Source of the DNA: a virus
IMG/VR virus record: IMGVR_UViG_3300028666_000022
Coordinates: 124,001 to 188,000 of that record
DNA length: 64,000 bases
Reading direction: 5' to 3' (one strand)
Shown piece by piece: positions 1 to 64,000 of this stretch. The position numbers and the translations under genes were made by a program. Within the stretch, counting starts at the first letter, position 1, and each line of letters starts with the position of its first letter. A model generated the notes under the pieces. That model saw only the letters and a program-made list of their open reading frames with translations. It was not told where the DNA came from and did not search any database.

Positions 1-166
1 CATCATCAACAATACCGTTTTCATATTCCTTAAATAAATCATCTTTTACATTACTAGCATATTTACTAGCATATCCAAATTTAATTGAACCTTCACTAAG
101 ACTAATATTAGTCTTGATCGCATAATTGATGATTTCAATTGCTTTATCTATTCTTTCACTTGTCAT
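1..166 (-). CDS. hypothetical protein, C-terminus cut by window edge
   Basis: The frame opens with ATG (MTSERIDKAIEII) and stays open for 55 codons to the window edge, so the 3' end is missing. The visible part is helical and charged, and I recognise no domain. A Bacteroidota-type promoter (TTG-N19-TAAGTTTG) lies about 40 bases before the start, which supports this as the real start and as the first gene of its own transcript. Confidence 0.6.
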   Translation of the reverse strand, partial: MTSERIDKAIEIINYAIKTNISLSEGSIKFGYASKYASNVKDDLFKEYENGIVDD

Positions 167-204
167 AAATATTGTTTTTAATTAATGTTATTAAATATTT
201 TCAA

Positions 205-236
205 CAAACTTATTATAAATTATAATTAGTTGCAAG
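205..236 (-). promoter_or_regulatory. host-like sigma-A promoter (Bacteroidota type)
   Basis: On the minus strand CTTGC (about 232-236) is followed after 19 bases by TAAGTTTG (205-212), matching the Bacteroidota consensus TTTG-N19/21-TAnnTTTG except for the first T of the -33 box. The same TTG-N19-TAnnTTTG geometry recurs at three other places in this window. Confidence 0.55.
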
Positions 237-262
237 GGTTTTAAAAAATATATTGAATTTTT

Positions 263-571
263 CTAAATAAAAACATTACCATTTTCTTTCAAAAACTTAA
301 TACTTTCTTCAATTTTTTTACATTCTTCTTTAAAACTAGCCTCATTTTCAAGGCTTAAGTTAAACCATTCACCTTCTTTTCTAAGATGAGTATATCTCCG
401 ATGTAATGTTCTTTCTACTTTATCTGCAAAATCACATTCATATACCTCAATAAATTTTAATTCTGATGAATTTCCGGTCTGAAGTTGTTTCAGCCTTTTT
501 TTAGGATTAGTAGAAACACCAATTTTATAGTAACCATCTTCTTGGGATTGAATCAAATAAACGAATTTCAT
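263..571 (-). CDS. GIY-YIG superfamily protein (T5orf172/MUG113-like)
   Basis: A 102-residue protein starting FVYLIQSQEDGYYKIGVS, followed by a basic KKRLKQLQTG helix and later VERTLHRRY and EWFNL. This order (V-Y-L-I ... Y-K-I-G ... R-L-Q ... E-x-x-L-H) is typical of T5orf172/MUG113 GIY-YIG domains, found in phages as free-standing nucleases or DNA-binding modules. It is short and has no added DNA-binding domain. It overlaps the upstream membrane-protein gene by ATGA, so the two are translationally coupled. Domain membership is fairly clear; nuclease activity is inferred. Confidence 0.7.
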   Translation of the reverse strand: MKFVYLIQSQEDGYYKIGVSTNPKKRLKQLQTGNSSELKFIEVYECDFADKVERTLHRRYTHLRKEGEWFNLSLENEASFKEECKKIEESIKFLKENGNVFI

Positions 572-948
572 TTCTTTTTAATCCAAATTTTACCATAAAA
601 TAATTGAAATGTTAGGGTAAAACATAGAAATAAGATTAATGGATCAATATATAGATTATATATTGGTTTATAAAATATAGCACCGAGACAAAGACATACT
701 ATCATCATAGTTTTGCTGAAATGCCATAAATTAGTTAACCAACAAAAAATAGTAGATGATCCTAAGAATTTTTCACCTTGTTTATAATCACCATTTTTCC
801 ACATATTTTGCCAAGAAAATGGATTAATACATTTAATTATTTTGGGGTTTTTAATTTTACTAAAAACAGAAACATTCCATCTGGAATTAATAATATCCAT
901 AATAGAATTAAAAAATCCCGCTAAAACAAATAGTATTGCTGTTATCAT
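568..948 (-). CDS. membrane protein of unknown function
   Basis: 126 residues with a hydrophobic N-terminal segment (about 2-18) and two more near residues 75-95 and 100-117. The centre has tryptophan-rich motifs (SWQNMWKNGDYKQGEKFLGSS) that I associate with a conserved hypothetical membrane family in Bacteroidota and their phages. Its start and stop both overlap neighbouring genes by ATGA. A holin role cannot be excluded but nothing specific supports it. Confidence 0.6.
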   Translation of the reverse strand: MITAILFVLAGFFNSIMDIINSRWNVSVFSKIKNPKIIKCINPFSWQNMWKNGDYKQGEKFLGSSTIFCWLTNLWHFSKTMMIVCLCLGAIFYKPIYNLYIDPLILFLCFTLTFQLFYGKIWIKKK

Positions 949-1178
949 TTCTTTTTAAATTTATTGATTAAGAATTTTGTTGGTATAATTATCCAAGCAT
1001 ATATAAGACTTACTAAACCAAACATTATTAAATAAGCAAGAAAGGGTGTTGATAACCAGAAGAATAAATCATTATCTGTTACTGCACATATTAAAAATAG
1101 TATAATACAAGCAAATAACGAAATAATTATTTTAAGTCCACCATCTTTTTCAAAAAGAAAATTAATTATATTTTTCAT
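945..1178 (-). CDS. small membrane protein
   Basis: 77 residues with two long hydrophobic segments (about 15-33 and 38-65) and a lysine-rich end, suggesting a two-pass inner-membrane protein. It is coupled by an ATGA overlap to the next membrane-protein gene. Family not recognised. Confidence 0.55.
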   Translation of the reverse strand: MKNIINFLFEKDGGLKIIISLFACIILFLICAVTDNDLFFWLSTPFLAYLIMFGLVSLIYAWIIIPTKFLINKFKKK

Positions 1179-1186
1179 TTTATTTA

Positions 1187-1804
1187 TTATTTTAGAATTC
1201 CTAATATTTTTAAATATGCGTAACCTGTTGTGTAACTGTCACTTAAATCGTAGTTAATATCTTTAGGTTCTTTAGTATCTTTTTTATAAAACCATTCAAT
1301 TTGTGGTTCGAGTTTAGCAACTTTTTCCCAAATGTATCTTTTTTTGTCTTTTCTATATTTTTCAGGAAAACTAAGTGTTTCTATTTTCTCACCCTTTTTG
1401 TTATATGATGTTTTAACCAATTCAGTTAGAAAAAGTTTTCTTCCTTCATATATTCCAAGTTTATATGGAAATAAACCAAACACTTCATGAAGCACATATC
1501 TTGCCATTCCATTAAAACCAAGTAATAATGCAGTAGTATTAATGTTTACTGGAGTATTTTGTAATGGTGCTTCAACAACAATGTGAATTATTTCACCATT
1601 TAATTCATTTTCAATTCTATTTTTAAAATCAATACAATAGTTTTTAAATACATCGCATTTGTGAAGATCTCTGCAGTCCGTGGATATATTATCATCATTT
1701 TTTAAAGCCAGATGTTTAAGTTCAATAAGTTTACCTTTGTCATTCCATAAAGCACAACCTACATTAGTAGTAGAAATATCTAGTGACCAAATATATTTTT
1801 CCAT
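1187..1804 (-). CDS. RuvC-like Holliday-junction resolvase (RNase H fold)
   Basis: A 205-residue protein with the strand-Asp motif WSLDIST (D9), a second acidic strand HIVVEAP (E78) and a C-terminal acidic helix YDLSDSYTTGYAY (D186/D189), the catalytic spacing of RuvC-type resolvases. In phages these cut branched DNA during recombination or before packaging. Flanked by small hypothetical genes with spacings of about 10 bases. The fold call is solid; substrate and partner are inferred. Confidence 0.75.
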   Translation of the reverse strand: MEKYIWSLDISTTNVGCALWNDKGKLIELKHLALKNDDNISTDCRDLHKCDVFKNYCIDFKNRIENELNGEIIHIVVEAPLQNTPVNINTTALLLGFNGMARYVLHEVFGLFPYKLGIYEGRKLFLTELVKTSYNKKGEKIETLSFPEKYRKDKKRYIWEKVAKLEPQIEWFYKKDTKEPKDINYDLSDSYTTGYAYLKILGILK

Positions 1805-1814
1805 AAATCAAATT

Positions 1815-2126
1815 TTAACATAAATCTTCAACATAATTTTTAATTTCTTCCATTGTTGCACCAGCTTCAATCATTTCTAAAATATCTGATTTAACTATAT
1901 CATAATATTCTTCACTTTTAGCTGAATCAATTTCAGAACAAATAGTTTCAATATTATAATTAGTGTAACTCATTCTACTATTGGTGGCGTGACAAAGTAC
2001 TGAACTATAATCACTCTCAAGTCTGTTGTAATCTTTTAATTTCCAAATTTGCCATTTAATGTACTCTAACCAATACCATTCTACTGGATGTGTTAAATCA
2101 AACCAAAATCTTTTTAATTTTTTCAT
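1815..2126 (-). CDS. hypothetical protein
   Basis: 103 residues. The N-terminus is rich in aromatic and basic residues (FWFDLTHPVEWYWLEYIKW) and the C-terminus is acidic and helical. Not recognised. The start codon overlaps the stop of the upstream ribbon-helix-helix-like gene by one base (TAATG), so the pair is probably co-translated. Confidence 0.5.
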   Translation of the reverse strand: MKKLKRFWFDLTHPVEWYWLEYIKWQIWKLKDYNRLESDYSSVLCHATNSRMSYTNYNIETICSEIDSAKSEEYYDIVKSDILEMIEAGATMEEIKNYVEDLC

Positions 2127-2326
2127 TATTGTTTTTCTTTTACCTCATCAATTAATTTTTGAGTACCTTTGGGATCATATAAATATAGTTTTATTAGATC
2201 TTCGATGATGCCACCAATTTTTATGCTTTTACCTCTGCAAAGAGTTTTGAATTTATAATGTAATCCACCATCGATTATTATCGATTTAGATTTTGGCACA
2301 TTATTTTTTGTTGTAATATTTTCCAT
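2126..2326 (-). CDS. small ribbon-helix-helix-like DNA-binding protein
   Basis: 66 residues. A short beta-like segment KSKSIIIDGGLHYKFK is followed by two helices, the arrangement of CopG/Arc ribbon-helix-helix regulators, with a lysine/glutamate tail. The resemblance is weak but similar to that of the 54-residue protein at 51275-51439. The gene is preceded by a GTATTTATA element about 50 bases before its ATG. Confidence 0.45.
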   Translation of the reverse strand: MENITTKNNVPKSKSIIIDGGLHYKFKTLCRGKSIKIGGIIEDLIKLYLYDPKGTQKLIDEVKEKQ

Positions 2327-2376
2327 TTAATTTAAATTATTAATATATTAATTATTATGTTTTTATTCAATTTTAA

Positions 2377-2385
2377 TATAAATAC
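2377..2385 (-). promoter_or_regulatory. putative late promoter element GTATTTATA
   Basis: Minus strand reads TTTTTAGTATTTATATTAAAA, an exact copy of the recurrent motif, about 50 bases before the ATG at 2326 and just after a weak hairpin. Confidence 0.45.
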
Positions 2386-2411
2386 TAAAAATTTATAAAA
2401 AAATATAAAAT

Positions 2412-2430
2412 ATTATGAAATAATCATAAT
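2412..2430 (-). terminator. weak candidate terminator
   Basis: ATTATGA and TCATAAT form a 7-bp stem with a 5-base loop, followed on the minus strand by ATTTTATATTTTTTT. It lies 3' of the tail gene ending at 2459 and just before a late-type element. The stem is all AT-rich and weak. Confidence 0.3.
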
Positions 2431-2458
2431 TAATTAAATTAATCTCAAATATTTGTTT

Positions 2459-3202
2459 TTAAAAATCTAATGCAAAAACAATTGTTCTTGAAATTGTTGC
2501 ATCTTTAGAGATTGGATCGTTTAATTTAGCAATACCAATTAAATTTTTATTGGTATCATATAATCCTATTTCGGTGATAAAGACTTGAGATAAGTTATCC
2601 CATGTAGCATTTGTACTTGAATTAAATTGATTTAATGGTAAATTAATAGCAAGATCAGTAGTATATGCAATAGCTTCAATATCGGTAGAAACATTGCCAA
2701 AAAAATATTCTTCATCACCAAAACATAATTTATCATCATCAACACTTAATTTACTTGGATAATTTAAATAATTTAAGTTATAAGATGTCATTGAATCATA
2801 TTTATATAATGGTACGCCAAAAACAGATGATGTAATATTTGCTGGTGTTAAAGTAAATGTATTTCCTGTAGTATATCCGCTTACTTTATTTGTTACATCA
2901 AACATTTTCCAATTACTTGAAATTGGTTTAACGTCAGTAAGTTTACTATATGTTGAATTATTGATTAATTGAACTAAAATAAATATTTTATTTGCAGTAA
3001 ATCCAGTGCTACCATTTGGTGATAAGAATTTAAAATCATTTTTATTATCAAAATGAAGATTAACTTCTTTATTAACTATTGTATCAAGAAGAATTGAATT
3101 AATATAATTACAGTGTATTGCTTCACTATAACCACATCCATTAGTACTACCAGAATTAGGTACTAAAAGATAAGAAAAATATACTGTGAAACCGTTTGCC
3201 AT
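2459..3202 (-). CDS. tail/baseplate-associated structural protein
   Basis: 247 residues, mainly beta and rich in N, T and S, without signal peptide or membrane segment. Near the C-terminus VFITEIGLYDTNKNLIGIAK matches the 'EIGLYD..G.LI.IA' signature seen in tail-fibre and baseplate attachment domains of many phages. Last gene of the baseplate/tail cluster, with its own GTATTTATA-like element (one mismatch) 14 bases upstream. Exact role unknown. Confidence 0.5.
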   Translation of the reverse strand: MANGFTVYFSYLLVPNSGSTNGCGYSEAIHCNYINSILLDTIVNKEVNLHFDNKNDFKFLSPNGSTGFTANKIFILVQLINNSTYSKLTDVKPISSNWKMFDVTNKVSGYTTGNTFTLTPANITSSVFGVPLYKYDSMTSYNLNYLNYPSKLSVDDDKLCFGDEEYFFGNVSTDIEAIAYTTDLAINLPLNQFNSSTNATWDNLSQVFITEIGLYDTNKNLIGIAKLNDPISKDATISRTIVFALDF

Positions 3203-3215
3203 TAATAATTTTTAT

Positions 3216-3224
3216 TATAAATAG
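3216..3224 (-). promoter_or_regulatory. putative late promoter element (variant CTATTTATA)
   Basis: Minus strand AACTATTTATAATAAAA lies 14 bases before the ATG at 3202, between the stop codon of the upstream gene and this start. It differs from the main motif only in the first base. Confidence 0.4.
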
Positions 3225-4016
3225 TTAAAAATTCATTATTGAATTATTTCTATCGATATATGTTATACCATATTGATTTATTCCGCATGTTGTTAATGGA
3301 ACATTAGTGTCTAACCAATCTTCATTTGAATTTAAATTAATTTGAAAATCAGACATACTTGGATTTTTATCATAAGTATATTGAAAATATGTTTCAATAA
3401 ATCCAGGTTTTAATATTAATTGTCCCCCAATACTTGGTGATGGTCCAACAACATTTTCAACAATATTTGTATGAATTTCATCACTTAACGAATTGAATTT
3501 AAATGTAGTAATATTACAACTACAGCACGAAGAACAACATCCACATGAACAACAAGAACACGAGCAACAGCATGTACAACTACAACATCCACAAACATTA
3601 ATACTATTAATTGAATAATTAACAACTTTTTGAGAAGTTAATGGTGCATTATCTAATGTTTTAAGCCATAAATATAATGTTGAAATATTTTGATTTGGAT
3701 AACCACAATAGTGATTATTAATATTTGTTCCATTTACATTAAAAATAAGATTTTCGTCTTGAGTATTACCAATAACAATTGAACTTGTTGGTGTTTGTGT
3801 TGTTGTAGTAGTTGTAACCAATGGATCAACTGTTAATTCTTGTTGAAATGAACAACCATTTGAGTCTGTAATAATTAACGTATAAAAACCATTGGGTACA
3901 TCATCAAATTCATATGCACCAATAGCATCATGAACATTAACTGGAATTAAACTAGGTGTTAATTCTGCAGTAAAAGGTGCTACTCCACTAACTATCGTAT
4001 ATTTTATTGTTGACAT
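3225..4016 (-). CDS. tail protein with SprB-like repeat and cysteine cluster
   Basis: 263 residues. Residues about 3-66 resemble a SprB repeat, the unit of the Flavobacterium gliding adhesin: a beta domain ending GFYTLIITDSNGCSFQQEL followed by VDP. A poly-threonine linker (about 69-78) leads to a second beta domain interrupted near residues 138-168 by a run of alternating Cys with Ser/Gly. Such Cys density is very unusual for a phage tail protein; metal binding or disulfide cross-linking is possible. It sits with other Cys-rich tail proteins downstream of the baseplate genes. Receptor or surface binding is inferred. Confidence 0.55.
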   Translation of the reverse strand: MSTIKYTIVSGVAPFTAELTPSLIPVNVHDAIGAYEFDDVPNGFYTLIITDSNGCSFQQELTVDPLVTTTTTTQTPTSSIVIGNTQDENLIFNVNGTNINNHYCGYPNQNISTLYLWLKTLDNAPLTSQKVVNYSINSINVCGCCSCTCCCSCSCCSCGCCSSCCSCNITTFKFNSLSDEIHTNIVENVVGPSPSIGGQLILKPGFIETYFQYTYDKNPSMSDFQINLNSNEDWLDTNVPLTTCGINQYGITYIDRNNSIMNF

Positions 4017-4041
4017 TTCATTTATATTTTATATAATATTT

Positions 4042-5271
4042 TTAACAACAACTGCCACATCCACAACAGCAACTATTGGAGGAAATAGTATTAAATTCAC
4101 TAACAGTAGTATTTGTTCCCAAAATAAAATTACCACCAATTTTACAAGCAATCGTAAACATACTAACAGTAGCACAATTTGTATAATTATAACCACAATT
4201 TGATAAATTACTATTTGCTATGGCATAAAATCTTAATGAATTAATATTTGTAGTATTAATATCAATATAATCATAATTGTGACATAAACAATTGCTAGTT
4301 GTTTGTGCTTGAAGAACCGTATTTATTGTGTTACAACAATTAGTATCACCAACAGTACAAACATATGAACAAGATGAGATTGATTGAGGTAAATTAACAA
4401 GACTACTTGATTGAGCACAGTCAACAAAACAAATTCTAAAACTTTGTCCAGAAGTTAAAGCAGGGGTTGTACTTATTGTTCCATATTTACAACCACATAC
4501 TAAAGGATTTGTAGTTAAATCAACGGGAACAAAATTTACGATAATTGGTGTTAATGTCGTTGTGGTAGTTGTTGTTGTAGGAACATTACTTTCATTTGTT
4601 TTTAATGTATTATTTAATATTGTTTCATTAAAACCAAACGGTATTGCACAAAATAATGTTAATACTGAACAACCACTTGTTGCAGTTGGTGTCGAACAAC
4701 ATGTACAGCAACTAGAAAATGAAGTAGATATGCTATAACGCAACAAATCTCCTTCACATAATGTAATCTGTGGTATTGTTTGAAAGTTATTATTTATATC
4801 ATATTTTACACTTATCCAATTATTGGTTCCATTTGCTTTACATGAAACACTAACATTACTATATAGTCCATTATTAGAATCACCCAAAGTACATGAATTA
4901 AAACATAAATTAACACATTCACCCATTGATAATGCTGGTGATATGTTTAAACAATCAGTAACACAGCAATTATTTGAACCAGCAGGTGAATTTGGTACAC
5001 CAGCTAAGTTAATTGTTTTTGTTGCTAATGTAGTTGTTCCTACTGTCACTGGTGTTGTAAATCCAGTACTAATTGAATTTCCAATATTATCTCTAACACT
5101 TAAACTATATGTAGTATTAGGAAATAATCCTCCAAATATATTACATGAACAACAAGTACTACCTGAATGCTCAATTATTTTTTGTTGCAAAACAGTATTA
5201 CAACCATTTAAACAAATTTGAGCAATGAATGGTTCAAAATTACCACCTATTTTAAATTTTAAATCACCCAT
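4042..5271 (-). CDS. cysteine-rich adhesin-like tail protein
   Basis: 409 residues of beta-rich, Thr/Ser/Asn/Cys-rich sequence. A poly-Thr linker near residues 230-240 separates two halves. Motifs such as CCSCN, CVTDC and a terminal CCCGCGSCC recur. The N-terminal part (KIGGNFEPF ... LFPNTTYSLSVRDNIGNS) looks like an Ig/SprB-type extracellular domain. It shares composition and repeated phrases with the 263- and 657-residue neighbours and ends 2 bases before the next start region. Probably a distal tail or baseplate decoration protein. Confidence 0.5.
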   Translation of the reverse strand: MGDLKFKIGGNFEPFIAQICLNGCNTVLQQKIIEHSGSTCCSCNIFGGLFPNTTYSLSVRDNIGNSISTGFTTPVTVGTTTLATKTINLAGVPNSPAGSNNCCVTDCLNISPALSMGECVNLCFNSCTLGDSNNGLYSNVSVSCKANGTNNWISVKYDINNNFQTIPQITLCEGDLLRYSISTSFSSCCTCCSTPTATSGCSVLTLFCAIPFGFNETILNNTLKTNESNVPTTTTTTTTLTPIIVNFVPVDLTTNPLVCGCKYGTISTTPALTSGQSFRICFVDCAQSSSLVNLPQSISSCSYVCTVGDTNCCNTINTVLQAQTTSNCLCHNYDYIDINTTNINSLRFYAIANSNLSNCGYNYTNCATVSMFTIACKIGGNFILGTNTTVSEFNTISSNSCCCGCGSCC

Positions 5272-5273
5272 AA

Positions 5274-7451
5274 TTATACTATATTAATATTTTTGCTTAC
5301 AGTAAACATTATAATATTATTCAATCTTTCTCTAATTGAAACAACATAATTACCAGTACCATTAACATACAATTTTTTCGGTGCTCCAACAGTGCTAACC
5401 GTTTCCCAATTTAATGCTGAAGATGTTGATGGATGTATATTAAATTCTATCGTACCAACAATAGGATTAAAATTATTTGTAATAGTAAGTAAATAATTAC
5501 TTATTGTCACATATTTACCACCACTATCAGAATTTTGATTTAATGTAAATAAAGAATATAGTGGGTTACCAACAGCAACATAATCTCTTGAAAGCATAAA
5601 ATCAAATAAACCTCCAGTATCTCTAGTAACGATAGTATATGGTAAAGTAAACGTTAAGTCATTAAATATCGCTTCACCCAAATTAAATGATTGCCATTGA
5701 ATTGTAAAATCTGGAGCACCATAAGATTTAATTCCTATTGATGGTGTACCATATGTTATTCCAATATCACTTTGAAGTATTTTAATATTCGTTGGTCTAA
5801 TTTGAGTAATATTAAAATCTGGAATTAATCCACTTGGGGTAATTTGAGCATCATATAAATATAATGGACCGGTTGGGTTTGATATTGTAACACCACTTGT
5901 AACAACACAATTTGGTGATCCTAAATCATATAATTTTACTATATAATTACCAGTATTTAAATTATTAACTAATGTATTTCCAGTAATTGGTTGATAATAT
6001 AACCTATTAGTTCCACTAAGAACTTCAAGTATTAATTGTCCACTATTATTTTGTATATTATATATATTTATTTTACCATCAGTACCATTAATAATACTTG
6101 GTGAACTACCGCTAACATTATAAGTAACTAAACACCTGTTGCATCCAATTATGATATTATCATTAATTCCAACATTATAATTAGGTAGCGTCCATGATCT
6201 ATTTGATTTGTATGACATTGCAAATAATATTTCTTGATCTTCAATTACAAATATTTTTAAATCGTTAAAAATTTTACCAACAATATTACCCTGTAAATCA
6301 CCTAAATTATAATATGTGGTATTTAATGATCTTGTTACTCCAGTTAATGTTTTAACATCACCAATAGCTTTTAATGTTAAACCTAATTTTTTATTTGGTG
6401 ATTTATGCCACATTATAGTGGGAAGATTTAATGTAGGGGTATTTTTATATAATTCTTCTGCATATGTATTAGATGGTGAAGAATTTGTATAATGAATAAT
6501 TCCTAGTTTTTTTAAAACAGGAGCTTGGTTTTGAATGTATGAAACAAATCCACCATAAACATTACTTTTATATTCACCAAAATTTTTATTTGTTGTTTGA
6601 ACACCAATAATATTATCAGTATATACTATTGACATATTCCAAAAAGGAAATGTTATTGTAGGACATTGACTATTTTGAAGAAATGCAATAACTTCTTCAT
6701 TAATATAATCAGTAGAACTATTATTAAAAATTGATGTTCCAGTATAATTTATATAATTATAATAAACCAAAGCACCTGCAACAACATTACTTGAACCACC
6801 AATTAATTTACTAAAATCAGGTAAATTTCTATCTACTTGAATAATCAAATTATTATTACTTAATGTACCCGATGCAATATCTTGAATTTTATAAATTAAA
6901 TATGGTGTTGGATAATTAACATTAACACTATATCCTGTTGTATTAATACTATATGGATTTGTCCATTTAATTAATAATAGATCACCTATTTGCGGTTCAT
7001 TAACATTACCTTGATATGTTGGTGCTTTAAATAATTTTAGTAAAGTACCTCCACTCAGAGTATTTAATCTAATCATTACATCTGGTTGTTTAACATGATC
7101 ACTATCAGTAATAAATGTAGTTGTACCGCTATTTATTGAAAAAAATCCTATTGGTTGTACCGTATTTTGAATAATTGTTGGTGTTGATGGAACATTATTT
7201 ATTAAATTATATGAATCACCTGAATTATTTTTTGTAATAAACGATAAGATATTTGGATTTTTGTCTGCAGGTCTTAATATTAAAGAATTAAATGGATTAA
7301 AATTTGTTTCATTATTAAAATTATAATCAATTTCACTATCACCAATTGCAAAATATTTAAAATTTAAATTACCTTTAGATATTAATTCTCTACCCTTTGA
7401 AGTTAATTTTATATTTAAAACTATTGGATCTTTTTTATCAATAAATGCCAT
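5274..7451 (-). CDS. large tail/baseplate protein with SprB-like domain
   Basis: 725 residues. The N-terminus (MAFIDKKDPIVLNIKLTSKG ... NFKYFAIGDSEIDY) resembles the attachment domain of tail-collar/fibre proteins ('LT..G...L....L.F..+A+GD'). Around residues 435-525 lies a SprB-like unit with GTDGKI, LNTGNYIVKLYD and CVVTSGVTISNP. The rest is beta-rich with repeated Ig-like segments. A GTATTTATA element lies 17 bases upstream, so it probably starts a late transcript covering this and the next three Cys-rich genes. Virion location is inferred from context. Confidence 0.55.
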   Translation of the reverse strand: MAFIDKKDPIVLNIKLTSKGRELISKGNLNFKYFAIGDSEIDYNFNNETNFNPFNSLILRPADKNPNILSFITKNNSGDSYNLINNVPSTPTIIQNTVQPIGFFSINSGTTTFITDSDHVKQPDVMIRLNTLSGGTLLKLFKAPTYQGNVNEPQIGDLLLIKWTNPYSINTTGYSVNVNYPTPYLIYKIQDIASGTLSNNNLIIQVDRNLPDFSKLIGGSSNVVAGALVYYNYINYTGTSIFNNSSTDYINEEVIAFLQNSQCPTITFPFWNMSIVYTDNIIGVQTTNKNFGEYKSNVYGGFVSYIQNQAPVLKKLGIIHYTNSSPSNTYAEELYKNTPTLNLPTIMWHKSPNKKLGLTLKAIGDVKTLTGVTRSLNTTYYNLGDLQGNIVGKIFNDLKIFVIEDQEILFAMSYKSNRSWTLPNYNVGINDNIIIGCNRCLVTYNVSGSSPSIINGTDGKINIYNIQNNSGQLILEVLSGTNRLYYQPITGNTLVNNLNTGNYIVKLYDLGSPNCVVTSGVTISNPTGPLYLYDAQITPSGLIPDFNITQIRPTNIKILQSDIGITYGTPSIGIKSYGAPDFTIQWQSFNLGEAIFNDLTFTLPYTIVTRDTGGLFDFMLSRDYVAVGNPLYSLFTLNQNSDSGGKYVTISNYLLTITNNFNPIVGTIEFNIHPSTSSALNWETVSTVGAPKKLYVNGTGNYVVSIRERLNNIIMFTVSKNINIV

Positions 7452-7467
7452 TTAATTAATATTTTAT

Positions 7468-7476
7468 TATAAATAC
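7468..7476 (-). promoter_or_regulatory. putative late promoter element GTATTTATA
   Basis: Minus strand TTTTTTTGTATTTATAATAAA, 17 bases before the ATG at 7451, preceded by a T-rich run and a weak hairpin. Confidence 0.55.
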
Positions 7477-7490
7477 AAAAAAATATTTTT

Positions 7491-7508
7491 TAATTATTCA
7501 TATAATTA
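7491..7508 (-). terminator. weak candidate terminator
   Basis: TAATTAT and ATAATTA form a 7-bp AT stem overlapping the stop codon of the 657-residue gene, followed on the minus strand by AAAAAATATTTTTTT and the late-type element. Weak stem. Confidence 0.3.
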
Positions 7509-9479
7509 ACAACAAGAACAACTACAAGAACAAGAGCAACTACAAGAACAAGAGCAACTACAAGAACAAGAGCAACTACAAGAACAAGAGCAACTACAAG
7601 AACAAGAGCAAGAATTACTTAAAGCATTATGCGTTGAATCGCAATGTTTATTTACATCTATACTTGGTATTATTCCAATGCTTGAATTAATTCCAATAAT
7701 ATCAATAATTGAACAAGCACATGATGTTCCATTATTTGCATTTAATTTATAACATAGAGTATCACCATTATTTATGTTAAACTGGATAATACCACTGTTT
7801 GGATTAATACTACTATCAACAAAACATTTGGTTAAATAAGTAGATCCTAATGATGGTTTACAACTAATTGTAACACAAGCAGTAGTATTATTACCACAAC
7901 AAGTACTACCACAACTAATTAAACAATATGAAAGACAAGTATTAATATATTCACCAATTGGTACTGGAATATTAGTGTTAATGTAACCATTAGTTAATGA
8001 AATTGATGCATTTTGATTACAAAAACTAAGTGTTATTGGCACTGCTGGATTTATATTAGAAGCACAATCACTTTTTAAGGAAACATTAAGTATTGGATTT
8101 ACACCAATTGACGATGTTAAATTAGTAATACATAATTTTTCACTAGAAGAATTACCGGGATTTGGAGAAACTAATGTTGACGTATAACATAAAGAATCAC
8201 CATTTCTTGCAATTATTGTTGCTGATTGTGGTTGTGACATTAAATTATTAACAGTAGAAACAGGAACAAATGCATTACAACCACAAACACTATTTGAATT
8301 ACATGTAAATATAATATTTGATGTGCCGCCAATGGTTGTAGTAACTGCAGATAAATTAATTGTAACACATTCTCCAACTGGAATTACGGGTGAAAAATTA
8401 AACACACCACCAATTGTACATGTTTTATTTGTAGACAAATATGTGTTTACTGTTCTATTTACTGATACATTTACATCTAATTGTGGCTTATTTGATATAA
8501 CATTTACCGAACATTTCGTTAAATTAATACTTGGGTTAGTTGTATTTAATCCATCAACTGAAGTAATACTAAAATTAGCGTTTGAATTTGACGCATAACT
8601 AACTGCATTAGTATTTACTGCATAACAAACAATATCACCATAACATAATGTAAGTGAACCGTTTCTCGGTGAAATTCCATTAGTATTTGTAATATTAACA
8701 AAATTAATAAAACAATTACAACCATTTGGTTTACAACTAAAACCAATTGAAGAACTACCATTACCAGTAACCAATGCATTAGCAACATAATTTATCTGAA
8801 TTTTTTGATCAGGAGCTAATACAGTTGGATTTATTTCAAAACAACCCGTTTCATAATTAGAAGTAGTATTAGTGACTGAAGTAATTTTCTTTATACTAAC
8901 CACTTTTGGTGTTAGAGTAACTGTAGTACTTGGTAATAAAATAAACATTGAAACTATTTTTGAATATTCGCACACAACATAATCTTTTTCAACTATATAA
9001 TCTCTAATCATTACATTATATATTTCATTTGGATCTAAATTTAAGAAAGTTGCACTATTTTGCCAAACAAAATTATTTGAATCACCCGTTGAGGGATAAA
9101 CCTTATATTGCATTATACCATTTGCACTACCAGCATTAGTTACTCTAACCCCACTAAGAAATTTATATATTAAAAAATTTGTATTTAATGTACAAAAATA
9201 ATTACTGCAATTAGGTTCACTATATGTTGAACCACTAATTAATATTTTCTTATGTATATCACTTTCAATATTAATGTGATTTAGAAAATCATTAATCCTA
9301 TTATTATATTCATTTATTGATATTGATTGTAATTGTTCTGTTGTTAATGTCGAATAAGTATTGGAATTAAATGTAAATGAATTTAATAAATTACATTGAA
9401 CAGTATTACCAGTATATGTTCCAAGTCCACAACTAATAACACAACTCATATTTAAATTATATTTTCTGGCAGTTCCCAT
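7506..9479 (-). CDS. cysteine-rich tail protein with Ser-Cys repeat tail
   Basis: 657 residues, beta-rich with several repeated modules that share phrases such as GDTLCY/GDSLCY, CKPNGCNCF and ECV-type strands. The last 36 residues or so are an almost uninterrupted alternation of Ser and Cys, encoded by a perfect 18-base tandem repeat. There is no signal peptide, so secretion is unlikely and a virion role is favoured. Start MGTARKYNLNMSC is 2 bases after the glycosyltransferase stop. The function of the Cys tail (metal binding, disulfide cross-links, surface contact) is unknown. Confidence 0.5.
   Translation of the reverse strand: MGTARKYNLNMSCVISCGLGTYTGNTVQCNLLNSFTFNSNTYSTLTTEQLQSISINEYNNRINDFLNHINIESDIHKKILISGSTYSEPNCSNYFCTLNTNFLIYKFLSGVRVTNAGSANGIMQYKVYPSTGDSNNFVWQNSATFLNLDPNEIYNVMIRDYIVEKDYVVCEYSKIVSMFILLPSTTVTLTPKVVSIKKITSVTNTTSNYETGCFEINPTVLAPDQKIQINYVANALVTGNGSSSIGFSCKPNGCNCFINFVNITNTNGISPRNGSLTLCYGDIVCYAVNTNAVSYASNSNANFSITSVDGLNTTNPSINLTKCSVNVISNKPQLDVNVSVNRTVNTYLSTNKTCTIGGVFNFSPVIPVGECVTINLSAVTTTIGGTSNIIFTCNSNSVCGCNAFVPVSTVNNLMSQPQSATIIARNGDSLCYTSTLVSPNPGNSSSEKLCITNLTSSIGVNPILNVSLKSDCASNINPAVPITLSFCNQNASISLTNGYINTNIPVPIGEYINTCLSYCLISCGSTCCGNNTTACVTISCKPSLGSTYLTKCFVDSSINPNSGIIQFNINNGDTLCYKLNANNGTSCACSIIDIIGINSSIGIIPSIDVNKHCDSTHNALSNSCSCSCSCSCSCSCSCSCSCSCSCSCSCSCSCSCC
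7519..7608 (-). repeat. 18-bp perfect tandem repeat, five copies
   Basis: The plus-strand unit CAACTACAAGAACAAGAG occurs five times without change and encodes three Ser-Cys pairs per unit on the minus strand. Perfect identity including third codon positions suggests recent slippage expansion; copy number is likely to vary between isolates. Confidence 0.9.
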
Positions 9480-9481
9480 TT

Positions 9482-10399
9482 TTAAAAAATTATATTTTGA
9501 AAATTATTTTCAGTTTCTTTAATTTCTTTCACATAATTATATGAACAATATTCTTTACTACATTTCAATTCTTTATTAAATGGTGATATTTGATGCTGTG
9601 TTTTTAGAAAATAATACCCATTATTTATAACTGCACCTGCATTATGATAAATATTTGTATTTTCCCATTTTTTTATCACGTCTGTTGCCCAACAAAAATC
9701 AAGTTTTTTCATAATTTTTGTTTTATGACCAAAATACCAAGCATTCCATAAAACAGCCCACATATCTGCAGTCCATGCTTGAATTGGATGTTCTGGATTA
9801 TATTTGTGTGATGAATTAACCATAAATACATATAAGTTTTCTGAATCTTTTTCAACTTTTCTCCAAAAATCAGCATTTATGTTTTTCATTAAATATTGTG
9901 CACCACCTGCATTTTCATCATTTTCCTCAACAAGATTTGAATTAATTCCAACAATTTCACACATTTTATGAAATAATTCTTCACTTTTACTTTTAATATA
10001 TTGACTACTAATATATGATCTAGTATCACTTAAATACCATGTATTACTTTTTTCTAAATCTGCAAATTTCATTTTTTTAGTAAAAATTACATCTGGATCA
10101 ATATAAAAAAATATTTCATTTTCTGCATTTGGATATTTTTCAAAAAATTTAGCCAAAATGTGTGGTCTTAATGTTGATGAATATTGTGGATTAATTCTCT
10201 CATCATTAAAAATATAAAAACTACATTTACTATTAGTTTTTGTCATTATATTTGTCAACACACTACTTTTTTGTATTGAATTTTTACCTATAACATAAAT
10301 AACATCTTCATCTAGTCCAAGTTTTTTAAAATTGTTTATTTGGACAAGCATTTGCCATAAAAAATAATTACTGTCAGGTAATGCAATTAAAAATTTCAT
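9482..10399 (-). CDS. GT-A-fold glycosyltransferase (Ser/Hyp galactosyltransferase-like)
   Basis: 305 residues with IFFYIDPDVIF (a D-x-D metal/nucleotide-sugar motif near residue 97), NAGGAQYLMK, and QAWTADMWAVLWNAW with a later FCWAT. This order resembles peptidyl-serine/hydroxyproline galactosyltransferases and other DxD enzymes that read an acceptor protein. It is embedded between baseplate and tail-adhesin genes with 2-3 base spacings, so it may glycosylate a virion protein, for example the Thr/Ser-rich linkers encoded nearby. Acceptor and sugar are unknown. Confidence 0.6.
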   Translation of the reverse strand: MKFLIALPDSNYFLWQMLVQINNFKKLGLDEDVIYVIGKNSIQKSSVLTNIMTKTNSKCSFYIFNDERINPQYSSTLRPHILAKFFEKYPNAENEIFFYIDPDVIFTKKMKFADLEKSNTWYLSDTRSYISSQYIKSKSEELFHKMCEIVGINSNLVEENDENAGGAQYLMKNINADFWRKVEKDSENLYVFMVNSSHKYNPEHPIQAWTADMWAVLWNAWYFGHKTKIMKKLDFCWATDVIKKWENTNIYHNAGAVINNGYYFLKTQHQISPFNKELKCSKEYCSYNYVKEIKETENNFQNIIF

Positions 10400-10402
10400 A
10401 TG

Positions 10403-13400
10403 TTATGGTGTTGATATTGTTGTGGTTATTATTGGTGGAACAATTATTGATATTTCACCATTTGGTGTAACATCTGAAACTGTTGGTGTTAATTGTGTTA
10501 ATGAACTAACTATTCCACTTGGTGAACCAATTAATTTTAATGCTTTGTTTTCTATAGTAATTTGAATACTATCTCCATTTGTCATTGAAATTATTGTATT
10601 ATTTACAATATTTAAAATATTTGCAGTAGTTTCTGAATTATTCATACTATAAATAACTACACTATTCTTTTTTATTGTAATAAACGAATCTGATTCATTT
10701 CCAGTACCACCAGTAATATATAATTTACTAATAAAATTCAAGCTAATATCTACATTATATCCCGGTAATATTGCTGGTGATACAACTAAATCATATGTAC
10801 TTTGACCATAATATCCTGTTTGTATATTTGTTGATATTGCTTGTTGTGCTGTTTCTGATTCAATAAATGTTAATATTGCACTAAATGGAAATGCTGTAGT
10901 TGTTGTAGTGTTTGTTGGATATGAAATAGTAATGCCACTAACAATAAAATTTTTACATAAATTTTTAACACAAACAAAATCATTTGTCCATTCAACTTCT
11001 TGTGATAATGGTCTTTTCAAGAAAACACTACCATCATTTCCCATATAATTTAATTGAGAATCAAAACTATATTTTACTCCACTACCTAATGTATTTGTGT
11101 TAATAAATCCCATATTAACACCTCTTTTATATGTGAATTTTTGTTTAGTAAAAACAGTATTTCTAACTAATAAACCACTTTTTCTTAATATTATCGTAGA
11201 AGAAAGTAATTCATCAACAAACTTCTGAAAAAATGCATTATATTTATTTAAAAATGGATATAAATTTTCAAAAGTATAACCATTAGAATGTAATGGATTA
11301 TTAACAGGTAGTTTACTTCTTTTTAAATAATCACTATAAACTTTTAATAATGTTGGATACCAACCTCCTTTAGAATCTGTAACAACTTTTCTGTTTCGAG
11401 CATTAATTAATTTTCTTTGTATTAATTCAATAAATTCAAGAAAAGATAATTTACTTATATCACCAACACCAAAATCATTACCTATTATTGGATTAAAGAA
11501 ATCATTACCACCTATAAGATAATAAACACTAATAACACTATTGAATCTCAATCCTCGTGGCAAATATATTTCATATGGATTATTTAAATTAAGACTATAA
11601 TCTGTTTGAGGTTCTAATGCAATACCATCAATTAATATTTTTACTTCTGAAGCATTTTTTACTTTATAATTTAACTTATAAACAAATTTATTTGCTGAAT
11701 TATTAAAATAAATTTTACTACTATTAAAACTATCAATTCTTAAAACCTCACTTCTTGCAGCAATACTTGTATTACCAGTGACAGTAATATATGCTACTTG
11801 TACGTAAGGATCTTCAGATAAATATGCAATAACATCAGAATTTTGAATTATTAATTCACTACTATTATTTGGATTAACAATATAGTCAGCAATAAATTGA
11901 TTTGTTCCTTTAGTTAAGGCAACACCATTTATTGTTAATTGAACATCTCCATTTGGTAAAGCGGGTAATGGAACAATCGTACCATTAAGATTTGGTTTTA
12001 CTCTAGTTGCAACATATTTTACTGTAACACCTGAAATTGCTGGTGTTAACCCATTATTATATAAATAAGTAGCTTCAACAACATCTCTATTACCATTAGC
12101 ATTTACTGCAGTTCCATTTATTTTAAACGTACTACCAGTAATACCATAATCACTCTCAAAATTAGTTATTCCTGTTGCTCCTGTTCTTGGGGTATTTAAT
12201 AAAATTCCATTAAATCTAACTTCAATATCACCGTCTGGAGTAAATGGAAGCGTAAATTTATTTGCACTAGTATTATATCCTAACGATAGGTTAACATAAG
12301 TATATGGAAGAGTATAACCACTTGAATTTGCTGGAAAATCAATGTCTTTAATATATGAGAACACATCATATTCAATTCCTCTGGCTAAATCTAATGATAC
12401 CTCAGTTTCTTTTGTATTTAAAACTAATCTACTATCTCCTTGATAATATTGCTGTGTTGAATAATAACTTCTAGTTGTTGCTCCTGTTTGAATCCAAGAT
12501 TTTTTATTATCAACAGTTTGCATTAAATTAAATCCAGCCAAACGAAAAGCATCCATATATGCTTGTCCACTATCAGTATCACCAGAAACTTGGAAAAAAT
12601 AATTACTTGTTTCTAATGGTGCAACAGGATAACCATCAGTATCATACGGTAATGAATTCGAAGGAAAATCTGCTTGTGTTAATGTTACTTCTCTAGGATC
12701 TATTTTTCCTTCAACAGTATAAACATATTCATTAATACTAATAAATGGTTCTGGAATACCAATCAACATAAATATTGATTTAATTGCTTCTCTTGTTCCT
12801 TTTGATTTCCAAAAATAATTGGTATTCATTAATATTCTTCGCCATAATTCAATGTTCACCTCTGCAGGAAGTAAATCAGTATGTAAATTTCTTTCAAGAT
12901 TATCAATTGTAAAAAAACTATCAACTAATTCAGCTTCATTCACTAATGAAAAATAATCCCAACCAAACGTCCTAGCTAAATTACTTACTAATTGATCTGG
13001 AATATTATTAACTTTATCATAAGTAATAGTATTAATATATACCAACGAATCAATAAATTCTCGCATTAAATCAAACTCTCTACCATAAATTCTTAAAAGT
13101 TTGGTCATTTTACCATCTTCTGTAAGATCATACGTCTTTAATGATAAGGGAGTTAAAAATCTTGCAATTAAATCAGTTTTTATACTATCATACTTTGAAC
13201 CAATGGTTAATGCAGTATCTAAAAATTTTTGATATGGTGAAGCACTAATATCTATATTATATCCATCAGTCGTTGTCCATAATACTGTTGCATTTGCGTA
13301 AACTATATTTCCATCGTCTAACAGAGTAGGTTCACTCATTTTAAATTGAAAACCTTGAATATCTACTCTTTCTGAAACAATATACTGTTCATATTTTTCT

Positions 13401-14149
13401 AAATTTGCCCTAAATTCTTCGAAAATAAAATTATTGGGTTTCATGTGATAATCAAAATATCCAGTAGTTGTATTACCAGTATTAAATGGGAATGGATTAC
13501 CTGAAGTTTTTATGGTAATATGATTTACTCCTGAAGTATCACCTGTAAACCCAACTACATTATATGAATTATTTGCATCGTATTTTGACCATATTACATA
13601 TTTTTCAAGAGATAAATTAATGTTTTTAATCTCTTGATTATTAGGAACACTTACATTACCTTGATTAAATATTAATCCAAATTTATTTTTAATAAATTCA
13701 GAAGGAACATCAAATGTTGATATATCTGTAAGTGGATCATAAACAAAATTATAAAAACTAATATTACCACCTCTATTTACCTTTGAACTAATATATAAAC
13801 TTCCGGGATATGCTAATATTATATTCTGTATCGAAACTCTTAAAAGTTCATAAGCCGAACCAAATCTAACAAAAGTATTTAAATCAGACTTATCGAGATT
13901 TAAAACAACATTGGTTGAAAAATCATGAAGCATTGAAGACTGACTAGAATTAACTCCTAGAGTGTCTAATGTTACTGGCCTAACGAAGGAAGAAAGCGAA
14001 TTTGAGTAGTCGACATTTTTTTTTCCATCAAAGTTTGAGGTGATACTAAAACTTCCTAAAGTAAAGATAGTCTCAGAAGTAGTATTGTTGAAATTTTCAC
14101 CATTTAAGTTCTGGTCAAGATTATTATTAATTACCTTTACTTTTGCCAC
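10403..14149 (-). CDS. large baseplate-associated structural protein (gp7-position)
   Basis: 1248 residues starting with GTG. Around residues 433-465 the phrase ELWRRILMNTNYFWKSKGTR, followed by EAIKSIFMLIGIPEPFISI, matches a conserved segment of very large baseplate/tail proteins in T4-like phages ('W+.ll.N...l.K.KGT..ai..l+.+.GIP'). A poly-Thr stretch near residue 1105 precedes a separate C-terminal beta domain. It lies downstream of gp25 and gp6, the place of gp7 in T4, but direct homology to gp7 is not shown. A GTATTTATA element lies 16 bases upstream, right after a strong terminator. Confidence 0.6.
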   Translation of the reverse strand: MAKVKVINNNLDQNLNGENFNNTTSETIFTLGSFSITSNFDGKKNVDYSNSLSSFVRPVTLDTLGVNSSQSSMLHDFSTNVVLNLDKSDLNTFVRFGSAYELLRVSIQNIILAYPGSLYISSKVNRGGNISFYNFVYDPLTDISTFDVPSEFIKNKFGLIFNQGNVSVPNNQEIKNINLSLEKYVIWSKYDANNSYNVVGFTGDTSGVNHITIKTSGNPFPFNTGNTTTGYFDYHMKPNNFIFEEFRANLEKYEQYIVSERVDIQGFQFKMSEPTLLDDGNIVYANATVLWTTTDGYNIDISASPYQKFLDTALTIGSKYDSIKTDLIARFLTPLSLKTYDLTEDGKMTKLLRIYGREFDLMREFIDSLVYINTITYDKVNNIPDQLVSNLARTFGWDYFSLVNEAELVDSFFTIDNLERNLHTDLLPAEVNIELWRRILMNTNYFWKSKGTREAIKSIFMLIGIPEPFISINEYVYTVEGKIDPREVTLTQADFPSNSLPYDTDGYPVAPLETSNYFFQVSGDTDSGQAYMDAFRLAGFNLMQTVDNKKSWIQTGATTRSYYSTQQYYQGDSRLVLNTKETEVSLDLARGIEYDVFSYIKDIDFPANSSGYTLPYTYVNLSLGYNTSANKFTLPFTPDGDIEVRFNGILLNTPRTGATGITNFESDYGITGSTFKINGTAVNANGNRDVVEATYLYNNGLTPAISGVTVKYVATRVKPNLNGTIVPLPALPNGDVQLTINGVALTKGTNQFIADYIVNPNNSSELIIQNSDVIAYLSEDPYVQVAYITVTGNTSIAARSEVLRIDSFNSSKIYFNNSANKFVYKLNYKVKNASEVKILIDGIALEPQTDYSLNLNNPYEIYLPRGLRFNSVISVYYLIGGNDFFNPIIGNDFGVGDISKLSFLEFIELIQRKLINARNRKVVTDSKGGWYPTLLKVYSDYLKRSKLPVNNPLHSNGYTFENLYPFLNKYNAFFQKFVDELLSSTIILRKSGLLVRNTVFTKQKFTYKRGVNMGFINTNTLGSGVKYSFDSQLNYMGNDGSVFLKRPLSQEVEWTNDFVCVKNLCKNFIVSGITISYPTNTTTTTAFPFSAILTFIESETAQQAISTNIQTGYYGQSTYDLVVSPAILPGYNVDISLNFISKLYITGGTGNESDSFITIKKNSVVIYSMNNSETTANILNIVNNTIISMTNGDSIQITIENKALKLIGSPSGIVSSLTQLTPTVSDVTPNGEISIIVPPIITTTISTP

Positions 14150-14164
14150 AAATTTTGATTTTTA

Positions 14165-14173
14165 TATAAATAC
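14165..14173 (-). promoter_or_regulatory. putative late promoter element GTATTTATA
   Basis: Minus strand TTGTTGTATTTATATAAAA, 16 bases before the GTG start at 14149 and immediately downstream of the terminator hairpin. Terminator, element and start codon occupy fewer than 70 bases. Confidence 0.6.
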
Positions 14174-14180
14174 AACAAAA

Positions 14181-14215
14181 AATAAAACCCAAAAGATTAT
14201 GATTTTTCTTTTGGG
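14181..14215 (-). terminator. rho-independent terminator
   Basis: CCCAAAAGA (14188-14196) pairs with TCTTTTGGG (14207-14215): 9 bp, 10-base loop, followed on the minus strand by TTTTATTTTTT. It ends the transcript of the 298-residue gene. Confidence 0.8.
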
Positions 14216-14244
14216 CTTAAAATGTTGTAAGTTATAATATATTT

Positions 14245-15141
14245 TTAAAAATTAGTTATGGTGTTAAAATCCTCGCTTGTATCAATATTAGATCGATTTG
14301 ATTTCACTTCAAAGAGAGGTACTCCACCAATACTATCCTTAATTTCGTATAAATCTGCTTGTTGCACGATGGAATGATTCTTATCATACCAGCTAACGAT
14401 TCCTTTAGTAACATCTTTAATTTGATCACCCCCTACAATTGTCATAATACTTTCTAAATTAACATCTGTTAGTTCAACTTCAATAGAAAGTGGAGTAAAA
14501 AATGTATTCGATATGATAATCGTTTGTCCCGGATTACCAATAAAAGGTGTTATATTTGGTTTTGTATTACTAGCCGATGAAGGAGTTAATTCTAAAAACA
14601 TTAAAGAACCTGAATCATCATAAGTATACCTAATTGAGCGTTGCGAACTAGAACCTTGGTTACTAGAGATCGGTGTTACTTTATTATTTGAAGTGACATA
14701 TCTGATAACGTTACGCATTTTAGTACCATCAATATTAATATATTCGATACGGTATCCTTGAAGACCATTATTTGAGCGTAATGCAGATGGTAAAGAATTA
14801 ACGTCTACAACTATGCCCTTCATATTTGGAAGTGAACTAAGCACCGAGCAATCGTTAACCACACAATAAAAAAACTTAGGTTTAATATAAATTGTATAAA
14901 AACCAATTTGATTAAAAACAGTAGCAGGTAACTTAAGAGTATAAAGGCCCTCTAAAATATTTTCATTACCGCTAATTTGTTCAGTAGGTGGTAAATAATT
15001 ATATGATAATACCTCACCTGCGTTTAAAGGAAGAATAGTATTATTAAGTGTTTCTCTATTGGGAGTATAACTATAATAGATGCTAATATCGTTAATGCTA
15101 ACATCCGAAGGTCTGTTTACTCCTATTGTGCCGATTGACAT
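14245..15141 (-). CDS. structural protein of the baseplate cluster, function unknown
   Basis: 298 residues, beta-rich, no membrane segment. Contains GLYTLKLPATVFNQIGFYTIYIKP and later LQGYRIEYINIDGTKMRNVI, with a C-terminal half ending in helical EVKSNRSNIDTSEDF. It lies between the gp6-type and the 1248-residue baseplate genes and ends at a strong terminator, which supports a baseplate role. The first codons overlap the end of the HNH endonuclease gene by 19 bases in another frame. No family recognised. Confidence 0.5.
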   Translation of the reverse strand: MSIGTIGVNRPSDVSINDISIYYSYTPNRETLNNTILPLNAGEVLSYNYLPPTEQISGNENILEGLYTLKLPATVFNQIGFYTIYIKPKFFYCVVNDCSVLSSLPNMKGIVVDVNSLPSALRSNNGLQGYRIEYINIDGTKMRNVIRYVTSNNKVTPISSNQGSSSQRSIRYTYDDSGSLMFLELTPSSASNTKPNITPFIGNPGQTIIISNTFFTPLSIEVELTDVNLESIMTIVGGDQIKDVTKGIVSWYDKNHSIVQQADLYEIKDSIGGVPLFEVKSNRSNIDTSEDFNTITNF

Positions 15142-16124
15142 AATACTAATTTTAATAATTCTTCTTTAGTTATTGAACATTTGGTTCTTTTTGTCATATT
15201 ATCTTTCCAAGGTATGAATTCTAAATTATTTATTGAACCAATCATTTGAGGATCTATTTTATTGAAAAAACCTTCTGAAATTGAATATTTATGATCTAAA
15301 TTATATGCTCCAGCTTTACCAGAAACCCCTCTTTTTTCATAATTTTCTAATGTTTGTATTGGTTGTTTATTTGTTATTTTTATAACCACTTTTCTATACT
15401 TCTCATATTCTGATATTGTTTTTAAATATTCTTTATATGTTGTAACACCCCAACGTTTAATTAAACCAACTGAAACACCCTCACTTCTATTACGCATTAA
15501 TTTATTTTCAACTAAAAATTTTCTTATCACACCACTACCTAAAGATAATATTTTTTCAATTGTTTCAACACTTTCATATTCATTAACATATAGATTTATT
15601 ATATCTTCCTTTTGTTTTTCATTTAAACTCACCATTTTACCATCACTATTCCCTTTTCTTAAAATATTTAAACTTCTTAATAAATTTTTTATTGGTGTAT
15701 TACTACAATTAAAATAATCACCAATTTTACGAGTATTTAAATTTTCAATCAAATACATGTTTTTTATTTTTAAAATATCTTCTTCAGAAAACATAATTTT
15801 AAGATCATCTCTATTTTTAATAAAAACATTATTTTTTATCAAAATTTTAGTTATGAATTTTTTAGAATGATGTGATATAGTTTCAATTTGTGTAACACTA
15901 TTTCCTTTTTGATATAATAAAATAATTTCATTAATTTCGTTATCACTATATTCATCTAATTGTTTTCTTTTATCTCTATTTTCTATCCAAACATTATTCT
16001 CAATTAAAATTTTCTTAATGTTTTTTTTATCCATCTTCATCTTATTTCTAATTACAAATACTGACATTCCAGAATTATATAATAAAATAATTTCTGAAAT
16101 TATTGATTCACCATAGTCTTTCAT
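15123..16124 (-). CDS. HNH homing endonuclease with helix-turn-helix repeats
   Basis: 333 residues. The first 210 or so hold repeated helix-turn-helix-like units (ILLYQKGNSVTQIE..., IKNMYLIENLNTRKIGDYF, INLYVNEYESVETIEKIL). The C-terminus has the HNH core: LDHKYSISEGF, then NKIDPQMIGSINNLEFIPW with DNMTKRTKCSIT, a pattern of free-standing phage HNH enzymes. Its stop lies inside the next structural gene, overlapping by 19 bases, as expected for a mobile nuclease that landed at a gene boundary. Confident family call; target site unknown. Confidence 0.8.
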   Translation of the reverse strand: MKDYGESIISEIILLYNSGMSVFVIRNKMKMDKKNIKKILIENNVWIENRDKRKQLDEYSDNEINEIILLYQKGNSVTQIETISHHSKKFITKILIKNNVFIKNRDDLKIMFSEEDILKIKNMYLIENLNTRKIGDYFNCSNTPIKNLLRSLNILRKGNSDGKMVSLNEKQKEDIINLYVNEYESVETIEKILSLGSGVIRKFLVENKLMRNRSEGVSVGLIKRWGVTTYKEYLKTISEYEKYRKVVIKITNKQPIQTLENYEKRGVSGKAGAYNLDHKYSISEGFFNKIDPQMIGSINNLEFIPWKDNMTKRTKCSITKEELLKLVLCQSAQ

Positions 16125-16150
16125 TTTTCAATTTATTAATAATAATTATT

Positions 16151-16840
16151 TTACGTATTTTTTACAATATTAAAGAATTTACCTGCAGCATAGGTTTCAA
16201 TATCAACCAAACTTTTCATATATTCGAGTTTATAATTTTTATCAAATGCCGATAATTCTTGTCTAGTTATAAATACATCATTAATGATTTTTGGATTACT
16301 AATGATATTATCTTTATTAGGATCTTTAAATATTGGAGCATTAATAAAATCAGGACTATTAGTGCCTTGTGGAGTATAACTAAAACAAGTACAATTATTT
16401 ACACCACAAGAATTAAATTTATCAATATATTTGATACCACCAATATAATAAACAACACATTGTGAAACACTTGAATTCTGATAATCAACACCATCATTAA
16501 CTATTGATGAACCACAAGAACAATCACAACTAGTTCCACTATTACTAATACGAGCAATATATTGATTATTAAAATCAGATGTTATAGTATATTTACGTAA
16601 TTCACTTAATCTACTTGTAGAAGTTCCAGTCACTGTTGGCAATAAAGTCCAAACAGTATTATTAGTAGTTATACCTGTGTAAGCATCAAAAAAACCAATG
16701 TCTTGTGATTCAGAAGTTAATAGAATATTAATATGGTAAATAGCTTTCAAATCAGGTATTATTGTTCTACAATTACCTGTACATGTAGAAGTAATACCTG
16801 TTGTAACTATTTGTTTTATCTTTTTTTTAATTAATTCCAT
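16151..16840 (-). CDS. baseplate-cluster structural protein with cysteine motifs
   Basis: 229 residues. The N-terminal two thirds is beta-rich and contains CDCSCGSS and CGVNNCTCF clusters. The last 60 residues (NAPIFKDPNKDNIISNPKIIN ... FITRQELSAFDKNYKLEYMKS) are helical and look like a conserved baseplate attachment tail. Placed directly after gp6-type, 30 bases away. Possibly a wedge accessory protein; not assigned to a T4 gene. Confidence 0.5.
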   Translation of the reverse strand: MELIKKKIKQIVTTGITSTCTGNCRTIIPDLKAIYHINILLTSESQDIGFFDAYTGITTNNTVWTLLPTVTGTSTSRLSELRKYTITSDFNNQYIARISNSGTSCDCSCGSSIVNDGVDYQNSSVSQCVVYYIGGIKYIDKFNSCGVNNCTCFSYTPQGTNSPDFINAPIFKDPNKDNIISNPKIINDVFITRQELSAFDKNYKLEYMKSLVDIETYAAGKFFNIVKNT

Positions 16841-16870
16841 TAAAAAGTATATAATTTAAAAAACATTTTA

Positions 16871-18718
16871 TTAACTAACACTTTTACGCAACAAAATCTT
16901 AATATCTTTCGAAGGTTCCTTGATTTCAAACATACTATCCTCTGTTGCATAAATTGTATTATTAATTATGTTAATCTCACCAGTACTTGAATTTAGTATT
17001 TGTTGAGAAATAACATTATTTGAATACGTACCACCAACCTTATTAAAAACTTTGATATTAATAACATTAATTACTCCATTTACAGCATTTATTTCACTTT
17101 GAAGTTGTGCTAAGAATATATTGGTGTCCATTTCATATTTATTTATATCAAAATAATTAGTAACAACAGTAATAATACTATTTGCTATCTGATTATCTGA
17201 TATGTTTTGAACATAAACATCAATTTCAAAACCTAAATTAATTATTTTACCGTCTTTAATTTCAATAAAATCATTCATCATTCTATATCCGCTCAGATAT
17301 TCAGTAATATTATTTTTTAATAATGTATTACTAGTATTTGATAATTTACCATCTGCCCCAATACCTAATATACTTATAACTACTTTATTGTTTAACTTAA
17401 ATGCATTTGCTCTAAATGGTGAACCAAACTTACCCGGCATTTTATAAACCTGAAGCAAATAATCAGTTAATGTTACTGCCCTTCCTTGACTACTAAAATT
17501 ATAACTAATTAGGTTTCTAATCTGTTCTATACTCAAACCATCATTTCCGCCAATTGCTGGGATCGGATTAACTGCACGGAGACTTTTTTGGACAGCCGTA
17601 TTCAAATCCTGTCTCGATCCATTGACCCGTAGATTAGCATTTCCTATTTGAGTAAGAATATTAGCTCCAATATTAGAATTACTTCCACCACCAGTTCTAT
17701 ATCTTACAAATAATGTATAATTAGGTTTTAGTTTTTCTCCTAAAGCAGTGTTATTTAAAAAATTATCGAGAAATGCTCTATTTGTTACTCCTTCTTTAAT
17801 GAATCCATTTTTAAATGCATTAACATCAGAATCACCAGAACCAAAAGTTAAAACACAAAATCCATTATCAGTATATTCTTTAATAAATTTTTTAGTTATG
17901 TCCATCCATATAGCAGCTTTAGTACCACCTGAAGTAACTGAACTATTTAGGTTTTCAACAAATATCCTCTGTTGTGCTAAATAATCTACTTCATAATAAA
18001 TATTATTTGCTGTATAAAAATCTGAAACTGAAGGGTTACTTGAAAAATTTGTACCTTCTAATAGTATTACATTTTCTATTTCAATAACATCTGGATCTGG
18101 TAATGTTATTGAAAAAAATGGAACAACATCATTAGTGCTTATTACTCTTTTATATATATTTGTGCTACCATTTATAACAATTTCTCTTTTAGTAATAGTA
18201 TAACTTACAACAATACCATTTGAATCTAAATTTGGTATAATAGAACGATTTGGATCACCTAAATTACTAACTGGAGATGAAAAGTCTATTGTTTCTGTAG
18301 TTTCAAAAATTTTACCACCTCCGATTGCTTGAAAACCCGGTGGAATTTGAGGAAAATAACTAGGATCTGGACGATCTCCAAGAACCGGAACGCTTACGGA
18401 TATGTCTAATAATGTTACAGACGGCCTACGTGCTGGTATATTAAACCCCAAATTTTTAGCTATATTTCTTAAACTACTGATTTGCTGACTGTTAGCAAGT
18501 TGAGTTTCATTAAAAACTCGATCTGTATTTATTGATAAATTATTGGTAACACCAGCATTTAAATCAATTAATAAGGTTCCAATTGAAGAATCGCTAAAAT
18601 CCCCCAAAACTTCTGGATATGAGGTCTTTATATAATTAATTAAATCAGTTTTTATGTCCGAAAACGTTAACGAATTATAACGAACTATATTTGTAATATT
18701 TGTATTATTATTTGCCAT
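16871..18718 (-). CDS. baseplate wedge protein, T4 gp6-like (baseplate J family)
   Basis: 615 residues, close to T4 gp6 (660). The N-terminus (FSDSSIGTLLIDLNAGVTNNLS ... RNIAKNLGFNIPARRPS) is the typical gp6/baseplate J opening. The middle has VRYRTGGGSNSNIGANIL, and the C-terminal third has SSQGRAVTLTDYLLQVYKMP and a gp6-like domain ending near FEIDVYVQ. In T4, gp6 dimers tie the six wedges together around the hub. Downstream of the gp25-type gene as in T4-like phages, with an endonuclease inserted between. Confidence 0.9.
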   Translation of the reverse strand: MANNNTNITNIVRYNSLTFSDIKTDLINYIKTSYPEVLGDFSDSSIGTLLIDLNAGVTNNLSINTDRVFNETQLANSQQISSLRNIAKNLGFNIPARRPSVTLLDISVSVPVLGDRPDPSYFPQIPPGFQAIGGGKIFETTETIDFSSPVSNLGDPNRSIIPNLDSNGIVVSYTITKREIVINGSTNIYKRVISTNDVVPFFSITLPDPDVIEIENVILLEGTNFSSNPSVSDFYTANNIYYEVDYLAQQRIFVENLNSSVTSGGTKAAIWMDITKKFIKEYTDNGFCVLTFGSGDSDVNAFKNGFIKEGVTNRAFLDNFLNNTALGEKLKPNYTLFVRYRTGGGSNSNIGANILTQIGNANLRVNGSRQDLNTAVQKSLRAVNPIPAIGGNDGLSIEQIRNLISYNFSSQGRAVTLTDYLLQVYKMPGKFGSPFRANAFKLNNKVVISILGIGADGKLSNTSNTLLKNNITEYLSGYRMMNDFIEIKDGKIINLGFEIDVYVQNISDNQIANSIITVVTNYFDINKYEMDTNIFLAQLQSEINAVNGVINVINIKVFNKVGGTYSNNVISQQILNSSTGEINIINNTIYATEDSMFEIKEPSKDIKILLRKSVS

Positions 18719-18723
18719 TTTAT

Positions 18724-20424
18724 TTAGTTTAGTTTAATTTGTTCATCTAAAATCTTTTCAATATTATCATAATCAAAATAGGGTATTCTAATTAATTTAA
18801 TGTTATTATCTCTAGCAAATTTATTTTTTATTTCATCATTGATTTGTCTTTGTTTAAATCCCTTTTCTCCACCAAAATGTTCAACTATTTCATAATGTTG
18901 TTTGCCATCAAATTCGATTAATATATTTTGTTCAGGTAAATAAAAATCAAATAATAATAAATTTATATTTTTACACCCTTCAAACATTTTTTCTTTCTCA
19001 TATAATATATTATTTTTTTCTAAAAATTTTCTAATTTTTCTTTCACCCTTACTTTCAGTACATTTTTTACAACCAGATTTACCGTTTATGTGCGTATGAG
19101 GTGTTTGTTCAAATTCTCCATGTATTGGACAGATAATTTTTATTTTAGTGCTATGATTAACATAAATTACTTTAGAATAATCATATTTAAAATCATGTAC
19201 AATATTTGCTTTTTCTATAAATTCTTCTGTTGTTAATATATTTGATGTCGCACTTTTTTCAATACCACATTTTATACAACCACTCGAAAAAACATGTCTA
19301 CTGGGTGGTTGCATAAACTCACCATGTATTGGACAAACTATTTTAACTTTGGTGTTACCATCCACATATTCAACCAAACTATAATCATATTTAAAATTAT
19401 GGAGAATATTAGCTTTCTCAATAAAATAATCTTTATCCAAATATTGATTACCACATTTAGGACACCCCGATTTTTGAGATATGTGAACTGTTGGTGTTTG
19501 TTTAAAAATACCATGTCCCTGTTTATTACACATTATCTCAACATTAATTTGACTACCAATATATTTTACTTTAGAATAATCATATTTATCACCATGTATA
19601 ATTTTGGCTCTCTCAATAAACTCTTTAGTTGTTATATATTTATCACTACATTTTGGACAATTATGTTTATAGTGAGAAGCAGGTGTTTGTTCAAAAACAT
19701 CATGTTCAGGACAAATTATTTTTACTTTTGTATCACAATTCACATATTCAACCAAACTATAATTATATTTATTATTGTGAATTTCATTTGCTTTTTTTAT
19801 AAATTCTTTTGTTGTTAATTTTGTTTCAGTACATTTTGGACAATTATTACTATGATAGATATGATTATTGGGGGTTTGTAAAAATTCTCCATGTTCTCTA
19901 CAAATAATCTTAACTTTAGTACCGCCATTTACATAATCAACTAAATTATAATCGTATTCATCACCATGTATTTTTTTCGCATCAACAATAAACTGTTCTT
20001 TTGATTTAACAAATTTTAAACGACAAACTTCTGTACCGCACTGAGGGCAGTTATGATTACTAAGATGGTTCATTGGAGTTTGCATAAACTCTCCATGAAT
20101 CGAACATACAATCTTAAGTTTAGTCCTACAATTAACATATTTACTTAAACTATAATCATATTTATCACCATGAATTTTTTGCGCTTTTTCAATAAAATTT
20201 TCAGTAGTTAATGTATTTTTTAATTTCATTGCTTCACGACCACATTCATAACAACCACATTCTGAATGTGTTTGTGGTGTTTGTAAAAATTCTCCATGTA
20301 TTGGGCAAATTATTAAAACCTTAGTTACATAATCAACATATTTCACCTTAGAATAATCATACTTATTACCATGAAAATTTCTTGCTTTTTCAATAAACTC
20401 TTCAGTTGTTAAAAATTTACCCAT
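18724..20424 (-). CDS. homing endonuclease: seven zinc-ribbon repeats plus PD-(D/E)XK nuclease
   Basis: 566 residues. Seven repeats of about 57 residues share FIEKA..IHG.KYDYS.V.Y, then KI.CP.HGEF.QTP..H and a C-x-x-C pair; each carries a C...H...CxxC set able to bind zinc. The C-terminal 100 residues (GERKIRKFL ... LLLFDFYLPEQNILIEFDG, KQHYE, QINDEIKNKFA, IKLIRIPY) form a Vsr/EDxHD-like nuclease of the PD-(D/E)XK superfamily. The gene separates the gp25- and gp6-type genes, 5 bases before gp6, the typical position of a free-standing homing nuclease. DNA recognition by the repeats is inferred. Confidence 0.75.
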   Translation of the reverse strand: MGKFLTTEEFIEKARNFHGNKYDYSKVKYVDYVTKVLIICPIHGEFLQTPQTHSECGCYECGREAMKLKNTLTTENFIEKAQKIHGDKYDYSLSKYVNCRTKLKIVCSIHGEFMQTPMNHLSNHNCPQCGTEVCRLKFVKSKEQFIVDAKKIHGDEYDYNLVDYVNGGTKVKIICREHGEFLQTPNNHIYHSNNCPKCTETKLTTKEFIKKANEIHNNKYNYSLVEYVNCDTKVKIICPEHDVFEQTPASHYKHNCPKCSDKYITTKEFIERAKIIHGDKYDYSKVKYIGSQINVEIMCNKQGHGIFKQTPTVHISQKSGCPKCGNQYLDKDYFIEKANILHNFKYDYSLVEYVDGNTKVKIVCPIHGEFMQPPSRHVFSSGCIKCGIEKSATSNILTTEEFIEKANIVHDFKYDYSKVIYVNHSTKIKIICPIHGEFEQTPHTHINGKSGCKKCTESKGERKIRKFLEKNNILYEKEKMFEGCKNINLLLFDFYLPEQNILIEFDGKQHYEIVEHFGGEKGFKQRQINDEIKNKFARDNNIKLIRIPYFDYDNIEKILDEQIKLN

Positions 20425-20458
20425 TTTTATTTATTTTTAGATAATATTATTTTTCAGT

Positions 20459-20857
20459 TTAAAAACTTAAATCCAGACTTCCATTTTCAAAGAAATTATC
20501 TTGACTATATTGAAATAGTATATTTACATTTATTTGTGTTTCTGGAATAGGATTACCATTATCATCAATATTCCAATTAAATGTTACTTTAGTAATTTTT
20601 AATGCTGGTATATAAAGAGACACAGTATTTTTTATTTCTTCTTCAATATCACTAGCAGAATTTTGATCGTTCATTTCAAACACATATTTCAAAAGACCCG
20701 TTCCAAATTGCGGCATCATATATCTTTCTCCACGCTGCGTTAATAATAATAGTAATAAATCAGAGGTTAGTGCATCTTTACTAACTTGATTGGTTGAAAA
20801 ATATGTGTTAGTATCAGGACTATCAGTTAAAGGAAACTTTATATTATATGAAATCAT
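20459..20857 (-). CDS. baseplate wedge protein, T4 gp25-like
   Basis: 132 residues, the same length as T4 gp25. The core LLLLLTQRGERYMMPQFGTGL, followed by LLKYVFE, DIEEEIKNTVSLYIPALKI and an internal-duplicate strand, is diagnostic of the gpW/gp25 family. It initiates sheath assembly at the baseplate together with gp6 and gp53. A GTATTTATA element lies 14 bases before the ATG, directly after a terminator, so this gene opens the late baseplate transcript. Confidence 0.92.
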   Translation of the reverse strand: MISYNIKFPLTDSPDTNTYFSTNQVSKDALTSDLLLLLLTQRGERYMMPQFGTGLLKYVFEMNDQNSASDIEEEIKNTVSLYIPALKITKVTFNWNIDDNGNPIPETQINVNILFQYSQDNFFENGSLDLSF

Positions 20858-20870
20858 TATTAATATTTTT

Positions 20871-20879
20871 TATAAATAC
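20871..20879 (-). promoter_or_regulatory. putative late promoter element GTATTTATA
   Basis: Minus strand TTTTTAGTATTTATAAAAAA, 14 bases before the gp25-type ATG and directly after the terminator at 20881-20916. This is the clearest case because the downstream gene is certainly late. Confidence 0.6.
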
Positions 20880-20880
20880 T

Positions 20881-20916
20881 AAAAATAAAAAAAGTCCCGA
20901 AACTAATCGAGACTTT
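20881..20916 (-). terminator. rho-independent terminator
   Basis: AAAGTCTCGA pairs with TCGGGACTTT (one G-U) around a 6-base loop, followed by TTTTATTTTT on the minus strand. It separates the early small-gene block from the gp25-type late transcript. Confidence 0.85.
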
Positions 20917-20955
20917 AAAAAATAATAGAATATGAAAAAAGTAAAACAAAATCTC

Positions 20956-21180
20956 CTATATTTCAGCCCACAATTGAACATTATTCAAATCACCACCAGT
21001 TCTAAATTCTCCCCATTTTTCGTCAAATTCACCCGAATCACACATTTCTTCATTCATATTATCTTCATGAAATTCATTATATTTATCATTTGGTATTACG
21101 TACCAATGACAATCTTCATCTTGAACTGCTTTTACTTTCTGTAATGTCGTGCTCACATTATCTATTTTTAAATTATCCAT
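20956..21180 (-). CDS. small acidic protein, unknown
   Basis: 74 residues, strongly acidic, with the phrase QDEDCHWYVIPNDKYNEF that I associate with conserved small hypothetical proteins of Bacteroidota and their phages. Its start lies 13 bases inside the end of the coiled-coil gene and a terminator follows 40 bases after its stop. Function unknown. Confidence 0.55.
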   Translation of the reverse strand: MDNLKIDNVSTTLQKVKAVQDEDCHWYVIPNDKYNEFHEDNMNEEMCDSGEFDEKWGEFRTGGDLNNVQLWAEI

Positions 21181-21467
21181 TCACCATCAACTCTAACCAC
21201 TTTACTTCTTTCAAGAGGAAAAACTTCATCAGTATCTCCATCAACTAAATTTTGAATCCAATGAATTCTACCAATTAATTTTTCTTCTGTTACCTTTTTT
21301 CTATTTACTCTTTTGGTTTGAGTTTCTAGTTTTTCGGTAAACCATTGTTTATCATCAGAAATAAGTAAATATTCTTTAGTTAATTCAAGTATTTCATTTT
21401 CCAATGTTTTAATACTTTCTTTTTTAACTTCAATTTTCGATTTAATTAATTCTCTTTCTGTTTTCAT
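21168..21467 (-). CDS. coiled-coil protein
   Basis: 99 residues from the ATG at 21467 (MKTERELIKSKIEVKKES). Residues 5-75 form a lysine/glutamate-rich coiled coil and the end is acidic (DGDTDEVFPLERS). The open frame extends 30 codons further upstream, but that part reads through a better lipoprotein gene in another frame; the ATG used here is 2 bases after the lipoprotein stop, so it is preferred. Family unknown. Confidence 0.55.
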   Translation of the reverse strand: MKTERELIKSKIEVKKESIKTLENEILELTKEYLLISDDKQWFTEKLETQTKRVNRKKVTEEKLIGRIHWIQNLVDGDTDEVFPLERSKVVRVDGEWII

Positions 21468-21468
21468 A

Positions 21469-21603
21469 TTATTTAATTTTTTCGGGATAACTAAACGGAT
21501 AATTAATCGGTATATTAGATTTTTGAGGTACTGTGGTACGACAAGAACAACACACAAATATTATTGCTATTAATACAACTAAAACATATTTAATATTTAA
21601 CAT
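21469..21603 (-). CDS. small predicted outer-membrane lipoprotein (o-spanin-like candidate)
   Basis: A 44-residue ORF: MLNIKYVLVVLIAIIFVCCSC followed by RTTVPQKSNIPINYPFSYP. A hydrophobic signal of about 16 residues ends in a lipobox-like cysteine, and the mature part is short, basic and proline-rich, as in Rz1-type outer-membrane spanins. It overlaps the end of the upstream gene by 14 bases and is followed after 2 bases by a coiled-coil gene. A spanin role is only a possibility: the neighbour lacks a membrane anchor in the chosen reading. Confidence 0.5.
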   Translation of the reverse strand: MLNIKYVLVVLIAIIFVCCSCRTTVPQKSNIPINYPFSYPEKIK

Positions 21604-21850
21604 CTTTATTTTTAAATATCTCACTTAATTCTATATCAAAACATTCGCAAATATTCTGCATTTCAAAAACAAAATATCCTTCTTTCATTATGCAATCTAA
21701 TCCATCATCATCAAATATAGATGAACCAAGTAATTTATTCCATTCATCAATATGTTGTATTTCGACATACATAAACACTTCACTATCATAATACCAATGA
21801 TATTCAATATCATTTTCTTTTACAAACTTATATAAATCAATTGCTTTCAT
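21590..21850 (-). CDS. hypothetical protein
   Basis: 86 acidic residues (KAIDLYKFVKENDIEYHWYY...), alpha/beta in appearance with paired W/Y residues. One of a run of small genes with 0-20 base spacings. Not recognised. Confidence 0.5.
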   Translation of the reverse strand: MKAIDLYKFVKENDIEYHWYYDSEVFMYVEIQHIDEWNKLLGSSIFDDDGLDCIMKEGYFVFEMQNICECFDIELSEIFKNKDVKY

Positions 21851-21862
21851 AATATTATTATT

Positions 21863-22081
21863 TTATTCAAAAAAAGTAAAACCATCAGGATCTATTCCCA
21901 AATATTTGCACATAAAAATACTTGATGTACTACCACCTTTATTTGTGTGTGACAATAAATATTCTTTAACCAATACCCAATTTAAACTAGATTTTCGCCT
22001 ATTTTTAGGCATATTTTGTTCAATATTTCTCATCACACCAAGTAAAAATTTTGGTTCATTAGCATCAATTATTTGTTCCAT
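21863..22081 (-). CDS. hypothetical protein
   Basis: 72 residues, mixed charge. The centre (NRRKSSLNWVLVKEYLLSHT) and the GGSTSSIFMCKYLGIDPDGF ending recall the C-terminal region of small Bacteroidota phage proteins, but no function is known. It overlaps the upstream coiled-coil ORF by 17 bases. Confidence 0.5.
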   Translation of the reverse strand: MEQIIDANEPKFLLGVMRNIEQNMPKNRRKSSLNWVLVKEYLLSHTNKGGSTSSIFMCKYLGIDPDGFTFFE

Positions 22082-22220
22082 TTTCTTTATTTAAACTTAA
22101 TAACATCTTTGTTAAATTTTCGTTTTGTTCTCTAAGTAATTTATTTTCTGCTCTTAATTCAGCCAAATCAACTGCAGCTTGAATAATTCTTTCAAGTATA
22201 TTTTCTTCTTGTTTTGTCAT
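22065..22220 (-). CDS. short coiled-coil protein
   Basis: 51 codons, MTKQEENILERIIQAAVDLA then ELRAENKLLREQNENLTKML: a leucine-zipper-like heptad pattern over most of its length, ending in TGA. The start MTKQE resembles that of the 48-residue protein at 30628-30774 (MTKEQENIE). Spacing to neighbours fits the run of small genes. Confidence 0.5.
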   Translation of the reverse strand: MTKQEENILERIIQAAVDLAELRAENKLLREQNENLTKMLLSLNKENGTNN

Positions 22221-22221
22221 T

Positions 22222-22404
22222 TCATTTTGAATTTAAAAACAATAGCATTTGCCAAATATTAATGTTATCATACTCCCGATAATTTCTTTCTTTATCAGTA
22301 AAATATTTCACTGAACAAACAGCACCATCAATATGATAATAATCAATATAAACATTTTCATTACTACCATTTCCCTTTAAATATTTTTCCAACAACTCTT
22401 CCAT
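22222..22404 (-). CDS. hypothetical protein
   Basis: 60 residues, acidic and aromatic (NVYIDYYHIDGAVCSVKYF). It ends one base before the next start. Not recognised. Confidence 0.45.
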   Translation of the reverse strand: MEELLEKYLKGNGSNENVYIDYYHIDGAVCSVKYFTDKERNYREYDNINIWQMLLFLNSK

Positions 22405-22422
22405 AACATTAAATCATTTTAA

Positions 22423-22740
22423 TTATTTTTTATTTATTAACATTTTCTTTATTAAAACCCAATCACATTTTTCGGTAAAATACGATTTTTCTTCATCAAT
22501 TGCAGATATTAAGCCCCCGCCAGAATATTTTAATCCATGAATATTAGGATAAATTTTTGATTTAAACCTTTTATATTCATATATTAAAACATATGATTCT
22601 AAGAAAATTTTATATTCATTATTAATATTTATTGGAAACCAAGCAAATTTTCTAATTTCTTTTTTATCTCCAATATTAATTAATGTTTGTTTTTTAATTA
22701 ACATTGGTTTATATGATTGTTTATTTATTTTCCAAATCAT
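22423..22740 (-). CDS. hypothetical protein
   Basis: 105 basic residues with beta-like stretches (KFAWFPININNEYKIFLESY). No membrane segment or known motif. Part of the closely spaced small-gene block. Confidence 0.45.
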   Translation of the reverse strand: MIWKINKQSYKPMLIKKQTLINIGDKKEIRKFAWFPININNEYKIFLESYVLIYEYKRFKSKIYPNIHGLKYSGGGLISAIDEEKSYFTEKCDWVLIKKMLINKK

Positions 22741-22755
22741 TTTAAAAACATTAAA

Positions 22756-23079
22756 TTATTTTAATTCATCTTCTATTATTTCATTTATCATTATAAGTTC
22801 TTCGTTAGATTGCAACATATTGTGTAAATATGAATCTAAATCATAATCAACAGAACAATCTAATTCAGATAATATACTTTCAGCATATCCTAAATTTTTT
22901 TCAAATCTTTTATGTCTTTCAATAACATAAGGTTCATTATCCACAATATAATCGTTTAATAATTCACGAGCATCTTCACATCTTGAACCTTCACACATAA
23001 ATGTAGAAGTATGATGTTTACATCCTAAAATATTTATTTCGCATAAATCGCACATTAAATTTTCAGTATAATTATTCAT
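22756..23079 (-). CDS. hypothetical protein with cysteine/histidine motif
   Basis: 107 residues. The N-terminus MCDLCEINILGCKHHTSTFMC has CxxC, CxHH and C spacing that could bind zinc; the rest is an acidic helix. Followed closely by another Cys-rich small gene. Function unknown. Confidence 0.5.
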   Translation of the reverse strand: MNNYTENLMCDLCEINILGCKHHTSTFMCEGSRCEDARELLNDYIVDNEPYVIERHKRFEKNLGYAESILSELDCSVDYDLDSYLHNMLQSNEELIMINEIIEDELK

Positions 23080-23085
23080 AGTATT

Positions 23086-23328
23086 TTATTTACGTATATG
23101 TAATTCACACATTCCATGTTGTTGTTCGAAAATCATTCCTTTATTATTATCACTACAAATATGTTCCACAATACAAACATACATTCCAGTACTTTCAGAA
23201 ACCTTACCTTTATTAATACTATTCCAAGGATGTTTGAATAACTCTATTTGATTTTTACAATTACAACAACAATCACCATCATGCCAAGCTTTGGCATCAA
23301 AGCATTTAACATATTTTTCAGATTTCAT
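23086..23328 (-). CDS. small cysteine/histidine-rich protein
   Basis: 80 residues with WHDGDCCCNCKNQIELFKHPW and later CIVEHICSD and CELH, resembling a zinc-ribbon-like family often seen in Bacteroidota ('CCxCK.q..L..HPwN'). Sits in the early small-gene block. Role unknown. Confidence 0.55.
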   Translation of the reverse strand: MKSEKYVKCFDAKAWHDGDCCCNCKNQIELFKHPWNSINKGKVSESTGMYVCIVEHICSDNNKGMIFEQQHGMCELHIRK

Positions 23329-23329
23329 A

Positions 23330-23521
23330 TTATCTCATTGTTTTATAAATATTCATACTACCTATAACAATACAAACTATATTTGCAACTAAATAAATAA
23401 TTGTAGATACACTAACATAATAATGCGTTATTTTATCAATATTTATAGCTAATCCTATTGATCCTATAAATAATAAAATTAATCCCCAAATAAAAATTCT
23501 TGTTTCTTTATTCATAATCAT
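23330..23521 (-). CDS. small two-pass membrane protein
   Basis: 63 residues with two hydrophobic segments (about 8-26 and 38-58) and short basic ends. It overlaps the next upstream gene by 14 bases. Function unknown. Confidence 0.5.
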   Translation of the reverse strand: MIMNKETRIFIWGLILLFIGSIGLAINIDKITHYYVSVSTIIYLVANIVCIVIGSMNIYKTMR

Positions 23522-23738
23522 CTAATTTTAGAATACCCTCAATACTAGAATTATCTAATCTATCACCATTACTCTCAAGTTCTAATACAACAATTCTTTT
23601 TACTGATAAATCACATTTAATTCTATTAACTCCTATAGCAATTACATAACCACTTTCGGAATAATTTTTAATTTTAGTTTTACACAAATAATATTCACTA
23701 TCAACTAAAGTTATGTCTTCAATTTTTTTTAATTTCAT
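23508..23738 (-). CDS. hypothetical protein
   Basis: 76 residues of alternating beta-like sequence (DITLVDSEYYLCKTKIKNYS) with an acidic end. No motif recognised. Adjacent to a 48-codon Cys-rich ORF that ends 2 bases upstream. Confidence 0.45.
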   Translation of the reverse strand: MKLKKIEDITLVDSEYYLCKTKIKNYSESGYVIAIGVNRIKCDLSVKRIVVLELESNGDRLDNSSIEGILKLDDYE

Positions 23739-23740
23739 AA

Positions 23741-23887
23741 TTAATTTGTTTTATGTGGACATTTAATTGGATTATCAGAATATTCCATACAACAACGCGC
23801 TCCAAATCCTTTTAATGATCTTTTTACTTGTTTACATCTACACCAAGCACCAGAATCATTAAATTTACAATTAATTTTTAATAACAT
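23741..23887 (-). CDS. short cysteine-rich protein
   Basis: 48 codons: MLLKINCKFNDSGAWCRCKQ, then FGARCCMEYSDNP and KCPHKTN. Six cysteines and a histidine suggest a zinc-binding miniprotein. It fits exactly between its neighbours (2 bases to the next start), which supports it as a real gene. Confidence 0.55.
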   Translation of the reverse strand: MLLKINCKFNDSGAWCRCKQVKRSLKGFGARCCMEYSDNPIKCPHKTN

Positions 23888-23894
23888 AATTGAT

Positions 23895-24053
23895 TTAAAT
23901 TAAATTTTCAACAAATATAATCATCTCATCTAAAATTCTATTAGAACCTTCCATATATGGAGTAATTTCAACACTATTTAAATTACAATAATCATCATTT
24001 AATATTTTCTTACGTTTAAGTTCAAATAAAATATTTTCAACATTATTTTCCAT
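23895..24053 (-). CDS. short acidic protein
   Basis: 52 codons (MENNVENILFELKRKKILND...), acidic with a C-terminal helix. It fills the space between the terminator at 24086 and the next small gene. Not recognised. Confidence 0.45.
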   Translation of the reverse strand: MENNVENILFELKRKKILNDDYCNLNSVEITPYMEGSNRILDEMIIFVENLI

Positions 24054-24085
24054 ATAAATTATTTTAAGATTTAATAATAAAAGAA

Positions 24086-24141
24086 TTCTAGCTCAATAAT
24101 TAAGAATAATGATCTACATTTCTAATTATATTGAGCTAGAA
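24086..24141 (-). terminator. long hairpin, probable terminator
   Basis: TTCTAGCTCAATA pairs with TATTGAGCTAGAA and extends through TAATTA/TAATTA, with a loop of about 20 bases, then TTCTTTTATTATT on the minus strand. It lies 9 bases after the stop of the 155-residue gene. Confidence 0.65.
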
Positions 24142-24149
24142 CCACAGAT

Positions 24150-24617
24150 TTAATCAACATTAAAACTTTTCTTTTTACTTTTTTTATCTTTAGTTTGAGC
24201 TTTTGAAACATCCTCATTTTGTTTCTTTAAATCAAACAAAGATTTAATACTTTCATGAAGGCTAATAATCGGGGCATGACCATATTTTTCTAATACACCT
24301 CTATATGTACTAAAGTTTGGTTTTTCCACTGAAACCACATCAGTATCTGAAACTGTTACTCCGGCAAGACATTCATTTATTGCCATTTTTTGCTGTTCTA
24401 CTGTTAGTTGTTCTAGGATTTCTTCATTAAAAACAACAACTATGTTGAAATTACATAGTGTTTCAACCATTTCATTCAACTTAACTATCTTATATAGTTG
24501 TTTTTGTTTATTACAAGATAGAACTTCAAATTCAATCCATTGTGGAATCGATGTACTGTTCCTTACTTCTTCAAAAGTTTTTACTACATCTTCACTTGCT
24601 TTTTCAAACTTACTCAT
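24150..24617 (-). CDS. conserved phage protein of unknown function
   Basis: 155 residues. The central part (IVVVFNEEILEQLTVEQQKMA, then INECLAGVTVSDTD and KPNFSTYRGVLEKYG) resembles a protein family recurrent in large phages, some members of which are annotated as putative metallopeptidases. No HExxH motif is present here, so enzymatic activity is not supported. The C-terminus is a lysine-rich tail. Ends at a strong hairpin, hence last gene of its transcript. Confidence 0.5.
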   Translation of the reverse strand: MSKFEKASEDVVKTFEEVRNSTSIPQWIEFEVLSCNKQKQLYKIVKLNEMVETLCNFNIVVVFNEEILEQLTVEQQKMAINECLAGVTVSDTDVVSVEKPNFSTYRGVLEKYGHAPIISLHESIKSLFDLKKQNEDVSKAQTKDKKSKKKSFNVD

Positions 24618-24647
24618 TTTATTTTATTTTAAATTGTTAATACTAAA

Positions 24648-24794
24648 CTATTTTTTATTATATACTAAATTCCACTCATAATACATATCAGAAAACCATT
24701 CTTCTAGTGTAGAATTACATTTAGCTATTTGTTGCAACGATGTTAAGTAATATTTTTTACTTCTTTCGTTAATAATATATTCAGAAAATGTCAT
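24648..24794 (-). CDS. short hypothetical protein
   Basis: 48 codons (MTFSEYIINERSKKYYLTSL, ... EEWFSDMYYEWN). The MTFSEYI opening is common in small Bacteroidota/phage proteins. It fills the gap between the 90- and 155-residue genes, 5 bases after the former. Confidence 0.5.
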   Translation of the reverse strand: MTFSEYIINERSKKYYLTSLQQIAKCNSTLEEWFSDMYYEWNLVYNKK

Positions 24795-24799
24795 AATAA

Positions 24800-25072
24800 T
24801 TAGCCTTCAATTTCCTCAATGTCTATTGCCATCCAATGTTTTTTCATTTCATCTGTTAGTTCTTCACAAAAACAAATGTTTAGTTCATCTAATTTTATTG
24901 GGTTATTTGTTGGTAAGTAAACATCATTTAGAGTTACACTAGGTTCTCCAAAATCATTAATATTTGTTTCCATTCGAGCCAGAAACTTTTCTTTTGCTTC
25001 TTCTGGCGAATTTGCTTCAACGTCAACAAACATCATTCCAATGAATTGTGCTAATACTTCGTATTTTTTCAT
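24800..25072 (-). CDS. DpnD/PcfM-like protein
   Basis: 90 residues. The N-terminus KKYEVLAQFIGMMFVDVEAN followed by SPEEAKEKFLARM fits the DpnD/PcfM-like motif ('YeV..e....V.VeA.s.eEA...v'), a small domain found in phages and mobile elements. The remainder is acidic. Role unknown. Confidence 0.55.
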   Translation of the reverse strand: MKKYEVLAQFIGMMFVDVEANSPEEAKEKFLARMETNINDFGEPSVTLNDVYLPTNNPIKLDELNICFCEELTDEMKKHWMAIDIEEIEG

Positions 25073-25098
25073 AAATTTTATTTTTAGTTAGGGAACAT

Positions 25099-25335
25099 TT
25101 AAAAAGTCCACCGTATTGTTAAATACTTCTTTTCTGTTGTATACCAAATTAAAACAATCGGAATTATTGGAATCCAAACAATTATTGGAAGTAATATAAT
25201 CATTCCAGTAATACTATAACTATCTTTCATTTTACAATAAGTGATTTCATGTTTAAACCAATTTTTGTAAGTCATCCAGCAAACATATTCTTGAACAATT
25301 GCTATAATTAATATTACAATTTCTAATGTTGTCAT
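25099..25335 (-). CDS. small membrane protein
   Basis: 78 residues with a hydrophobic N-terminus (about 4-22) and a second hydrophobic stretch (about 43-66) rich in Ile/Pro/Trp. Two-pass topology is likely. Family unknown. Confidence 0.5.
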   Translation of the reverse strand: MTTLEIVILIIAIVQEYVCWMTYKNWFKHEITYCKMKDSYSITGMIILLPIIVWIPIIPIVLIWYTTEKKYLTIRWTF

Positions 25336-25346
25336 AATTTTTAATT

Positions 25347-25634
25347 TTAAATTTGAACATTATATATGCCATAATTTAATGAATAATCACCATTACTATT
25401 ATTAGTAGTATGTGTTATCCAAGGTTGTTGCCAATATGGAGGTGAATTAGTATATGGTTTATAAGGTTCAATAACAATTGGATTTGTCCAATTTATTATA
25501 GTTTGTGTTTCGAGTTTAAATTCTTTCCATAAACCATCAGGTAATAATATTTCTATTGCTTCAAAAAATTCTTTAAGATTTACTGATTCTTCAACCTTAA
25601 TTAATTTTGCTGTTGTATCTAGCTGGATTTTCAT
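25347..25634 (-). CDS. hypothetical protein
   Basis: 95 residues. AKLIKVEESVNLKEFFEAIE ... LLPDGLWKEFKLET resembles a small family repeated in Bacteroidota phages whose members end in a Pro/Trp/Tyr-rich stretch, here SPPYWQQPW. It overlaps the next gene by ATGA. Function unknown. Confidence 0.5.
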   Translation of the reverse strand: MKIQLDTTAKLIKVEESVNLKEFFEAIEILLPDGLWKEFKLETQTIINWTNPIVIEPYKPYTNSPPYWQQPWITHTTNNSNGDYSLNYGIYNVQI

Positions 25635-25876
25635 AAATTTATTAATTTAATGTTATTATCTTTATAAAACATTTCATTAAATTCTCTCAATAATTCCATT
25701 TCTAAATCATCTCTTTCTTTTAATGATTTGATTGCTAATTCAAAACGTTCTGGTGTTAGTTCATCTAAAGATGAAATATAAAACCTTTGTGTAGGTATAG
25801 TAAACACACTATAACCATTATTACATCTATCGATGGTGATACCATTTACAATATATTTTAAGATTTCTTCTTTCAT
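25631..25876 (-). CDS. hypothetical protein
   Basis: 81 residues, beta-rich N-terminus then an acidic helix (LTPERFELAIKSLKERDDLE). Its stop overlaps the following start as ATGA. Not recognised. Confidence 0.45.
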   Translation of the reverse strand: MKEEILKYIVNGITIDRCNNGYSVFTIPTQRFYISSLDELTPERFELAIKSLKERDDLEMELLREFNEMFYKDNNIKLINL

Positions 25877-25889
25877 AATTTATTTAGTT

Positions 25890-26114
25890 TTATGTGCTTC
25901 TTCCAATTAATAAATAATTCATATTACCAGTTTTATTTGGTTCAATAGTACCGCCATATGAATCCAAATCACTATCTTTTGGTAATTTAAATTTACCCTT
26001 TTTAATATTACTAAATCTTAAATATTCTAATCCATATTCATAACCATTAACCAAAACAATAGCATCTTGATCTTCTTTTTCAAGTCGTTTAATTAATTCT
26101 TTAATTGTATTCAT
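25890..26114 (-). CDS. hypothetical protein
   Basis: 74 residues from the ATG at 26114 (MNTIKELIKRLEKEDQDAIV). The frame is open 12 codons further, but a promoter (-7 box at 26140-26147) lies in that extension and predicts a transcript start near 26133, so the inner ATG is preferred. The sequence DAIVLVNGYEYGLEYL suggests an alpha/beta fold. Unknown role. Confidence 0.5.
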   Translation of the reverse strand: MNTIKELIKRLEKEDQDAIVLVNGYEYGLEYLRFSNIKKGKFKLPKDSDLDSYGGTIEPNKTGNMNYLLIGRST

Positions 26115-26139
26115 AATAAAAATTAGATTTATTTCACCA

Positions 26140-26170
26140 CAAACATACAAATTATTTTAATCTCTTACAA
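26140..26170 (-). promoter_or_regulatory. host-like sigma-A promoter (Bacteroidota type)
   Basis: Minus strand TTGT (26167-26170), 19-base spacer, TATGTTTG (26140-26147). The -33 box falls inside the end of the upstream gene. It would start transcription about 20 bases before the ATG at 26114. Confidence 0.55.
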
Positions 26171-26606
26171 CATATTTTGATTTTATTTCTTCAATTTTTA
26201 AAAATAAATCTCCAAATGCTTGATTTTCTGATTTTAATTCATTTCCAAATTTATTTTCTAATTCTTGAACAAAAGAATACATATCTTCAATGCTGAGTTT
26301 AACCATATCTTCGATTTCAATTAAAGTGGCTAATTGTTTGTTGGCAATATTAACACTATCTTTTTGTCGTATTACTTCCATCTTTTGTTCGTATTCAGAT
26401 TGTAATTCAGAAGCTTCTTTTTCTAATTCAACGTTTTCTGGTTGAATTTTAGGAAAATTTACTTTACCATCATTATATTTATTTTTTATTTTTTCATCAA
26501 CTAACTTGTTGATTTCATTAATCTCTTCTATTTTCTTAGCCGCGTCAGAATTAAATTCACCTGTTTCAACAGCATTCTTTAAACTATTTAAAAAATCTAA
26601 AGCCAT
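26157..26606 (-). CDS. coiled-coil protein
   Basis: 149 residues, almost wholly helical with long heptad-like Glu/Lys-rich stretches (about 45-125). No signal peptide. Closely spaced with upstream genes. Family unknown. Confidence 0.5.
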   Translation of the reverse strand: MALDFLNSLKNAVETGEFNSDAAKKIEEINEINKLVDEKIKNKYNDGKVNFPKIQPENVELEKEASELQSEYEQKMEVIRQKDSVNIANKQLATLIEIEDMVKLSIEDMYSFVQELENKFGNELKSENQAFGDLFLKIEEIKSKYVVRD

Positions 26607-26618
26607 AAATTTTTCTTG

Positions 26619-27107
26619 TTAAATATTATTATTTTTTAATTTTATATCAGTACCATATACACTACCACACACATAGCCAAAAACAAATTCTTGTAAATTA
26701 AATATTTTTGATTTATTAATTATATTAATGAGTTTTATTCTATATTCTTCTGATTGAAGACTAAGTGTATCTGCAATATCTAAATCCCCACCATCTAACA
26801 TTGTTAGCATTAGAAAATCCCAATTAATTTCATTTTTCATTTTCTTATATTTACCAAAATGAACATGATACCATTTTTTAGGAAAACTATCATTAGCTTT
26901 TTTTATAGAATTTAAATTACAATAATCTCTTATTGTACTTTCTAAATAACTTTCTTTCCAAGGTCTTCCAATTGATATGTAGAAACATAAAAATTGTATT
27001 TCTAAATAATTAGCACCTCTTGCTTTCCAAAAATAAGAAAACCATTTAGTTCTAAATTTTATTTTAAACCAAAACACCCAAGGATAATCATTTTGTCTTT
27101 TTTTCAT
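26619..27107 (-). CDS. hypothetical protein rich in aromatic and basic residues
   Basis: 162 residues. The N-terminal 65 are rich in W, F, Y and K (YPWVFWFKIKFRTKWFSYFW), the rest is helical. It resembles a conserved but uncharacterised family of large phages. It has its own host-like promoter 17-47 bases before the ATG. Confidence 0.5.
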   Translation of the reverse strand: MKKRQNDYPWVFWFKIKFRTKWFSYFWKARGANYLEIQFLCFYISIGRPWKESYLESTIRDYCNLNSIKKANDSFPKKWYHVHFGKYKKMKNEINWDFLMLTMLDGGDLDIADTLSLQSEEYRIKLINIINKSKIFNLQEFVFGYVCGSVYGTDIKLKNNNI

Positions 27108-27123
27108 ATTTTTTATTTTAAAA

Positions 27124-27154
27124 CAAAAATAAGAAAAAATATTACAACTTGCAA
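27124..27154 (-). promoter_or_regulatory. host-like sigma-A promoter (Bacteroidota type)
   Basis: Minus strand TTGC (27151-27154), 19-base spacer, TATTTTTG (27124-27131), in the 99-base gap before the 162-residue gene. A clear TTG-N19-TAnnTTTG match. Confidence 0.65.
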
Positions 27155-27206
27155 TACATTTCCTTATTTAAATTCTCTATATTTAATTATTTTTCTCCAG
27201 AACGAT

Positions 27207-28121
27207 CTAAATTGTCCCCATATTTTCCATCTCAATCCCATTGAATTTAATGACTTCATGAGTATTATTATAAACTATTCTCTTTGAATATTCATTGATT
27301 TTAAATCCAATCAATTCTCCATATTCATTTTTAACTGATACTTCAGATATATTTAAAATATCTTTGAATATATCAGAATCATCTGAAAGGTTTGTTGTTT
27401 TGAATTTTAATGGTATAAAAAATTCTAATTGTCTATATTCAAACCCTATTTTTTTAACATGAAGAAATTCGGTTAGTTGTTCAATTTTATTTACAACTTC
27501 TTCTTTTTCTCTAAAGATTTTAATTGGGAATTCAAATTGTTTTGATTTTTTAACCATATCTTGAACTTCATATTCAAAATCAACATCTTCTTTGTTTGTT
27601 TTTTCAACAACATCAAATACTTTGCCCAATCCTACTTCAATTGGTATGTTATTGAATATGTATAATAATTCATAATCATCATCCTTAGTTCGTCTCTCTT
27701 CTTTCTCTAATTCTAGTACCTCACTAATACATTTTCCGGCGTATCTATGACCCTCGTCAAAAAAACCATAGTGCTCATATCGCCTCCCATATTGATCTTT
27801 CATTCCATAACTAGTATGATATTTATCTGCAGCAACAGCCATTTTATGTGGTGATGCAGTTTTTATAAATTTCTCGCTCTTCTTTAAAATATCGTAATAT
27901 AATTCAGTATATTTATCATTTTTTTTGCCTGCATAGAATTCTTCTAATAACTGATTTCTATGTCGCATTCTCTGAATTCTTTTATCACCCTCTTTTAAAT
28001 CAAAAGGATTAGCCTTAAGTATCTCAACCTCAGTATTATATAAAGCAATTGAAATATTGATTAATATAGAGTGAATTTTTAAGTAAATCCAGAGAAATAT
28101 GTTTTGAAAGATTTTTTTCAT
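27207..28121 (-). CDS. conserved phage protein of unknown function
   Basis: 304 residues. A hydrophobic/amphipathic N-terminus (about 5-27) precedes a soluble region with SPHKMAVAADKYHTSYGMKD, QYGRRYEHYGFFDEGHRYAG and ERRTKDDDYELLYIFNN. These conserved-looking phrases recall an uncharacterised family in T4-like phages of Bacteroidota. One base separates it from the 317-residue gene, implying a common transcript. Not assigned. Confidence 0.5.
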   Translation of the reverse strand: MKKIFQNIFLWIYLKIHSILINISIALYNTEVEILKANPFDLKEGDKRIQRMRHRNQLLEEFYAGKKNDKYTELYYDILKKSEKFIKTASPHKMAVAADKYHTSYGMKDQYGRRYEHYGFFDEGHRYAGKCISEVLELEKEERRTKDDDYELLYIFNNIPIEVGLGKVFDVVEKTNKEDVDFEYEVQDMVKKSKQFEFPIKIFREKEEVVNKIEQLTEFLHVKKIGFEYRQLEFFIPLKFKTTNLSDDSDIFKDILNISEVSVKNEYGELIGFKINEYSKRIVYNNTHEVIKFNGIEMENMGTI

Positions 28122-29075
28122 TTATAAATTATTTGTTATTATTCTTTTATTTAATTTAACTGCATTATATAGTCTAATGTAACTATCTTCAGTTAAATTT
28201 CTAATACCAAAATTAGCTTTAAAATTATTATAATTAATTGTTTCTAATCTTTCTTCCATTTTTCGAAGAATCCAATCTGCTCTACGTTTTCTAAACCCAT
28301 TTAATTTATTTACTATATAATTATTATTTTTCTTAAAATAATTAGAAATATTTTTTATAAATTTATATCCAAAAATAGTATTAAATAATTTTTTTGTTTT
28401 ATTCCTAAAATAATTTTCGTGAAAAACTTTTCTTTTTTTACTAACAAAAATATCATTCTTGTTTTTTATTGTTTCAAGATATTTCACACCAATTTCTTTG
28501 AATTCATCATCAAAACCTTCATCTTCATCACGTTTGGTTGAAGCCAAATTAAAATATTTAGATATTTCTAAACTATGTTTATCAATTAAATGTTTATTCG
28601 GAATCTCAGACATGATTTTAGCACTGTTTCTTTTTCCTCTTAAAAAATTAATAGCCCATTTTTCGTCTTTAGTTAATTCCGGTGATTCAATATTAATTTT
28701 TATTTCTTTGTTATAACCATAGAAAAATTTAAGTATTTCAACAATTAAATTAAGAAAAACATGATTATTTGATTTTTTTAATTTCTGTTTTTTCTTAGAA
28801 TGAAATAAATTAAATACGTTATATTTCATTCGGATTTGTTCTACTTGCTCATCAAAATTACAAATAATATTATTTCTCCTATTCGATTGTAAATCACACA
28901 TTTTATCAACCAATAAACTTTCATAAATAATTTTAGAATATTTTATTACTAAATCATTAGAATTTTTTTCATTATAATTAACATAATTAATAATCGGTTT
29001 TAAATTATTTCTTAATTTAAAAAATTCATAATTATTCTTTTTGTAGAAGAATAACTTATTAAATAAGGTTTTCAT
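28122..29075 (-). CDS. hypothetical basic protein
   Basis: 317 residues, very rich in Lys and Asn, mostly helical, with no membrane segment and no recognised motif. It has basic clusters (KKKQKLKKS, FRKRRADW) that could contact nucleic acid. Directly adjacent to the 304-residue gene. Confidence 0.45.
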   Translation of the reverse strand: MKTLFNKLFFYKKNNYEFFKLRNNLKPIINYVNYNEKNSNDLVIKYSKIIYESLLVDKMCDLQSNRRNNIICNFDEQVEQIRMKYNVFNLFHSKKKQKLKKSNNHVFLNLIVEILKFFYGYNKEIKINIESPELTKDEKWAINFLRGKRNSAKIMSEIPNKHLIDKHSLEISKYFNLASTKRDEDEGFDDEFKEIGVKYLETIKNKNDIFVSKKRKVFHENYFRNKTKKLFNTIFGYKFIKNISNYFKKNNNYIVNKLNGFRKRRADWILRKMEERLETINYNNFKANFGIRNLTEDSYIRLYNAVKLNKRIITNNL

Positions 29076-29100
29076 GTTTTTTTTTTTGATAATATTATTT

Positions 29101-30486
29101 TTAAACTTCCACTAATTTATTAACAACAACATTTTTATAAAACTCAGCACGTTTTTGTGTAACATTGGCTAAATTATGTGATTCTTTGAAATCTTCATAC
29201 AACTGTTCACCTAATTTTTTTCTAAGATCTGCATCTAAAATAAGTTTTTTGAGGTATTTAATCCAATACTTCTTAGGATTTTTTTCTTTTTCTGCAGGAA
29301 TCAGAATACAGTTTTCCATATGTCTACCATGAACCGAATATGGGATCATATTTGTGCAAACGATTGGTAATTTTCTTGTCCAAACTTCTGCTTGCTTTAA
29401 ATTCGATTTCATGGAGTTGAAGAAATTTTTATCGAGCGGAGCGATAACAATATCACACTCATCTAATATTGTTGCATAAATATTTGCTTTTTGTGTCCAA
29501 CGTCTACCATAATTACCCTCATTTTCATATTTTACACCTCTTTCAAAATTCATTAACCATTGTAAATAATCTTTATTTTTTATCATTCTATGGTTATCTG
29601 TTAATATTTTCTCATATTGAAAATAAACACTTTCTTCTGATCTAATGTCTCTTTGGCTAGTACTAAATACTTTACCTCTATATTTATCTTTCAATTCCAT
29701 TGATATTGGTAACATATCAACATTACCTCTAGTTTTATTGATTATTTTAACCAAATCTGGTGTCCATAATCCTTTTTTCTGAAGTTCAGCACCAAACTCT
29801 TGATTGAATGTTACTTCGGTTGTATTTCCATCACAATCCCACCCTCCAAGAATAAGTGAAAATTTATCTTTAATATCAGGATCATTTGATAATACATTCA
29901 TTACTCCTTCAAGTTGTTGTAAATCACCTAAATGTGAAGATCCACCTTGATAACAGATTCTTACTTTACCATCAGGATCTGGTTTCCAATTATTTTGGAA
30001 TTGTTTCATCCAAGTTGGATCTACTGCGTTAAAAAATACACCAACATTATCTTTTCCAGTTACTTTCCTAATTTCATCTGCAAAAGCATCTGTTGTTGTT
30101 GTAACATAATCAGCTATCTTAAGATTTTCAATAATATTTAAATGCATTTTATTTTCTACACTTAAAGAATAAAATGGATGATTCTTATGTAATAACCAAT
30201 AATCATCAATATCAACAATTAATACCACACCAGCTTTTCTTAATTCATTTGCTAATTGAACCATTTGTTTAGTATCTTGCAATATTTGACGATGATAATG
30301 TATAATATTAAATGATTTTAAATAATCCAATGTATTAGGATCGTTAAAATCTATTTGTTGATTAAATTCAACATAAAAATCATCTGAATGATCACGTTCT
30401 AATTGTATTGCGGGAGATTGTGAACGAAAATATGATACCCCAGCCCCGTCTAAAGTGTAGAATAATATTCTAATTTTTTCTTTCAT
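29101..30486 (-). CDS. GT-B-fold glycosyltransferase
   Basis: 461 residues. The N-terminal half has IRILFYTLDGAGVSYFRSQS, FNIIHYHRQ and VVLIVDIDDYWLLHKNHP; the C-terminal half has RICYQGGSSHLGDL, CDIVIAPLDKNFFNSMKSNL, KQAEVWTRKLPIVC and an NCILIP loop, the pattern of group 1 glycosyltransferases of large phages. It could modify virion proteins, phage DNA or host surface sugars. A late-type element lies 35 bases upstream after a terminator, so expression with virion genes is likely. Substrate unknown. Confidence 0.75.
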   Translation of the reverse strand: MKEKIRILFYTLDGAGVSYFRSQSPAIQLERDHSDDFYVEFNQQIDFNDPNTLDYLKSFNIIHYHRQILQDTKQMVQLANELRKAGVVLIVDIDDYWLLHKNHPFYSLSVENKMHLNIIENLKIADYVTTTTDAFADEIRKVTGKDNVGVFFNAVDPTWMKQFQNNWKPDPDGKVRICYQGGSSHLGDLQQLEGVMNVLSNDPDIKDKFSLILGGWDCDGNTTEVTFNQEFGAELQKKGLWTPDLVKIINKTRGNVDMLPISMELKDKYRGKVFSTSQRDIRSEESVYFQYEKILTDNHRMIKNKDYLQWLMNFERGVKYENEGNYGRRWTQKANIYATILDECDIVIAPLDKNFFNSMKSNLKQAEVWTRKLPIVCTNMIPYSVHGRHMENCILIPAEKEKNPKKYWIKYLKKLILDADLRKKLGEQLYEDFKESHNLANVTQKRAEFYKNVVVNKLVEV

Positions 30487-30520
30487 GTATTATAATATTT
30501 TATAAATTAATATAATTTAT

Positions 30521-30529
30521 TATAAATAC
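30521..30529 (-). promoter_or_regulatory. putative late promoter element GTATTTATA
   Basis: Minus strand TTGCTGTATTTATAATAAATT, 35 bases before the glycosyltransferase ATG, following the terminator at 30572-30599. Confidence 0.55.
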
Positions 30530-30571
30530 AGCAATTTTTCAAAAAAACACTAAAAATTAAAAAAATTTTAA

Positions 30572-30599
30572 TAAAAAAGCCAACTATTTTTAGCTGGCT
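30572..30599 (-). terminator. rho-independent terminator
   Basis: AGCCAGCTA and TAGTTGGCT form a 9-bp stem (one G-U) with an AAAA loop and a T6 tract. The best terminator in the window, placed after the 48-codon gene. Confidence 0.9.
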
Positions 30600-30627
30600 G
30601 TATAAGACATTGATTAATAATAATATT

Positions 30628-30774
30628 CTATCTATAATTTTCAGTTAAATTACCATTTTCATCATGAGTACCAAGCTCAATTAAGAATTTTCTAGCACTT
30701 TCTTTACTGGATAATACTTTTTTTAAATATTCATGTAATAAATTTATTTCAATATTTTCTTGTTCTTTTGTCAT
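30628..30774 (-). CDS. short helical protein
   Basis: 48 codons: MTKEQENIEINLLHEYLKKV, SSKESARKFLIELG. It fills the space between the 114-residue gene and the terminator. Spacing and codon usage match neighbours. Function unknown. Confidence 0.55.
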   Translation of the reverse strand: MTKEQENIEINLLHEYLKKVLSSKESARKFLIELGTHDENGNLTENYR

Positions 30775-30786
30775 AAAAATATATTT

Positions 30787-31131
30787 TTAATTCTCAATAT
30801 TTCTTTTTTTCTTTCCACCAGCAGATTTTCTTTCTGATTCTTCAGTTGTTTCATGTTCGGCAATTGGTTGAGGAATAACTGGTTTATTTGCATTCATTCT
30901 ATTATTAAGTTCAGTACTTGTTATTTCAACAACACTAACCAATTTTTTAACTCTTAGTTTATGAACTGAAAGAGGTAATGAAGATATTTTTAAATAAACA
31001 GTTTCACCGGGTTTAACCTTAATTGTTTTTTTATTCATTTCATCAACATAATCAATATTTAATATTGTATTATATTGTAAATCTCTTTTGTTGGCAAGAT
31101 TAGTTATGTTTGTTATTTTGTATGTGTTCAT
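30787..31131 (-). CDS. small late protein, possibly structural
   Basis: 114 residues: a beta-rich N-terminal domain (VKPGETVYLKISSLPLSVHK) followed by a disordered Lys/Glu-rich tail (SAGGKKKRN). A late-type element lies 14 bases upstream. The 'GE.vyl....LPlS....' pattern recalls small virion proteins of large phages, but the role is not known. Confidence 0.5.
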   Translation of the reverse strand: MNTYKITNITNLANKRDLQYNTILNIDYVDEMNKKTIKVKPGETVYLKISSLPLSVHKLRVKKLVSVVEITSTELNNRMNANKPVIPQPIAEHETTEESERKSAGGKKKRNIEN

Positions 31132-31144
31132 TTTTATAATTTAT

Positions 31145-31153
31145 TATAAATAC
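31145..31153 (-). promoter_or_regulatory. putative late promoter element GTATTTATA
   Basis: Minus strand TCAACGTATTTATAATAAAT, 14 bases before the ATG at 31131. Confidence 0.55.
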
Positions 31154-31165
31154 GTTGAAAAATAA

Positions 31166-31999
31166 TTATTTTAAGCCCTGTATTAAACTATCACCATATT
31201 TAATTCCATCAAAACCATGACTTTGTGCTTTTTCAACAATTGCCTTATTCTTAAGGTTAAGCACAGGCACATTATATTTTTCACTAAGGCTTTCAAAATT
31301 AACATGAGGAAACCAAACTTTAGCTAATACTTCTGTTGGTATTTGACTATCTTTATAATGAAGACCTAAATCATCAGTATCTAAAAGATTATCAAAATTA
31401 ATTTCATATTTATCATAACCTTCCATTGGTTTTAACATAAAAAAATTACCTATTACTGAATTTTCTTTAATTGGTTCTTTTCTGTATCCTATTATTGTTT
31501 TTTCGTTATTGCTTGGTTTTTCTGTTTGTATTGAATCATTATCTTCTTCTAAAGATTTTAAAAATTCATTATAACTAACACCGGAATTAATATCATTATT
31601 TGCATTTAAAGCATCTTGTCCTTCAACTTCTTCTAATTTTTGTTGTTCCTCATATTCATGAATATCTTGAATTTTATTCAAAATCCTACAAGCATCATTA
31701 AAACTAAGATTAACTTTAATTGCCTTAAGCGGAACATTATCGTTAATAGCTTTTACTAACTTGTGATGACCATCAATTACTTCATCATCTTTTGTTAACC
31801 AAATAGGATTTATGTCATTAAATTCAGCATTACCCACATCATCAGAAAAAACAAATGGTTGAGATACTTTTATTTTTTCAAATTCTTCGGGTTCAATCTG
31901 AGTGTAATTATAACCAATATTTTCTTCATCTAGTTTACTTGTCAATAAACCAATAGGTGCATTAAGTTGTGGTAAATAATGTGGTGATGCTTTACTCAT
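31166..31999 (-). CDS. ParB-like domain protein with possible ADP-ribosyltransferase-like end
   Basis: 277 residues. Residues about 40-110 form a ParB-N/sulfiredoxin-like domain: PFVFSDDV, IWLTKDDEVIDGHHKLVKAI (the DGHHK motif), NVPLKAIKVNLS. After an acidic linker, the C-terminus (LGLHYKDSQIPTEV ... AQSHGFDGIKYGDSLIQGL) recalls the final 'GfDGI.y' strand of ART-fold domains in phage polyvalent proteins. Late-type element 14 bases upstream. Such proteins are often packaged and injected; that role is inferred. Confidence 0.6.
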   Translation of the reverse strand: MSKASPHYLPQLNAPIGLLTSKLDEENIGYNYTQIEPEEFEKIKVSQPFVFSDDVGNAEFNDINPIWLTKDDEVIDGHHKLVKAINDNVPLKAIKVNLSFNDACRILNKIQDIHEYEEQQKLEEVEGQDALNANNDINSGVSYNEFLKSLEEDNDSIQTEKPSNNEKTIIGYRKEPIKENSVIGNFFMLKPMEGYDKYEINFDNLLDTDDLGLHYKDSQIPTEVLAKVWFPHVNFESLSEKYNVPVLNLKNKAIVEKAQSHGFDGIKYGDSLIQGLK

Positions 32000-32012
32000 T
32001 TATTGTGTTTTA

Positions 32013-32021
32013 TATAAATAC
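32013..32021 (-). promoter_or_regulatory. putative late promoter element GTATTTATA
   Basis: Minus strand TCTTTGTATTTATATAAAAC, 14 bases before the ATG at 31999 and 20 bases after a terminator. Confidence 0.55.
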
Positions 32022-32040
32022 AAAGATAGTATTTTAAAAT

Positions 32041-32079
32041 TTAAAAAACTTGCTTTAGGTTAAAATTCTAAAGCAAGTT
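32041..32079 (-). terminator. rho-independent terminator
   Basis: AACTTGCTTTAG pairs perfectly with CTAAAGCAAGTT (12 bp, 9-base loop) and is followed by TTTTTTAAATTTT on the minus strand. It ends the propeller-protein transcript. Confidence 0.9.
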
Positions 32080-32092
32080 CTAATTATTATTT

Positions 32093-34144
32093 TTAATATT
32101 TAAATATTAAAGGTACTTGAATATCATTAATACTTGTATTACCAACCATCCAACCTAAATTTGGATTATTAAAAAATACTGATTGTAATGAATTATATGT
32201 TACCGGTAAATTTAATGTTTGTCTGGTCCAATTTTGACCACCATCATTAGTGTTCAATATGATAAAATTATTAGTATTATCATAACCAACAGCCCAACCA
32301 TTATGTTTATCAGTAAAATTAACTGATGATAAGTATCCATCTAATGAAATCAAATTCTGTATCCAATTATTACCACCATCTACTGTTTTAAAAATAAGAA
32401 TATTTCCATTATCATTAGTACCAACAATCCAACCAATGTTTTCATTAATAAAACTACATGATTGTAAATTGCCATCAATTAATGGTAAGGTTTGTTGAAT
32501 CCAATTATTACCACCATCTACTGTTTTTATTACAACTATTTTACTATCAGAAAAACCAACAGCCCATCCAATATTAGAATTTATAAATTGTAATGAATAT
32601 AATGTATTTCCAGTAACTGGTATTGTTTGTTCAATCCAATTTTGACCACCATCAGTTGTTTTCAACATAATGTTACTACCATTATTTTTATTTCCTACTG
32701 TCCAACCAACATTTCCATCGATAAACTGTATTGAAAATAATAAACCTGTTGTTGTTGGTGTTGTTTGTTCTATCCAATTTTGACCACCATCAGTTGTTTT
32801 TAATATTATACAATTAATATTTGCAACATTACTATAACCAACAGCCCATCCAACATTAGAATCAAGAAAAAATAATGATGTTAATATAATTGGATTAATT
32901 GGTGAATTTTGACGATTCCAACTTTCTCCACCATCTATTGTTTTTAATATTGTTGCATTGTTATTATAATCTGAACCAACTGTCCAACCAATATTATTAT
33001 TAATAAATTTAATACAATTTAATACTCCACTTATTTTTGGCTGAGAAGGTAATAACCAATTATTTCCTCCATTAATTGTATTCATTAATAATGTTTCATT
33101 TGTTGTTAAATTTTCACCACCAATCCAAACATTATTATTGTTTACTGGAAACACTTGTTTTAAATTAGAAGTAGTTATCGGTGAAGTTTCTTGTATCCAA
33201 TTTTGACCACCATTTGTTGTTTTCAATATTAAACCACCATTACCAACAATCCATCCATTATTAATATCAATAAATTTTATTGAATTTAAAATACCAATAC
33301 TTATCGGTGAAGTTTCTTGTATCCAATTTTGACCACCATTTGTTGTTTTTAAAATTATTGCATTATTACTGTTATTTTCTCCAACAGCCCAACCATTATT
33401 TAAATCAATAAAATAAATTGAGTTTAATGTACCACCACTAACTAGTAATGTTTGTTTTATCCAATTTTGACCACCATCTGTTGTTTTTAATATTAATTCA
33501 TTATTACTTTTATCTTTACCAACTGCCCAACCTACTGTAGAACTAATAAATCGTACTGAATTTAATGTACCAACAGTTGATGGTATTGTTTGTTGTTGCC
33601 AACTTATTCCACTATCGGTGCTATTATAAATAATTCCGTTTCCAAGATTATCAACCCCAACACTCCAGCCATTATCACCATCAATGAAATAAACCGAATT
33701 TAATGTTGTGTTAGTTAGTGATTGTGACACTGAATTCCAACCACTAACACTTCCATCATTAGTATATAATATAATTGCTTCATTATTTATGTTTTTTCCA
33801 ACAGCCCAACCATTATTAATATCAATAAATTGTATTGAATTTAATGTAGCTGCAATAGAAATTGATGATAATGTATGTATCCAATTTTGTCCACCATCTA
33901 TTGTTTTCATTAATATTATGAAACCTGATGAATCATTACCAACTAACCAACCATTATTTTCATCAATAAAATTGATTGAATTAATTATTCCATTTATTGT
34001 TGGTAGATTTTTTTGAACCCAATTCTTTTTCAACAATTCGTTTTCTGTTTTTGTTGTATTTTTAGTTGTAATGATGTTTTTTGTTACTACACCATTTTCT
34101 GTAATAACAATATTTTTTGTTATTGTCGTGCTTTTTTCTATCAT
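32093..34144 (-). CDS. Ycf48/BNR-like beta-propeller protein, about 14 repeats
   Basis: 683 residues. After a Thr/Lys-rich N-terminus (about 1-45), some 13 full repeats and one closing partial repeat of about 46 residues share L.SI.FID.N.GWAVG and IILKTTDGGQNWI.QT. These are the blades of Ycf48/BNR-type propellers; fourteen fits two seven-bladed domains. Repeat 7 departs most (NNVWIGG) and repeat 6 is shortened, perhaps marking a domain boundary. No signal peptide. Placed between virion-internal-type genes and ending at a strong terminator. A virion-attached binding protein is plausible; ligand unknown. Confidence 0.75.
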   Translation of the reverse strand: MIEKSTTITKNIVITENGVVTKNIITTKNTTKTENELLKKNWVQKNLPTINGIINSINFIDENNGWLVGNDSSGFIILMKTIDGGQNWIHTLSSISIAATLNSIQFIDINNGWAVGKNINNEAIILYTNDGSVSGWNSVSQSLTNTTLNSVYFIDGDNGWSVGVDNLGNGIIYNSTDSGISWQQQTIPSTVGTLNSVRFISSTVGWAVGKDKSNNELILKTTDGGQNWIKQTLLVSGGTLNSIYFIDLNNGWAVGENNSNNAIILKTTNGGQNWIQETSPISIGILNSIKFIDINNGWIVGNGGLILKTTNGGQNWIQETSPITTSNLKQVFPVNNNNVWIGGENLTTNETLLMNTINGGNNWLLPSQPKISGVLNCIKFINNNIGWTVGSDYNNNATILKTIDGGESWNRQNSPINPIILTSLFFLDSNVGWAVGYSNVANINCIILKTTDGGQNWIEQTTPTTTGLLFSIQFIDGNVGWTVGNKNNGSNIMLKTTDGGQNWIEQTIPVTGNTLYSLQFINSNIGWAVGFSDSKIVVIKTVDGGNNWIQQTLPLIDGNLQSCSFINENIGWIVGTNDNGNILIFKTVDGGNNWIQNLISLDGYLSSVNFTDKHNGWAVGYDNTNNFIILNTNDGGQNWTRQTLNLPVTYNSLQSVFFNNPNLGWMVGNTSINDIQVPLIFKY

Positions 34145-34174
34145 TTTTTATTTTTTATTAAATTAAAATTATTT

Positions 34175-34693
34175 TTAAATATTTTTAGGTGTAATTCCCA
34201 TTTCATAGGGTGATTTTCCATTTTTAAATAAAAAGTTTAAGTAATACCATTGTTTAGGTGTTAATTTTTTATTCTTAATTGCAGCATTATATATTGTTTT
34301 AAAGAAATTATCATTAGTATATTTTGAATTTACATTATTCCATAGTTGTTTAATATAGTTTAAACTAACTTGTTTATCACCAACATCTACCATCTCTTTA
34401 TTAAGATCTTCTGTTAAAACAGCCATATCAGTTAATGTCATCAATAAATCTTTTTTTAATTTTTCATCGTGTGAAAAATCTTCATAATTATTTTGAAGAA
34501 ATTCAAGCACAGATGCTTTTGATGGATCTTGATAACTAACATTACCGTTTTGATTATTCCATTCATTATATTTTTTAATAAAAAAATCAATATTAACAAT
34601 TTTGTTATTAACTAAATATTTGCCATCAGCAATCTCACGATATTCTTCATTAAGAAAATTCTCGATTTCTTCAATAATTATTCTCTTAAGCAT
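34175..34693 (-). CDS. putative virion-internal protein
   Basis: 172 residues, helical and acidic. The N-terminus MLKRIIIEEIENFLNEEYRE contains FLNE, an (I/L)-x-E site of the kind cut by the T4 prohead protease gp21, and nearly repeats a segment inside the 1423-residue protein (VNEIENFLNEKSV). Its start overlaps the stop of that gene by 8 bases. Suggests a targeting/processing signal; function unknown. Confidence 0.5.
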   Translation of the reverse strand: MLKRIIIEEIENFLNEEYREIADGKYLVNNKIVNIDFFIKKYNEWNNQNGNVSYQDPSKASVLEFLQNNYEDFSHDEKLKKDLLMTLTDMAVLTEDLNKEMVDVGDKQVSLNYIKQLWNNVNSKYTNDNFFKTIYNAAIKNKKLTPKQWYYLNFLFKNGKSPYEMGITPKNI

Positions 34694-37600
34694 AAAATGT
34701 TTTATTTTTTATTTGACTTACTTCAAGATCGTCAATAATATTTTTATTATTCATATATAATTCTTCTATTTTTAATGGTGTATTTTTAAATAATCGTATT
34801 TCTTTTTCATCTTCACCTATATTAATATCCATGTTTAATGCTACTGTATTTTCCCAATCAATATTTTCTTCTTTTATTGAAGATTTAATTAAAACCCTAT
34901 TATTTCCACTTTGTCCCCAATGTGCTTCTGCTGCATTTTCTTCCCAAGACCAATAAATACCTAAATGTTTTCCTTCTTTCATTAAATGAATAACCCAACC
35001 ATTTTCAACAGTCATCATCCTCCAAATATCAATTCTATTATCTGGTTTTATTTTACTTCTTATATTTCGAACAACATCATAATACCTATCACTTAATTCA
35101 TTCATCAACCAATCTTGAAATTCTTTACTATTTTCATCTATTTCATCATTCCATTCAATATTATTTTCATATTTAAATCTATTGACAAATGGTTCATAAT
35201 TATTGTTCTGTTTTAAAATTTTAAGATATTCTGGAGTAATAACATCATTAGTATTTAATGAATGAACTGATTTTTCATTAAGAAAATTCTCGATTTCATT
35301 AACTATAGTTTCATTTAATTTACTTTCCTCTTTACCATAATATGTTATTTTATCATTAATGAATTCAATATTCGGATTTTTAATCTTTGCTTTATCTAAA
35401 AATTTTTGATAAAAGGGTGCAGCTTCATCTCTGGTTGGAAGTTTATTCCATGATTGTAAATTTAAGGATTTATCATATGTATTTCTACGTGAATCTGGTA
35501 TCATCGTTTCGTTCGATTCACCCAATAAAAACTTGTTTGTTTTCCCATACCTTTGTACAGTAACAAATTCAGTAGGTAAGGAACTATACCAATCTAAAGG
35601 AATTCTTTTTAGTATACCAATTTTATATAAACCATTAATTAAATTATCGTGCACTACCGAATTTTTTTCTTCAACAAATAAATTTCCTTCTCTATCAATT
35701 AATCCCCTTACACTAGGAGCAATATTATTTAATGATTTTGGATTTTTAATTATATTAATGTCTTTTTTATAATCTGTATCTATTTTAATTATCTCTTCTT
35801 GATTTTCTTTATTCATTTCTTTATTATATTTATTATTAAATTCACCATTAGTGTTTTGTATATTAAATTCTTTTTCAGCATAAGTATCACCTACACCTTC
35901 ATCTTCTATTTGTTTTTCATATTCAGGAAAATCCTCTTCTTTTAATGATTTAATGTTAAAATTTTTAACATCACCCTGATTACAAGCAATGCTAGTATTA
36001 CCTAATCCACCAAGCCTACATTTCTTCTTAACATCAACACTGCTACTACCAGCCATTGAGGATAATACTCTTTCGTTTACATTATATTCATGACCATTAT
36101 TTGAAATAATATTATCATTGCCACTTGGTACATTATTATCAGTAAGAACAGAAGTATCATTTTGATCATACAATGGAAAATCATCCCTTCCAATTCCATC
36201 ATCAGTTGAGAATTTTGAAGTACCATCTTCGTCAATATTTGAATTTTTTATTTTATTATAAAAATTTATTAAATCATTTTCTCTTAAAACAGGAATTTTA
36301 TTAAATCTTAAATTTTTATATGCTTGTAATTTATGATTCCCATCAATATGATTATTATTTCTTAATATAATAAATGGTCTTTTACCATTTTTAATAACAT
36401 CTTCCCATGCAAGAATTACTTCATTATTCAATTTTTGATTTTCTTTATATTTTTCAATGTTTTTAATATCTTCAATTTTAACTAATGGTTCTGCTGCTTT
36501 TCTCATTTCATATCTAACATCAAAATCAGTAATTATATTTTTTAAAAATTCTTGAACATTTTTTGAATTAAATACTTGTTCCCTTAATTTATTTAAATTA
36601 TCATTATTTATTTCTTTTGTTTCATCAATTTCAACTTCTTCTGGTTGCTTATTTGATTTAGCATAATAATTACCAAATCCAACATCAAAAAATCCTATAC
36701 TTCCATCTTTTTTATAACCAAGATTTTCTGGATTCAAATAATCCATACTTTCAACACCATGTTTTTTTGCTTCTTCAGCAATTTTTAATAAACCATTAAA
36801 ATATTCAGCATCTTCAGGATTTTTAGATAAATATTTATTAATTTTATCTTTATTTACATTATTACCATATCCATCAATATAAAAATCAATAACATCACTT
36901 AGTTTAACACCTAATATTTTTTCAAATGCAAAATTTAACTTATTTCTAATTTTAATAAAATAATCACCATTAGTTTTTAATTTTTCTAAAATAATCACAT
37001 ATAATTCATCTGCATTTGATTTAGATTTAATTGAAAATACGTTATATGGTTCAGCTATATATTTCAATTGTTTACCAATAAGACCTAAATTTTCAACAGC
37101 TTCACTTTTATCTGAAGTCACTTTTAATATTTTATCATTACCAATATCATAAGCAGCACCAAAATTACCACTACCAATAAATTTAGGTTGATTTAATTTA
37201 TATATTTCAGCTACTTTATTAGCTATTGTATCAGCATTTTCTCTACTAACACTCTCATCCAATAATTCTTCACCTTCAGGTAACATGATATTATTTTGTT
37301 GAGGAATTTGAATATCATTAGCTCTATATCCACCAATATCAAAATAAGTAAGAACACCATTTTTATAACCTAAATTTTCAACATTGCTATAATCATTTGA
37401 TTTAATTGCTAATTCATCTAATTCTTTTTTTATTTCAAATAAATCTTGAATAAATTTATATGCTTTTTCTCTATCTGCTTGTACTATATTTGCTTCGGGT
37501 TTATTTGTTAATATTTGTTTACTTGATTCAATAAATTCATCATATTTCTTTTTCTTTAGTAAAATCATTAAACCAACAAAATCATCGTTTTCTGAAGCAG

Positions 37601-38957
37601 ATAATTCATTTATTATTTTAATATATTTTTTAAACTCATCTATGGGCTTATTAATAATATTATCTTCAATAAGTGCATAAACAGCTAAATTTTTTTCACT
37701 ATCAATTAGTTTATATATTGAATATATATCAACTAATGATTTTGGTTTAGCTCTTTGTATTTTTAATCCTGCATCCACTTCACTAACATCAGTAGTTAAT
37801 TTCAATATTTTATTACCATTTATTGAATATGCAAATCCATAACTACCACCTCCAAGATATTGTGGTTGTCCTAAATTCATTTTTTCAGAAAACATAGTGG
37901 CAATATTATTTGCATATTCATTATCTAATCTCATTGGTTCAACAACAGGAGTATCTTCTTCATTTAGTTCAACCATTTCTTTTTCTAATGGTTCTCTATC
38001 GTAGAATTTACCTCTAATTAAATAATCTTGTAACTCTAATAAATTATTATAAAATTTCTTTTTATTATCAACATGATTTAATACTTCATTAATATTATTT
38101 ACACAATCATGAAAATTATCCAATAAATAAGGAGCACTTGGTAATACTCTGGTTGGATATTTATCTCTATTTAACACAAATGAAATGAAATCTTCATTAA
38201 TAACACCATTACCATCAGAAACACTATATGGCATTAATCCCCACATATTATGTCTAACTTCACCAGTATTACCTATATCTGAAAGAATATCATCATTACC
38301 ATCTTGAAAATTATAAAGTTCATAAATTTTCTGTGATTGTTTTTTCTGTGGATTATAATAGGTGTCATAAACCTCATCACTAAGACCATAATCAGTTAAA
38401 ACAATTGTAGGTTGACCATCATGAAGCACTTCGCCATATGAACTTGGCCTTCCAAAATCTCCAACTTCAGCAGAATGATTATCAATAAAATTAGTTAAAT
38501 CTTGTACAAATTCATTGTTCGCTAATTCTTCTTCAATTTCACTATCTTGTCCAAAAATCTTCCTACCACCATTCATTTGAGATTTATAATTTCTGAGATA
38601 ATAAAATAAATCATTTAAACTTCTAATACCAGTTAATTCTTTAATTCTTCTTTCAGTAACTTTTTTTGCTTTCTCAGCAATTAACCAAGTATCATCGTCT
38701 GCAAATTCAAATATTTTAGTTAAAATAAAATCATTATTACCATTAGCATTCACACTAGCTTCTTCAGCATTTTGTGCAACACCCTTAGTATTTTTAGCTA
38801 ATTTAAAAACTTTAGTTCCATCAATATCATAAACAATTCTACCTGAACCACTACCGATTCTAGTTAAGTTTTGATTCGCATAATCAATTTTACCTTTAAA
38901 GGATTTTATATTAAGAAATTCTTTTAGAAAATTTTGTAAAAAATCGTTGTAAGACAT
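34686..38957 (-). CDS. polyvalent protein: three kinase-like domains, ParB-like domain, toxin-like C-terminus
   Basis: 1423 residues. Kinase-like domain 1: IGSGSGRIVYDIDGTKVFKL (33-52), GDFGRPSSYG (166-175), VLTDYGLSDE (187-195). Domain 2: LGGGSYGFAYSINGNKILKL (368-387), NVENLGYKNG and YFDIGG (525-543). Domain 3: IGSGNFGAAYDIGNDKILKV (594-613), MDYLNPENLG and FFDVGFG (738-762). Each has a Gly-rich loop, a Lys strand and a DFG-like Asp. A ParB-like motif (NHIDGNHKLQAYKNL, 869-883) follows. The last 110 residues include GIYWSWEENAAEAHWGQ and resemble a phage C-terminal domain that may be ART-like. Late-type element 39 bases upstream. Likely packaged and injected; targets unknown. Confidence 0.65.
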   Translation of the reverse strand: MSYNDFLQNFLKEFLNIKSFKGKIDYANQNLTRIGSGSGRIVYDIDGTKVFKLAKNTKGVAQNAEEASVNANGNNDFILTKIFEFADDDTWLIAEKAKKVTERRIKELTGIRSLNDLFYYLRNYKSQMNGGRKIFGQDSEIEEELANNEFVQDLTNFIDNHSAEVGDFGRPSSYGEVLHDGQPTIVLTDYGLSDEVYDTYYNPQKKQSQKIYELYNFQDGNDDILSDIGNTGEVRHNMWGLMPYSVSDGNGVINEDFISFVLNRDKYPTRVLPSAPYLLDNFHDCVNNINEVLNHVDNKKKFYNNLLELQDYLIRGKFYDREPLEKEMVELNEEDTPVVEPMRLDNEYANNIATMFSEKMNLGQPQYLGGGSYGFAYSINGNKILKLTTDVSEVDAGLKIQRAKPKSLVDIYSIYKLIDSEKNLAVYALIEDNIINKPIDEFKKYIKIINELSASENDDFVGLMILLKKKKYDEFIESSKQILTNKPEANIVQADREKAYKFIQDLFEIKKELDELAIKSNDYSNVENLGYKNGVLTYFDIGGYRANDIQIPQQNNIMLPEGEELLDESVSRENADTIANKVAEIYKLNQPKFIGSGNFGAAYDIGNDKILKVTSDKSEAVENLGLIGKQLKYIAEPYNVFSIKSKSNADELYVIILEKLKTNGDYFIKIRNKLNFAFEKILGVKLSDVIDFYIDGYGNNVNKDKINKYLSKNPEDAEYFNGLLKIAEEAKKHGVESMDYLNPENLGYKKDGSIGFFDVGFGNYYAKSNKQPEEVEIDETKEINNDNLNKLREQVFNSKNVQEFLKNIITDFDVRYEMRKAAEPLVKIEDIKNIEKYKENQKLNNEVILAWEDVIKNGKRPFIILRNNNHIDGNHKLQAYKNLRFNKIPVLRENDLINFYNKIKNSNIDEDGTSKFSTDDGIGRDDFPLYDQNDTSVLTDNNVPSGNDNIISNNGHEYNVNERVLSSMAGSSSVDVKKKCRLGGLGNTSIACNQGDVKNFNIKSLKEEDFPEYEKQIEDEGVGDTYAEKEFNIQNTNGEFNNKYNKEMNKENQEEIIKIDTDYKKDINIIKNPKSLNNIAPSVRGLIDREGNLFVEEKNSVVHDNLINGLYKIGILKRIPLDWYSSLPTEFVTVQRYGKTNKFLLGESNETMIPDSRRNTYDKSLNLQSWNKLPTRDEAAPFYQKFLDKAKIKNPNIEFINDKITYYGKEESKLNETIVNEIENFLNEKSVHSLNTNDVITPEYLKILKQNNNYEPFVNRFKYENNIEWNDEIDENSKEFQDWLMNELSDRYYDVVRNIRSKIKPDNRIDIWRMMTVENGWVIHLMKEGKHLGIYWSWEENAAEAHWGQSGNNRVLIKSSIKEENIDWENTVALNMDINIGEDEKEIRLFKNTPLKIEELYMNNKNIIDDLEVSQIKNKTFYA

Positions 38958-38995
38958 TAGAAATAATATTTAATTATATGAATTAATTATTTTAA

Positions 38996-39004
38996 TATAA
39001 ATAC
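38996..39004 (-). promoter_or_regulatory. putative late promoter element GTATTTATA
   Basis: Minus strand TTTTTTTGTATTTATATTAAAA, 39 bases before the ATG at 38957, after the terminator at 39051-39076. Confidence 0.55.
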
Positions 39005-39050
39005 AAAAAAATTTGTTTAAAATTATTTTAATTAGAATAGTATTATAATG

Positions 39051-39076
39051 AAAAAGACACCCTAAGATGCCTTTTT
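39051..39076 (-). terminator. rho-independent terminator overlapping a stop codon
   Basis: AAAAAGGCA pairs with TGTCTTTTT (one G-U) around an 8-base loop that contains the TAG stop of the 231-residue gene. A/T arms make it usable in both directions. Confidence 0.7.
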
Positions 39077-39757
39077 ATTTTTTGCTTGAATTTCTCTTAT
39101 CGTTTCATATACCAGAGTTTTTACCATCTCTTTATTCTCATGAAGTACTTCTTTTATTCTCTCAACAGCATACATTTCTATTATTGTACTTTTAATTGCT
39201 TCTTCTATAACTGGTCCAAAATTTTCTGATAAATATGTATTAACAATTTTCTTCACATTCTCAACTAAATATCCTTCATTAATTTGAGATGTTTGTTCTT
39301 GTAAATTCTGTTTATTATTTTGAGTTGTACCGGGTTTAATGTGACTTTCTATTGAATCTGCAAGTGTTTGTTTTTTTCTTTTTTCAAATTCAGCATATAG
39401 TAACTCATCTCTTTCTGGAGACATATCAATATTACTTTCATGTAAATTAGGTTGTTTATTAATAACAGGTTGTGTTTTACGTGATTGAACCACTTCTGTT
39501 TCTGAAACATTATGTTGAAATTTTTCACCATTCTTTGCTGCTGTCTTATTTTCAACCAATTTAATTAAATTAGATGCTGGTGTTGATTTACCTGTATGTA
39601 ATGAAGTTAATAATCCATTTAAAAATTCATCTCTTGGTTTACCATTACTCACAGTAACACTTTCACCTAATTTAGATGAAACCAAATTTTTACTATTTTT
39701 ACGAGTATCAATTTCAGTTTTTAACTTATTTAAATCAACCGATTTTAACGATGCCAT
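39062..39757 (-). CDS. late protein, helical; possibly virion-internal or scaffold-like
   Basis: 231 residues. Short motifs near the N-terminus (SNGKPRDEFLNGLLTSLHTG, TPASNLIKLVE), a disordered polar centre, and a C-terminal helical segment from about 165 with repeated I/V-E/K heptads. It has a late-type element 31 bases upstream and its stop codon sits in the loop of a terminator. No family identified; core or scaffold function is only suggested by composition and context. Confidence 0.45.
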   Translation of the reverse strand: MASLKSVDLNKLKTEIDTRKNSKNLVSSKLGESVTVSNGKPRDEFLNGLLTSLHTGKSTPASNLIKLVENKTAAKNGEKFQHNVSETEVVQSRKTQPVINKQPNLHESNIDMSPERDELLYAEFEKRKKQTLADSIESHIKPGTTQNNKQNLQEQTSQINEGYLVENVKKIVNTYLSENFGPVIEEAIKSTIIEMYAVERIKEVLHENKEMVKTLVYETIREIQAKNKKAS

Positions 39758-39787
39758 AACTATAATTTATAAATTTTTATTATTTTT

Positions 39788-39796
39788 TATAAATAC
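39788..39796 (-). promoter_or_regulatory. putative late promoter element GTATTTATA
   Basis: Minus strand TAATATAGTATTTATAAAAAA, 31 bases before the ATG at 39757. Confidence 0.5.
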
Positions 39797-39800
39797 TATA

Positions 39801-40685
39801 TTATTTGAAAAAAGTACCTTTATTTGGATTTTTTTGATTAGTTTCTTTTATTGCACTATTTTCCATTTTTTTAAAAAAACTAGTATCAACCTTTTGATTA
39901 GGCTTAATATACTTTATATATAAATCTTTTAAATTACCTACTATTGATTCTGGTGGTAACTTAGTTTTAATATTCTCATCTTTTAATACTAAATCACCAT
40001 TTTCATCTGTAACAACCAATAGTTTTTCTGGAGATTTCTTTTTAATTCCTTTAGCAATTGCCCATAAATGTTCAATCTCGTCAGCAGTAGCTTCTCTTTG
40101 TTTTTTACCTGCATTTGAAAAATATCTGAACTTTTCTTTTTGTCCAGCAAATGCCGATGTTGGTTCAGGTAATTTTTGTTTAATTACATCAGGCTTTTCT
40201 ATTGAATCAATACCAGTTGCTTGTGTTTGTGGTTTACCTGTACTAATCTGAACTGCAGCAACAATATCTCTCATTTGAGAATCATTTGGATTATAACCTT
40301 CTGGCATTTTTGATTCATCAGTACTAAAATACTTACCAGTAGGAAGAAATGATGTTATTTTATCAACTCTAAATAATCTCCATCCATGTTTTGTCCTACC
40401 TTTAGGATCACTATATTTTTTATTACTATCTGAAGCACCAGCCTCTTGCCACGCTCTTAATAATAAATAATCACCACCTTCTTTGGTCGTTTTTCCTAAC
40501 GTGTAACCACGAATTGTCCTGTATCCTTTTTTTAGTGTATTATCTCCGGCGTAGTATATATAAACAATTTTATGTTTATTAATTGCATCAACAACAGTAT
40601 TTTCATCAACCCCTTCTTTTAAAAGTTGACGAAAATGATTCACATTATCAAAAAATTGTTTAACTTCGTTAAGCATTATATTCAT
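39801..40685 (-). CDS. WYL-like domain protein, probably virion-associated
   Basis: 294 residues. Residues about 30-115 (VVDAINKHKIVYIYYAGD, GYRTIRGYTLG, YLLLRAWQEAG, WRLFRVDKITSFLPTG) follow the WYL-domain order (Y...G..R.I.PY.L....YL.a......R.F++DRI). WYL domains are ligand- or nucleic-acid-sensing modules. The N-terminus MNIMLNEVKQFF contains LNE and RQLLKE, possible (I/L)-x-E prohead-protease sites. The first codons overlap the end of the upstream homing endonuclease by 17 bases. Role in the virion is inferred. Confidence 0.55.
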   Translation of the reverse strand: MNIMLNEVKQFFDNVNHFRQLLKEGVDENTVVDAINKHKIVYIYYAGDNTLKKGYRTIRGYTLGKTTKEGGDYLLLRAWQEAGASDSNKKYSDPKGRTKHGWRLFRVDKITSFLPTGKYFSTDESKMPEGYNPNDSQMRDIVAAVQISTGKPQTQATGIDSIEKPDVIKQKLPEPTSAFAGQKEKFRYFSNAGKKQREATADEIEHLWAIAKGIKKKSPEKLLVVTDENGDLVLKDENIKTKLPPESIVGNLKDLYIKYIKPNQKVDTSFFKKMENSAIKETNQKNPNKGTFFK

Positions 40686-42546
40686 ATATTAAACTACCAC
40701 AATCATAAATATTTAAACAATGTTTTTTATGCTCATCATTATAATATTTAATTCTTTTACCAACACTAAAATACCACATATGTGGTTCTGTTACTTTAAC
40801 CAATTTAAAATTATTTAAAGAAATATTTTTTTCTGAATAATATCTTCTATCAAAAGAAATAATTATTTTTGTTTGTGAATATTTTTTAATTAAAAAATCA
40901 ATTAAATTATTTTCTACATCTAAAATTAAATTATTTAATTTATTACAAAAATTAATAATATTTAAACCATTATTAAATTCATTAATAGACATAACATAAA
41001 CCAATTCATTATTATAATATAAACCTAATTGAATATTACTTTTATTATATTCATTAATACTATTTTCAATAATAAAATTTTTAGCAACATTTTCATCTAG
41101 TTCAATAATTTTACAATCACTAAAATTTATTGTATGATTATAGCGATTTAATTTAGATTTTATTATCGATTTAACCACTTCTTTTTTATGTAACCATTCA
41201 TCTTCAAAAACATGCAATAATTGAATTTCTTGTTTTTCACATTCGATGGTTTTATTTAAATGATATTTAATATCTTTAAATTTAGTTGAATGCCAAAATA
41301 AACCATTGTATTCGATTGCTAATTTATTATCTGGAATAAGAACATCTAATTCTAATTTATTTAATATTAAAATATCGTTTTCAAGAATACTAATATTATT
41401 TTCAACTAAAAATTCTTTTATTTCTTTTTCTGAAATAGATGATGAATCATTAACTGAGTAACATTGAGTACAAATTTTATTGTTTGTATTATGAATTCTA
41501 TCGTAAAAAAGATCTTTATCAATTTCAAACTGAGAATGTTTGCTACAATAATTATCAATGATTATTGTATTATCGGTTAATTTTATATTTGAAATGTCTA
41601 AATTAATTAATTTAGCAATATCTTTTTTATACTTTTCTTGTTTTGTGTTTTTTATTTTTTTGTTAATCTCTTTATTTTGTGATGGATTTTCACAGCCATA
41701 TCTTTCTAAATTTGTTTTCTTTGATTTATTTTTTATTTCTTTATTTTGTTGTGGATTTTCAAATCCAAATTTAATTATGTTTGTTTGCTTAGTTTTTTCT
41801 TTTATTTCTTCATTTTGCGTGGGAGATTTAACACCATATCGTTCTATGTTTGTACCATCCTTTTTTTTCTTACTTTCATTACTTTGTGTAGAATATTCAA
41901 CTCCATATTTTTTTAAACATGTTTGTTTTGATTTTTCTTTTATTTCTTCATTTTGTAATCCATATTCAGTACCATATTTTTTTAGATTCGTTTGTTTAAC
42001 TTGCTCTTTATTTGAATCAAGCATTAGATTACATTTAACACCAAAATTATCTATGTTTTTCTGTTCAATTTTTTCTCTAATTTCACTATTTTGACTAGGA
42101 TATTCAACACCATATTTTTCGATACATGTTTCTCTTGACTTTTTATTTACCTTTTCGTTTAGTAAACTACATTCAGTTCCATATTTTTCTAAACTAGTTT
42201 TTACTGTTTTTTTTCTAATTTCCTTATTTTGTTGTGGATTTTCACAGCCATATTTTATTATGCATGTTTTTTTTCTTTTTTCTTTGGTTGATTTAGAATT
42301 ATATCTACATTTTTTTGAACAAGTTTGTTTATAACCAGCAGAAAAACCTAAGAATTTAACAATATTAATTTCACAACAATTACATTTTGGTGGTAAATCA
42401 ATATTGTTAATATAATTATATAACATTTGACTCCAATCAATATTTTTAAAATTTTTATTAAACTCTATAATTTCACGATATTTCTCATTTGAGAATTTTT
42501 TAATGAAAATTCTTTTACCATAAAATTTATCAATTTCATTTAACAT
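40669..42546 (-). CDS. homing endonuclease: nine KYG repeats plus PD-(D/E)XK nuclease
   Basis: 625 residues. A zinc-ribbon-like PPKCNCCEI...QTCSKKCRYN (about 52-85) is followed by about nine 22-25 residue repeats of the form KYGxExPxQNxEIxxKxKQT (roughly 93-310). The C-terminal part has KLELDVLIPDNKLAIEYNGL, FWHS, HLNKTIECEKQEIQLLHVFE and DEW, a PD-(D/E)XK nuclease typical of phage homing enzymes, then a domain with SFDRRYYSE and YDCGS. The repeats probably read DNA. The stop lies inside the WYL-like gene, and the N-terminus MLNEIDKFYG resembles that gene's MLNEVKQFFD. Confidence 0.75.
   Translation of the reverse strand: MLNEIDKFYGKRIFIKKFSNEKYREIIEFNKNFKNIDWSQMLYNYINNIDLPPKCNCCEINIVKFLGFSAGYKQTCSKKCRYNSKSTKEKRKKTCIIKYGCENPQQNKEIRKKTVKTSLEKYGTECSLLNEKVNKKSRETCIEKYGVEYPSQNSEIREKIEQKNIDNFGVKCNLMLDSNKEQVKQTNLKKYGTEYGLQNEEIKEKSKQTCLKKYGVEYSTQSNESKKKKDGTNIERYGVKSPTQNEEIKEKTKQTNIIKFGFENPQQNKEIKNKSKKTNLERYGCENPSQNKEINKKIKNTKQEKYKKDIAKLINLDISNIKLTDNTIIIDNYCSKHSQFEIDKDLFYDRIHNTNNKICTQCYSVNDSSSISEKEIKEFLVENNISILENDILILNKLELDVLIPDNKLAIEYNGLFWHSTKFKDIKYHLNKTIECEKQEIQLLHVFEDEWLHKKEVVKSIIKSKLNRYNHTINFSDCKIIELDENVAKNFIIENSINEYNKSNIQLGLYYNNELVYVMSINEFNNGLNIINFCNKLNNLILDVENNLIDFLIKKYSQTKIIISFDRRYYSEKNISLNNFKLVKVTEPHMWYFSVGKRIKYYNDEHKKHCLNIYDCGSLIYEYNA
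41620..42270 (-). repeat. degenerate tandem repeat encoding KYG modules
   Basis: Nine units of about 66-75 bases encode KYG-type modules. DNA identity is moderate and protein identity high at K-Y/F-G, Q-N and E-I positions. The gene at 50255-51268 carries five units of the same type. Confidence 0.75.
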
Positions 42547-42575
42547 AATATTTACATTATTTAATACAATTATTT

Positions 42576-42815
42576 TTAAGCCGTACCCTGATTATATTCT
42601 TTATTATAGCTAAATTTGTTTTTAGCTAATAAAGTTTTACGTGCTTTTATGTCATCTAAACTTCCAGTATCCCCGTTATTAGTGTCTTTCCCGTAGTTAT
42701 CACCATCTGATTTTACATCTTTAGACCCCGGATTGTATTCATTATTATATGAATATCTATTTTTAGCAAGTTCCTGTTGTCTAAATGGTAAGTTAATTTC
42801 TTCTAATTTGCTCAT
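42576..42815 (-). CDS. small late protein with duplicated motif
   Basis: 79 residues with two copies of the pattern R..LAKN(R/K)(Y/F)SYN(N/K)EYN.G at its two ends, joined by a disordered Asp/Gly/Asn-rich linker. Such duplicated short motifs suggest a linear binding peptide, for example on a capsid or core protein. Late-type element 35 bases upstream. Confidence 0.5.
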   Translation of the reverse strand: MSKLEEINLPFRQQELAKNRYSYNNEYNPGSKDVKSDGDNYGKDTNNGDTGSLDDIKARKTLLAKNKFSYNKEYNQGTA

Positions 42816-42849
42816 TATTTTTTATTTTATTTACTTCAAATTATTTTAT

Positions 42850-42858
42850 TATAAATAC
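42850..42858 (-). promoter_or_regulatory. putative late promoter element GTATTTATA
   Basis: Minus strand TTTTTTGTATTTATAATAAAA, 35 bases before the ATG at 42815 and just after the Nudix gene stop. Confidence 0.55.
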
Positions 42859-42876
42859 AAAAAATATTAATAATTA

Positions 42877-43668
42877 CTAATACTCTTTGAAAACTAAATT
42901 AATATAATCTATCAAATTCGGAACAGTATCAAGATATTCCATTTCTGATACTGAGAACCACCCGTAACTGTCATGTTCTTCATTTAATATAATATCTGTT
43001 GGTTCACCTTCATATCTACAAGCGAATATATGTTCAACGCTTCCGGGATTCCTTTGAATAATCACTTTTTCAACAAATTTATTAATTTCTAAGCCAGTTT
43101 CTTCTTTGATTTCTCTTTCACATGCTTCTTCAGGTTCTTCATTTTTTTCAATAGTACCACCAGCTAAAGCCCATTGGTTACTTCCCCACAAATCTTTAAC
43201 ATCTGCTCTTTTTAATAATAAAATTTTGTTATCGTCATTAACAATTACAGCAATTGCATGTTTTTTTAAACTATCATAATCATTAATATCGTATTTTTTA
43301 TCTTCGTTTAATTCTGGTGCTTGAAATGCTTTATTTCCTAAATTAACATCGACATTTATATCTTGTTTAACTTCTTTTGATGTCTTCACTGCATTTCTAT
43401 CTGATCCTAATGTTTGTTCAATAAATGCTTTCATTAAATTACCACCAGCAAGAGCATATTGTATTTTATCATCTGTTTGTGGATTAAAATAATCGAAGAA
43501 ATTCTTTAACCTTTTCATTGCTTGATATGATATTTGACCATTTTTAAGCATGAATTTGGCTCTTTTTGTACCTTCACTATTAGAGTGTGATATTAGTACT
43601 CCATTAATATATTTTAATATATCTGAGGGTATTTGATACTGTTTATCATATAATTCTTGATTTGCCAT
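42877..43668 (-). CDS. Nudix hydrolase with extra N-terminal domain
   Basis: 263 residues. The Nudix box is complete: G171-x5-E177-x7-R185-E186-I-x-E189-E190-x-G192-L (GGTIEKNEEPEEACEREIKE). Residues 135-260 form the Nudix fold, which hydrolyses nucleoside diphosphates linked to other groups. The first 100 residues (GTKRAKFMLKNGQISYQAMK, YALAGGNLMKAFIEQTL) form a separate helical domain of a type I associate with virion-related proteins. It lies 2 bases from the 207-residue late gene and is probably late-expressed. Substrate unknown. Confidence 0.85.
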   Translation of the reverse strand: MANQELYDKQYQIPSDILKYINGVLISHSNSEGTKRAKFMLKNGQISYQAMKRLKNFFDYFNPQTDDKIQYALAGGNLMKAFIEQTLGSDRNAVKTSKEVKQDINVDVNLGNKAFQAPELNEDKKYDINDYDSLKKHAIAVIVNDDNKILLLKRADVKDLWGSNQWALAGGTIEKNEEPEEACEREIKEETGLEINKFVEKVIIQRNPGSVEHIFACRYEGEPTDIILNEEHDSYGWFSVSEMEYLDTVPNLIDYINLVFKEY

Positions 43669-43670
43669 GA

Positions 43671-44294
43671 TTATTTTCTCTCCAACAAATTAATTAACTT
43701 ATCAATATCTTTTTTTTCTAATTTATTAATTAAACCAGCAATTTTCTCAATTTTTTTACTTTTAATGCCACCATCTTCACTCTTTTTACTCATTTCATCT
43801 TCGCTTTTTTTCTGAATAACTTTATCTTCAGCAACCTTACCTTCATCAATTGTTTTAGGTTCTTCAAATGCTTTTTCAATGTGAGGTGCAATTGTTTTAA
43901 TTATTTTCTTTGCCCATTCAATATCATTTTTTTCACATTCATCTGAATGTTTATCATTTTCTGAAGCTAATCTATAATCACTTTTTAACTTATTTGGATT
44001 TTTATAATAGTATTTCAAAGTCTCTAAATGCTTCTCGTGCATAAGTTCAGATAAATCATTTAGTAAGTCTGATTTATTTATATCTTCTTTACCCTCATAA
44101 AATCCCATTCCTGAAAACCCCATTCTACCTAAGAAATCAAACCGATAGGGCTGTGTACCTATTTTTTGATTATAATCTGTTGTATTTGATGCTTGAGTTT
44201 CTAAATTTGCTCCACTAGTGGGAACATCATTTTTTCCAATTAATTCACCATTAGAATCAATAATTTCATCTAATTCTTTTTTCTTATAAATCAT
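43671..44294 (-). CDS. late protein, likely virion-associated
   Basis: 207 residues. The N-terminal third has DSNGELIGKNDVPTSGANLE, TTDYNQKIGTQPYRFDFLGR and FYEGKE, a pattern I recall from uncharacterised structural proteins of large Bacteroidota phages. The C-terminal third is Lys/Glu-rich and helical. Late-type element 16 bases upstream. Not assigned. Confidence 0.5.
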   Translation of the reverse strand: MIYKKKELDEIIDSNGELIGKNDVPTSGANLETQASNTTDYNQKIGTQPYRFDFLGRMGFSGMGFYEGKEDINKSDLLNDLSELMHEKHLETLKYYYKNPNKLKSDYRLASENDKHSDECEKNDIEWAKKIIKTIAPHIEKAFEEPKTIDEGKVAEDKVIQKKSEDEMSKKSEDGGIKSKKIEKIAGLINKLEKKDIDKLINLLERK

Positions 44295-44309
44295 AATAAC
44301 ATATTTTTA

Positions 44310-44318
44310 TATAAATAC
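44310..44318 (-). promoter_or_regulatory. putative late promoter element GTATTTATA
   Basis: Minus strand TTTTTTAGTATTTATATAAAA, 16 bases before the ATG at 44294. Confidence 0.55.
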
Positions 44319-44348
44319 TAAAAAATATGAGATGATTAAAAATATGAT

Positions 44349-44525
44349 TTAAATAATCTTTTTTTGATTACATTTAGCTTCAGGATTTTTATTACCACCA
44401 CCATATTTACAATCATCACAAGAAATAGTTGTATTATAACCACAATCGTGATCATGCTCCAAACCAAATCCCCACTGAATGAATCCTTTACAATTACCTT
44501 TAATATTATTATAATTCTTCTTCAT
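44349..44525 (-). CDS. short cysteine/histidine-rich protein, zinc-binding candidate
   Basis: 58 codons. NCKGFIQWGFGLEHDHDCGY followed by ISCDDCKYGGGNKNPEAKCN gives five cysteines and two histidines in a plausible zinc-ribbon arrangement. It resembles small proteins seen in Bacteroidota phages. It overlaps the upstream gene by 17 bases and fills the gap before the late element. Confidence 0.6.
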   Translation of the reverse strand: MKKNYNNIKGNCKGFIQWGFGLEHDHDCGYNTTISCDDCKYGGGNKNPEAKCNQKKII

Positions 44526-44970
44526 TTATTTTTGATTTAAGTTCGTTACCAGTAATTGATTTATATAAATTTTGAAATTCGTGAACATAAAAATGTTTCA
44601 TTAAATCCTTATTCCAAATACAAATAATATCACTTGGTATTGTATTGGGTTTTTCCGACTCTCTCAAATAAAGATAATCTCCTGAAAAAACTAAACATAA
44701 CTTACCCTTTTCAAATCTTGATATATCATAAGTAAATTCATGAAAACCATCTTTTTTAACACCAAATAAATTATGCCATTCTTCTGTTAATTCTATTGGT
44801 TCAACAACATCTAAACTTAGTGTGCATTCACCTAAATTATACCAATCACTTTCGTTCCACTGAAAATTATCATTAAAATTAGATAATTTACCATCATCAT
44901 TTCTATAACTCCATATAGAAACATTATGGTGAAACCAATTACCAATTTTTATTTCATTAACATCTATCAT
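44509..44970 (-). CDS. conserved Bacteroidota/phage protein of unknown function
   Basis: 153 residues. It begins NEIKIGNWF, has VVEPIELTEEWHNLFGVKKD in the centre and ends MKHFYVHEFQNLYKSITGNE. This 'IGN... PI.LTEE.L..FGF ... yvHqLQNLYfalTGeEL' plan is a widespread Bacteroidota and Bacteroidota-phage family and one of the better host clues in the window. Function unknown. Confidence 0.7.
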   Translation of the reverse strand: MIDVNEIKIGNWFHHNVSIWSYRNDDGKLSNFNDNFQWNESDWYNLGECTLSLDVVEPIELTEEWHNLFGVKKDGFHEFTYDISRFEKGKLCLVFSGDYLYLRESEKPNTIPSDIICIWNKDLMKHFYVHEFQNLYKSITGNELKSKINEEEL

Positions 44971-44996
44971 AATATTATTTATTTAAAATTTATTAT

Positions 44997-47900
44997 TTAC
45001 ATACTATCTTCATCAACCTCTTCTTGTTCTGTCTCTATTTGAGCATCATAATTTTTAACATATTCATCAAATGCAGCACTAGCAGTATCAACTTCCATAA
45101 ACAGTCTTTCCATTGTAACATCAGAAGGAAGCTTAAAATCAATTTTAAATTGTTCAAAATATTTATCACGTTTTTCAACCATTGATTTTAATTCTTTATC
45201 CTTTTCTGTTTCTACTGCCAAAGTAATTTCAAGATTTTTAATCTTTTCTTCTTGTTCAGCTCTTTTTCTATCGAGTTCTAATTCAATCTCGCTTTTAGGT
45301 ACGTCAATATTTTCTCTAATGATTTCCATGAAAACACCATTATATCTTCCTAAATTATATTGACTACCATCTTTAATTAAAACTAAATCATTAGTACAAT
45401 ATTTTTCATTAATTGATTTAATTCTAGGCTTATTACTTTTTGACATTAAATCATTTAAATATTTTAAAGCACCTTCATATATTTCAAAATATACTTTACT
45501 CTCTTCATGCATTTTAAATCCATTCCAAACTAATCTTGGATCATAACCAGTTTTATTCCAAAAATCAACTTCTTTTTCTTCTAAATGCATTGATTCTTCA
45601 ATTGTATCACTATCAAAATTTTTAAGTTCTAATTGATCATTACTATACATATTTCGAGTTAATTCTTCGACCACTCTTTTATTTCCAAATTCATCCTTAG
45701 TTTTCTTCTTCACTATTTTTGATAGCATATTTTTCTGGATTTCTTCATCAAATCCAAGTAATATTGGTTCAACTCTTTTATTAAATGCATCCAAATATTT
45801 AACAACATTATAGTCTCCAATCATATTAGGATTTTCAAGTAAATCATTAGCACTAATTAATGTAGATGCAAATCTTTCAAGTCCAGTATTTTTATCTTTT
45901 ATTCTACTTGAACTACCATGTGATTTTAAATAACCAGTATTAACGTGATAAACAACACTATCTAATTCTGGTTCTTGTGGCATGTAATTAGCAACTAGTT
46001 TTGTCTTTTCCTCAACACTAAGTTTTTCTTCTGATTTACTAAATGTTAATTCTGATTTATGTTTTTCAAACAATTCGCAAGCAATTGCATTTCTTTTTTC
46101 AAGTAATAATTCCATATATGCTTGCATACCTTTATCTCTACCATTCTTATCTTTACCTCTTTTCTTATAAACCGCTAAAGTACTTTTTATTCTATTTTTA
46201 GTTGCAATTTTCTTCAATGGTATACGTTTATAAAAAATATCTTCAGCATAATCATAATAATATTGAACAAATTCAGCACCCTTACCATGAAGAATTAAAT
46301 TCAAGCCCTTATCAATAAATTCCTCCACATATTCAGGCATTACTTTTGATTTAATTGTATTGCCAGTGAGTTTAATTTTTTCTTTCATTTCACCAGTTTT
46401 TTTATCCTTAACTAAAGATAATGTAGCATAATTAATTCTTGAAAGATTTAAACAGGAAATATATTCTCCATCATTGTCAACACTCATGAAATTGCCTTTC
46501 ATCTCTTCATTATTATATTTTTCAATTAAAGCACTAATTCCAATCTTATCTTTATAATGCCACATGTTTTCAATTAAATCTTCTGTAGTTTCAATGATTT
46601 GACCAAAATCAGTAATTCTAATATTTGTTTTATTTGGTATTTGAAAATTTATACCATCAGTAACTGCTAATAGAGCAACACAATTATATTTACTGAACCA
46701 TGAAATTGCATGTCTTAATTCTAAACGACCTGAACAAGTTATTCGAGCAGCACAAACATTGTCTGACCAGTTAAATGATTTATTACTACCTAATGCACCA
46801 AATAATGAGTTATTAAGAATTTTTATTGGTAATTGTTTAACCTTAAATAATAATCTATCTATTTCAGTTATTTGTTTATTAATATGATCATTATCTTCTG
46901 CAGTTATATTATCATTCAATAATTTCTCATGTATATTTGGATCAATTTCTTTTAATAATGCAATTTCCTCTTGATTTAATTTATCGTTAATTGCAAGTTT
47001 CTTATATATATTACGTGTTGTTGTAAGATACAATAACATTTTTTCAATAACACCAGTAATATCAAACATCGGAAATATACCCCAAGTTAATTGAAGCATT
47101 GGATAAAGTGAAGCATAGTCAATTTTCACAATTCTAGTGCTATAACCAACTTTATAACATCTAGCTAAACCACCTGAAAATTGTTCACTTATGTCTGGAT
47201 GTGGAATAGCTAAATCATTTTCATAACTCCATGCAGTTAAAAGTAAATTCCAAATTGCTGCAGTACCCATAGTACAAACCCTTTGAAATGTAGTTGGTAC
47301 TATTTTAGCTAACATGAATGCTGATTGATTATATAATTCATCAACTTGTTCAGTTTCCCAAAGGTCATCAAGTAAATATTGTTTTACTAATCTTTTACCT
47401 CCAATAAATTTAGACATTTTACTCAGTAAGGCATTTTCTTTAAACCAAGTAATGAAATTTGGATTTTCGTCTAAATATTTTTTCCTTAAAATACTATATT
47501 GTTCCTCAGTTATTTTAGTTTTATTTGTTTGAAGAGCATATAATTTTTTACTTACTTCTTGGTAATCATCTGGAACTATAATGTATTCATTTTTATCGTT
47601 AATAACAAATATTTTATTTTCATTATAATATCTACCAATTGCACCATCTTCACCGGGAATATATGTTCTATTAGGTTTAGCTATTTTTTCATGTTTAGCT
47701 ATATATTTTAATTTATTTTCCTTAATATCACTATTAATTGCTGCAGTTTTCTTTACAGCATGTAATATATCAATAACTGAAAATCCCCACATTTCTGTAG
47801 CAGTAAATTTATCGGCCATATTACCATATTTAACACTTACATTTGGTCTTCTCTTTAAATCTACTCCTTCTTTAAGTGTTGTTGGAACTTGTGATAAATC

Positions 47901-48704
47901 AACATTTAATAATTTTGCTCGACCTAATATGAATTCAAAGTCAAAATCTTCTGAATTATACCCTGAAATGATTGCTGGTCTAATATAATTAATTAATTTA
48001 AAAAAATTCTGAATTAATTTACCCTCTGATTCATCATCATTTGATTTTTCTACTTCAAGTATTGTCTCAAAACCTCTATTATCTCTAACTCCAATTGCAA
48101 AAACTCTTGACATTTGATACCTCAAACCAGTTGTTTCAATATCAAACGTTAATTTATGTATGTTTTTATATTCTTCAAATCCCTTAAATAATCTCGATTG
48201 TGTTGAAATAAAAAATTGCTCAGTTGTCCTTGGAGAATAAAACATTTCTCTATATAAGTAAATTGGATCTCCCTTCTTATCTTTTATTTCATTACCAAAA
48301 TCATCCCTTTCTTTTTCGTATGGAAAGATTTTACCATCTTTTAAAAAATTCATTATGGCATTATAGGACTTACTACTAGTCAATTTGAAACAATAACCAT
48401 TTTTCAACCTCTTATGTCCACCAGTTTTTAATGGTGTAATCGTTATACCATATTGAATTAATTTATTTTCGTATATTTCGGGATTTTTTGCATATAATTT
48501 TAAATTAAATAATGATAAATCCTTCATATACATAAAAGGAGTATATTTAATTTTTTCAATTCTCTTTTCTTTATTTGGTTCATGTATAACACAACTAGCC
48601 ATATTTGTATCTGGATCTGTTTCTACATTTACAAGATATTTTAAATCTTCATTATAACCATCAAGGAAAGATTTAATTTCAGATAATGTATTAAGTTTAT
48701 TCAT
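44997..48704 (-). CDS. family B DNA polymerase with 3'-5' exonuclease
   Basis: 1235 residues, longer than T4 gp43 (898). Exo I: LTFDIETTGL (D188, E190). Exo II: GYNSEDFDFEF (about 248-258). Exo III: YLLDD (443-447). Polymerase motif A: KIDYASLYPML (527-537); motif B: KILNNSLFGALGS (628-640); motif C: LLAVTDGINF (678-687). Motif C reads VTDG where DTDS is usual; the second Asp, the metal ligand, is kept. The extra length comes mainly from about 360-430, 560-620 and a C-terminal extension from about 1100. It is the replicative polymerase by context, close to the helicase. Confidence 0.92.
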   Translation of the reverse strand: MNKLNTLSEIKSFLDGYNEDLKYLVNVETDPDTNMASCVIHEPNKEKRIEKIKYTPFMYMKDLSLFNLKLYAKNPEIYENKLIQYGITITPLKTGGHKRLKNGYCFKLTSSKSYNAIMNFLKDGKIFPYEKERDDFGNEIKDKKGDPIYLYREMFYSPRTTEQFFISTQSRLFKGFEEYKNIHKLTFDIETTGLRYQMSRVFAIGVRDNRGFETILEVEKSNDDESEGKLIQNFFKLINYIRPAIISGYNSEDFDFEFILGRAKLLNVDLSQVPTTLKEGVDLKRRPNVSVKYGNMADKFTATEMWGFSVIDILHAVKKTAAINSDIKENKLKYIAKHEKIAKPNRTYIPGEDGAIGRYYNENKIFVINDKNEYIIVPDDYQEVSKKLYALQTNKTKITEEQYSILRKKYLDENPNFITWFKENALLSKMSKFIGGKRLVKQYLLDDLWETEQVDELYNQSAFMLAKIVPTTFQRVCTMGTAAIWNLLLTAWSYENDLAIPHPDISEQFSGGLARCYKVGYSTRIVKIDYASLYPMLQLTWGIFPMFDITGVIEKMLLYLTTTRNIYKKLAINDKLNQEEIALLKEIDPNIHEKLLNDNITAEDNDHINKQITEIDRLLFKVKQLPIKILNNSLFGALGSNKSFNWSDNVCAARITCSGRLELRHAISWFSKYNCVALLAVTDGINFQIPNKTNIRITDFGQIIETTEDLIENMWHYKDKIGISALIEKYNNEEMKGNFMSVDNDGEYISCLNLSRINYATLSLVKDKKTGEMKEKIKLTGNTIKSKVMPEYVEEFIDKGLNLILHGKGAEFVQYYYDYAEDIFYKRIPLKKIATKNRIKSTLAVYKKRGKDKNGRDKGMQAYMELLLEKRNAIACELFEKHKSELTFSKSEEKLSVEEKTKLVANYMPQEPELDSVVYHVNTGYLKSHGSSSRIKDKNTGLERFASTLISANDLLENPNMIGDYNVVKYLDAFNKRVEPILLGFDEEIQKNMLSKIVKKKTKDEFGNKRVVEELTRNMYSNDQLELKNFDSDTIEESMHLEEKEVDFWNKTGYDPRLVWNGFKMHEESKVYFEIYEGALKYLNDLMSKSNKPRIKSINEKYCTNDLVLIKDGSQYNLGRYNGVFMEIIRENIDVPKSEIELELDRKRAEQEEKIKNLEITLAVETEKDKELKSMVEKRDKYFEQFKIDFKLPSDVTMERLFMEVDTASAAFDEYVKNYDAQIETEQEEVDEDSM

Positions 48705-48750
48705 GTTTATATTTTTAAGTTAAAAAATTTTGTTAATATTAAATCGATAC

Positions 48751-49476
48751 TTATTTTAAATTTTCATTTTTCATGTAAGGAAGTCCAAGTAATTCTGTTG
48801 TAGAAATAAAATTATTAAACCATTTTGAGAACATAAAAGGTAGTATCCTATGATCATTAAACCCATACAAACCACAACTAAAGAAATCATGAACTTCAAT
48901 AATTACAGTACAATTAGTATTTGTTATTGCAACGTCTAATGTAAATGCAATTGGTTGTGATTCATACATGTTAATCATTGATTTTATTATATTCACGTTA
49001 GGAAAAATATCGAATTCACCTGAATAGTTCTGTAAACCAACTAATTTACCTTCATAAACAAAACATCTCCATTCGCTTTGAATATCAATTAAATCAGATA
49101 TTTGATAATTTCCTTCTGGTGCTGATTTACATATTTTAGTAAATGATTTTATTCTATCATTCGATTTTACAAACTTTTCTCCAACAATATCTTTTTCTGT
49201 CCCATTAATTACATTTCTTCCAGTCCATTTAAAATCCATTAATTCTAATGGTACATTCTTAGGTTTTGGAATTAAATCATAATGATCATTCAAATATTTA
49301 CTAACAAATTCAACACTTCCAATTGGAATACAATTAGGGATAGTTGCTTCATTCGTAAATAAAACTTCAAATGACTTATCATTCCTCAACCAATTTTGAT
49401 ATTCAATGCTTTCAAGCAAAGCAAAACTAAAATCATGTTTTACTTTACCATTTATTGTTTGAATCAAAAATTTCAT
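48751..49476 (-). CDS. ATP-grasp enzyme of the R2K type
   Basis: 241 residues from MKFLIQTING at 49476; the open frame runs 31 codons further but that part is hydrophobic and overlaps the end of the membrane-protein gene, so the inner ATG is chosen. Motifs GEKFVKSNDRIKSFTK, SEWRCFVYEGKLVGLQNYSG and TVIIEVHDFFSCGLYGFNDH fit the R2K ATP-grasp clade, predicted to ligate amino acids or peptides or modify proteins. It lies between polymerase and membrane-protein genes. Substrate unknown. Confidence 0.7.
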   Translation of the reverse strand: MKFLIQTINGKVKHDFSFALLESIEYQNWLRNDKSFEVLFTNEATIPNCIPIGSVEFVSKYLNDHYDLIPKPKNVPLELMDFKWTGRNVINGTEKDIVGEKFVKSNDRIKSFTKICKSAPEGNYQISDLIDIQSEWRCFVYEGKLVGLQNYSGEFDIFPNVNIIKSMINMYESQPIAFTLDVAITNTNCTVIIEVHDFFSCGLYGFNDHRILPFMFSKWFNNFISTTELLGLPYMKNENLK

Positions 49477-49484
49477 AAAGGTAA

Positions 49485-49886
49485 TTAAAATATAATTATT
49501 AATGTGATTAAAATAAATAATAATACTAATATTACTATTGTTTGTATAAACAAATAAAATATAAACCAATTAAGATAATATCTTGGCTTATTTAAAGAAA
49601 TAAAATTAAATAATCTTTTCCACCAACTATTTGAATCATCTGAATGTGAATACACTTCTTTTCGATCAGTAGTTAAATAACTTGGAGTCAATGGTTTATT
49701 AAAACACATTAAATTTAACCATATTCTACCTAAAAATAAAACTCTTAATCTTTCTTTAAACGATAATCTCCAACAAGAAATAACTTCACCATTAGGACTA
49801 TCTAATTTTAATGCTGGTAATGGCTGATATTCTGGTTGATCTTTTGCAAAAACAACATTCTGATGTTTAAATTCAACTGGTTTCAT
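49485..49886 (-). CDS. conserved phage membrane protein
   Basis: 133 residues. The N-terminus PVEFKHQNVVFAKDQPEYQP, LPALKL and VISCWRLSFKERLRVLFLGR belong to a small protein family I know as very common in large phages, often near replication genes; its function is not established. Here a C-terminal transmembrane segment (about 108-133) is added. One of the stronger family recognitions without a function. Confidence 0.65.
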   Translation of the reverse strand: MKPVEFKHQNVVFAKDQPEYQPLPALKLDSPNGEVISCWRLSFKERLRVLFLGRIWLNLMCFNKPLTPSYLTTDRKEVYSHSDDSNSWWKRLFNFISLNKPRYYLNWFIFYLFIQTIVILVLLFILITLIIIF

Positions 49887-49896
49887 AAATAATTAT

Positions 49897-50253
49897 TTAA
49901 ATAAATTTATATTTTAAAGTCTTTGTTTTTTCGTTAAAAGTATACACAATATCACCAACTACACATTCATTATTTTTTAAAATAAGCATGGGATTCTCTA
50001 TTGCGATGCCTAAAAACCAAAGACATGTTAAAATATTATTTCCAACTATTTTATAACTATCTTTAGTTTTTTTTATTTCATAATCCAAATATATTAAATC
50101 TCCCTTATTTTTCATGTATGATTCTAATAAAAGAATCAAAACACCATTTAATTCTTTCTTAAACTCTTCTGTTGAAATATCAGTCTCATACATTAATGAA
50201 TTTATCAATACATCTTGTATTGGATTTTCATCCCATTCGTAACTATATGCCAT
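49897..50253 (-). CDS. hypothetical protein
   Basis: 118 residues, acidic N-terminus and beta-like C-terminus (ECVVGDIVYTFNEKTKTLKY). It starts one base after the stop of the homing endonuclease gene, which probably inserted just ahead of it. Not recognised. Confidence 0.45.
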   Translation of the reverse strand: MAYSYEWDENPIQDVLINSLMYETDISTEEFKKELNGVLILLLESYMKNKGDLIYLDYEIKKTKDSYKIVGNNILTCLWFLGIAIENPMLILKNNECVVGDIVYTFNEKTKTLKYKFI

Positions 50254-50254
50254 T

Positions 50255-51268
50255 TTATTTAGTATTAGTTAAAATATATTCGTTTATTTCATTACATAAT
50301 AATTCAATATTTTTATCTACATCTTTTAAAAATTCTCTCTCATTAATATAAATCATTTTACATCCAAAGTTTTCAACTAAAAATTTTTGTTTTTTTAAAT
50401 CTTTTTCAATATTCTTTTTACTATAATGTCTAGGTTCATTCCATTCAATACATATATTATATTTTTCTATATATCCATCTATCCAATATCTTACAAATTT
50501 CTTTTCTCCACCATTTAAACCATGTTGAATTTGTAAATTTAATTTTTCTGAAAGCATATCTAAATAAATTATTGAATTAACATTATATGATGGGACATAT
50601 TTCACATAAATTTCACCATATTTTTTAATCGTTGTTTGTTGTGCTTTTTCTCTAATCTCTTTATTTTGCATAGGATTTTCAGTTCCATATTTTTCTAAAT
50701 TTGTTTGTTTAACCTTTTCTTTACATTCATCAGTTTGACTATAGTTTTCAGTTCCATATTTATTTATGGAATTTATTTTTATGTTTTCTTTAAACTCATT
50801 AGTTTTTGAATAATGATCAACACCATATTTTTCCAAATTTTTATTTTTTGTTTTTTCTCTAATTTCCTTATTTGAAATATGATATTCACAACCATACTTA
50901 TTTAAATCTGTTTGTTTTGTCTTTTCTCTAATTTCTTTATTTTGCATAGGATATTCATTACCATATTTATTTAAATTTGTTTTTTTATATTTATTTACAG
51001 AACATTTATCTGAACAACCATAAAATAATTTACCATTTTTTGTATTTTTATTATAAACTTTATATGTTAAAAATTTTTCCTTACTACAAATATCACATTT
51101 AACATGTACTAATACATGACTTCCCATTTTTAGATCAGTAACTTTAACTAAAAAAATATCATACATTTTTGTAAAAACATATCCTTTATCAATAAAATAT
51201 TTTTTATTACCTGAAACCCATTTCATTTCTACAAATTCATCTGAAATCACACTAATTAAATTAAACAC
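50255..51268 (-). CDS. homing endonuclease with five KYG repeats
   Basis: 337 residues. A zinc-ribbon-like region (HVKCDICSKEKF ... GCSDKCSVNKYK, about 54-93) leads into five 23-residue repeats of the type KYGxExxxQNKEIREKxKQT (about 93-215). The C-terminus has RYWIDGYIEKYNICIEWNEP with RHYSKK and FGCKMIYINEREF, a PD-(D/E)XK-like nuclease. It has the same plan as the 625-residue enzyme in shorter form. Placed between the ribbon-helix-helix and 118-residue genes. Confidence 0.7.
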   Translation of the reverse strand: MFNLISVISDEFVEMKWVSGNKKYFIDKGYVFTKMYDIFLVKVTDLKMGSHVLVHVKCDICSKEKFLTYKVYNKNTKNGKLFYGCSDKCSVNKYKKTNLNKYGNEYPMQNKEIREKTKQTDLNKYGCEYHISNKEIREKTKNKNLEKYGVDHYSKTNEFKENIKINSINKYGTENYSQTDECKEKVKQTNLEKYGTENPMQNKEIREKAQQTTIKKYGEIYVKYVPSYNVNSIIYLDMLSEKLNLQIQHGLNGGEKKFVRYWIDGYIEKYNICIEWNEPRHYSKKNIEKDLKKQKFLVENFGCKMIYINEREFLKDVDKNIELLCNEINEYILTNTK

Positions 51269-51274
51269 ATAATA

Positions 51275-51439
51275 TTATTTTTTTATTTCTAATTTATCTT
51301 CCATATCTTTTTCCATAAAAAATCTTAATCTTTTAGATAAATTATGTCCATTATCATCACAAAATTTTTTGTAATTTTTTAATAATACAACAGACATTTT
51401 AATTGTAAGACTTTCAATAAATATTTTTTCTTTTTTCAT
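51275..51439 (-). CDS. small ribbon-helix-helix-like protein
   Basis: 54 codons. TIKMSVVLLKNYKKFCDDNG, HNLSKRLRFFMEKD matches the CopG/Arc plan: a short strand, helix, turn, then a helix with SKRLR. Such proteins bind DNA as dimers. It lies between the helicase and homing-endonuclease genes. Regulatory role inferred; a partner could be the inverted repeat upstream of the helicase. Confidence 0.5.
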   Translation of the reverse strand: MKKEKIFIESLTIKMSVVLLKNYKKFCDDNGHNLSKRLRFFMEKDMEDKLEIKK

Positions 51440-51468
51440 ATTATTATTTATTATTATAGATAAATACT

Positions 51469-53271
51469 TTAATTTTTAGTTTTCTTATGTTTTTGCATTA
51501 TTATTTTAATTAAATCATTAATAATACTTTCATTAATATTTGATTCATATTTCTCACCATCAATTACTTGTGAGATTTCTTGACGTTTTTGCTCACATAA
51601 ATTTATTACATATTCATCAATAGTATTTTTAAAAATAAAAAGATATGCATTAACAGCATTTTTTTGCCCAATTCTCAACAACCTGTCAATTATTTGATCC
51701 AATATTGTCGGAGTCCAAGGTATTGTTAATATACCAATCTTTGATGCTTCAGTAAGTGTTAGACCTTCTTTTGTAACTTGTTCAGATCCTAAAAAAATTT
51801 TTATTTTTCCGTTTTCATCTTGAAAATCTTTAACTATTTCAGCTCTTTCAACATCACTAACGTCACCAGTGTGTAATGCTGATACTTGTGGATATTGTTT
51901 ATTTAATTCAATTAAACTTTTTTTATAAAAATCAACAGCAACAAATTTTTCTCCACACTCTAAAATTGAATCAATTAATTCTTTAACATTATTTACTTTT
52001 AAATGTGATGTATATTCTCTTAATTTTCCCATTATAGATAATGGGTTATTTATGTTTTTATTGAAAAATTCATTAGCAATACCTTCCTCAATTTTTTCAT
52101 AAACATCATACTCAGATGGTGACATTTCAAGTATAATTTTTTGATATGTTTTTTCTGGAAGATCTTTTAATATTTCATTTTTTTTCTTACGATATATGAA
52201 TGGAGATATTTTATGAAATAATTCATCAAATTTAGTCAAAGTAAAATCAGTTTCCCAACCATAACCATCTAAATTGTACTTAAGTCCACAGTAATATTCA
52301 TAAAAAAATTTCTTTGTTGGAAAATCTAACGGTGAAATTTGATTTAAAACAGTGTATAATTCCGCCGATTTCGAGGGACATGGTGTTCCAGACATAAACA
52401 CCTTACATACTTTTTCATTTCTAAATATATTTTTTTTAAAGATTTTTTTGAAGTTAGAAAAAGTGTGACTTTTATTATTTTTCAAGCGGTGGGACTCATC
52501 GCAGATTAAACAATCAATTTTTCCAATATCTAATTTATTAAATTTAAATAAAACTTTATTATGGTCAGACGAGTTAAAATATTCATAATTAACAATAATA
52601 TATCTACATTCCGATAGTGAATATTTATTTTTTTTACCAATAATATAAGCTTTTGAATATGAGAACTTTAGAATTTCATTATAAAAATTATATTTTAATG
52701 AATTAGGAACAATAACAAAAACCTTTTCAAATTTATTCATTTCAGCTAATGCAATAGAAATGAGACTTTTACCAACGCCCATGTCAAGTGCAAGTAAAGC
52801 ATTTTTTACTTCATTAAGAAACATCGTACTTATAATTTGGTGAGGGTAAAGTATAACCTCCGGTTTTAAATTTGCATGTACTCTTTTACTATATTGCTCA
52901 TAATTTTTTTCTAGTTCTTCTTTATATTTAACCCATTTTTCTTTATTCTGATTAAGAATGACAATAGCATTTCGTTTTTCTTCTTCAGAAGCTTCAATTT
53001 TTTTAATTTGGGAAACGAATATTTTACGACTATCGTCACTACCAAAGTCAAAATAAATTCTATTTGATCCTTTAAAAGATTTAATTAACGTAAGTAATGA
53101 AGAAGTATTTAATTCCCAAGCAAGAACTACATTATTCCATTTCCTAGTTTCTTCAGGTAAATTTTTTATTTTTTCAACCAACCCAACATTATATGGAAAT
53201 CTCACATAATAAGCTTGTCTTTTTGAAATTCTTTCACAATGGACAACAAATAATGATGATAAATTTTGCAT
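51469..53271 (-). CDS. SNF2/UvsW-like superfamily 2 helicase
   Basis: 600 residues. Motif Q/I: LYPHQIISTMFL and ALDMGVGKS (162-169); Ia FVIVPNSLKYNF; II CDESHRLKN (257-265); III VFMSGTPCPS; V KIFLGSEQVTKEGLTLTEA; VI LDQIIDRLLRIGQK. The order is that of SNF2-type annealing helicases/translocases, the group that includes phage UvsW-like branch-migration enzymes. The first 80 residues form a separate small beta domain. A host-like promoter with an overlapping 15-bp inverted repeat lies directly upstream. Confidence 0.85.
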   Translation of the reverse strand: MQNLSSLFVVHCERISKRQAYYVRFPYNVGLVEKIKNLPEETRKWNNVVLAWELNTSSLLTLIKSFKGSNRIYFDFGSDDSRKIFVSQIKKIEASEEEKRNAIVILNQNKEKWVKYKEELEKNYEQYSKRVHANLKPEVILYPHQIISTMFLNEVKNALLALDMGVGKSLISIALAEMNKFEKVFVIVPNSLKYNFYNEILKFSYSKAYIIGKKNKYSLSECRYIIVNYEYFNSSDHNKVLFKFNKLDIGKIDCLICDESHRLKNNKSHTFSNFKKIFKKNIFRNEKVCKVFMSGTPCPSKSAELYTVLNQISPLDFPTKKFFYEYYCGLKYNLDGYGWETDFTLTKFDELFHKISPFIYRKKKNEILKDLPEKTYQKIILEMSPSEYDVYEKIEEGIANEFFNKNINNPLSIMGKLREYTSHLKVNNVKELIDSILECGEKFVAVDFYKKSLIELNKQYPQVSALHTGDVSDVERAEIVKDFQDENGKIKIFLGSEQVTKEGLTLTEASKIGILTIPWTPTILDQIIDRLLRIGQKNAVNAYLFIFKNTIDEYVINLCEQKRQEISQVIDGEKYESNINESIINDLIKIIMQKHKKTKN

Positions 53272-53282
53272 TAAAATTATTT

Positions 53283-53326
53283 TAATCTCATTTATATTGC
53301 AAATATATTTTATATAAATGAGATTA
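53283..53326 (-). promoter_or_regulatory. perfect 15-bp inverted repeat, candidate operator
   Basis: TAATCTCATTTATAT and ATATAAATGAGATTA are separated by 14 bases. One arm fills most of the spacer between the -33 and -7 boxes and the other spans the predicted transcription start of the helicase gene. No U-tract follows, so it is not a terminator; an operator or a leader hairpin is more likely. Confidence 0.6.
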
Positions 53327-53330
53327 GCAA
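53300..53330 (-). promoter_or_regulatory. host-like sigma-A promoter for the helicase gene
   Basis: Minus strand TTGC (53327-53330), 19 bases, TATATTTG (53300-53307). The predicted start is about 20 bases before the ATG at 53271. Confidence 0.65.
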
Positions 53331-53358
53331 TAAAAAATAAAAATAGTGGAAAAGTTTT

Positions 53359-53754
53359 TTAAATCACGCTTGTTTTTGTAATACTATCAGAAATAATTAT
53401 ATTGATAGTATCGTCAATTGGAAGAGTTAATTTAAGGTTACAAGAATCATTATTTAAAAAATCAATTTTAAATTCACCTTGAAATCTACCTGTTTTACGA
53501 GTTTGATGTAATTTAAATTTATAGACAAGAGTATATGAAAATTCGATTAGGTTTTGTGGTCTTAATTTTTCTATTTTTAATTCTGCTGGTACATTTGCAA
53601 TTCTAAATAAACCACTATCTGCATCAATCATTGAGAACGTAACTGCAACATCATCAAACATATTAGCAGTGATATTATATTGTTCTAATATTTTCTGAAT
53701 AAGAGGATATTGTAGTTCAGGAAAATTACTATCTTTTTTTATAAAAAAATTCAT
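53359..53754 (-). CDS. conserved late protein, probably structural
   Basis: 131 residues, beta-rich: VAVTFSMIDADSGLFRIANV, FSYTLVYKFKLHQTRKTGRF, GEFKIDFLNNDSCNLKLTLP. This recalls small conserved proteins near tail genes of large phages, in which a 'tr.GrF.G.F.idf' strand pair is typical. Late-type element 15 bases upstream. Exact role unknown. Confidence 0.55.
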   Translation of the reverse strand: MNFFIKKDSNFPELQYPLIQKILEQYNITANMFDDVAVTFSMIDADSGLFRIANVPAELKIEKLRPQNLIEFSYTLVYKFKLHQTRKTGRFQGEFKIDFLNNDSCNLKLTLPIDDTINIIISDSITKTSVI

Positions 53755-53768
53755 TTAAACTAGTTTAA

Positions 53769-53777
53769 TATAAATAC
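53769..53777 (-). promoter_or_regulatory. putative late promoter element GTATTTATA
   Basis: Minus strand TTTTTTAGTATTTATATTAAA, 15 bases before the ATG at 53754. Confidence 0.55.
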
Positions 53778-53875
53778 TAAAAAAATATTATGAAAATAAT
53801 CATACCTTCAATAATTACATATAGTATAATTAATATTATAAACAATGTTTTAATTTTTATTTTTTCGAATAACAT
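53777..53875 (-). CDS. 32-residue hydrophobic peptide (doubtful)
   Basis: MLFEKIKIKTLFIILIILYV followed by IIEGMIIFIIFF: a basic start and one long membrane segment. It begins 6 bases after the preceding gene's stop and ends on the late element. At this AT content chance ORFs of this length are common, so it is only a candidate. Confidence 0.3.
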   Translation of the reverse strand: MLFEKIKIKTLFIILIILYVIIEGMIIFIIFF

Positions 53876-53881
53876 TAGATT

Positions 53882-54100
53882 TTATTTATAAGTATATACA
53901 AACCTATTATCAAAAACAAAAGTAAATGATTGATCACCATTAGGAAAACCAACTTTCCAAATTGTACCAACTTTTAATATTTGTTTAATTTTTCATACTG
54001 CTGCACTTGGATCTTTAAAACTAATTGTTGTACCAACATATATTTCACTATCTGAAACTTCATCCGCCATAATAAGTGGTTCATTATTACTATCTCCCAT
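53882..54100 (-). pseudogene. small late gene with in-frame TGA
   Basis: From the ATG at 54100 the frame reads MGDSNNEPLIMADEVSDSEI, YVGTTISFKDPSAAV, then TGA (53993-53995), then continues KIKQILKVGTIWKVGFPNGD, QSFTFVFDNRFVYTYK to TAA. Both sides look coding and form a sensible 72-residue protein if the TGA is read through. TGA is a normal stop elsewhere in this genome (several ATGA overlaps), so this is either a nonsense mutation, a sequencing error or programmed readthrough. A variant late element lies 14 bases upstream. Confidence 0.6.
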
Positions 54101-54113
54101 AACTAAATCTTTT

Positions 54114-54122
54114 TATAAATAT
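54114..54122 (-). promoter_or_regulatory. putative late promoter element (variant ATATTTATA)
   Basis: Minus strand AATAATATTTATAAAAAGATT, 14 bases before the ATG at 54100. Differs from the main motif in the first base. Confidence 0.4.
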
Positions 54123-54132
54123 TATTATTTTA

Positions 54133-55023
54133 TTATAATTCAGTAGAACAAAAAACACCAGTATTTGTAATAGTCATTCTCCATCTACAACCATTTGGTG
54201 ATTTTAATATTACACCACTACCCAAATTATTAATTTCAACATCACTACACCAAGAAATTAATTTTGGAACTATAATAGTATCCGTATAAGTATTTCCTGT
54301 TACAACTATGTTATTTCCTCCAATAATCCCCGAATTTGTATTACCAGAATAAAGAACATTATTATTTCCACCAATAACCAGAGCATTGTTTGATGATACA
54401 ACATTACCATAACCAAGAGCAAATGAAAAATCAGATTCTGCTTCACCATTATTTGCAGCCATTGAATATTGGCCTAATGCAATACCACCTGTCATTGCAA
54501 CTGAACAATTACCTCCTGCATATCCAGCACTCATTGCAACAGAATAATCACCATTAGTAACACCACCAGCCATTGCTACTGAATTATTACCACAAGAATA
54601 AGAATTATAACCAATTGCAACTGAATTATTACCGCAAGCTTGACCACATGATGTTGCAACTGAATAACAACCAAACGTACAACCTCCAGCCATTCCAACT
54701 GAATTACATGAACAAGCAAAACCAGTTGCCATTCCAACTGAATTATCACATATTGCTTGACCAGAAGCCATCGCTACTGAATAATTACCATTAACATTAC
54801 CTCCAGCCATTGCAACTGAATTACAACCAGCAGCAGTACTACCAATATTAAATTTTAAATTATCATTATTTGAGTAATATACTAAACCCGTATTACCTGT
54901 TAATGTACCATTATTATTAAATATAATTTCAGTATCAGTAGATTTAATATTTGTTTTACCTGTTATTACAACAGATTCAATACCGTCATTATCTTTTAAA
55001 GATATATTTTGAATTATTATCAT
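54133..55023 (-). CDS. Hep/Hag (YadA-head-like) repeat tail fibre protein
   Basis: 296 residues. After a 60-residue start, about ten repeats of 14 residues share NSVAMAGG.A.G..., the pattern of left-handed beta-roll heads of trimeric autotransporter adhesins. They end with NNALVIGGNNNVLYSGNTNS and a C-terminal domain containing GVILKSPNGCRWRMTITNTG, a motif found at phage fibre tips. No signal peptide or membrane anchor, so a virion fibre is more likely than a secreted adhesin. The 695-residue neighbour has the same design. Trimerisation and host binding are inferred. Confidence 0.7.
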   Translation of the reverse strand: MIIIQNISLKDNDGIESVVITGKTNIKSTDTEIIFNNNGTLTGNTGLVYYSNNDNLKFNIGSTAAGCNSVAMAGGNVNGNYSVAMASGQAICDNSVGMATGFACSCNSVGMAGGCTFGCYSVATSCGQACGNNSVAIGYNSYSCGNNSVAMAGGVTNGDYSVAMSAGYAGGNCSVAMTGGIALGQYSMAANNGEAESDFSFALGYGNVVSSNNALVIGGNNNVLYSGNTNSGIIGGNNIVVTGNTYTDTIIVPKLISWCSDVEINNLGSGVILKSPNGCRWRMTITNTGVFCSTEL

Positions 55024-55062
55024 TTGTTTAATTTTAATTATATTGTTTTCTTGTGAATAATA

Positions 55063-57150
55063 TTATATTAATGTCGTACTTAACACTCCAATATCACTTA
55101 CGGTTATCTTATACCTACATCCACTTGTTGATCTTAATATTACACCACATAAATTTGTTGTCACCTCAATATTTTTATTCCAAACAATTAAATTAGGAAC
55201 TGCAACAGTATTACAATATGCATTAATTGACATAGTATAACCACTTCCACCAATAATTACTGAATTTATATTACCTGAACAAAGTAAATTATCGTGCCCC
55301 CCAATAATAACACCATTAATTGATTTAGTAACATTTCCAATTCCAACACTAAACGAACAATCACCACATGTAGTACTACCATTTATTGCAACAGAGCCAA
55401 CACCACATGCAATACCACATGTCATTGCCACTGAATTAGTACCAATTGCAGTACTATTTAAAGTAATACCCATTGAATTTTGACCACAAGCATTACCACC
55501 AGCCATTGCAACAGAATTTTGACCAAACGTATTACCACCAGCCATTGCAACAGAATTAGTACCACATGCTAACCCTCCAGCCATTGCTACTGAAGACATT
55601 GCGTGTGTTTCACCATTAACCATTGCAACAGATTGCATATACATTGCTTGACCACCAACCATTGCAACAGAATAATCACCACAAGCAACACCACCAGCCA
55701 TTGCTATTGAGTTACACGCATAAGTTAAACTATTAACACCAATTGCAATTGAACCATCACCAGAAACAGTAATACCACCTCCCATTGCAATTGAATTTTG
55801 ACTACATGCAATTGAATTACTACCTAAAGCAAACGTATTACTACCCATAGTAATACCACCAATAATAGCAACTGAAGTATTACCCGATGTAATACTACCA
55901 TAACCCATAGCAAATGAATTAATATCACAAGTAGTCCCACCAATCATTGCTACAGAATTAAAAGAATTTGCTATACTAACACCCATAGCAACTGAATATT
56001 GACCGTAAGCACAACTTAAACCCATAGCTACTGAATTATCACCAAAAGCTTGACCACCATTCATTGCTACAGAACTAATACCACACGCTATCGAAAAACT
56101 AGTATTATTAATATCAAAACCAACAGCAAATGAATTAATTCCATATGCTTGGCCACTACCCATTGCTATTGAACCTTGACCCTGTGCACAACTACCAGAA
56201 TTTACTTGTAAAGCATCGATACTTTTACAATATTTTAAATTAGTATTACCAGTCAATGTTCCACTATTATTAAATATAATCTCAGTATTACTCGAACAAA
56301 TGCTAGTACCTCCTGAACTACCTGAAGTTAATTCTATTTTTTTTGTTAATGGATTACGACATAATACATTACCACTACCTGCTTCAACATTCCAAATTGC
56401 TAAATTAGGAACAATAACAGTATTTAAATATGTGTTTCCGGTAGCATTAATATTATTACCACCAATAATACCTGAAGTAGTATTACCAGATGAAATAACA
56501 TTATTACAACCACCAATAATTACACTATTTTTTGAACGAACAATATTATTAAATCCAATTGCAATTGAATTACAATTACATGTCATACCATTAATCATAG
56601 CAACAGAACAAATACCACAAGCAGTACCACCAATCATTGCTAATGAATTACAACAACAAGTAGTTGCGTTACCCATCGCAATTGAACATACACCATAAGT
56701 GAGACTATCTATTGCAGCAAACGAATAAATGCCATACGATCCAGCACTACCAATCATTGCAACTGAATTACATCCATTTGATGAAGCACCTGCAATACCC
56801 ACCGAATGTTGGGCAAAAGCGCAACTTCCTAAACCTATTTGTAACCCATCAATACTTGAACAATATAATAAATTTGTATTACCCGTAATTACATTATTTT
56901 TATTAAAAATTATTTCATTATTTGTTGAACAAATACTACTACCCCCTGAACTATTTTGTAAAGTAATGTTACCATTAGAATCTGATGTAGCTATTTTACC
57001 TGAACCATGATTAGGTAAGATTGATAATGTTCCACCACTCATTATTTTTAATTGTCCAATAATTAAAGTGCATCCAGATAAATTTAAAACATCAGTTGAA
57101 CACTGTCCAAATTTATTATTATTTAAATATAATTTAGTATTTACACTCAT
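55063..57150 (-). CDS. long Hep/Hag repeat tail fibre protein, two beta-roll modules
   Basis: 695 residues. Two modules (about 70-270 and 285-690) each begin with CSTNNEIIFNKN...TGNTN or a close relative, continue with many 14-residue SVAMAGG repeats, and end with VIIGG.N and a GNTY.NTV.VPNL.WN phrase. The final 50 residues (CGVILRSTSGCRYKITVSDI) match the end of the 296-residue protein. It appears to have grown by internal duplication. A late element lies 70 bases upstream, after a hairpin terminator. A trimeric fibre or adhesin is inferred. Confidence 0.7.
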   Translation of the reverse strand: MSVNTKLYLNNNKFGQCSTDVLNLSGCTLIIGQLKIMSGGTLSILPNHGSGKIATSDSNGNITLQNSSGGSSICSTNNEIIFNKNNVITGNTNLLYCSSIDGLQIGLGSCAFAQHSVGIAGASSNGCNSVAMIGSAGSYGIYSFAAIDSLTYGVCSIAMGNATTCCCNSLAMIGGTACGICSVAMINGMTCNCNSIAIGFNNIVRSKNSVIIGGCNNVISSGNTTSGIIGGNNINATGNTYLNTVIVPNLAIWNVEAGSGNVLCRNPLTKKIELTSGSSGGTSICSSNTEIIFNNSGTLTGNTNLKYCKSIDALQVNSGSCAQGQGSIAMGSGQAYGINSFAVGFDINNTSFSIACGISSVAMNGGQAFGDNSVAMGLSCAYGQYSVAMGVSIANSFNSVAMIGGTTCDINSFAMGYGSITSGNTSVAIIGGITMGSNTFALGSNSIACSQNSIAMGGGITVSGDGSIAIGVNSLTYACNSIAMAGGVACGDYSVAMVGGQAMYMQSVAMVNGETHAMSSVAMAGGLACGTNSVAMAGGNTFGQNSVAMAGGNACGQNSMGITLNSTAIGTNSVAMTCGIACGVGSVAINGSTTCGDCSFSVGIGNVTKSINGVIIGGHDNLLCSGNINSVIIGGSGYTMSINAYCNTVAVPNLIVWNKNIEVTTNLCGVILRSTSGCRYKITVSDIGVLSTTLI

Positions 57151-57219
57151 AAAACATTTGTTTTAAATATTACTTTTATAATTTTTTATAAAAAACTCAT
57201 TACTAAGTAATTATTTTAA

Positions 57220-57228
57220 TATAAATAC
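57220..57228 (-). promoter_or_regulatory. putative late promoter element GTATTTATA
   Basis: Minus strand TTTTTTAGTATTTATATTAAAA, 70 bases before the ATG at 57150, in the 173-base gap after the GT9-like gene. Confidence 0.5.
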
Positions 57229-57257
57229 TAAAAAAATCGTAGTTGATCAATTATTAT

Positions 57258-57291
57258 AAAAATAAAACCACTTAAAATTAATTAACTGGTT
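57258..57291 (-). terminator. probable rho-independent terminator
   Basis: AACCAGTTAA pairs with TTAAGTGGTT (one mismatch) around a 6-base loop, then TTATTTTTAT on the minus strand. It ends the glycosyltransferase transcript. Confidence 0.6.
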
Positions 57292-57323
57292 CTACAAAAA
57301 ATAAATATATGACGAAAAGAAAA

Positions 57324-58232
57324 TTATTTTTGCCTATTTACTGCATCTATTATTTCATCTATGTTAAAAAGATTAACTGTGTCATAGGGAAATTGCTGTA
57401 TTTGTCCACTTATATCATCTGTTAAATATGTATATTTATCAAAATTATTTATAATATTTGCATTTGGTAATATATTAATATTTTCGGGGTAGCCAAAAAC
57501 TGATGGTGAATTACCAATCCAACATACTGTACTTTGTAAACCTAAACCAGCAGCCACGTGCATGGCGAAAGAATCAATAAATAACCTTTTTGTACTCAAT
57601 CCAAATACTCCATATAATTCTCTTAGTGGTAAATTTAATAATTCAGTACCTTGTAATGCTGGTTGTTCTGGAGTTCGTATATGTAAAATGCGATATGTTT
57701 TACTAAAATAATTTACTAATTGTTGAGCTATTTCTATTGGCATATCTCTATACCAAGATTTTTTAGAATATTGCGAACCATTACCAGCACCTCCGTTACT
57801 TTGTAGTAATAAAATAGGTCTTCCATCTGGTTTTATTTTGTCTTTTGCTATTTCTAATTCACGTGGATTAATATAAATATCTGGTTTATATCCATCATAT
57901 TTAACATTAAATAATTTACACCATGTTTCAGTAAGATGTTCTTTTCTTAGAATATGATTAGTTTCATTATATGGATCATGTTTCATTATTATGGTATCTT
58001 CTTTCAAAAAATCTTTCATATATCTACCTTCACCATGTAAATAAAAACGAAATACATTAGGATTATAAAAAAACGGAGCATCCCAGCTACAAATCACTAC
58101 AACATGATAATCTAAATATTGTTTTTTTATTGCTCTAATAACGGCTGTGGACATGCAATTCTTACCCTGACCACCAGCTACTTCTAGTATTATATACTTA
58201 TTTGAATCTTTTATTCTGTTATCAACTATCAT
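57324..58232 (-). CDS. GT9-like (heptosyltransferase-family) glycosyltransferase
   Basis: 302 residues. ILEVAGGQGKNCMSTAVIRA at the start, PILLLQSNGGAGNGSQYSKK in the middle, RILHIRTPEQPAL, then LFIDSFAMHVAAGLGLQSTV and CWIGNSPSVFGYP: the GT-B plan of ADP-heptose/GT9 enzymes ('D+..mHlAaalg.p.v.l+G.t'). Five bases after a GIY-YIG endonuclease and next to fibre genes. Possible roles are virion glycosylation or host surface alteration; the substrate cannot be read. Confidence 0.75.
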   Translation of the reverse strand: MIVDNRIKDSNKYIILEVAGGQGKNCMSTAVIRAIKKQYLDYHVVVICSWDAPFFYNPNVFRFYLHGEGRYMKDFLKEDTIIMKHDPYNETNHILRKEHLTETWCKLFNVKYDGYKPDIYINPRELEIAKDKIKPDGRPILLLQSNGGAGNGSQYSKKSWYRDMPIEIAQQLVNYFSKTYRILHIRTPEQPALQGTELLNLPLRELYGVFGLSTKRLFIDSFAMHVAAGLGLQSTVCWIGNSPSVFGYPENINILPNANIINNFDKYTYLTDDISGQIQQFPYDTVNLFNIDEIIDAVNRQK

Positions 58233-58237
58233 AAAAT

Positions 58238-59194
58238 TTAATTTTTAATATTATTATTTACATCATCTTTATATTTCCAAATATAACCTCCTGCAGTTTT
58301 TGCTCTACTTCTTAAACAATTAGATATTAAACCGCAAGATAAGTTATTGATTCTTTCTGCTTCAGCAATAGATAAATATTCACCTAAATAAACATTATTT
58401 ATCGTATATTTACATATTGCTCTTATATAATATTTTTCTTCATGTTCATATTTTTCAATATTTTCGGGTATTTCATTCTTATAATACCAATAAAAATTAC
58501 CTGCTTGTTTTCTTTTTTTGTTTAAACATTTATTTATATTTGGTTGAGGAATATCTATTATTTTAGATGCCTCCTCTTGACTTTTAAATTCTCTAATAAA
58601 TTCACCATTTAATGAATATTGAACTATCGGTATATTACTTTTACGTGTTTCCTTAAATTTAAATGAATTTGCTTTTTCTTTAGAAAAGAAAAAATACATA
58701 TTTTTGTATGAATTTCTTCGTTTTTGATCTATTACTCTTGATATTGCAGGTATATTAGTATCATAAAAATCAGCAACTTCTGTAATTGATGTAAATTCTT
58801 TTAAATATTCACCAGTTTCTGAATATTGAAAAACTCTTTTTTTTGAGGAATTTCTACAACCTCCATCACCTCCATTAGTCAAATTAGTTAAGTTAACACC
58901 TTGATCTTTATATTTTTTAATGTAGAAAATTTCTAATAATTCATGTTCATATTTATTATTTTCTTTGTTAAAAACATAATTACACTCATCAATAATTTTC
59001 ATTTCAGGCTTTAATCCAGAAACAAGTATTTTATTTATAATATTATTTTTATGTGGATTTTTTTCTCTTTTTTTACCATATACATTAATATGTTGATTAT
59101 ACCTTCTTTTTAAATTTTCAGTAAAACCCACATAAAAAACCTCATTATTTCTAGGATCGACTAAAGTATAAATATAAACTTTCTTATCTGACAT
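58238..59194 (-). CDS. GIY-YIG homing endonuclease with NUMOD1 repeats
   Basis: 318 residues. The GIY-YIG domain (KVYIYTLVDPRNNEVFYVGF, TENLKRRYNQH, and NLTNGGDGG near 110) is followed by three NUMOD1-type DNA-binding units: VFQYSETGEYLKEFTSITEV, IVQYSLNGEFIREFKSQEEA and ICKYTINNVYLGEYLSIAEA, each ending in an aromatic W/F-x-x strand. Typical free-standing phage homing enzyme. It lies 5 bases ahead of the GT9-like gene, with a late-type element 21 bases upstream. Confidence 0.88.
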   Translation of the reverse strand: MSDKKVYIYTLVDPRNNEVFYVGFTENLKRRYNQHINVYGKKREKNPHKNNIINKILVSGLKPEMKIIDECNYVFNKENNKYEHELLEIFYIKKYKDQGVNLTNLTNGGDGGCRNSSKKRVFQYSETGEYLKEFTSITEVADFYDTNIPAISRVIDQKRRNSYKNMYFFFSKEKANSFKFKETRKSNIPIVQYSLNGEFIREFKSQEEASKIIDIPQPNINKCLNKKRKQAGNFYWYYKNEIPENIEKYEHEEKYYIRAICKYTINNVYLGEYLSIAEAERINNLSCGLISNCLRSRAKTAGGYIWKYKDDVNNNIKN

Positions 59195-59214
59195 TATAAT
59201 TTTTTATATTTTTT

Positions 59215-59223
59215 TATAAATAC
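59215..59223 (-). promoter_or_regulatory. putative late promoter element GTATTTATA
   Basis: Minus strand TTTTATAGTATTTATAAAAAA, 21 bases before the ATG at 59194. Confidence 0.5.
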
Positions 59224-59306
59224 TATAAAAAACGACAAAATCACAATAAATATGAAAAAAATTTAAAATATTTTCATTAAAAAGATAAGGATAGAGTATT
59301 TAAATT

Positions 59307-59822
59307 TTAATTAACTACACCTAAATTTACCCAAGAGCTAATACTAGTACTATAAGTAAATTCAAGTTCACCATAGTTGGTATTAATTAAGGCACAAGAA
59401 GATCCATCAATGCAAACATTACCGCAGATTTTAATATTATTAACTAAAGCACAACCAGAAACATCTTTAATTCTATATGCCTGACCATTAGCTGGTGTAC
59501 TAGGAAGAGTAATTGTACGAGAAGCTGAAGGAGAATTTACAAGAACAATATATTGTTTAGGTGTTAAAGTAACATTGGTGGTTACAGCACTAATATTATA
59601 AGCAACACCCTTAACAACTAAAGCACCATCAGTAATATCTGAACCATACCAAAATTCAACATTGTTAATATTTACAGTAAGACCAACATATCTCAATGAT
59701 TGAGGTATTGAAGTATTAACAGCAGTAATACCAGTATATGGTTGGTTTGAAGAATTTAAATATTTACTATCAATTGGGTTTCCAACATTTATTTTCAAGT
59801 TATCATTTAAGGTAATTGACAT
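59307..59822 (-). CDS. short tail-fibre-like protein
   Basis: 171 residues. The N-terminus (LNDNLKINVGNPIDSKYLN ... YVGLTVNINNVEFWY) and C-terminus (PANGQAYRIKDVSGCALVNN, GSSCALINTNYGELEF) are close relatives of the two ends of the 489-residue protein, without its long middle. The 'rt++lp....g....i.D.sG' segment is a usual fibre-tip fold. A short paralogue made by duplication and internal loss, or the ancestral form. Confidence 0.6.
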   Translation of the reverse strand: MSITLNDNLKINVGNPIDSKYLNSSNQPYTGITAVNTSIPQSLRYVGLTVNINNVEFWYGSDITDGALVVKGVAYNISAVTTNVTLTPKQYIVLVNSPSASRTITLPSTPANGQAYRIKDVSGCALVNNIKICGNVCIDGSSCALINTNYGELEFTYSTSISSWVNLGVVN

Positions 59823-59898
59823 GATATATTATGTATTATAGATATTATCTTATTTTTAATATTATTTAATTACTATTATTTTATAAATTTTCATATTT

Positions 59899-60900
59899 TT
59901 AACTTAATGCCATTGCTGAAATCGATGCAGTTTGTTTATTTGAAATATAAACTTTATAACTACAACCACACCAACATGCAGTAGTAGCACTAATTGTATC
60001 TGGTGCAGGAAATAAATTACAAGCAGGACTTACACCACCACCAATAGTACCATTATTTAGTGCATTAACACACCAACAAACTTTTGTTGTAGTTGTTGCT
60101 GGAACTGCAAACCATAGATAATCATTACTTCCACTATTAAAATTAATACTAATAGAACTAGAACTACTAGCCAATACTTTAGTTCCACCAATAACCATAG
60201 CACATGTAGCAGTAGGTCTATTTGCACCAGCAGCACCCGGACAAGTACAAACACCATAATAATATGGTAATAAACCAGTTACAGTATAAGTACTCGAACC
60301 AAATTGAGTATTACAACTATTTTTAGCACTACCACACCAAATTTGATTATCACCACAAAAACTAAATCCTCTAGTAGTTATTGTTGCAGATTCTGGTGAT
60401 GTTACTGGACAATTTGTAGCTAATATAGAACTAGTTGTAACATCAACAATACATAAAGTATTTGCAGCTACATTACTTGTATTAGTAAATCCAAATGTAA
60501 ATGATTTTGAACCACTAATAATTGTACCAACTTCTATTGGTGTACTAACATTAGTACTAAAGCTACTAAATGCAGGTAATAAATACGGTACTAATATTTC
60601 TTTAAGTAATTCATTAGTACTTTTACCAGTTAAAACAGTACCAGCGGTAATTCCACCAACAGTTGCTGTAGCGGGTGAACTTAAATTATATATTGTTTGA
60701 CCAGTTACAGTAACAATTTTACTATCAACATATTGTTTATCAATTATTTGAGTATTTCCCGTGAATGTTGGATGTACTGCATATTTTAAAATTCCTGTTG
60801 ACGCAATTATAGTATTTCCAGACAAATTTACTGTTTGACCAGTACTTTGATATACTTTATCATTATTAATATTTATCTTAGTGTTAAATGTGATTGCCAT
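59899..60900 (-). CDS. tail-fibre-like protein with cysteine-rich C-terminus
   Basis: 333 residues. A fibre-like N-terminus (DKVYQSTGQTVNLSGNTI) is followed by a conserved segment ATVGGITAGTVLTGKSTNEL and a beta-rich C-terminal domain with YYGVCTCPG, YLWFAVPATTTTKVCWCVNA and CWCGCSYKVYIS. The same segments occur in the protein at the right edge of the window, so the two are paralogues. Attachment to the distal tail is inferred. Confidence 0.55.
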   Translation of the reverse strand: MAITFNTKININNDKVYQSTGQTVNLSGNTIIASTGILKYAVHPTFTGNTQIIDKQYVDSKIVTVTGQTIYNLSSPATATVGGITAGTVLTGKSTNELLKEILVPYLLPAFSSFSTNVSTPIEVGTIISGSKSFTFGFTNTSNVAANTLCIVDVTTSSILATNCPVTSPESATITTRGFSFCGDNQIWCGSAKNSCNTQFGSSTYTVTGLLPYYYGVCTCPGAAGANRPTATCAMVIGGTKVLASSSSSISINFNSGSNDYLWFAVPATTTTKVCWCVNALNNGTIGGGVSPACNLFPAPDTISATTACWCGCSYKVYISNKQTASISAMALS

Positions 60901-60923
60901 AATATTAAATTTATTATTTTTAC

Positions 60924-62393
60924 TTAATTAATAAATGCTATTGCACTCCAAAAATTACCATTATTTATAACTGAAATTGATCCATAATTAGTATTGATCG
61001 GAAAACATGTATTACCATTAATACATTTCCCATTTCCATTAATAATTATATTATGCACTAATGCACAACCACTAATATCAGAAACACTAATTTTTTGACC
61101 AAGTTTAGGTACTGAAGGTAAATAAATTGTTGACCCACTTTGAGCACCAATATAATTATTATTTGTTGATGCAGTATATGAAATAGATCCAATTAAACAT
61201 ACATCAACAACATTTGATTTAGTTTTACTATATCCTGTTACATAATTTACGTCTACAAGTGAATATGTACTAAAATTTGTACTGTAATCATTACCATATT
61301 TTAAATTATATTTTGATACACCACCATCAAAAATAGTATTTCCTGTTAATATTCCACCTAAACTAATATTTTTTCCTGTTTTATTTAAACCATTTGTAGC
61401 ACCTGTTATATATTTTAATTCAATAGTACCAATTCTAGTATTAGTATTACCAGTATATGTTGTAAATGATGTTTTATCTAATTTTGTACCTAATACTGTA
61501 TTTAATGTACCACCACTAATATTTACATTTAATTGTGTGCCATTCCAAGTTAATGAATTACCTGCAATAGTGCCATTCACAGATACTGTATGTGTTCCAT
61601 TTAATAATGTTACTGTAATACCTGTCCCACTAATTATATTAGGAATTTTATTAAATAATACAAAATTTAATGAACTAACTCCAATAGTTATTGGATCTGG
61701 TGTTGTTAATACCCATGCAGTATTACCATTAGTATTTCCAGTAAATATCCACATATAACTACCTGATAAAACACCACTAATAAAATCGCTTGCACGATTC
61801 CATGTACTCGCTGATGCTATATATACACCATTATTTACACTACTTATTTGATCTTTAACTAAAACTCTATCACCATTAATTACAGTAATTCCATCAATAG
61901 TAATTAAACCAGTTAACGCTATATTTCCTGTTGTTGCTACTCTAACTTCCATTTTCGGTTTTAATCCAATAGCAATTGTATCAACATATTCTTTATCAAC
62001 TAAAGATCGATTAACATAATTTCCAGATAAATCATTTGTATATTGAATTCCCTTAAAATTTGTATCTCCACTAATACTAAATGTTTTATTATTGACATTA
62101 ATTAATGTATTTTTTATTAATGTGCCACCCAATTGAATACTTGTTCCTGATATATTTATACCATTTGTTGCATTAACTAACGATTTACTAATTAAATTAA
62201 TATCTGCAACACCATTTTTATACCAATATTCTATACCACCAATATTTACGGTTAAACCAGTATATCTATATGATATTGGAACACCCAAATTTACTGCAGA
62301 TGTAGATATCCAAGGCGTAGTAACATTTAAATATTTACTGTCAACTGGTTTACCAGTATTAATCGCTAAATTATCATTAAGTATTATTGACAT
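60924..62393 (-). CDS. tail-fibre protein
   Basis: 489 residues. Fibre-type beta segments such as YVNRSLVDKEYVDTIAIGLK (a 'KeYVD' neck typical of phage fibres) and ITGLITIDGITVINGDRVLV, with RVLVKDQISSVNNGVYI and repeated SGTSIQLGGT-like strands, indicate an elongated trimer. Its first 60 and last 60 residues match the 171-residue protein. Part of a four-gene paralogous cluster with 23-77 base gaps. Receptor binding is inferred. Confidence 0.65.
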   Translation of the reverse strand: MSIILNDNLAINTGKPVDSKYLNVTTPWISTSAVNLGVPISYRYTGLTVNIGGIEYWYKNGVADINLISKSLVNATNGINISGTSIQLGGTLIKNTLINVNNKTFSISGDTNFKGIQYTNDLSGNYVNRSLVDKEYVDTIAIGLKPKMEVRVATTGNIALTGLITIDGITVINGDRVLVKDQISSVNNGVYIASASTWNRASDFISGVLSGSYMWIFTGNTNGNTAWVLTTPDPITIGVSSLNFVLFNKIPNIISGTGITVTLLNGTHTVSVNGTIAGNSLTWNGTQLNVNISGGTLNTVLGTKLDKTSFTTYTGNTNTRIGTIELKYITGATNGLNKTGKNISLGGILTGNTIFDGGVSKYNLKYGNDYSTNFSTYSLVDVNYVTGYSKTKSNVVDVCLIGSISYTASTNNNYIGAQSGSTIYLPSVPKLGQKISVSDISGCALVHNIIINGNGKCINGNTCFPINTNYGSISVINNGNFWSAIAFIN

Positions 62394-62421
62394 CTCTTTA
62401 TTTTATTTTCATATTTTTATT

Positions 62422-64000
62422 TTAGCTTACACACATTGGTACACCACATGCTGTTCCAGTTGTAGTACAACTAACATATACCATATAATTACAACCAGTC
62501 CAACAACCTTGTGCTGATGTTACAGCAACAATACAATCCGTTGCAAATAAATTCCCAATACCACCAATACAACCATTATTTAAACTACTAACATACCAAC
62601 AAGTTTTAACTGACGTACCATTTGGAACTGCAAACCATATATAATCACTTGGTGAACTGTTAAATATTATTGGTAGTGTACCACTAGCTGAAGCAATACA
62701 TTTATTTCCTGCAGCAATATCAGAACTACCAAGTACCTGTGATGTACATTTTCCCCAATACCAAGGCAATATACCAGAAATTGATGATGAAGCAAAACTT
62801 GTTGTTCCAGAAGACAATGGAGAACAATAATTACTACCACCACTTCCTTTTGGTTGAATACCAGAATTATATGTTGTATCTACTGACCATGTTTGACTTC
62901 CACCAGAAACAACATAATTATTAGCTGTTTTAACTACGCTTGAACCACTACAAACATATAAACCCGCTACTTGAGAGCCAGTAAAACAATATTTATTTGC
63001 AGTTCCACTTCTAAATGGAGAAGTACTACAATATTGTGGACTAATAGATCCTCTATTAAAACATCCAGTAATATTTAAACTAGATATTGAACATCCGATT
63101 TCAAATGTACCTGAAGGAGATAATAAAATTGATGTACTTGGTGCAGTTAATGTACCAAATAATTCTGGTGCTAAAATATCTTGAAATAATTGAAATACTG
63201 TTTTTCCTGTTAATGCAGTACCAATAGTAATTCCACCAACAGTACATGTTGCTGGTGAATTTAGATTATATTTTGCATCATGAACTACAATAGTATTACC
63301 TACTTGGGATAATGCAGTACTACCACTACCCAATAATGAATTAAATCGTAAACAATTGTTTACTTTAGAATCAAATAAACCAATACCAGTTCCAATATTA
63401 ACAGCATTTGTCGTACCTGACGTAGTACCAGTGCTTGTTTGTGTTGCGCCAGAAATAAAAACAAAATTATCATCATAAGAAACACGTATAAGATCATTTG
63501 TTTTTGACATTATGGTTCTTAAATGAAGTTGTTGATTTGTTTTATTTACATAAACTGGTCCACCAATATTATATGTTGTTCCAGTAGTTAAACTACCACT
63601 AACATTTAAAACAACATTACCACCATTATTATATGCTCCTGTTGACCATGTAATACCACTATACATTGCACCAACAGCAGGAAACGCATTTAGAAATGTA
63701 CCAACAGTTTTTGTTATGTCACCATCAACCAAAATCCAACCAACTTGATTTGTTAATCCAGTATAAGTATTATATATCCATGATTTAACTGGAGTTGGTA
63801 TTGTTCTAACATAACCTCTTCTTAATGGTCCATTATAAATTGGAGAACCAATCCTAATTATACCATTAATATCTCTATAATAATAATTATAAACCGAATC
63901 ATATTCACCATTGTAAGCAGGATTAATAGTATTTGATATTATTAATTTTTGTATTCCAGTGCTTCCACTAAAATATCCAACATTTGTTGCACCAGTAACT
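62422..64000 (-). CDS. tail-fibre-like protein, N-terminus beyond window
   Basis: The frame ends at 62422 and is open to the right edge, giving 525 visible residues; a start can be forced at an internal TTG (63732) but 89 further in-frame codons upstream (NVGYFSGSTGIQKLIISNTI, YNYYYRDINGIIRIGSPIYN) are clearly coding. The C-terminal half has CTVGGITIGTALTGKTVFQL and YIWFAVPNGTSVKTCWYVSS with a CWTGCNYMVYVS ending, paralogous to the 333-residue protein. Fibre role inferred from context. Confidence 0.65.
   Translation of the reverse strand, partial: VTGATNVGYFSGSTGIQKLIISNTINPAYNGEYDSVYNYYYRDINGIIRIGSPIYNGPLRRGYVRTIPTPVKSWIYNTYTGLTNQVGWILVDGDITKTVGTFLNAFPAVGAMYSGITWSTGAYNNGGNVVLNVSGSLTTGTTYNIGGPVYVNKTNQQLHLRTIMSKTNDLIRVSYDDNFVFISGATQTSTGTTSGTTNAVNIGTGIGLFDSKVNNCLRFNSLLGSGSTALSQVGNTIVVHDAKYNLNSPATCTVGGITIGTALTGKTVFQLFQDILAPELFGTLTAPSTSILLSPSGTFEIGCSISSLNITGCFNRGSISPQYCSTSPFRSGTANKYCFTGSQVAGLYVCSGSSVVKTANNYVVSGGSQTWSVDTTYNSGIQPKGSGGSNYCSPLSSGTTSFASSSISGILPWYWGKCTSQVLGSSDIAAGNKCIASASGTLPIIFNSSPSDYIWFAVPNGTSVKTCWYVSSLNNGCIGGIGNLFATDCIVAVTSAQGCWTGCNYMVYVSCTTTGTACGVPMCVS

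Follow-up and report, generated by a model that had tools for sequence, protein, structure and literature searches.

Phage proteins are normally poor in cysteine (0.9% in T4 and 0.7% in A511; PMC10491603), as stated in an earlier sequence-only reading of the DNA analysed here, according to which phage structural proteins are rarely so Cys-rich. Tail-wide disulfide networks are known from Milano and related phages (PMC10491603, PMC10811340, PMC12796354), and the disulfide cross-linking of the Milano tail is a proven precedent (PMC10811340). The Agrobacterium phages Milano, 7-7-1 and OLIVR4 resemble the present phage in being tailed and having Cys-rich structural proteins (2.1–2.4% in Milano), disulfides between tail proteins having been proven there by cryo-EM. 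In Milano, however, the cysteines are spread over capsid, neck, sheath, baseplate and the bases of the fibres, and its relatives share them, whereas here the core is nearly Cys-free and the adhesin- and fibre-like proteins contain 3–9% Cys, mostly non-conserved, together with Ser-Cys strings. By analogy, these strings are best read as a putative fibre counterpart of the disulfide-linked Milano system. HxH iron fibres (T4 gp37, Alteromonas phage R22Y) likewise carry repeated potential metal ligands along the fibre, but here Cys takes the place of His, the folds differ and the metal is putative. Like metallothioneins, the strings are short and made up largely of CxC, CC and CCxC; they differ in being attached, as a loop or a tail, to large β-domain proteins, in consisting of Cys, Ser, Gly and Thr only and in having no detected homology to that family. 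Finally, the YadA-head adhesin repeats (PF05658) are matched by two proteins (E values 8e-11 and 4e-7) in which Cys occupies variable surface offsets.

The DNA analysed (the window) is a stretch of 64,000 nucleotides, and its tail-region Cys-rich proteins sit in a 339,898-base viral record. It encodes the tail tip and fibres of a jumbo phage whose host is probably a member of the Bacteroidota; all features located below lie on its minus strand. Since gp25- and gp6-type baseplate genes adjoin, the Cys-rich products are tail-region proteins of a tailed phage, and gene position suggests their presence in the virion. Every ORF for which Cys clusters had been reported exists and has elevated Cys (3.4–9.3%), but the 229-aa protein (ORF 16151..16840; 3.9%), the 333-aa fibre-like protein (ORF 59899..60900; 4.2%) and the fibre-like protein at the edge (ORF 62422..64000, running past the window; 3.4%) fall outside the interval 3500–9479 in which the clusters had been placed. 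Two YadA-head fibres missing from that list are likewise Cys-elevated (54133..55023, 4.4%; 55063..57150, 5.0%), with PF05658 matches of 30.8 and 42.5 bits (cut-off 25). Taken together, the fibre-like set contains 4.7% Cys. Core virion proteins encoded in the same operon have only 0.38% (Fisher p 5e-35), and other ORFs have 1.0% (p 2e-54); these p-values are descriptive because the set was hand-picked. Low-Cys proteins are found in the immediate vicinity, namely a 725-aa protein (5274..7451; 0.55%), which is an internal control amid the Cys-rich genes, and the gp6-type baseplate wedge protein (16871..18718; 0.16%).

The 657-aa tail protein (7506..9479; 7.9% Cys) consists of an N-terminal region, a chain of Ig-like β-domains including three copies of a Cys-bearing repeat, and a Ser-Cys tail. 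This tail, announced as being of about 36 residues, has exactly 36, N(SC)17C, and is encoded by 18-bp tandem repeat DNA (7509..7616). Up to 14 Cys occur in 27 residues of the protein, while its own shuffles reach at most 12. The tail is modelled with pLDDT below 50 and is missing from every relative compared; these relatives contain 3.4–5.5% Cys, and about 14 of the 119 Cys columns in the family alignment are conserved. The 657-aa query found no match when searched directly against IMG/VR and named phages, and its Foldseek matches were set aside as generic multi-domain ones (TM below 0.22).

A string of another make interrupts the 263-aa protein (3225..4016; 7.2% Cys), which has two β-sandwich domains. 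The string is a 26-aa insert, CGCCSCTCCCSCSCCSCGCCSSCCSC, with 16 Cys (3516..3593), located between strands 130–138 and 172–177 and modelled with pLDDT below 50; it is a clean loop insertion missing in all five relatives compared (5/5), which are nearly Cys-free. These 16 Cys in 27 residues compare with a highest value of 10 among 5000 shuffles of the same protein. Cys is encoded by TGT and TGC and Ser by AGT, TCT, TCA and TCG, and the autocorrelation of the insert DNA is reached by 1964 of 2000 random recodings of the same peptide. Being mixed in codons and non-repetitive, the insert is not a recent DNA repeat and has been retained at the protein level. For the model of this protein, Z scores to FN3-like and collagen-adhesin-like domains did not exceed 7.6; the arrangement is a common one, and the matches were set aside. 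The 409-aa protein (4042..5271; 9.3% Cys), with a related Ig-like domain, ends with NSCCCGCGSCC (4045..4077). Its maximum of 6 Cys per 27 residues does not exceed the shuffle mean of 6.3, so that the local clustering proposed earlier holds for the 263- and 657-aa proteins, which surpass their own shuffles, but not for this evenly rich one. Three proteins encoded by a single operon carry segments of Cys, Ser and Gly, which in two cases stand at the very C-terminus. The 263-, 409- and 657-aa proteins gave no Pfam or NCBIfam match, and thus none to a metallothionein family.

About 80 viral loci related to this one were found through the conserved 1248-aa tail-region protein (10403..14149), which in many relatives bears a Cys-containing C-terminal extension. 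The comparison with relatives, suggested by the sequence-only reading as a check, divides its observation in two: Cys-richness of adhesin- and fibre-like proteins is clade-wide (about 3–9%, while their operon's core tail proteins have 0.4%), whereas dense Cys/Ser strings are unique to the present phage: none of 846 related proteins has more than 6 Cys in 27 residues, versus 16 and 14 here. The part most relevant to metal binding or cross-linking is, in other words, the private one. A DNA scan for Ser-Cys runs (T-ending Ser codons, one ORF per place) gave 104 stretches, none of which encodes such a run in the long ORF chosen at its place, and the CxCxCxC matches elsewhere in the record (at 92.7, 94.3 and 320 kb) fall outside Cys-rich proteins. 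Among 38 copies of the Ig-like repeat, 79% have Cys at one of two columns and 92% at the other; the extra Cys columns show no significant pairing among these copies, which speaks against intradomain disulfides for those columns. Most Cys positions are unconserved among relatives and are not gained or lost in pairs. The richness is tied in part to the Ig-like domain, with its two near-invariant and many drifting cysteines. GC content does not explain it, since Cys content correlates with GC neither in the extensions nor in the downstream adhesins. Cys contents of the extensions and the downstream proteins do correlate (rho 0.65, n 11, p 0.03). This correlation was set aside because the phages are related, the proteins share a domain and the control set, too, correlates with the extensions (rho 0.52).

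How much of this needs a function at all can be judged from base composition, which predicts 3.5% Cys for the fibre genes, where 5.1% is seen with the strings and 4.2% without them; for core proteins, 1.9–2.8% is predicted and 0.38% seen. The mean excess over random is small; more telling is the contrast with the core proteins, which actively avoid Cys. The fibre richness partly reflects a lack of the usual avoidance. Extended to the whole phenomenon, this would mean that Cys drifted to its compositional level in fast-evolving displayed domains of an AT-rich phage, with slippage growing one tail by tandem duplication and the strings having no specific function. That account, rather unlikely to us as a full explanation, agrees with Cys retention, which in the FFARPNL fibre family is no better than the mean identity (0.26 versus 0.35) and in the 409 family nearly matches it (0.26 versus 0.25), with the 0–7% Cys span of the relatives' extensions and with the 18-bp array, which could have grown by slippage even though its Ser codons are mixed (TCT and AGT, not interconvertible through one silent change). 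It fits less well with the 657- and 409-aa proteins, whose Cys content stays above what composition predicts when the strings are left out (5.5% and 8.0%), with the retained 263-aa insert and its mixed Ser codons, with the two near-invariant Ig columns and with the related Flavobacterium and LR756508 phages, whose fibre-region proteins are nearly Cys-free. Two other genetic causes were rejected: a diversity-generating retroelement, as PF00078 (reverse transcriptase) was not found in genomes G000–G004 while it was found in three control genomes, and recoding or an unusual code, as ordinary stops end the genes and Cys-rich genes choose their Cys codons no differently from Cys-poor ones.

Functional alternatives start from the residues themselves. 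Mature virions might carry Fe, Zn or Cu on the strings and the YadA-type Cys rungs, either for folding or for engaging metal-uptake receptors, as a sulfur counterpart of the T4-like His-X-His iron sites. The metal-thiolate-like CxC, CC and CCxC spacing points this way, as do the HxH iron precedent with its Trojan-horse proposal (PMC11705849) and the placement of Cys in the YadA repeats: in the 55063..57150 fibre it lies chiefly at offsets −4, −2 and −1 from SVAM and never at the core offsets 0 to +4, and such preferred surface offsets, seen in two phages, suggest cysteines stacked along the fibre. A study of iron cycling in rice paddies supplied the metagenomes in which two of the relatives occur (PMC10734482), but habitat is known for these two only, and the strings lack the His, Asp, Glu and Lys of many metallothioneins; we regard a metal-loaded virion as unlikely. 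Still more doubtful is a glue in which flexible Cys/Ser brushes on the tail-tip adhesins would stick the virion to cell surfaces or to one another, covalently or via metal bridges. Least probable is that the Ser-rich strings are substrates for O- or S-glycosylation by phage enzymes. The candidate is the adjoining 305-aa phrog_4417 protein (9482..10399), encoded directly upstream of the 657-aa gene and glycosyltransferase-like by eye only, an identity for which Pfam, NCBIfam and PDB gave no support. In 12 loci its gene immediately separates the 1248-like from the 657-like gene, and in a 13th it does so with small ORFs inserted, but four loci have the 657-like gene without it at that position, it is equally linked in string-less relatives, and nothing ties Cys to such glycosylation.

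The reading we tentatively prefer is that the strings are exposed, flexible thiol patches that would hold soft metal as long as they are intracellular and would cross-link or stick once released; their exposure and flexibility are suggested by the low-confidence loop or terminal segments of the models. The sequence-only interpretation, in which metal loading or cross-linking after lysis would stiffen or decorate the fibres, is partly supported, the metal, the disulfides and the stiffening being putative. Adhesin-like Ig-like chains and YadA-type fibres would tolerate and hold many surface cysteines, the two near-invariant ones of each Ig-like repeat probably forming a local structural pair. 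To this background the present phage alone has added strings, in the loop of the 263-aa protein and as C-terminal tails of the 657-aa and, in shorter form, 409-aa proteins. With 16–18 thiols in 26–36 residues, they could take up soft metal ions in the cytoplasm of the host; upon virion release, disulfides or metal bridges might form between neighbouring tail proteins and staple the tail-tip complex together, to the presumed benefit of the particle. Relatives do without Cys/Ser strings, which goes against this reading, and the finding of neither thioredoxin nor glutaredoxin in the record also counts against it; the Erv-type family was also searched for, a family that matched in no control.

Should the strings turn out to cross-link or to bind metal, densely displayed thiols would be a fibre chemistry whose nearest precedents are the disulfide network of the Milano-group virion and the His-iron fibres, and adsorption and stability in a widespread Bacteroidota-type jumbo clade would be predicted to depend on redox state and metals. 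Adsorption or stabilisation by thiol glue, if true, would be a chemistry undescribed for phage fibres.

The window, which covers 124001-188000 of its record, comes from a tailed phage, since baseplate wedge proteins of the gp25 type (20459-20857) and the gp6 type (16871-18718) and a phage-type DNA polymerase are present. Relatives of the gp6-type protein occur in Flavobacterium phage immuto, Microcystis phage Mel-JY01 and a 484-kb uncultured phage. The tail genes form a single minus-strand run in the order gp6, 229 aa, (333-aa intervening ORF), 298 aa, 1248 aa, 305 aa (phrog_4417), 657 aa, 725 aa, 409 aa, 263 aa and 247 aa. A relative of the 1248-aa protein on one bacterial contig, binned in a Bacteroidota MAG (mis-binning possible), fits a Bacteroidota host group. 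Elsewhere in the window, a 683-aa protein (32093-34144, minus strand) is built of Ycf48/PSII_BNR-type repeats (E 1e-54), unusual for such a setting, and a 1423-aa protein (34686-38957, minus strand) holds, by eye, a kinase-like unit three times over, IGSGSGRIVYDIDGTKVFKLAKN being one copy and the other two resembling it. Another stretch of the record (L007, record positions 208001-228000) holds apparent sugar-nucleotide genes, by eye dehydratase-, aminotransferase- and epimerase-like with several transferase-like ones, a set that suggests phage-directed glycan synthesis.

The sequence-only reading held that the tail proteins are rich in Cys and include a run of alternating Ser and Cys, and this was right: the ORFs contain 3.4-9.3% Cys, and the 657-aa protein ends in N(SC)17C. 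Cys content is 9.3% in the 409-aa protein (4042-5271, minus strand), 7.9% in the 657-aa protein (7506-9479, minus strand), 7.2% in the 263-aa protein (3225-4016, minus strand), 5.0 and 4.4% in YadA-type fibres, and 4.2, 3.9 and 3.4% in the 333-aa, 229-aa and edge proteins; core tail proteins have 0.16% (1248 aa), 0.16% (gp6), 0.67% (298 aa) and 0.55% (725 aa). Large ORFs with repeated CxxC units (18724-20424, 40669-42546 and 50255-51268, all minus strand, and L005 17182-18468), which read like homing endonucleases from a FDFYLPEQNILIEFDGKQH-type motif, were set aside because they inflate such counts. Position-specific base composition predicts 3.5% Cys for random codons in fibre genes versus 5.1% seen (4.2% without the strings described below), and 1.9-2.8% in core proteins versus 0.38% seen, a prediction that is partly circular because Cys codons themselves push up T and G counts. 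The contrast thus lies in good part in fibre proteins lacking the usual Cys avoidance. The 657- and 409-aa proteins exceed the compositional level even without their strings (5.5 and 8.0%).

Besides the Ser-Cys tail, dense strings comprise CGCCSCTCCCSCSCCSCGCCSSCCSC in the 263-aa protein and the C-terminal NSCCCGCGSCC of the 409-aa protein. Shuffle tests confirmed local Cys clusters in the 263- and 657-aa proteins and gave none beyond shuffles in the 409-aa protein. The maximum per 27 residues is 16 and 14 Cys in this phage versus at most 6 in 846 proteins from related loci, and 263-like proteins of relatives have nothing at the insert site. In structural models, the insert falls in a loop flanked by strands 130-138 and 172-177 (mean pLDDT of the model 65.5, a modest quality, with the loop <50), and the tail comes after the last Ig-like domain (pLDDT <50). 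The strings, the striking part of the observation, are real and, as far as the relatives compared show, occur in this phage alone.

Relatives were collected with the 1248-aa protein (25 loci) and then a profile (192 loci, 80 of these kept). In most loci having a 657-like gene, the phrog_4417 gene comes first and the 657-like gene next. Cys amounts to 3.4-5.5% of 657-like proteins in one group of loci compared (wider set, n=13, median 4.7%, range 1.3-7.9), 1.2-7.4% of 409-like and 0.4-0.9% of 263-like proteins. Loci without a 657-like gene often have Cys-rich sequence in some other small protein or in an extension at the C-terminus of the 1248-like protein (0-7% Cys in the extensions). In two related loci, a 318-aa protein with 7.9% Cys and no family assigned stands where the 657-aa gene would be (L135:10314-11270 and L136:13712-14668). 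Two others, L344 and L146, have 1248-like extensions with zero Cys, so richness is not obligatory there. Elsewhere in relatives' records, fibres of the FFARPNL family have 3.3-4.5% Cys in 5/5 records and YadA-type fibres 5.4-5.6% in two. General Cys-richness is thus widespread in the clade across unrelated folds, though not universal. Compared with related phages, then, the general richness first noticed is a common clade property, partly due to base composition, and the strings are absent from all relatives compared. Two of the loci, L143 and L131, come from metagenomes listed by a rice-paddy iron-cycling study (PMC10734482).

The Ig-like repeat, compared over 38 copies, has two near-invariant Cys columns (CKP 79% and GDxxCY 92%). 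About a dozen more are Cys in 20-48% of copies, with S, N, Y, T, K or R the usual alternatives; co-occurrence among these drifting columns was never significant once the number of pairs was allowed for (best p 6e-3). In YadA-type fibres, counting from SVAM, most Cys occupy offsets -4, -2 and -1 and none occurs at the core offsets (0 to +4); in the FFARPNL family Cys is kept less often than the average residue. The picture is one of many probably surface Cys with positions drifting round a small conserved core. An 18-bp unit in tandem array (98% matches) encodes the Ser-Cys tail, a degree of repetition that 0/2000 random recodings equalled, and the tail's length may drift by slippage. The DNA of the 263-aa insert is not repetitive (its autocorrelation was reached by 1964/2000 random recodings) and mixes four Ser codons, which shows that the insert was kept as a protein sequence.

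By established chemistry, a flexible segment packed with thiols would be expected to act as a ligand for soft metals while in the reducing cytoplasm and to oxidise outside. The strings would accordingly hold metal as their intracellular state, and neighbouring tail-tip proteins would then be stapled through them. Stapling is what we tentatively favour, as a possible reading in which we infer virion presence, metal and disulfide alike, because the proteins bearing strings are encoded in a single run of genes and carry them in a loop or at an end. Relaxed drift is a serious rival, which we rate somewhat less likely. No thioredoxin or glutaredoxin was detectable among the products encoded in the 339,898-base record, which would leave it to the host or the environment to drive any oxidation. 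Phage tails can be stapled covalently by disulfides, as in Milano, and some need reducing for contraction (PMC10811340); T4 fibres hold iron via HxH motifs, as is proposed for R22Y (PMC11705849).
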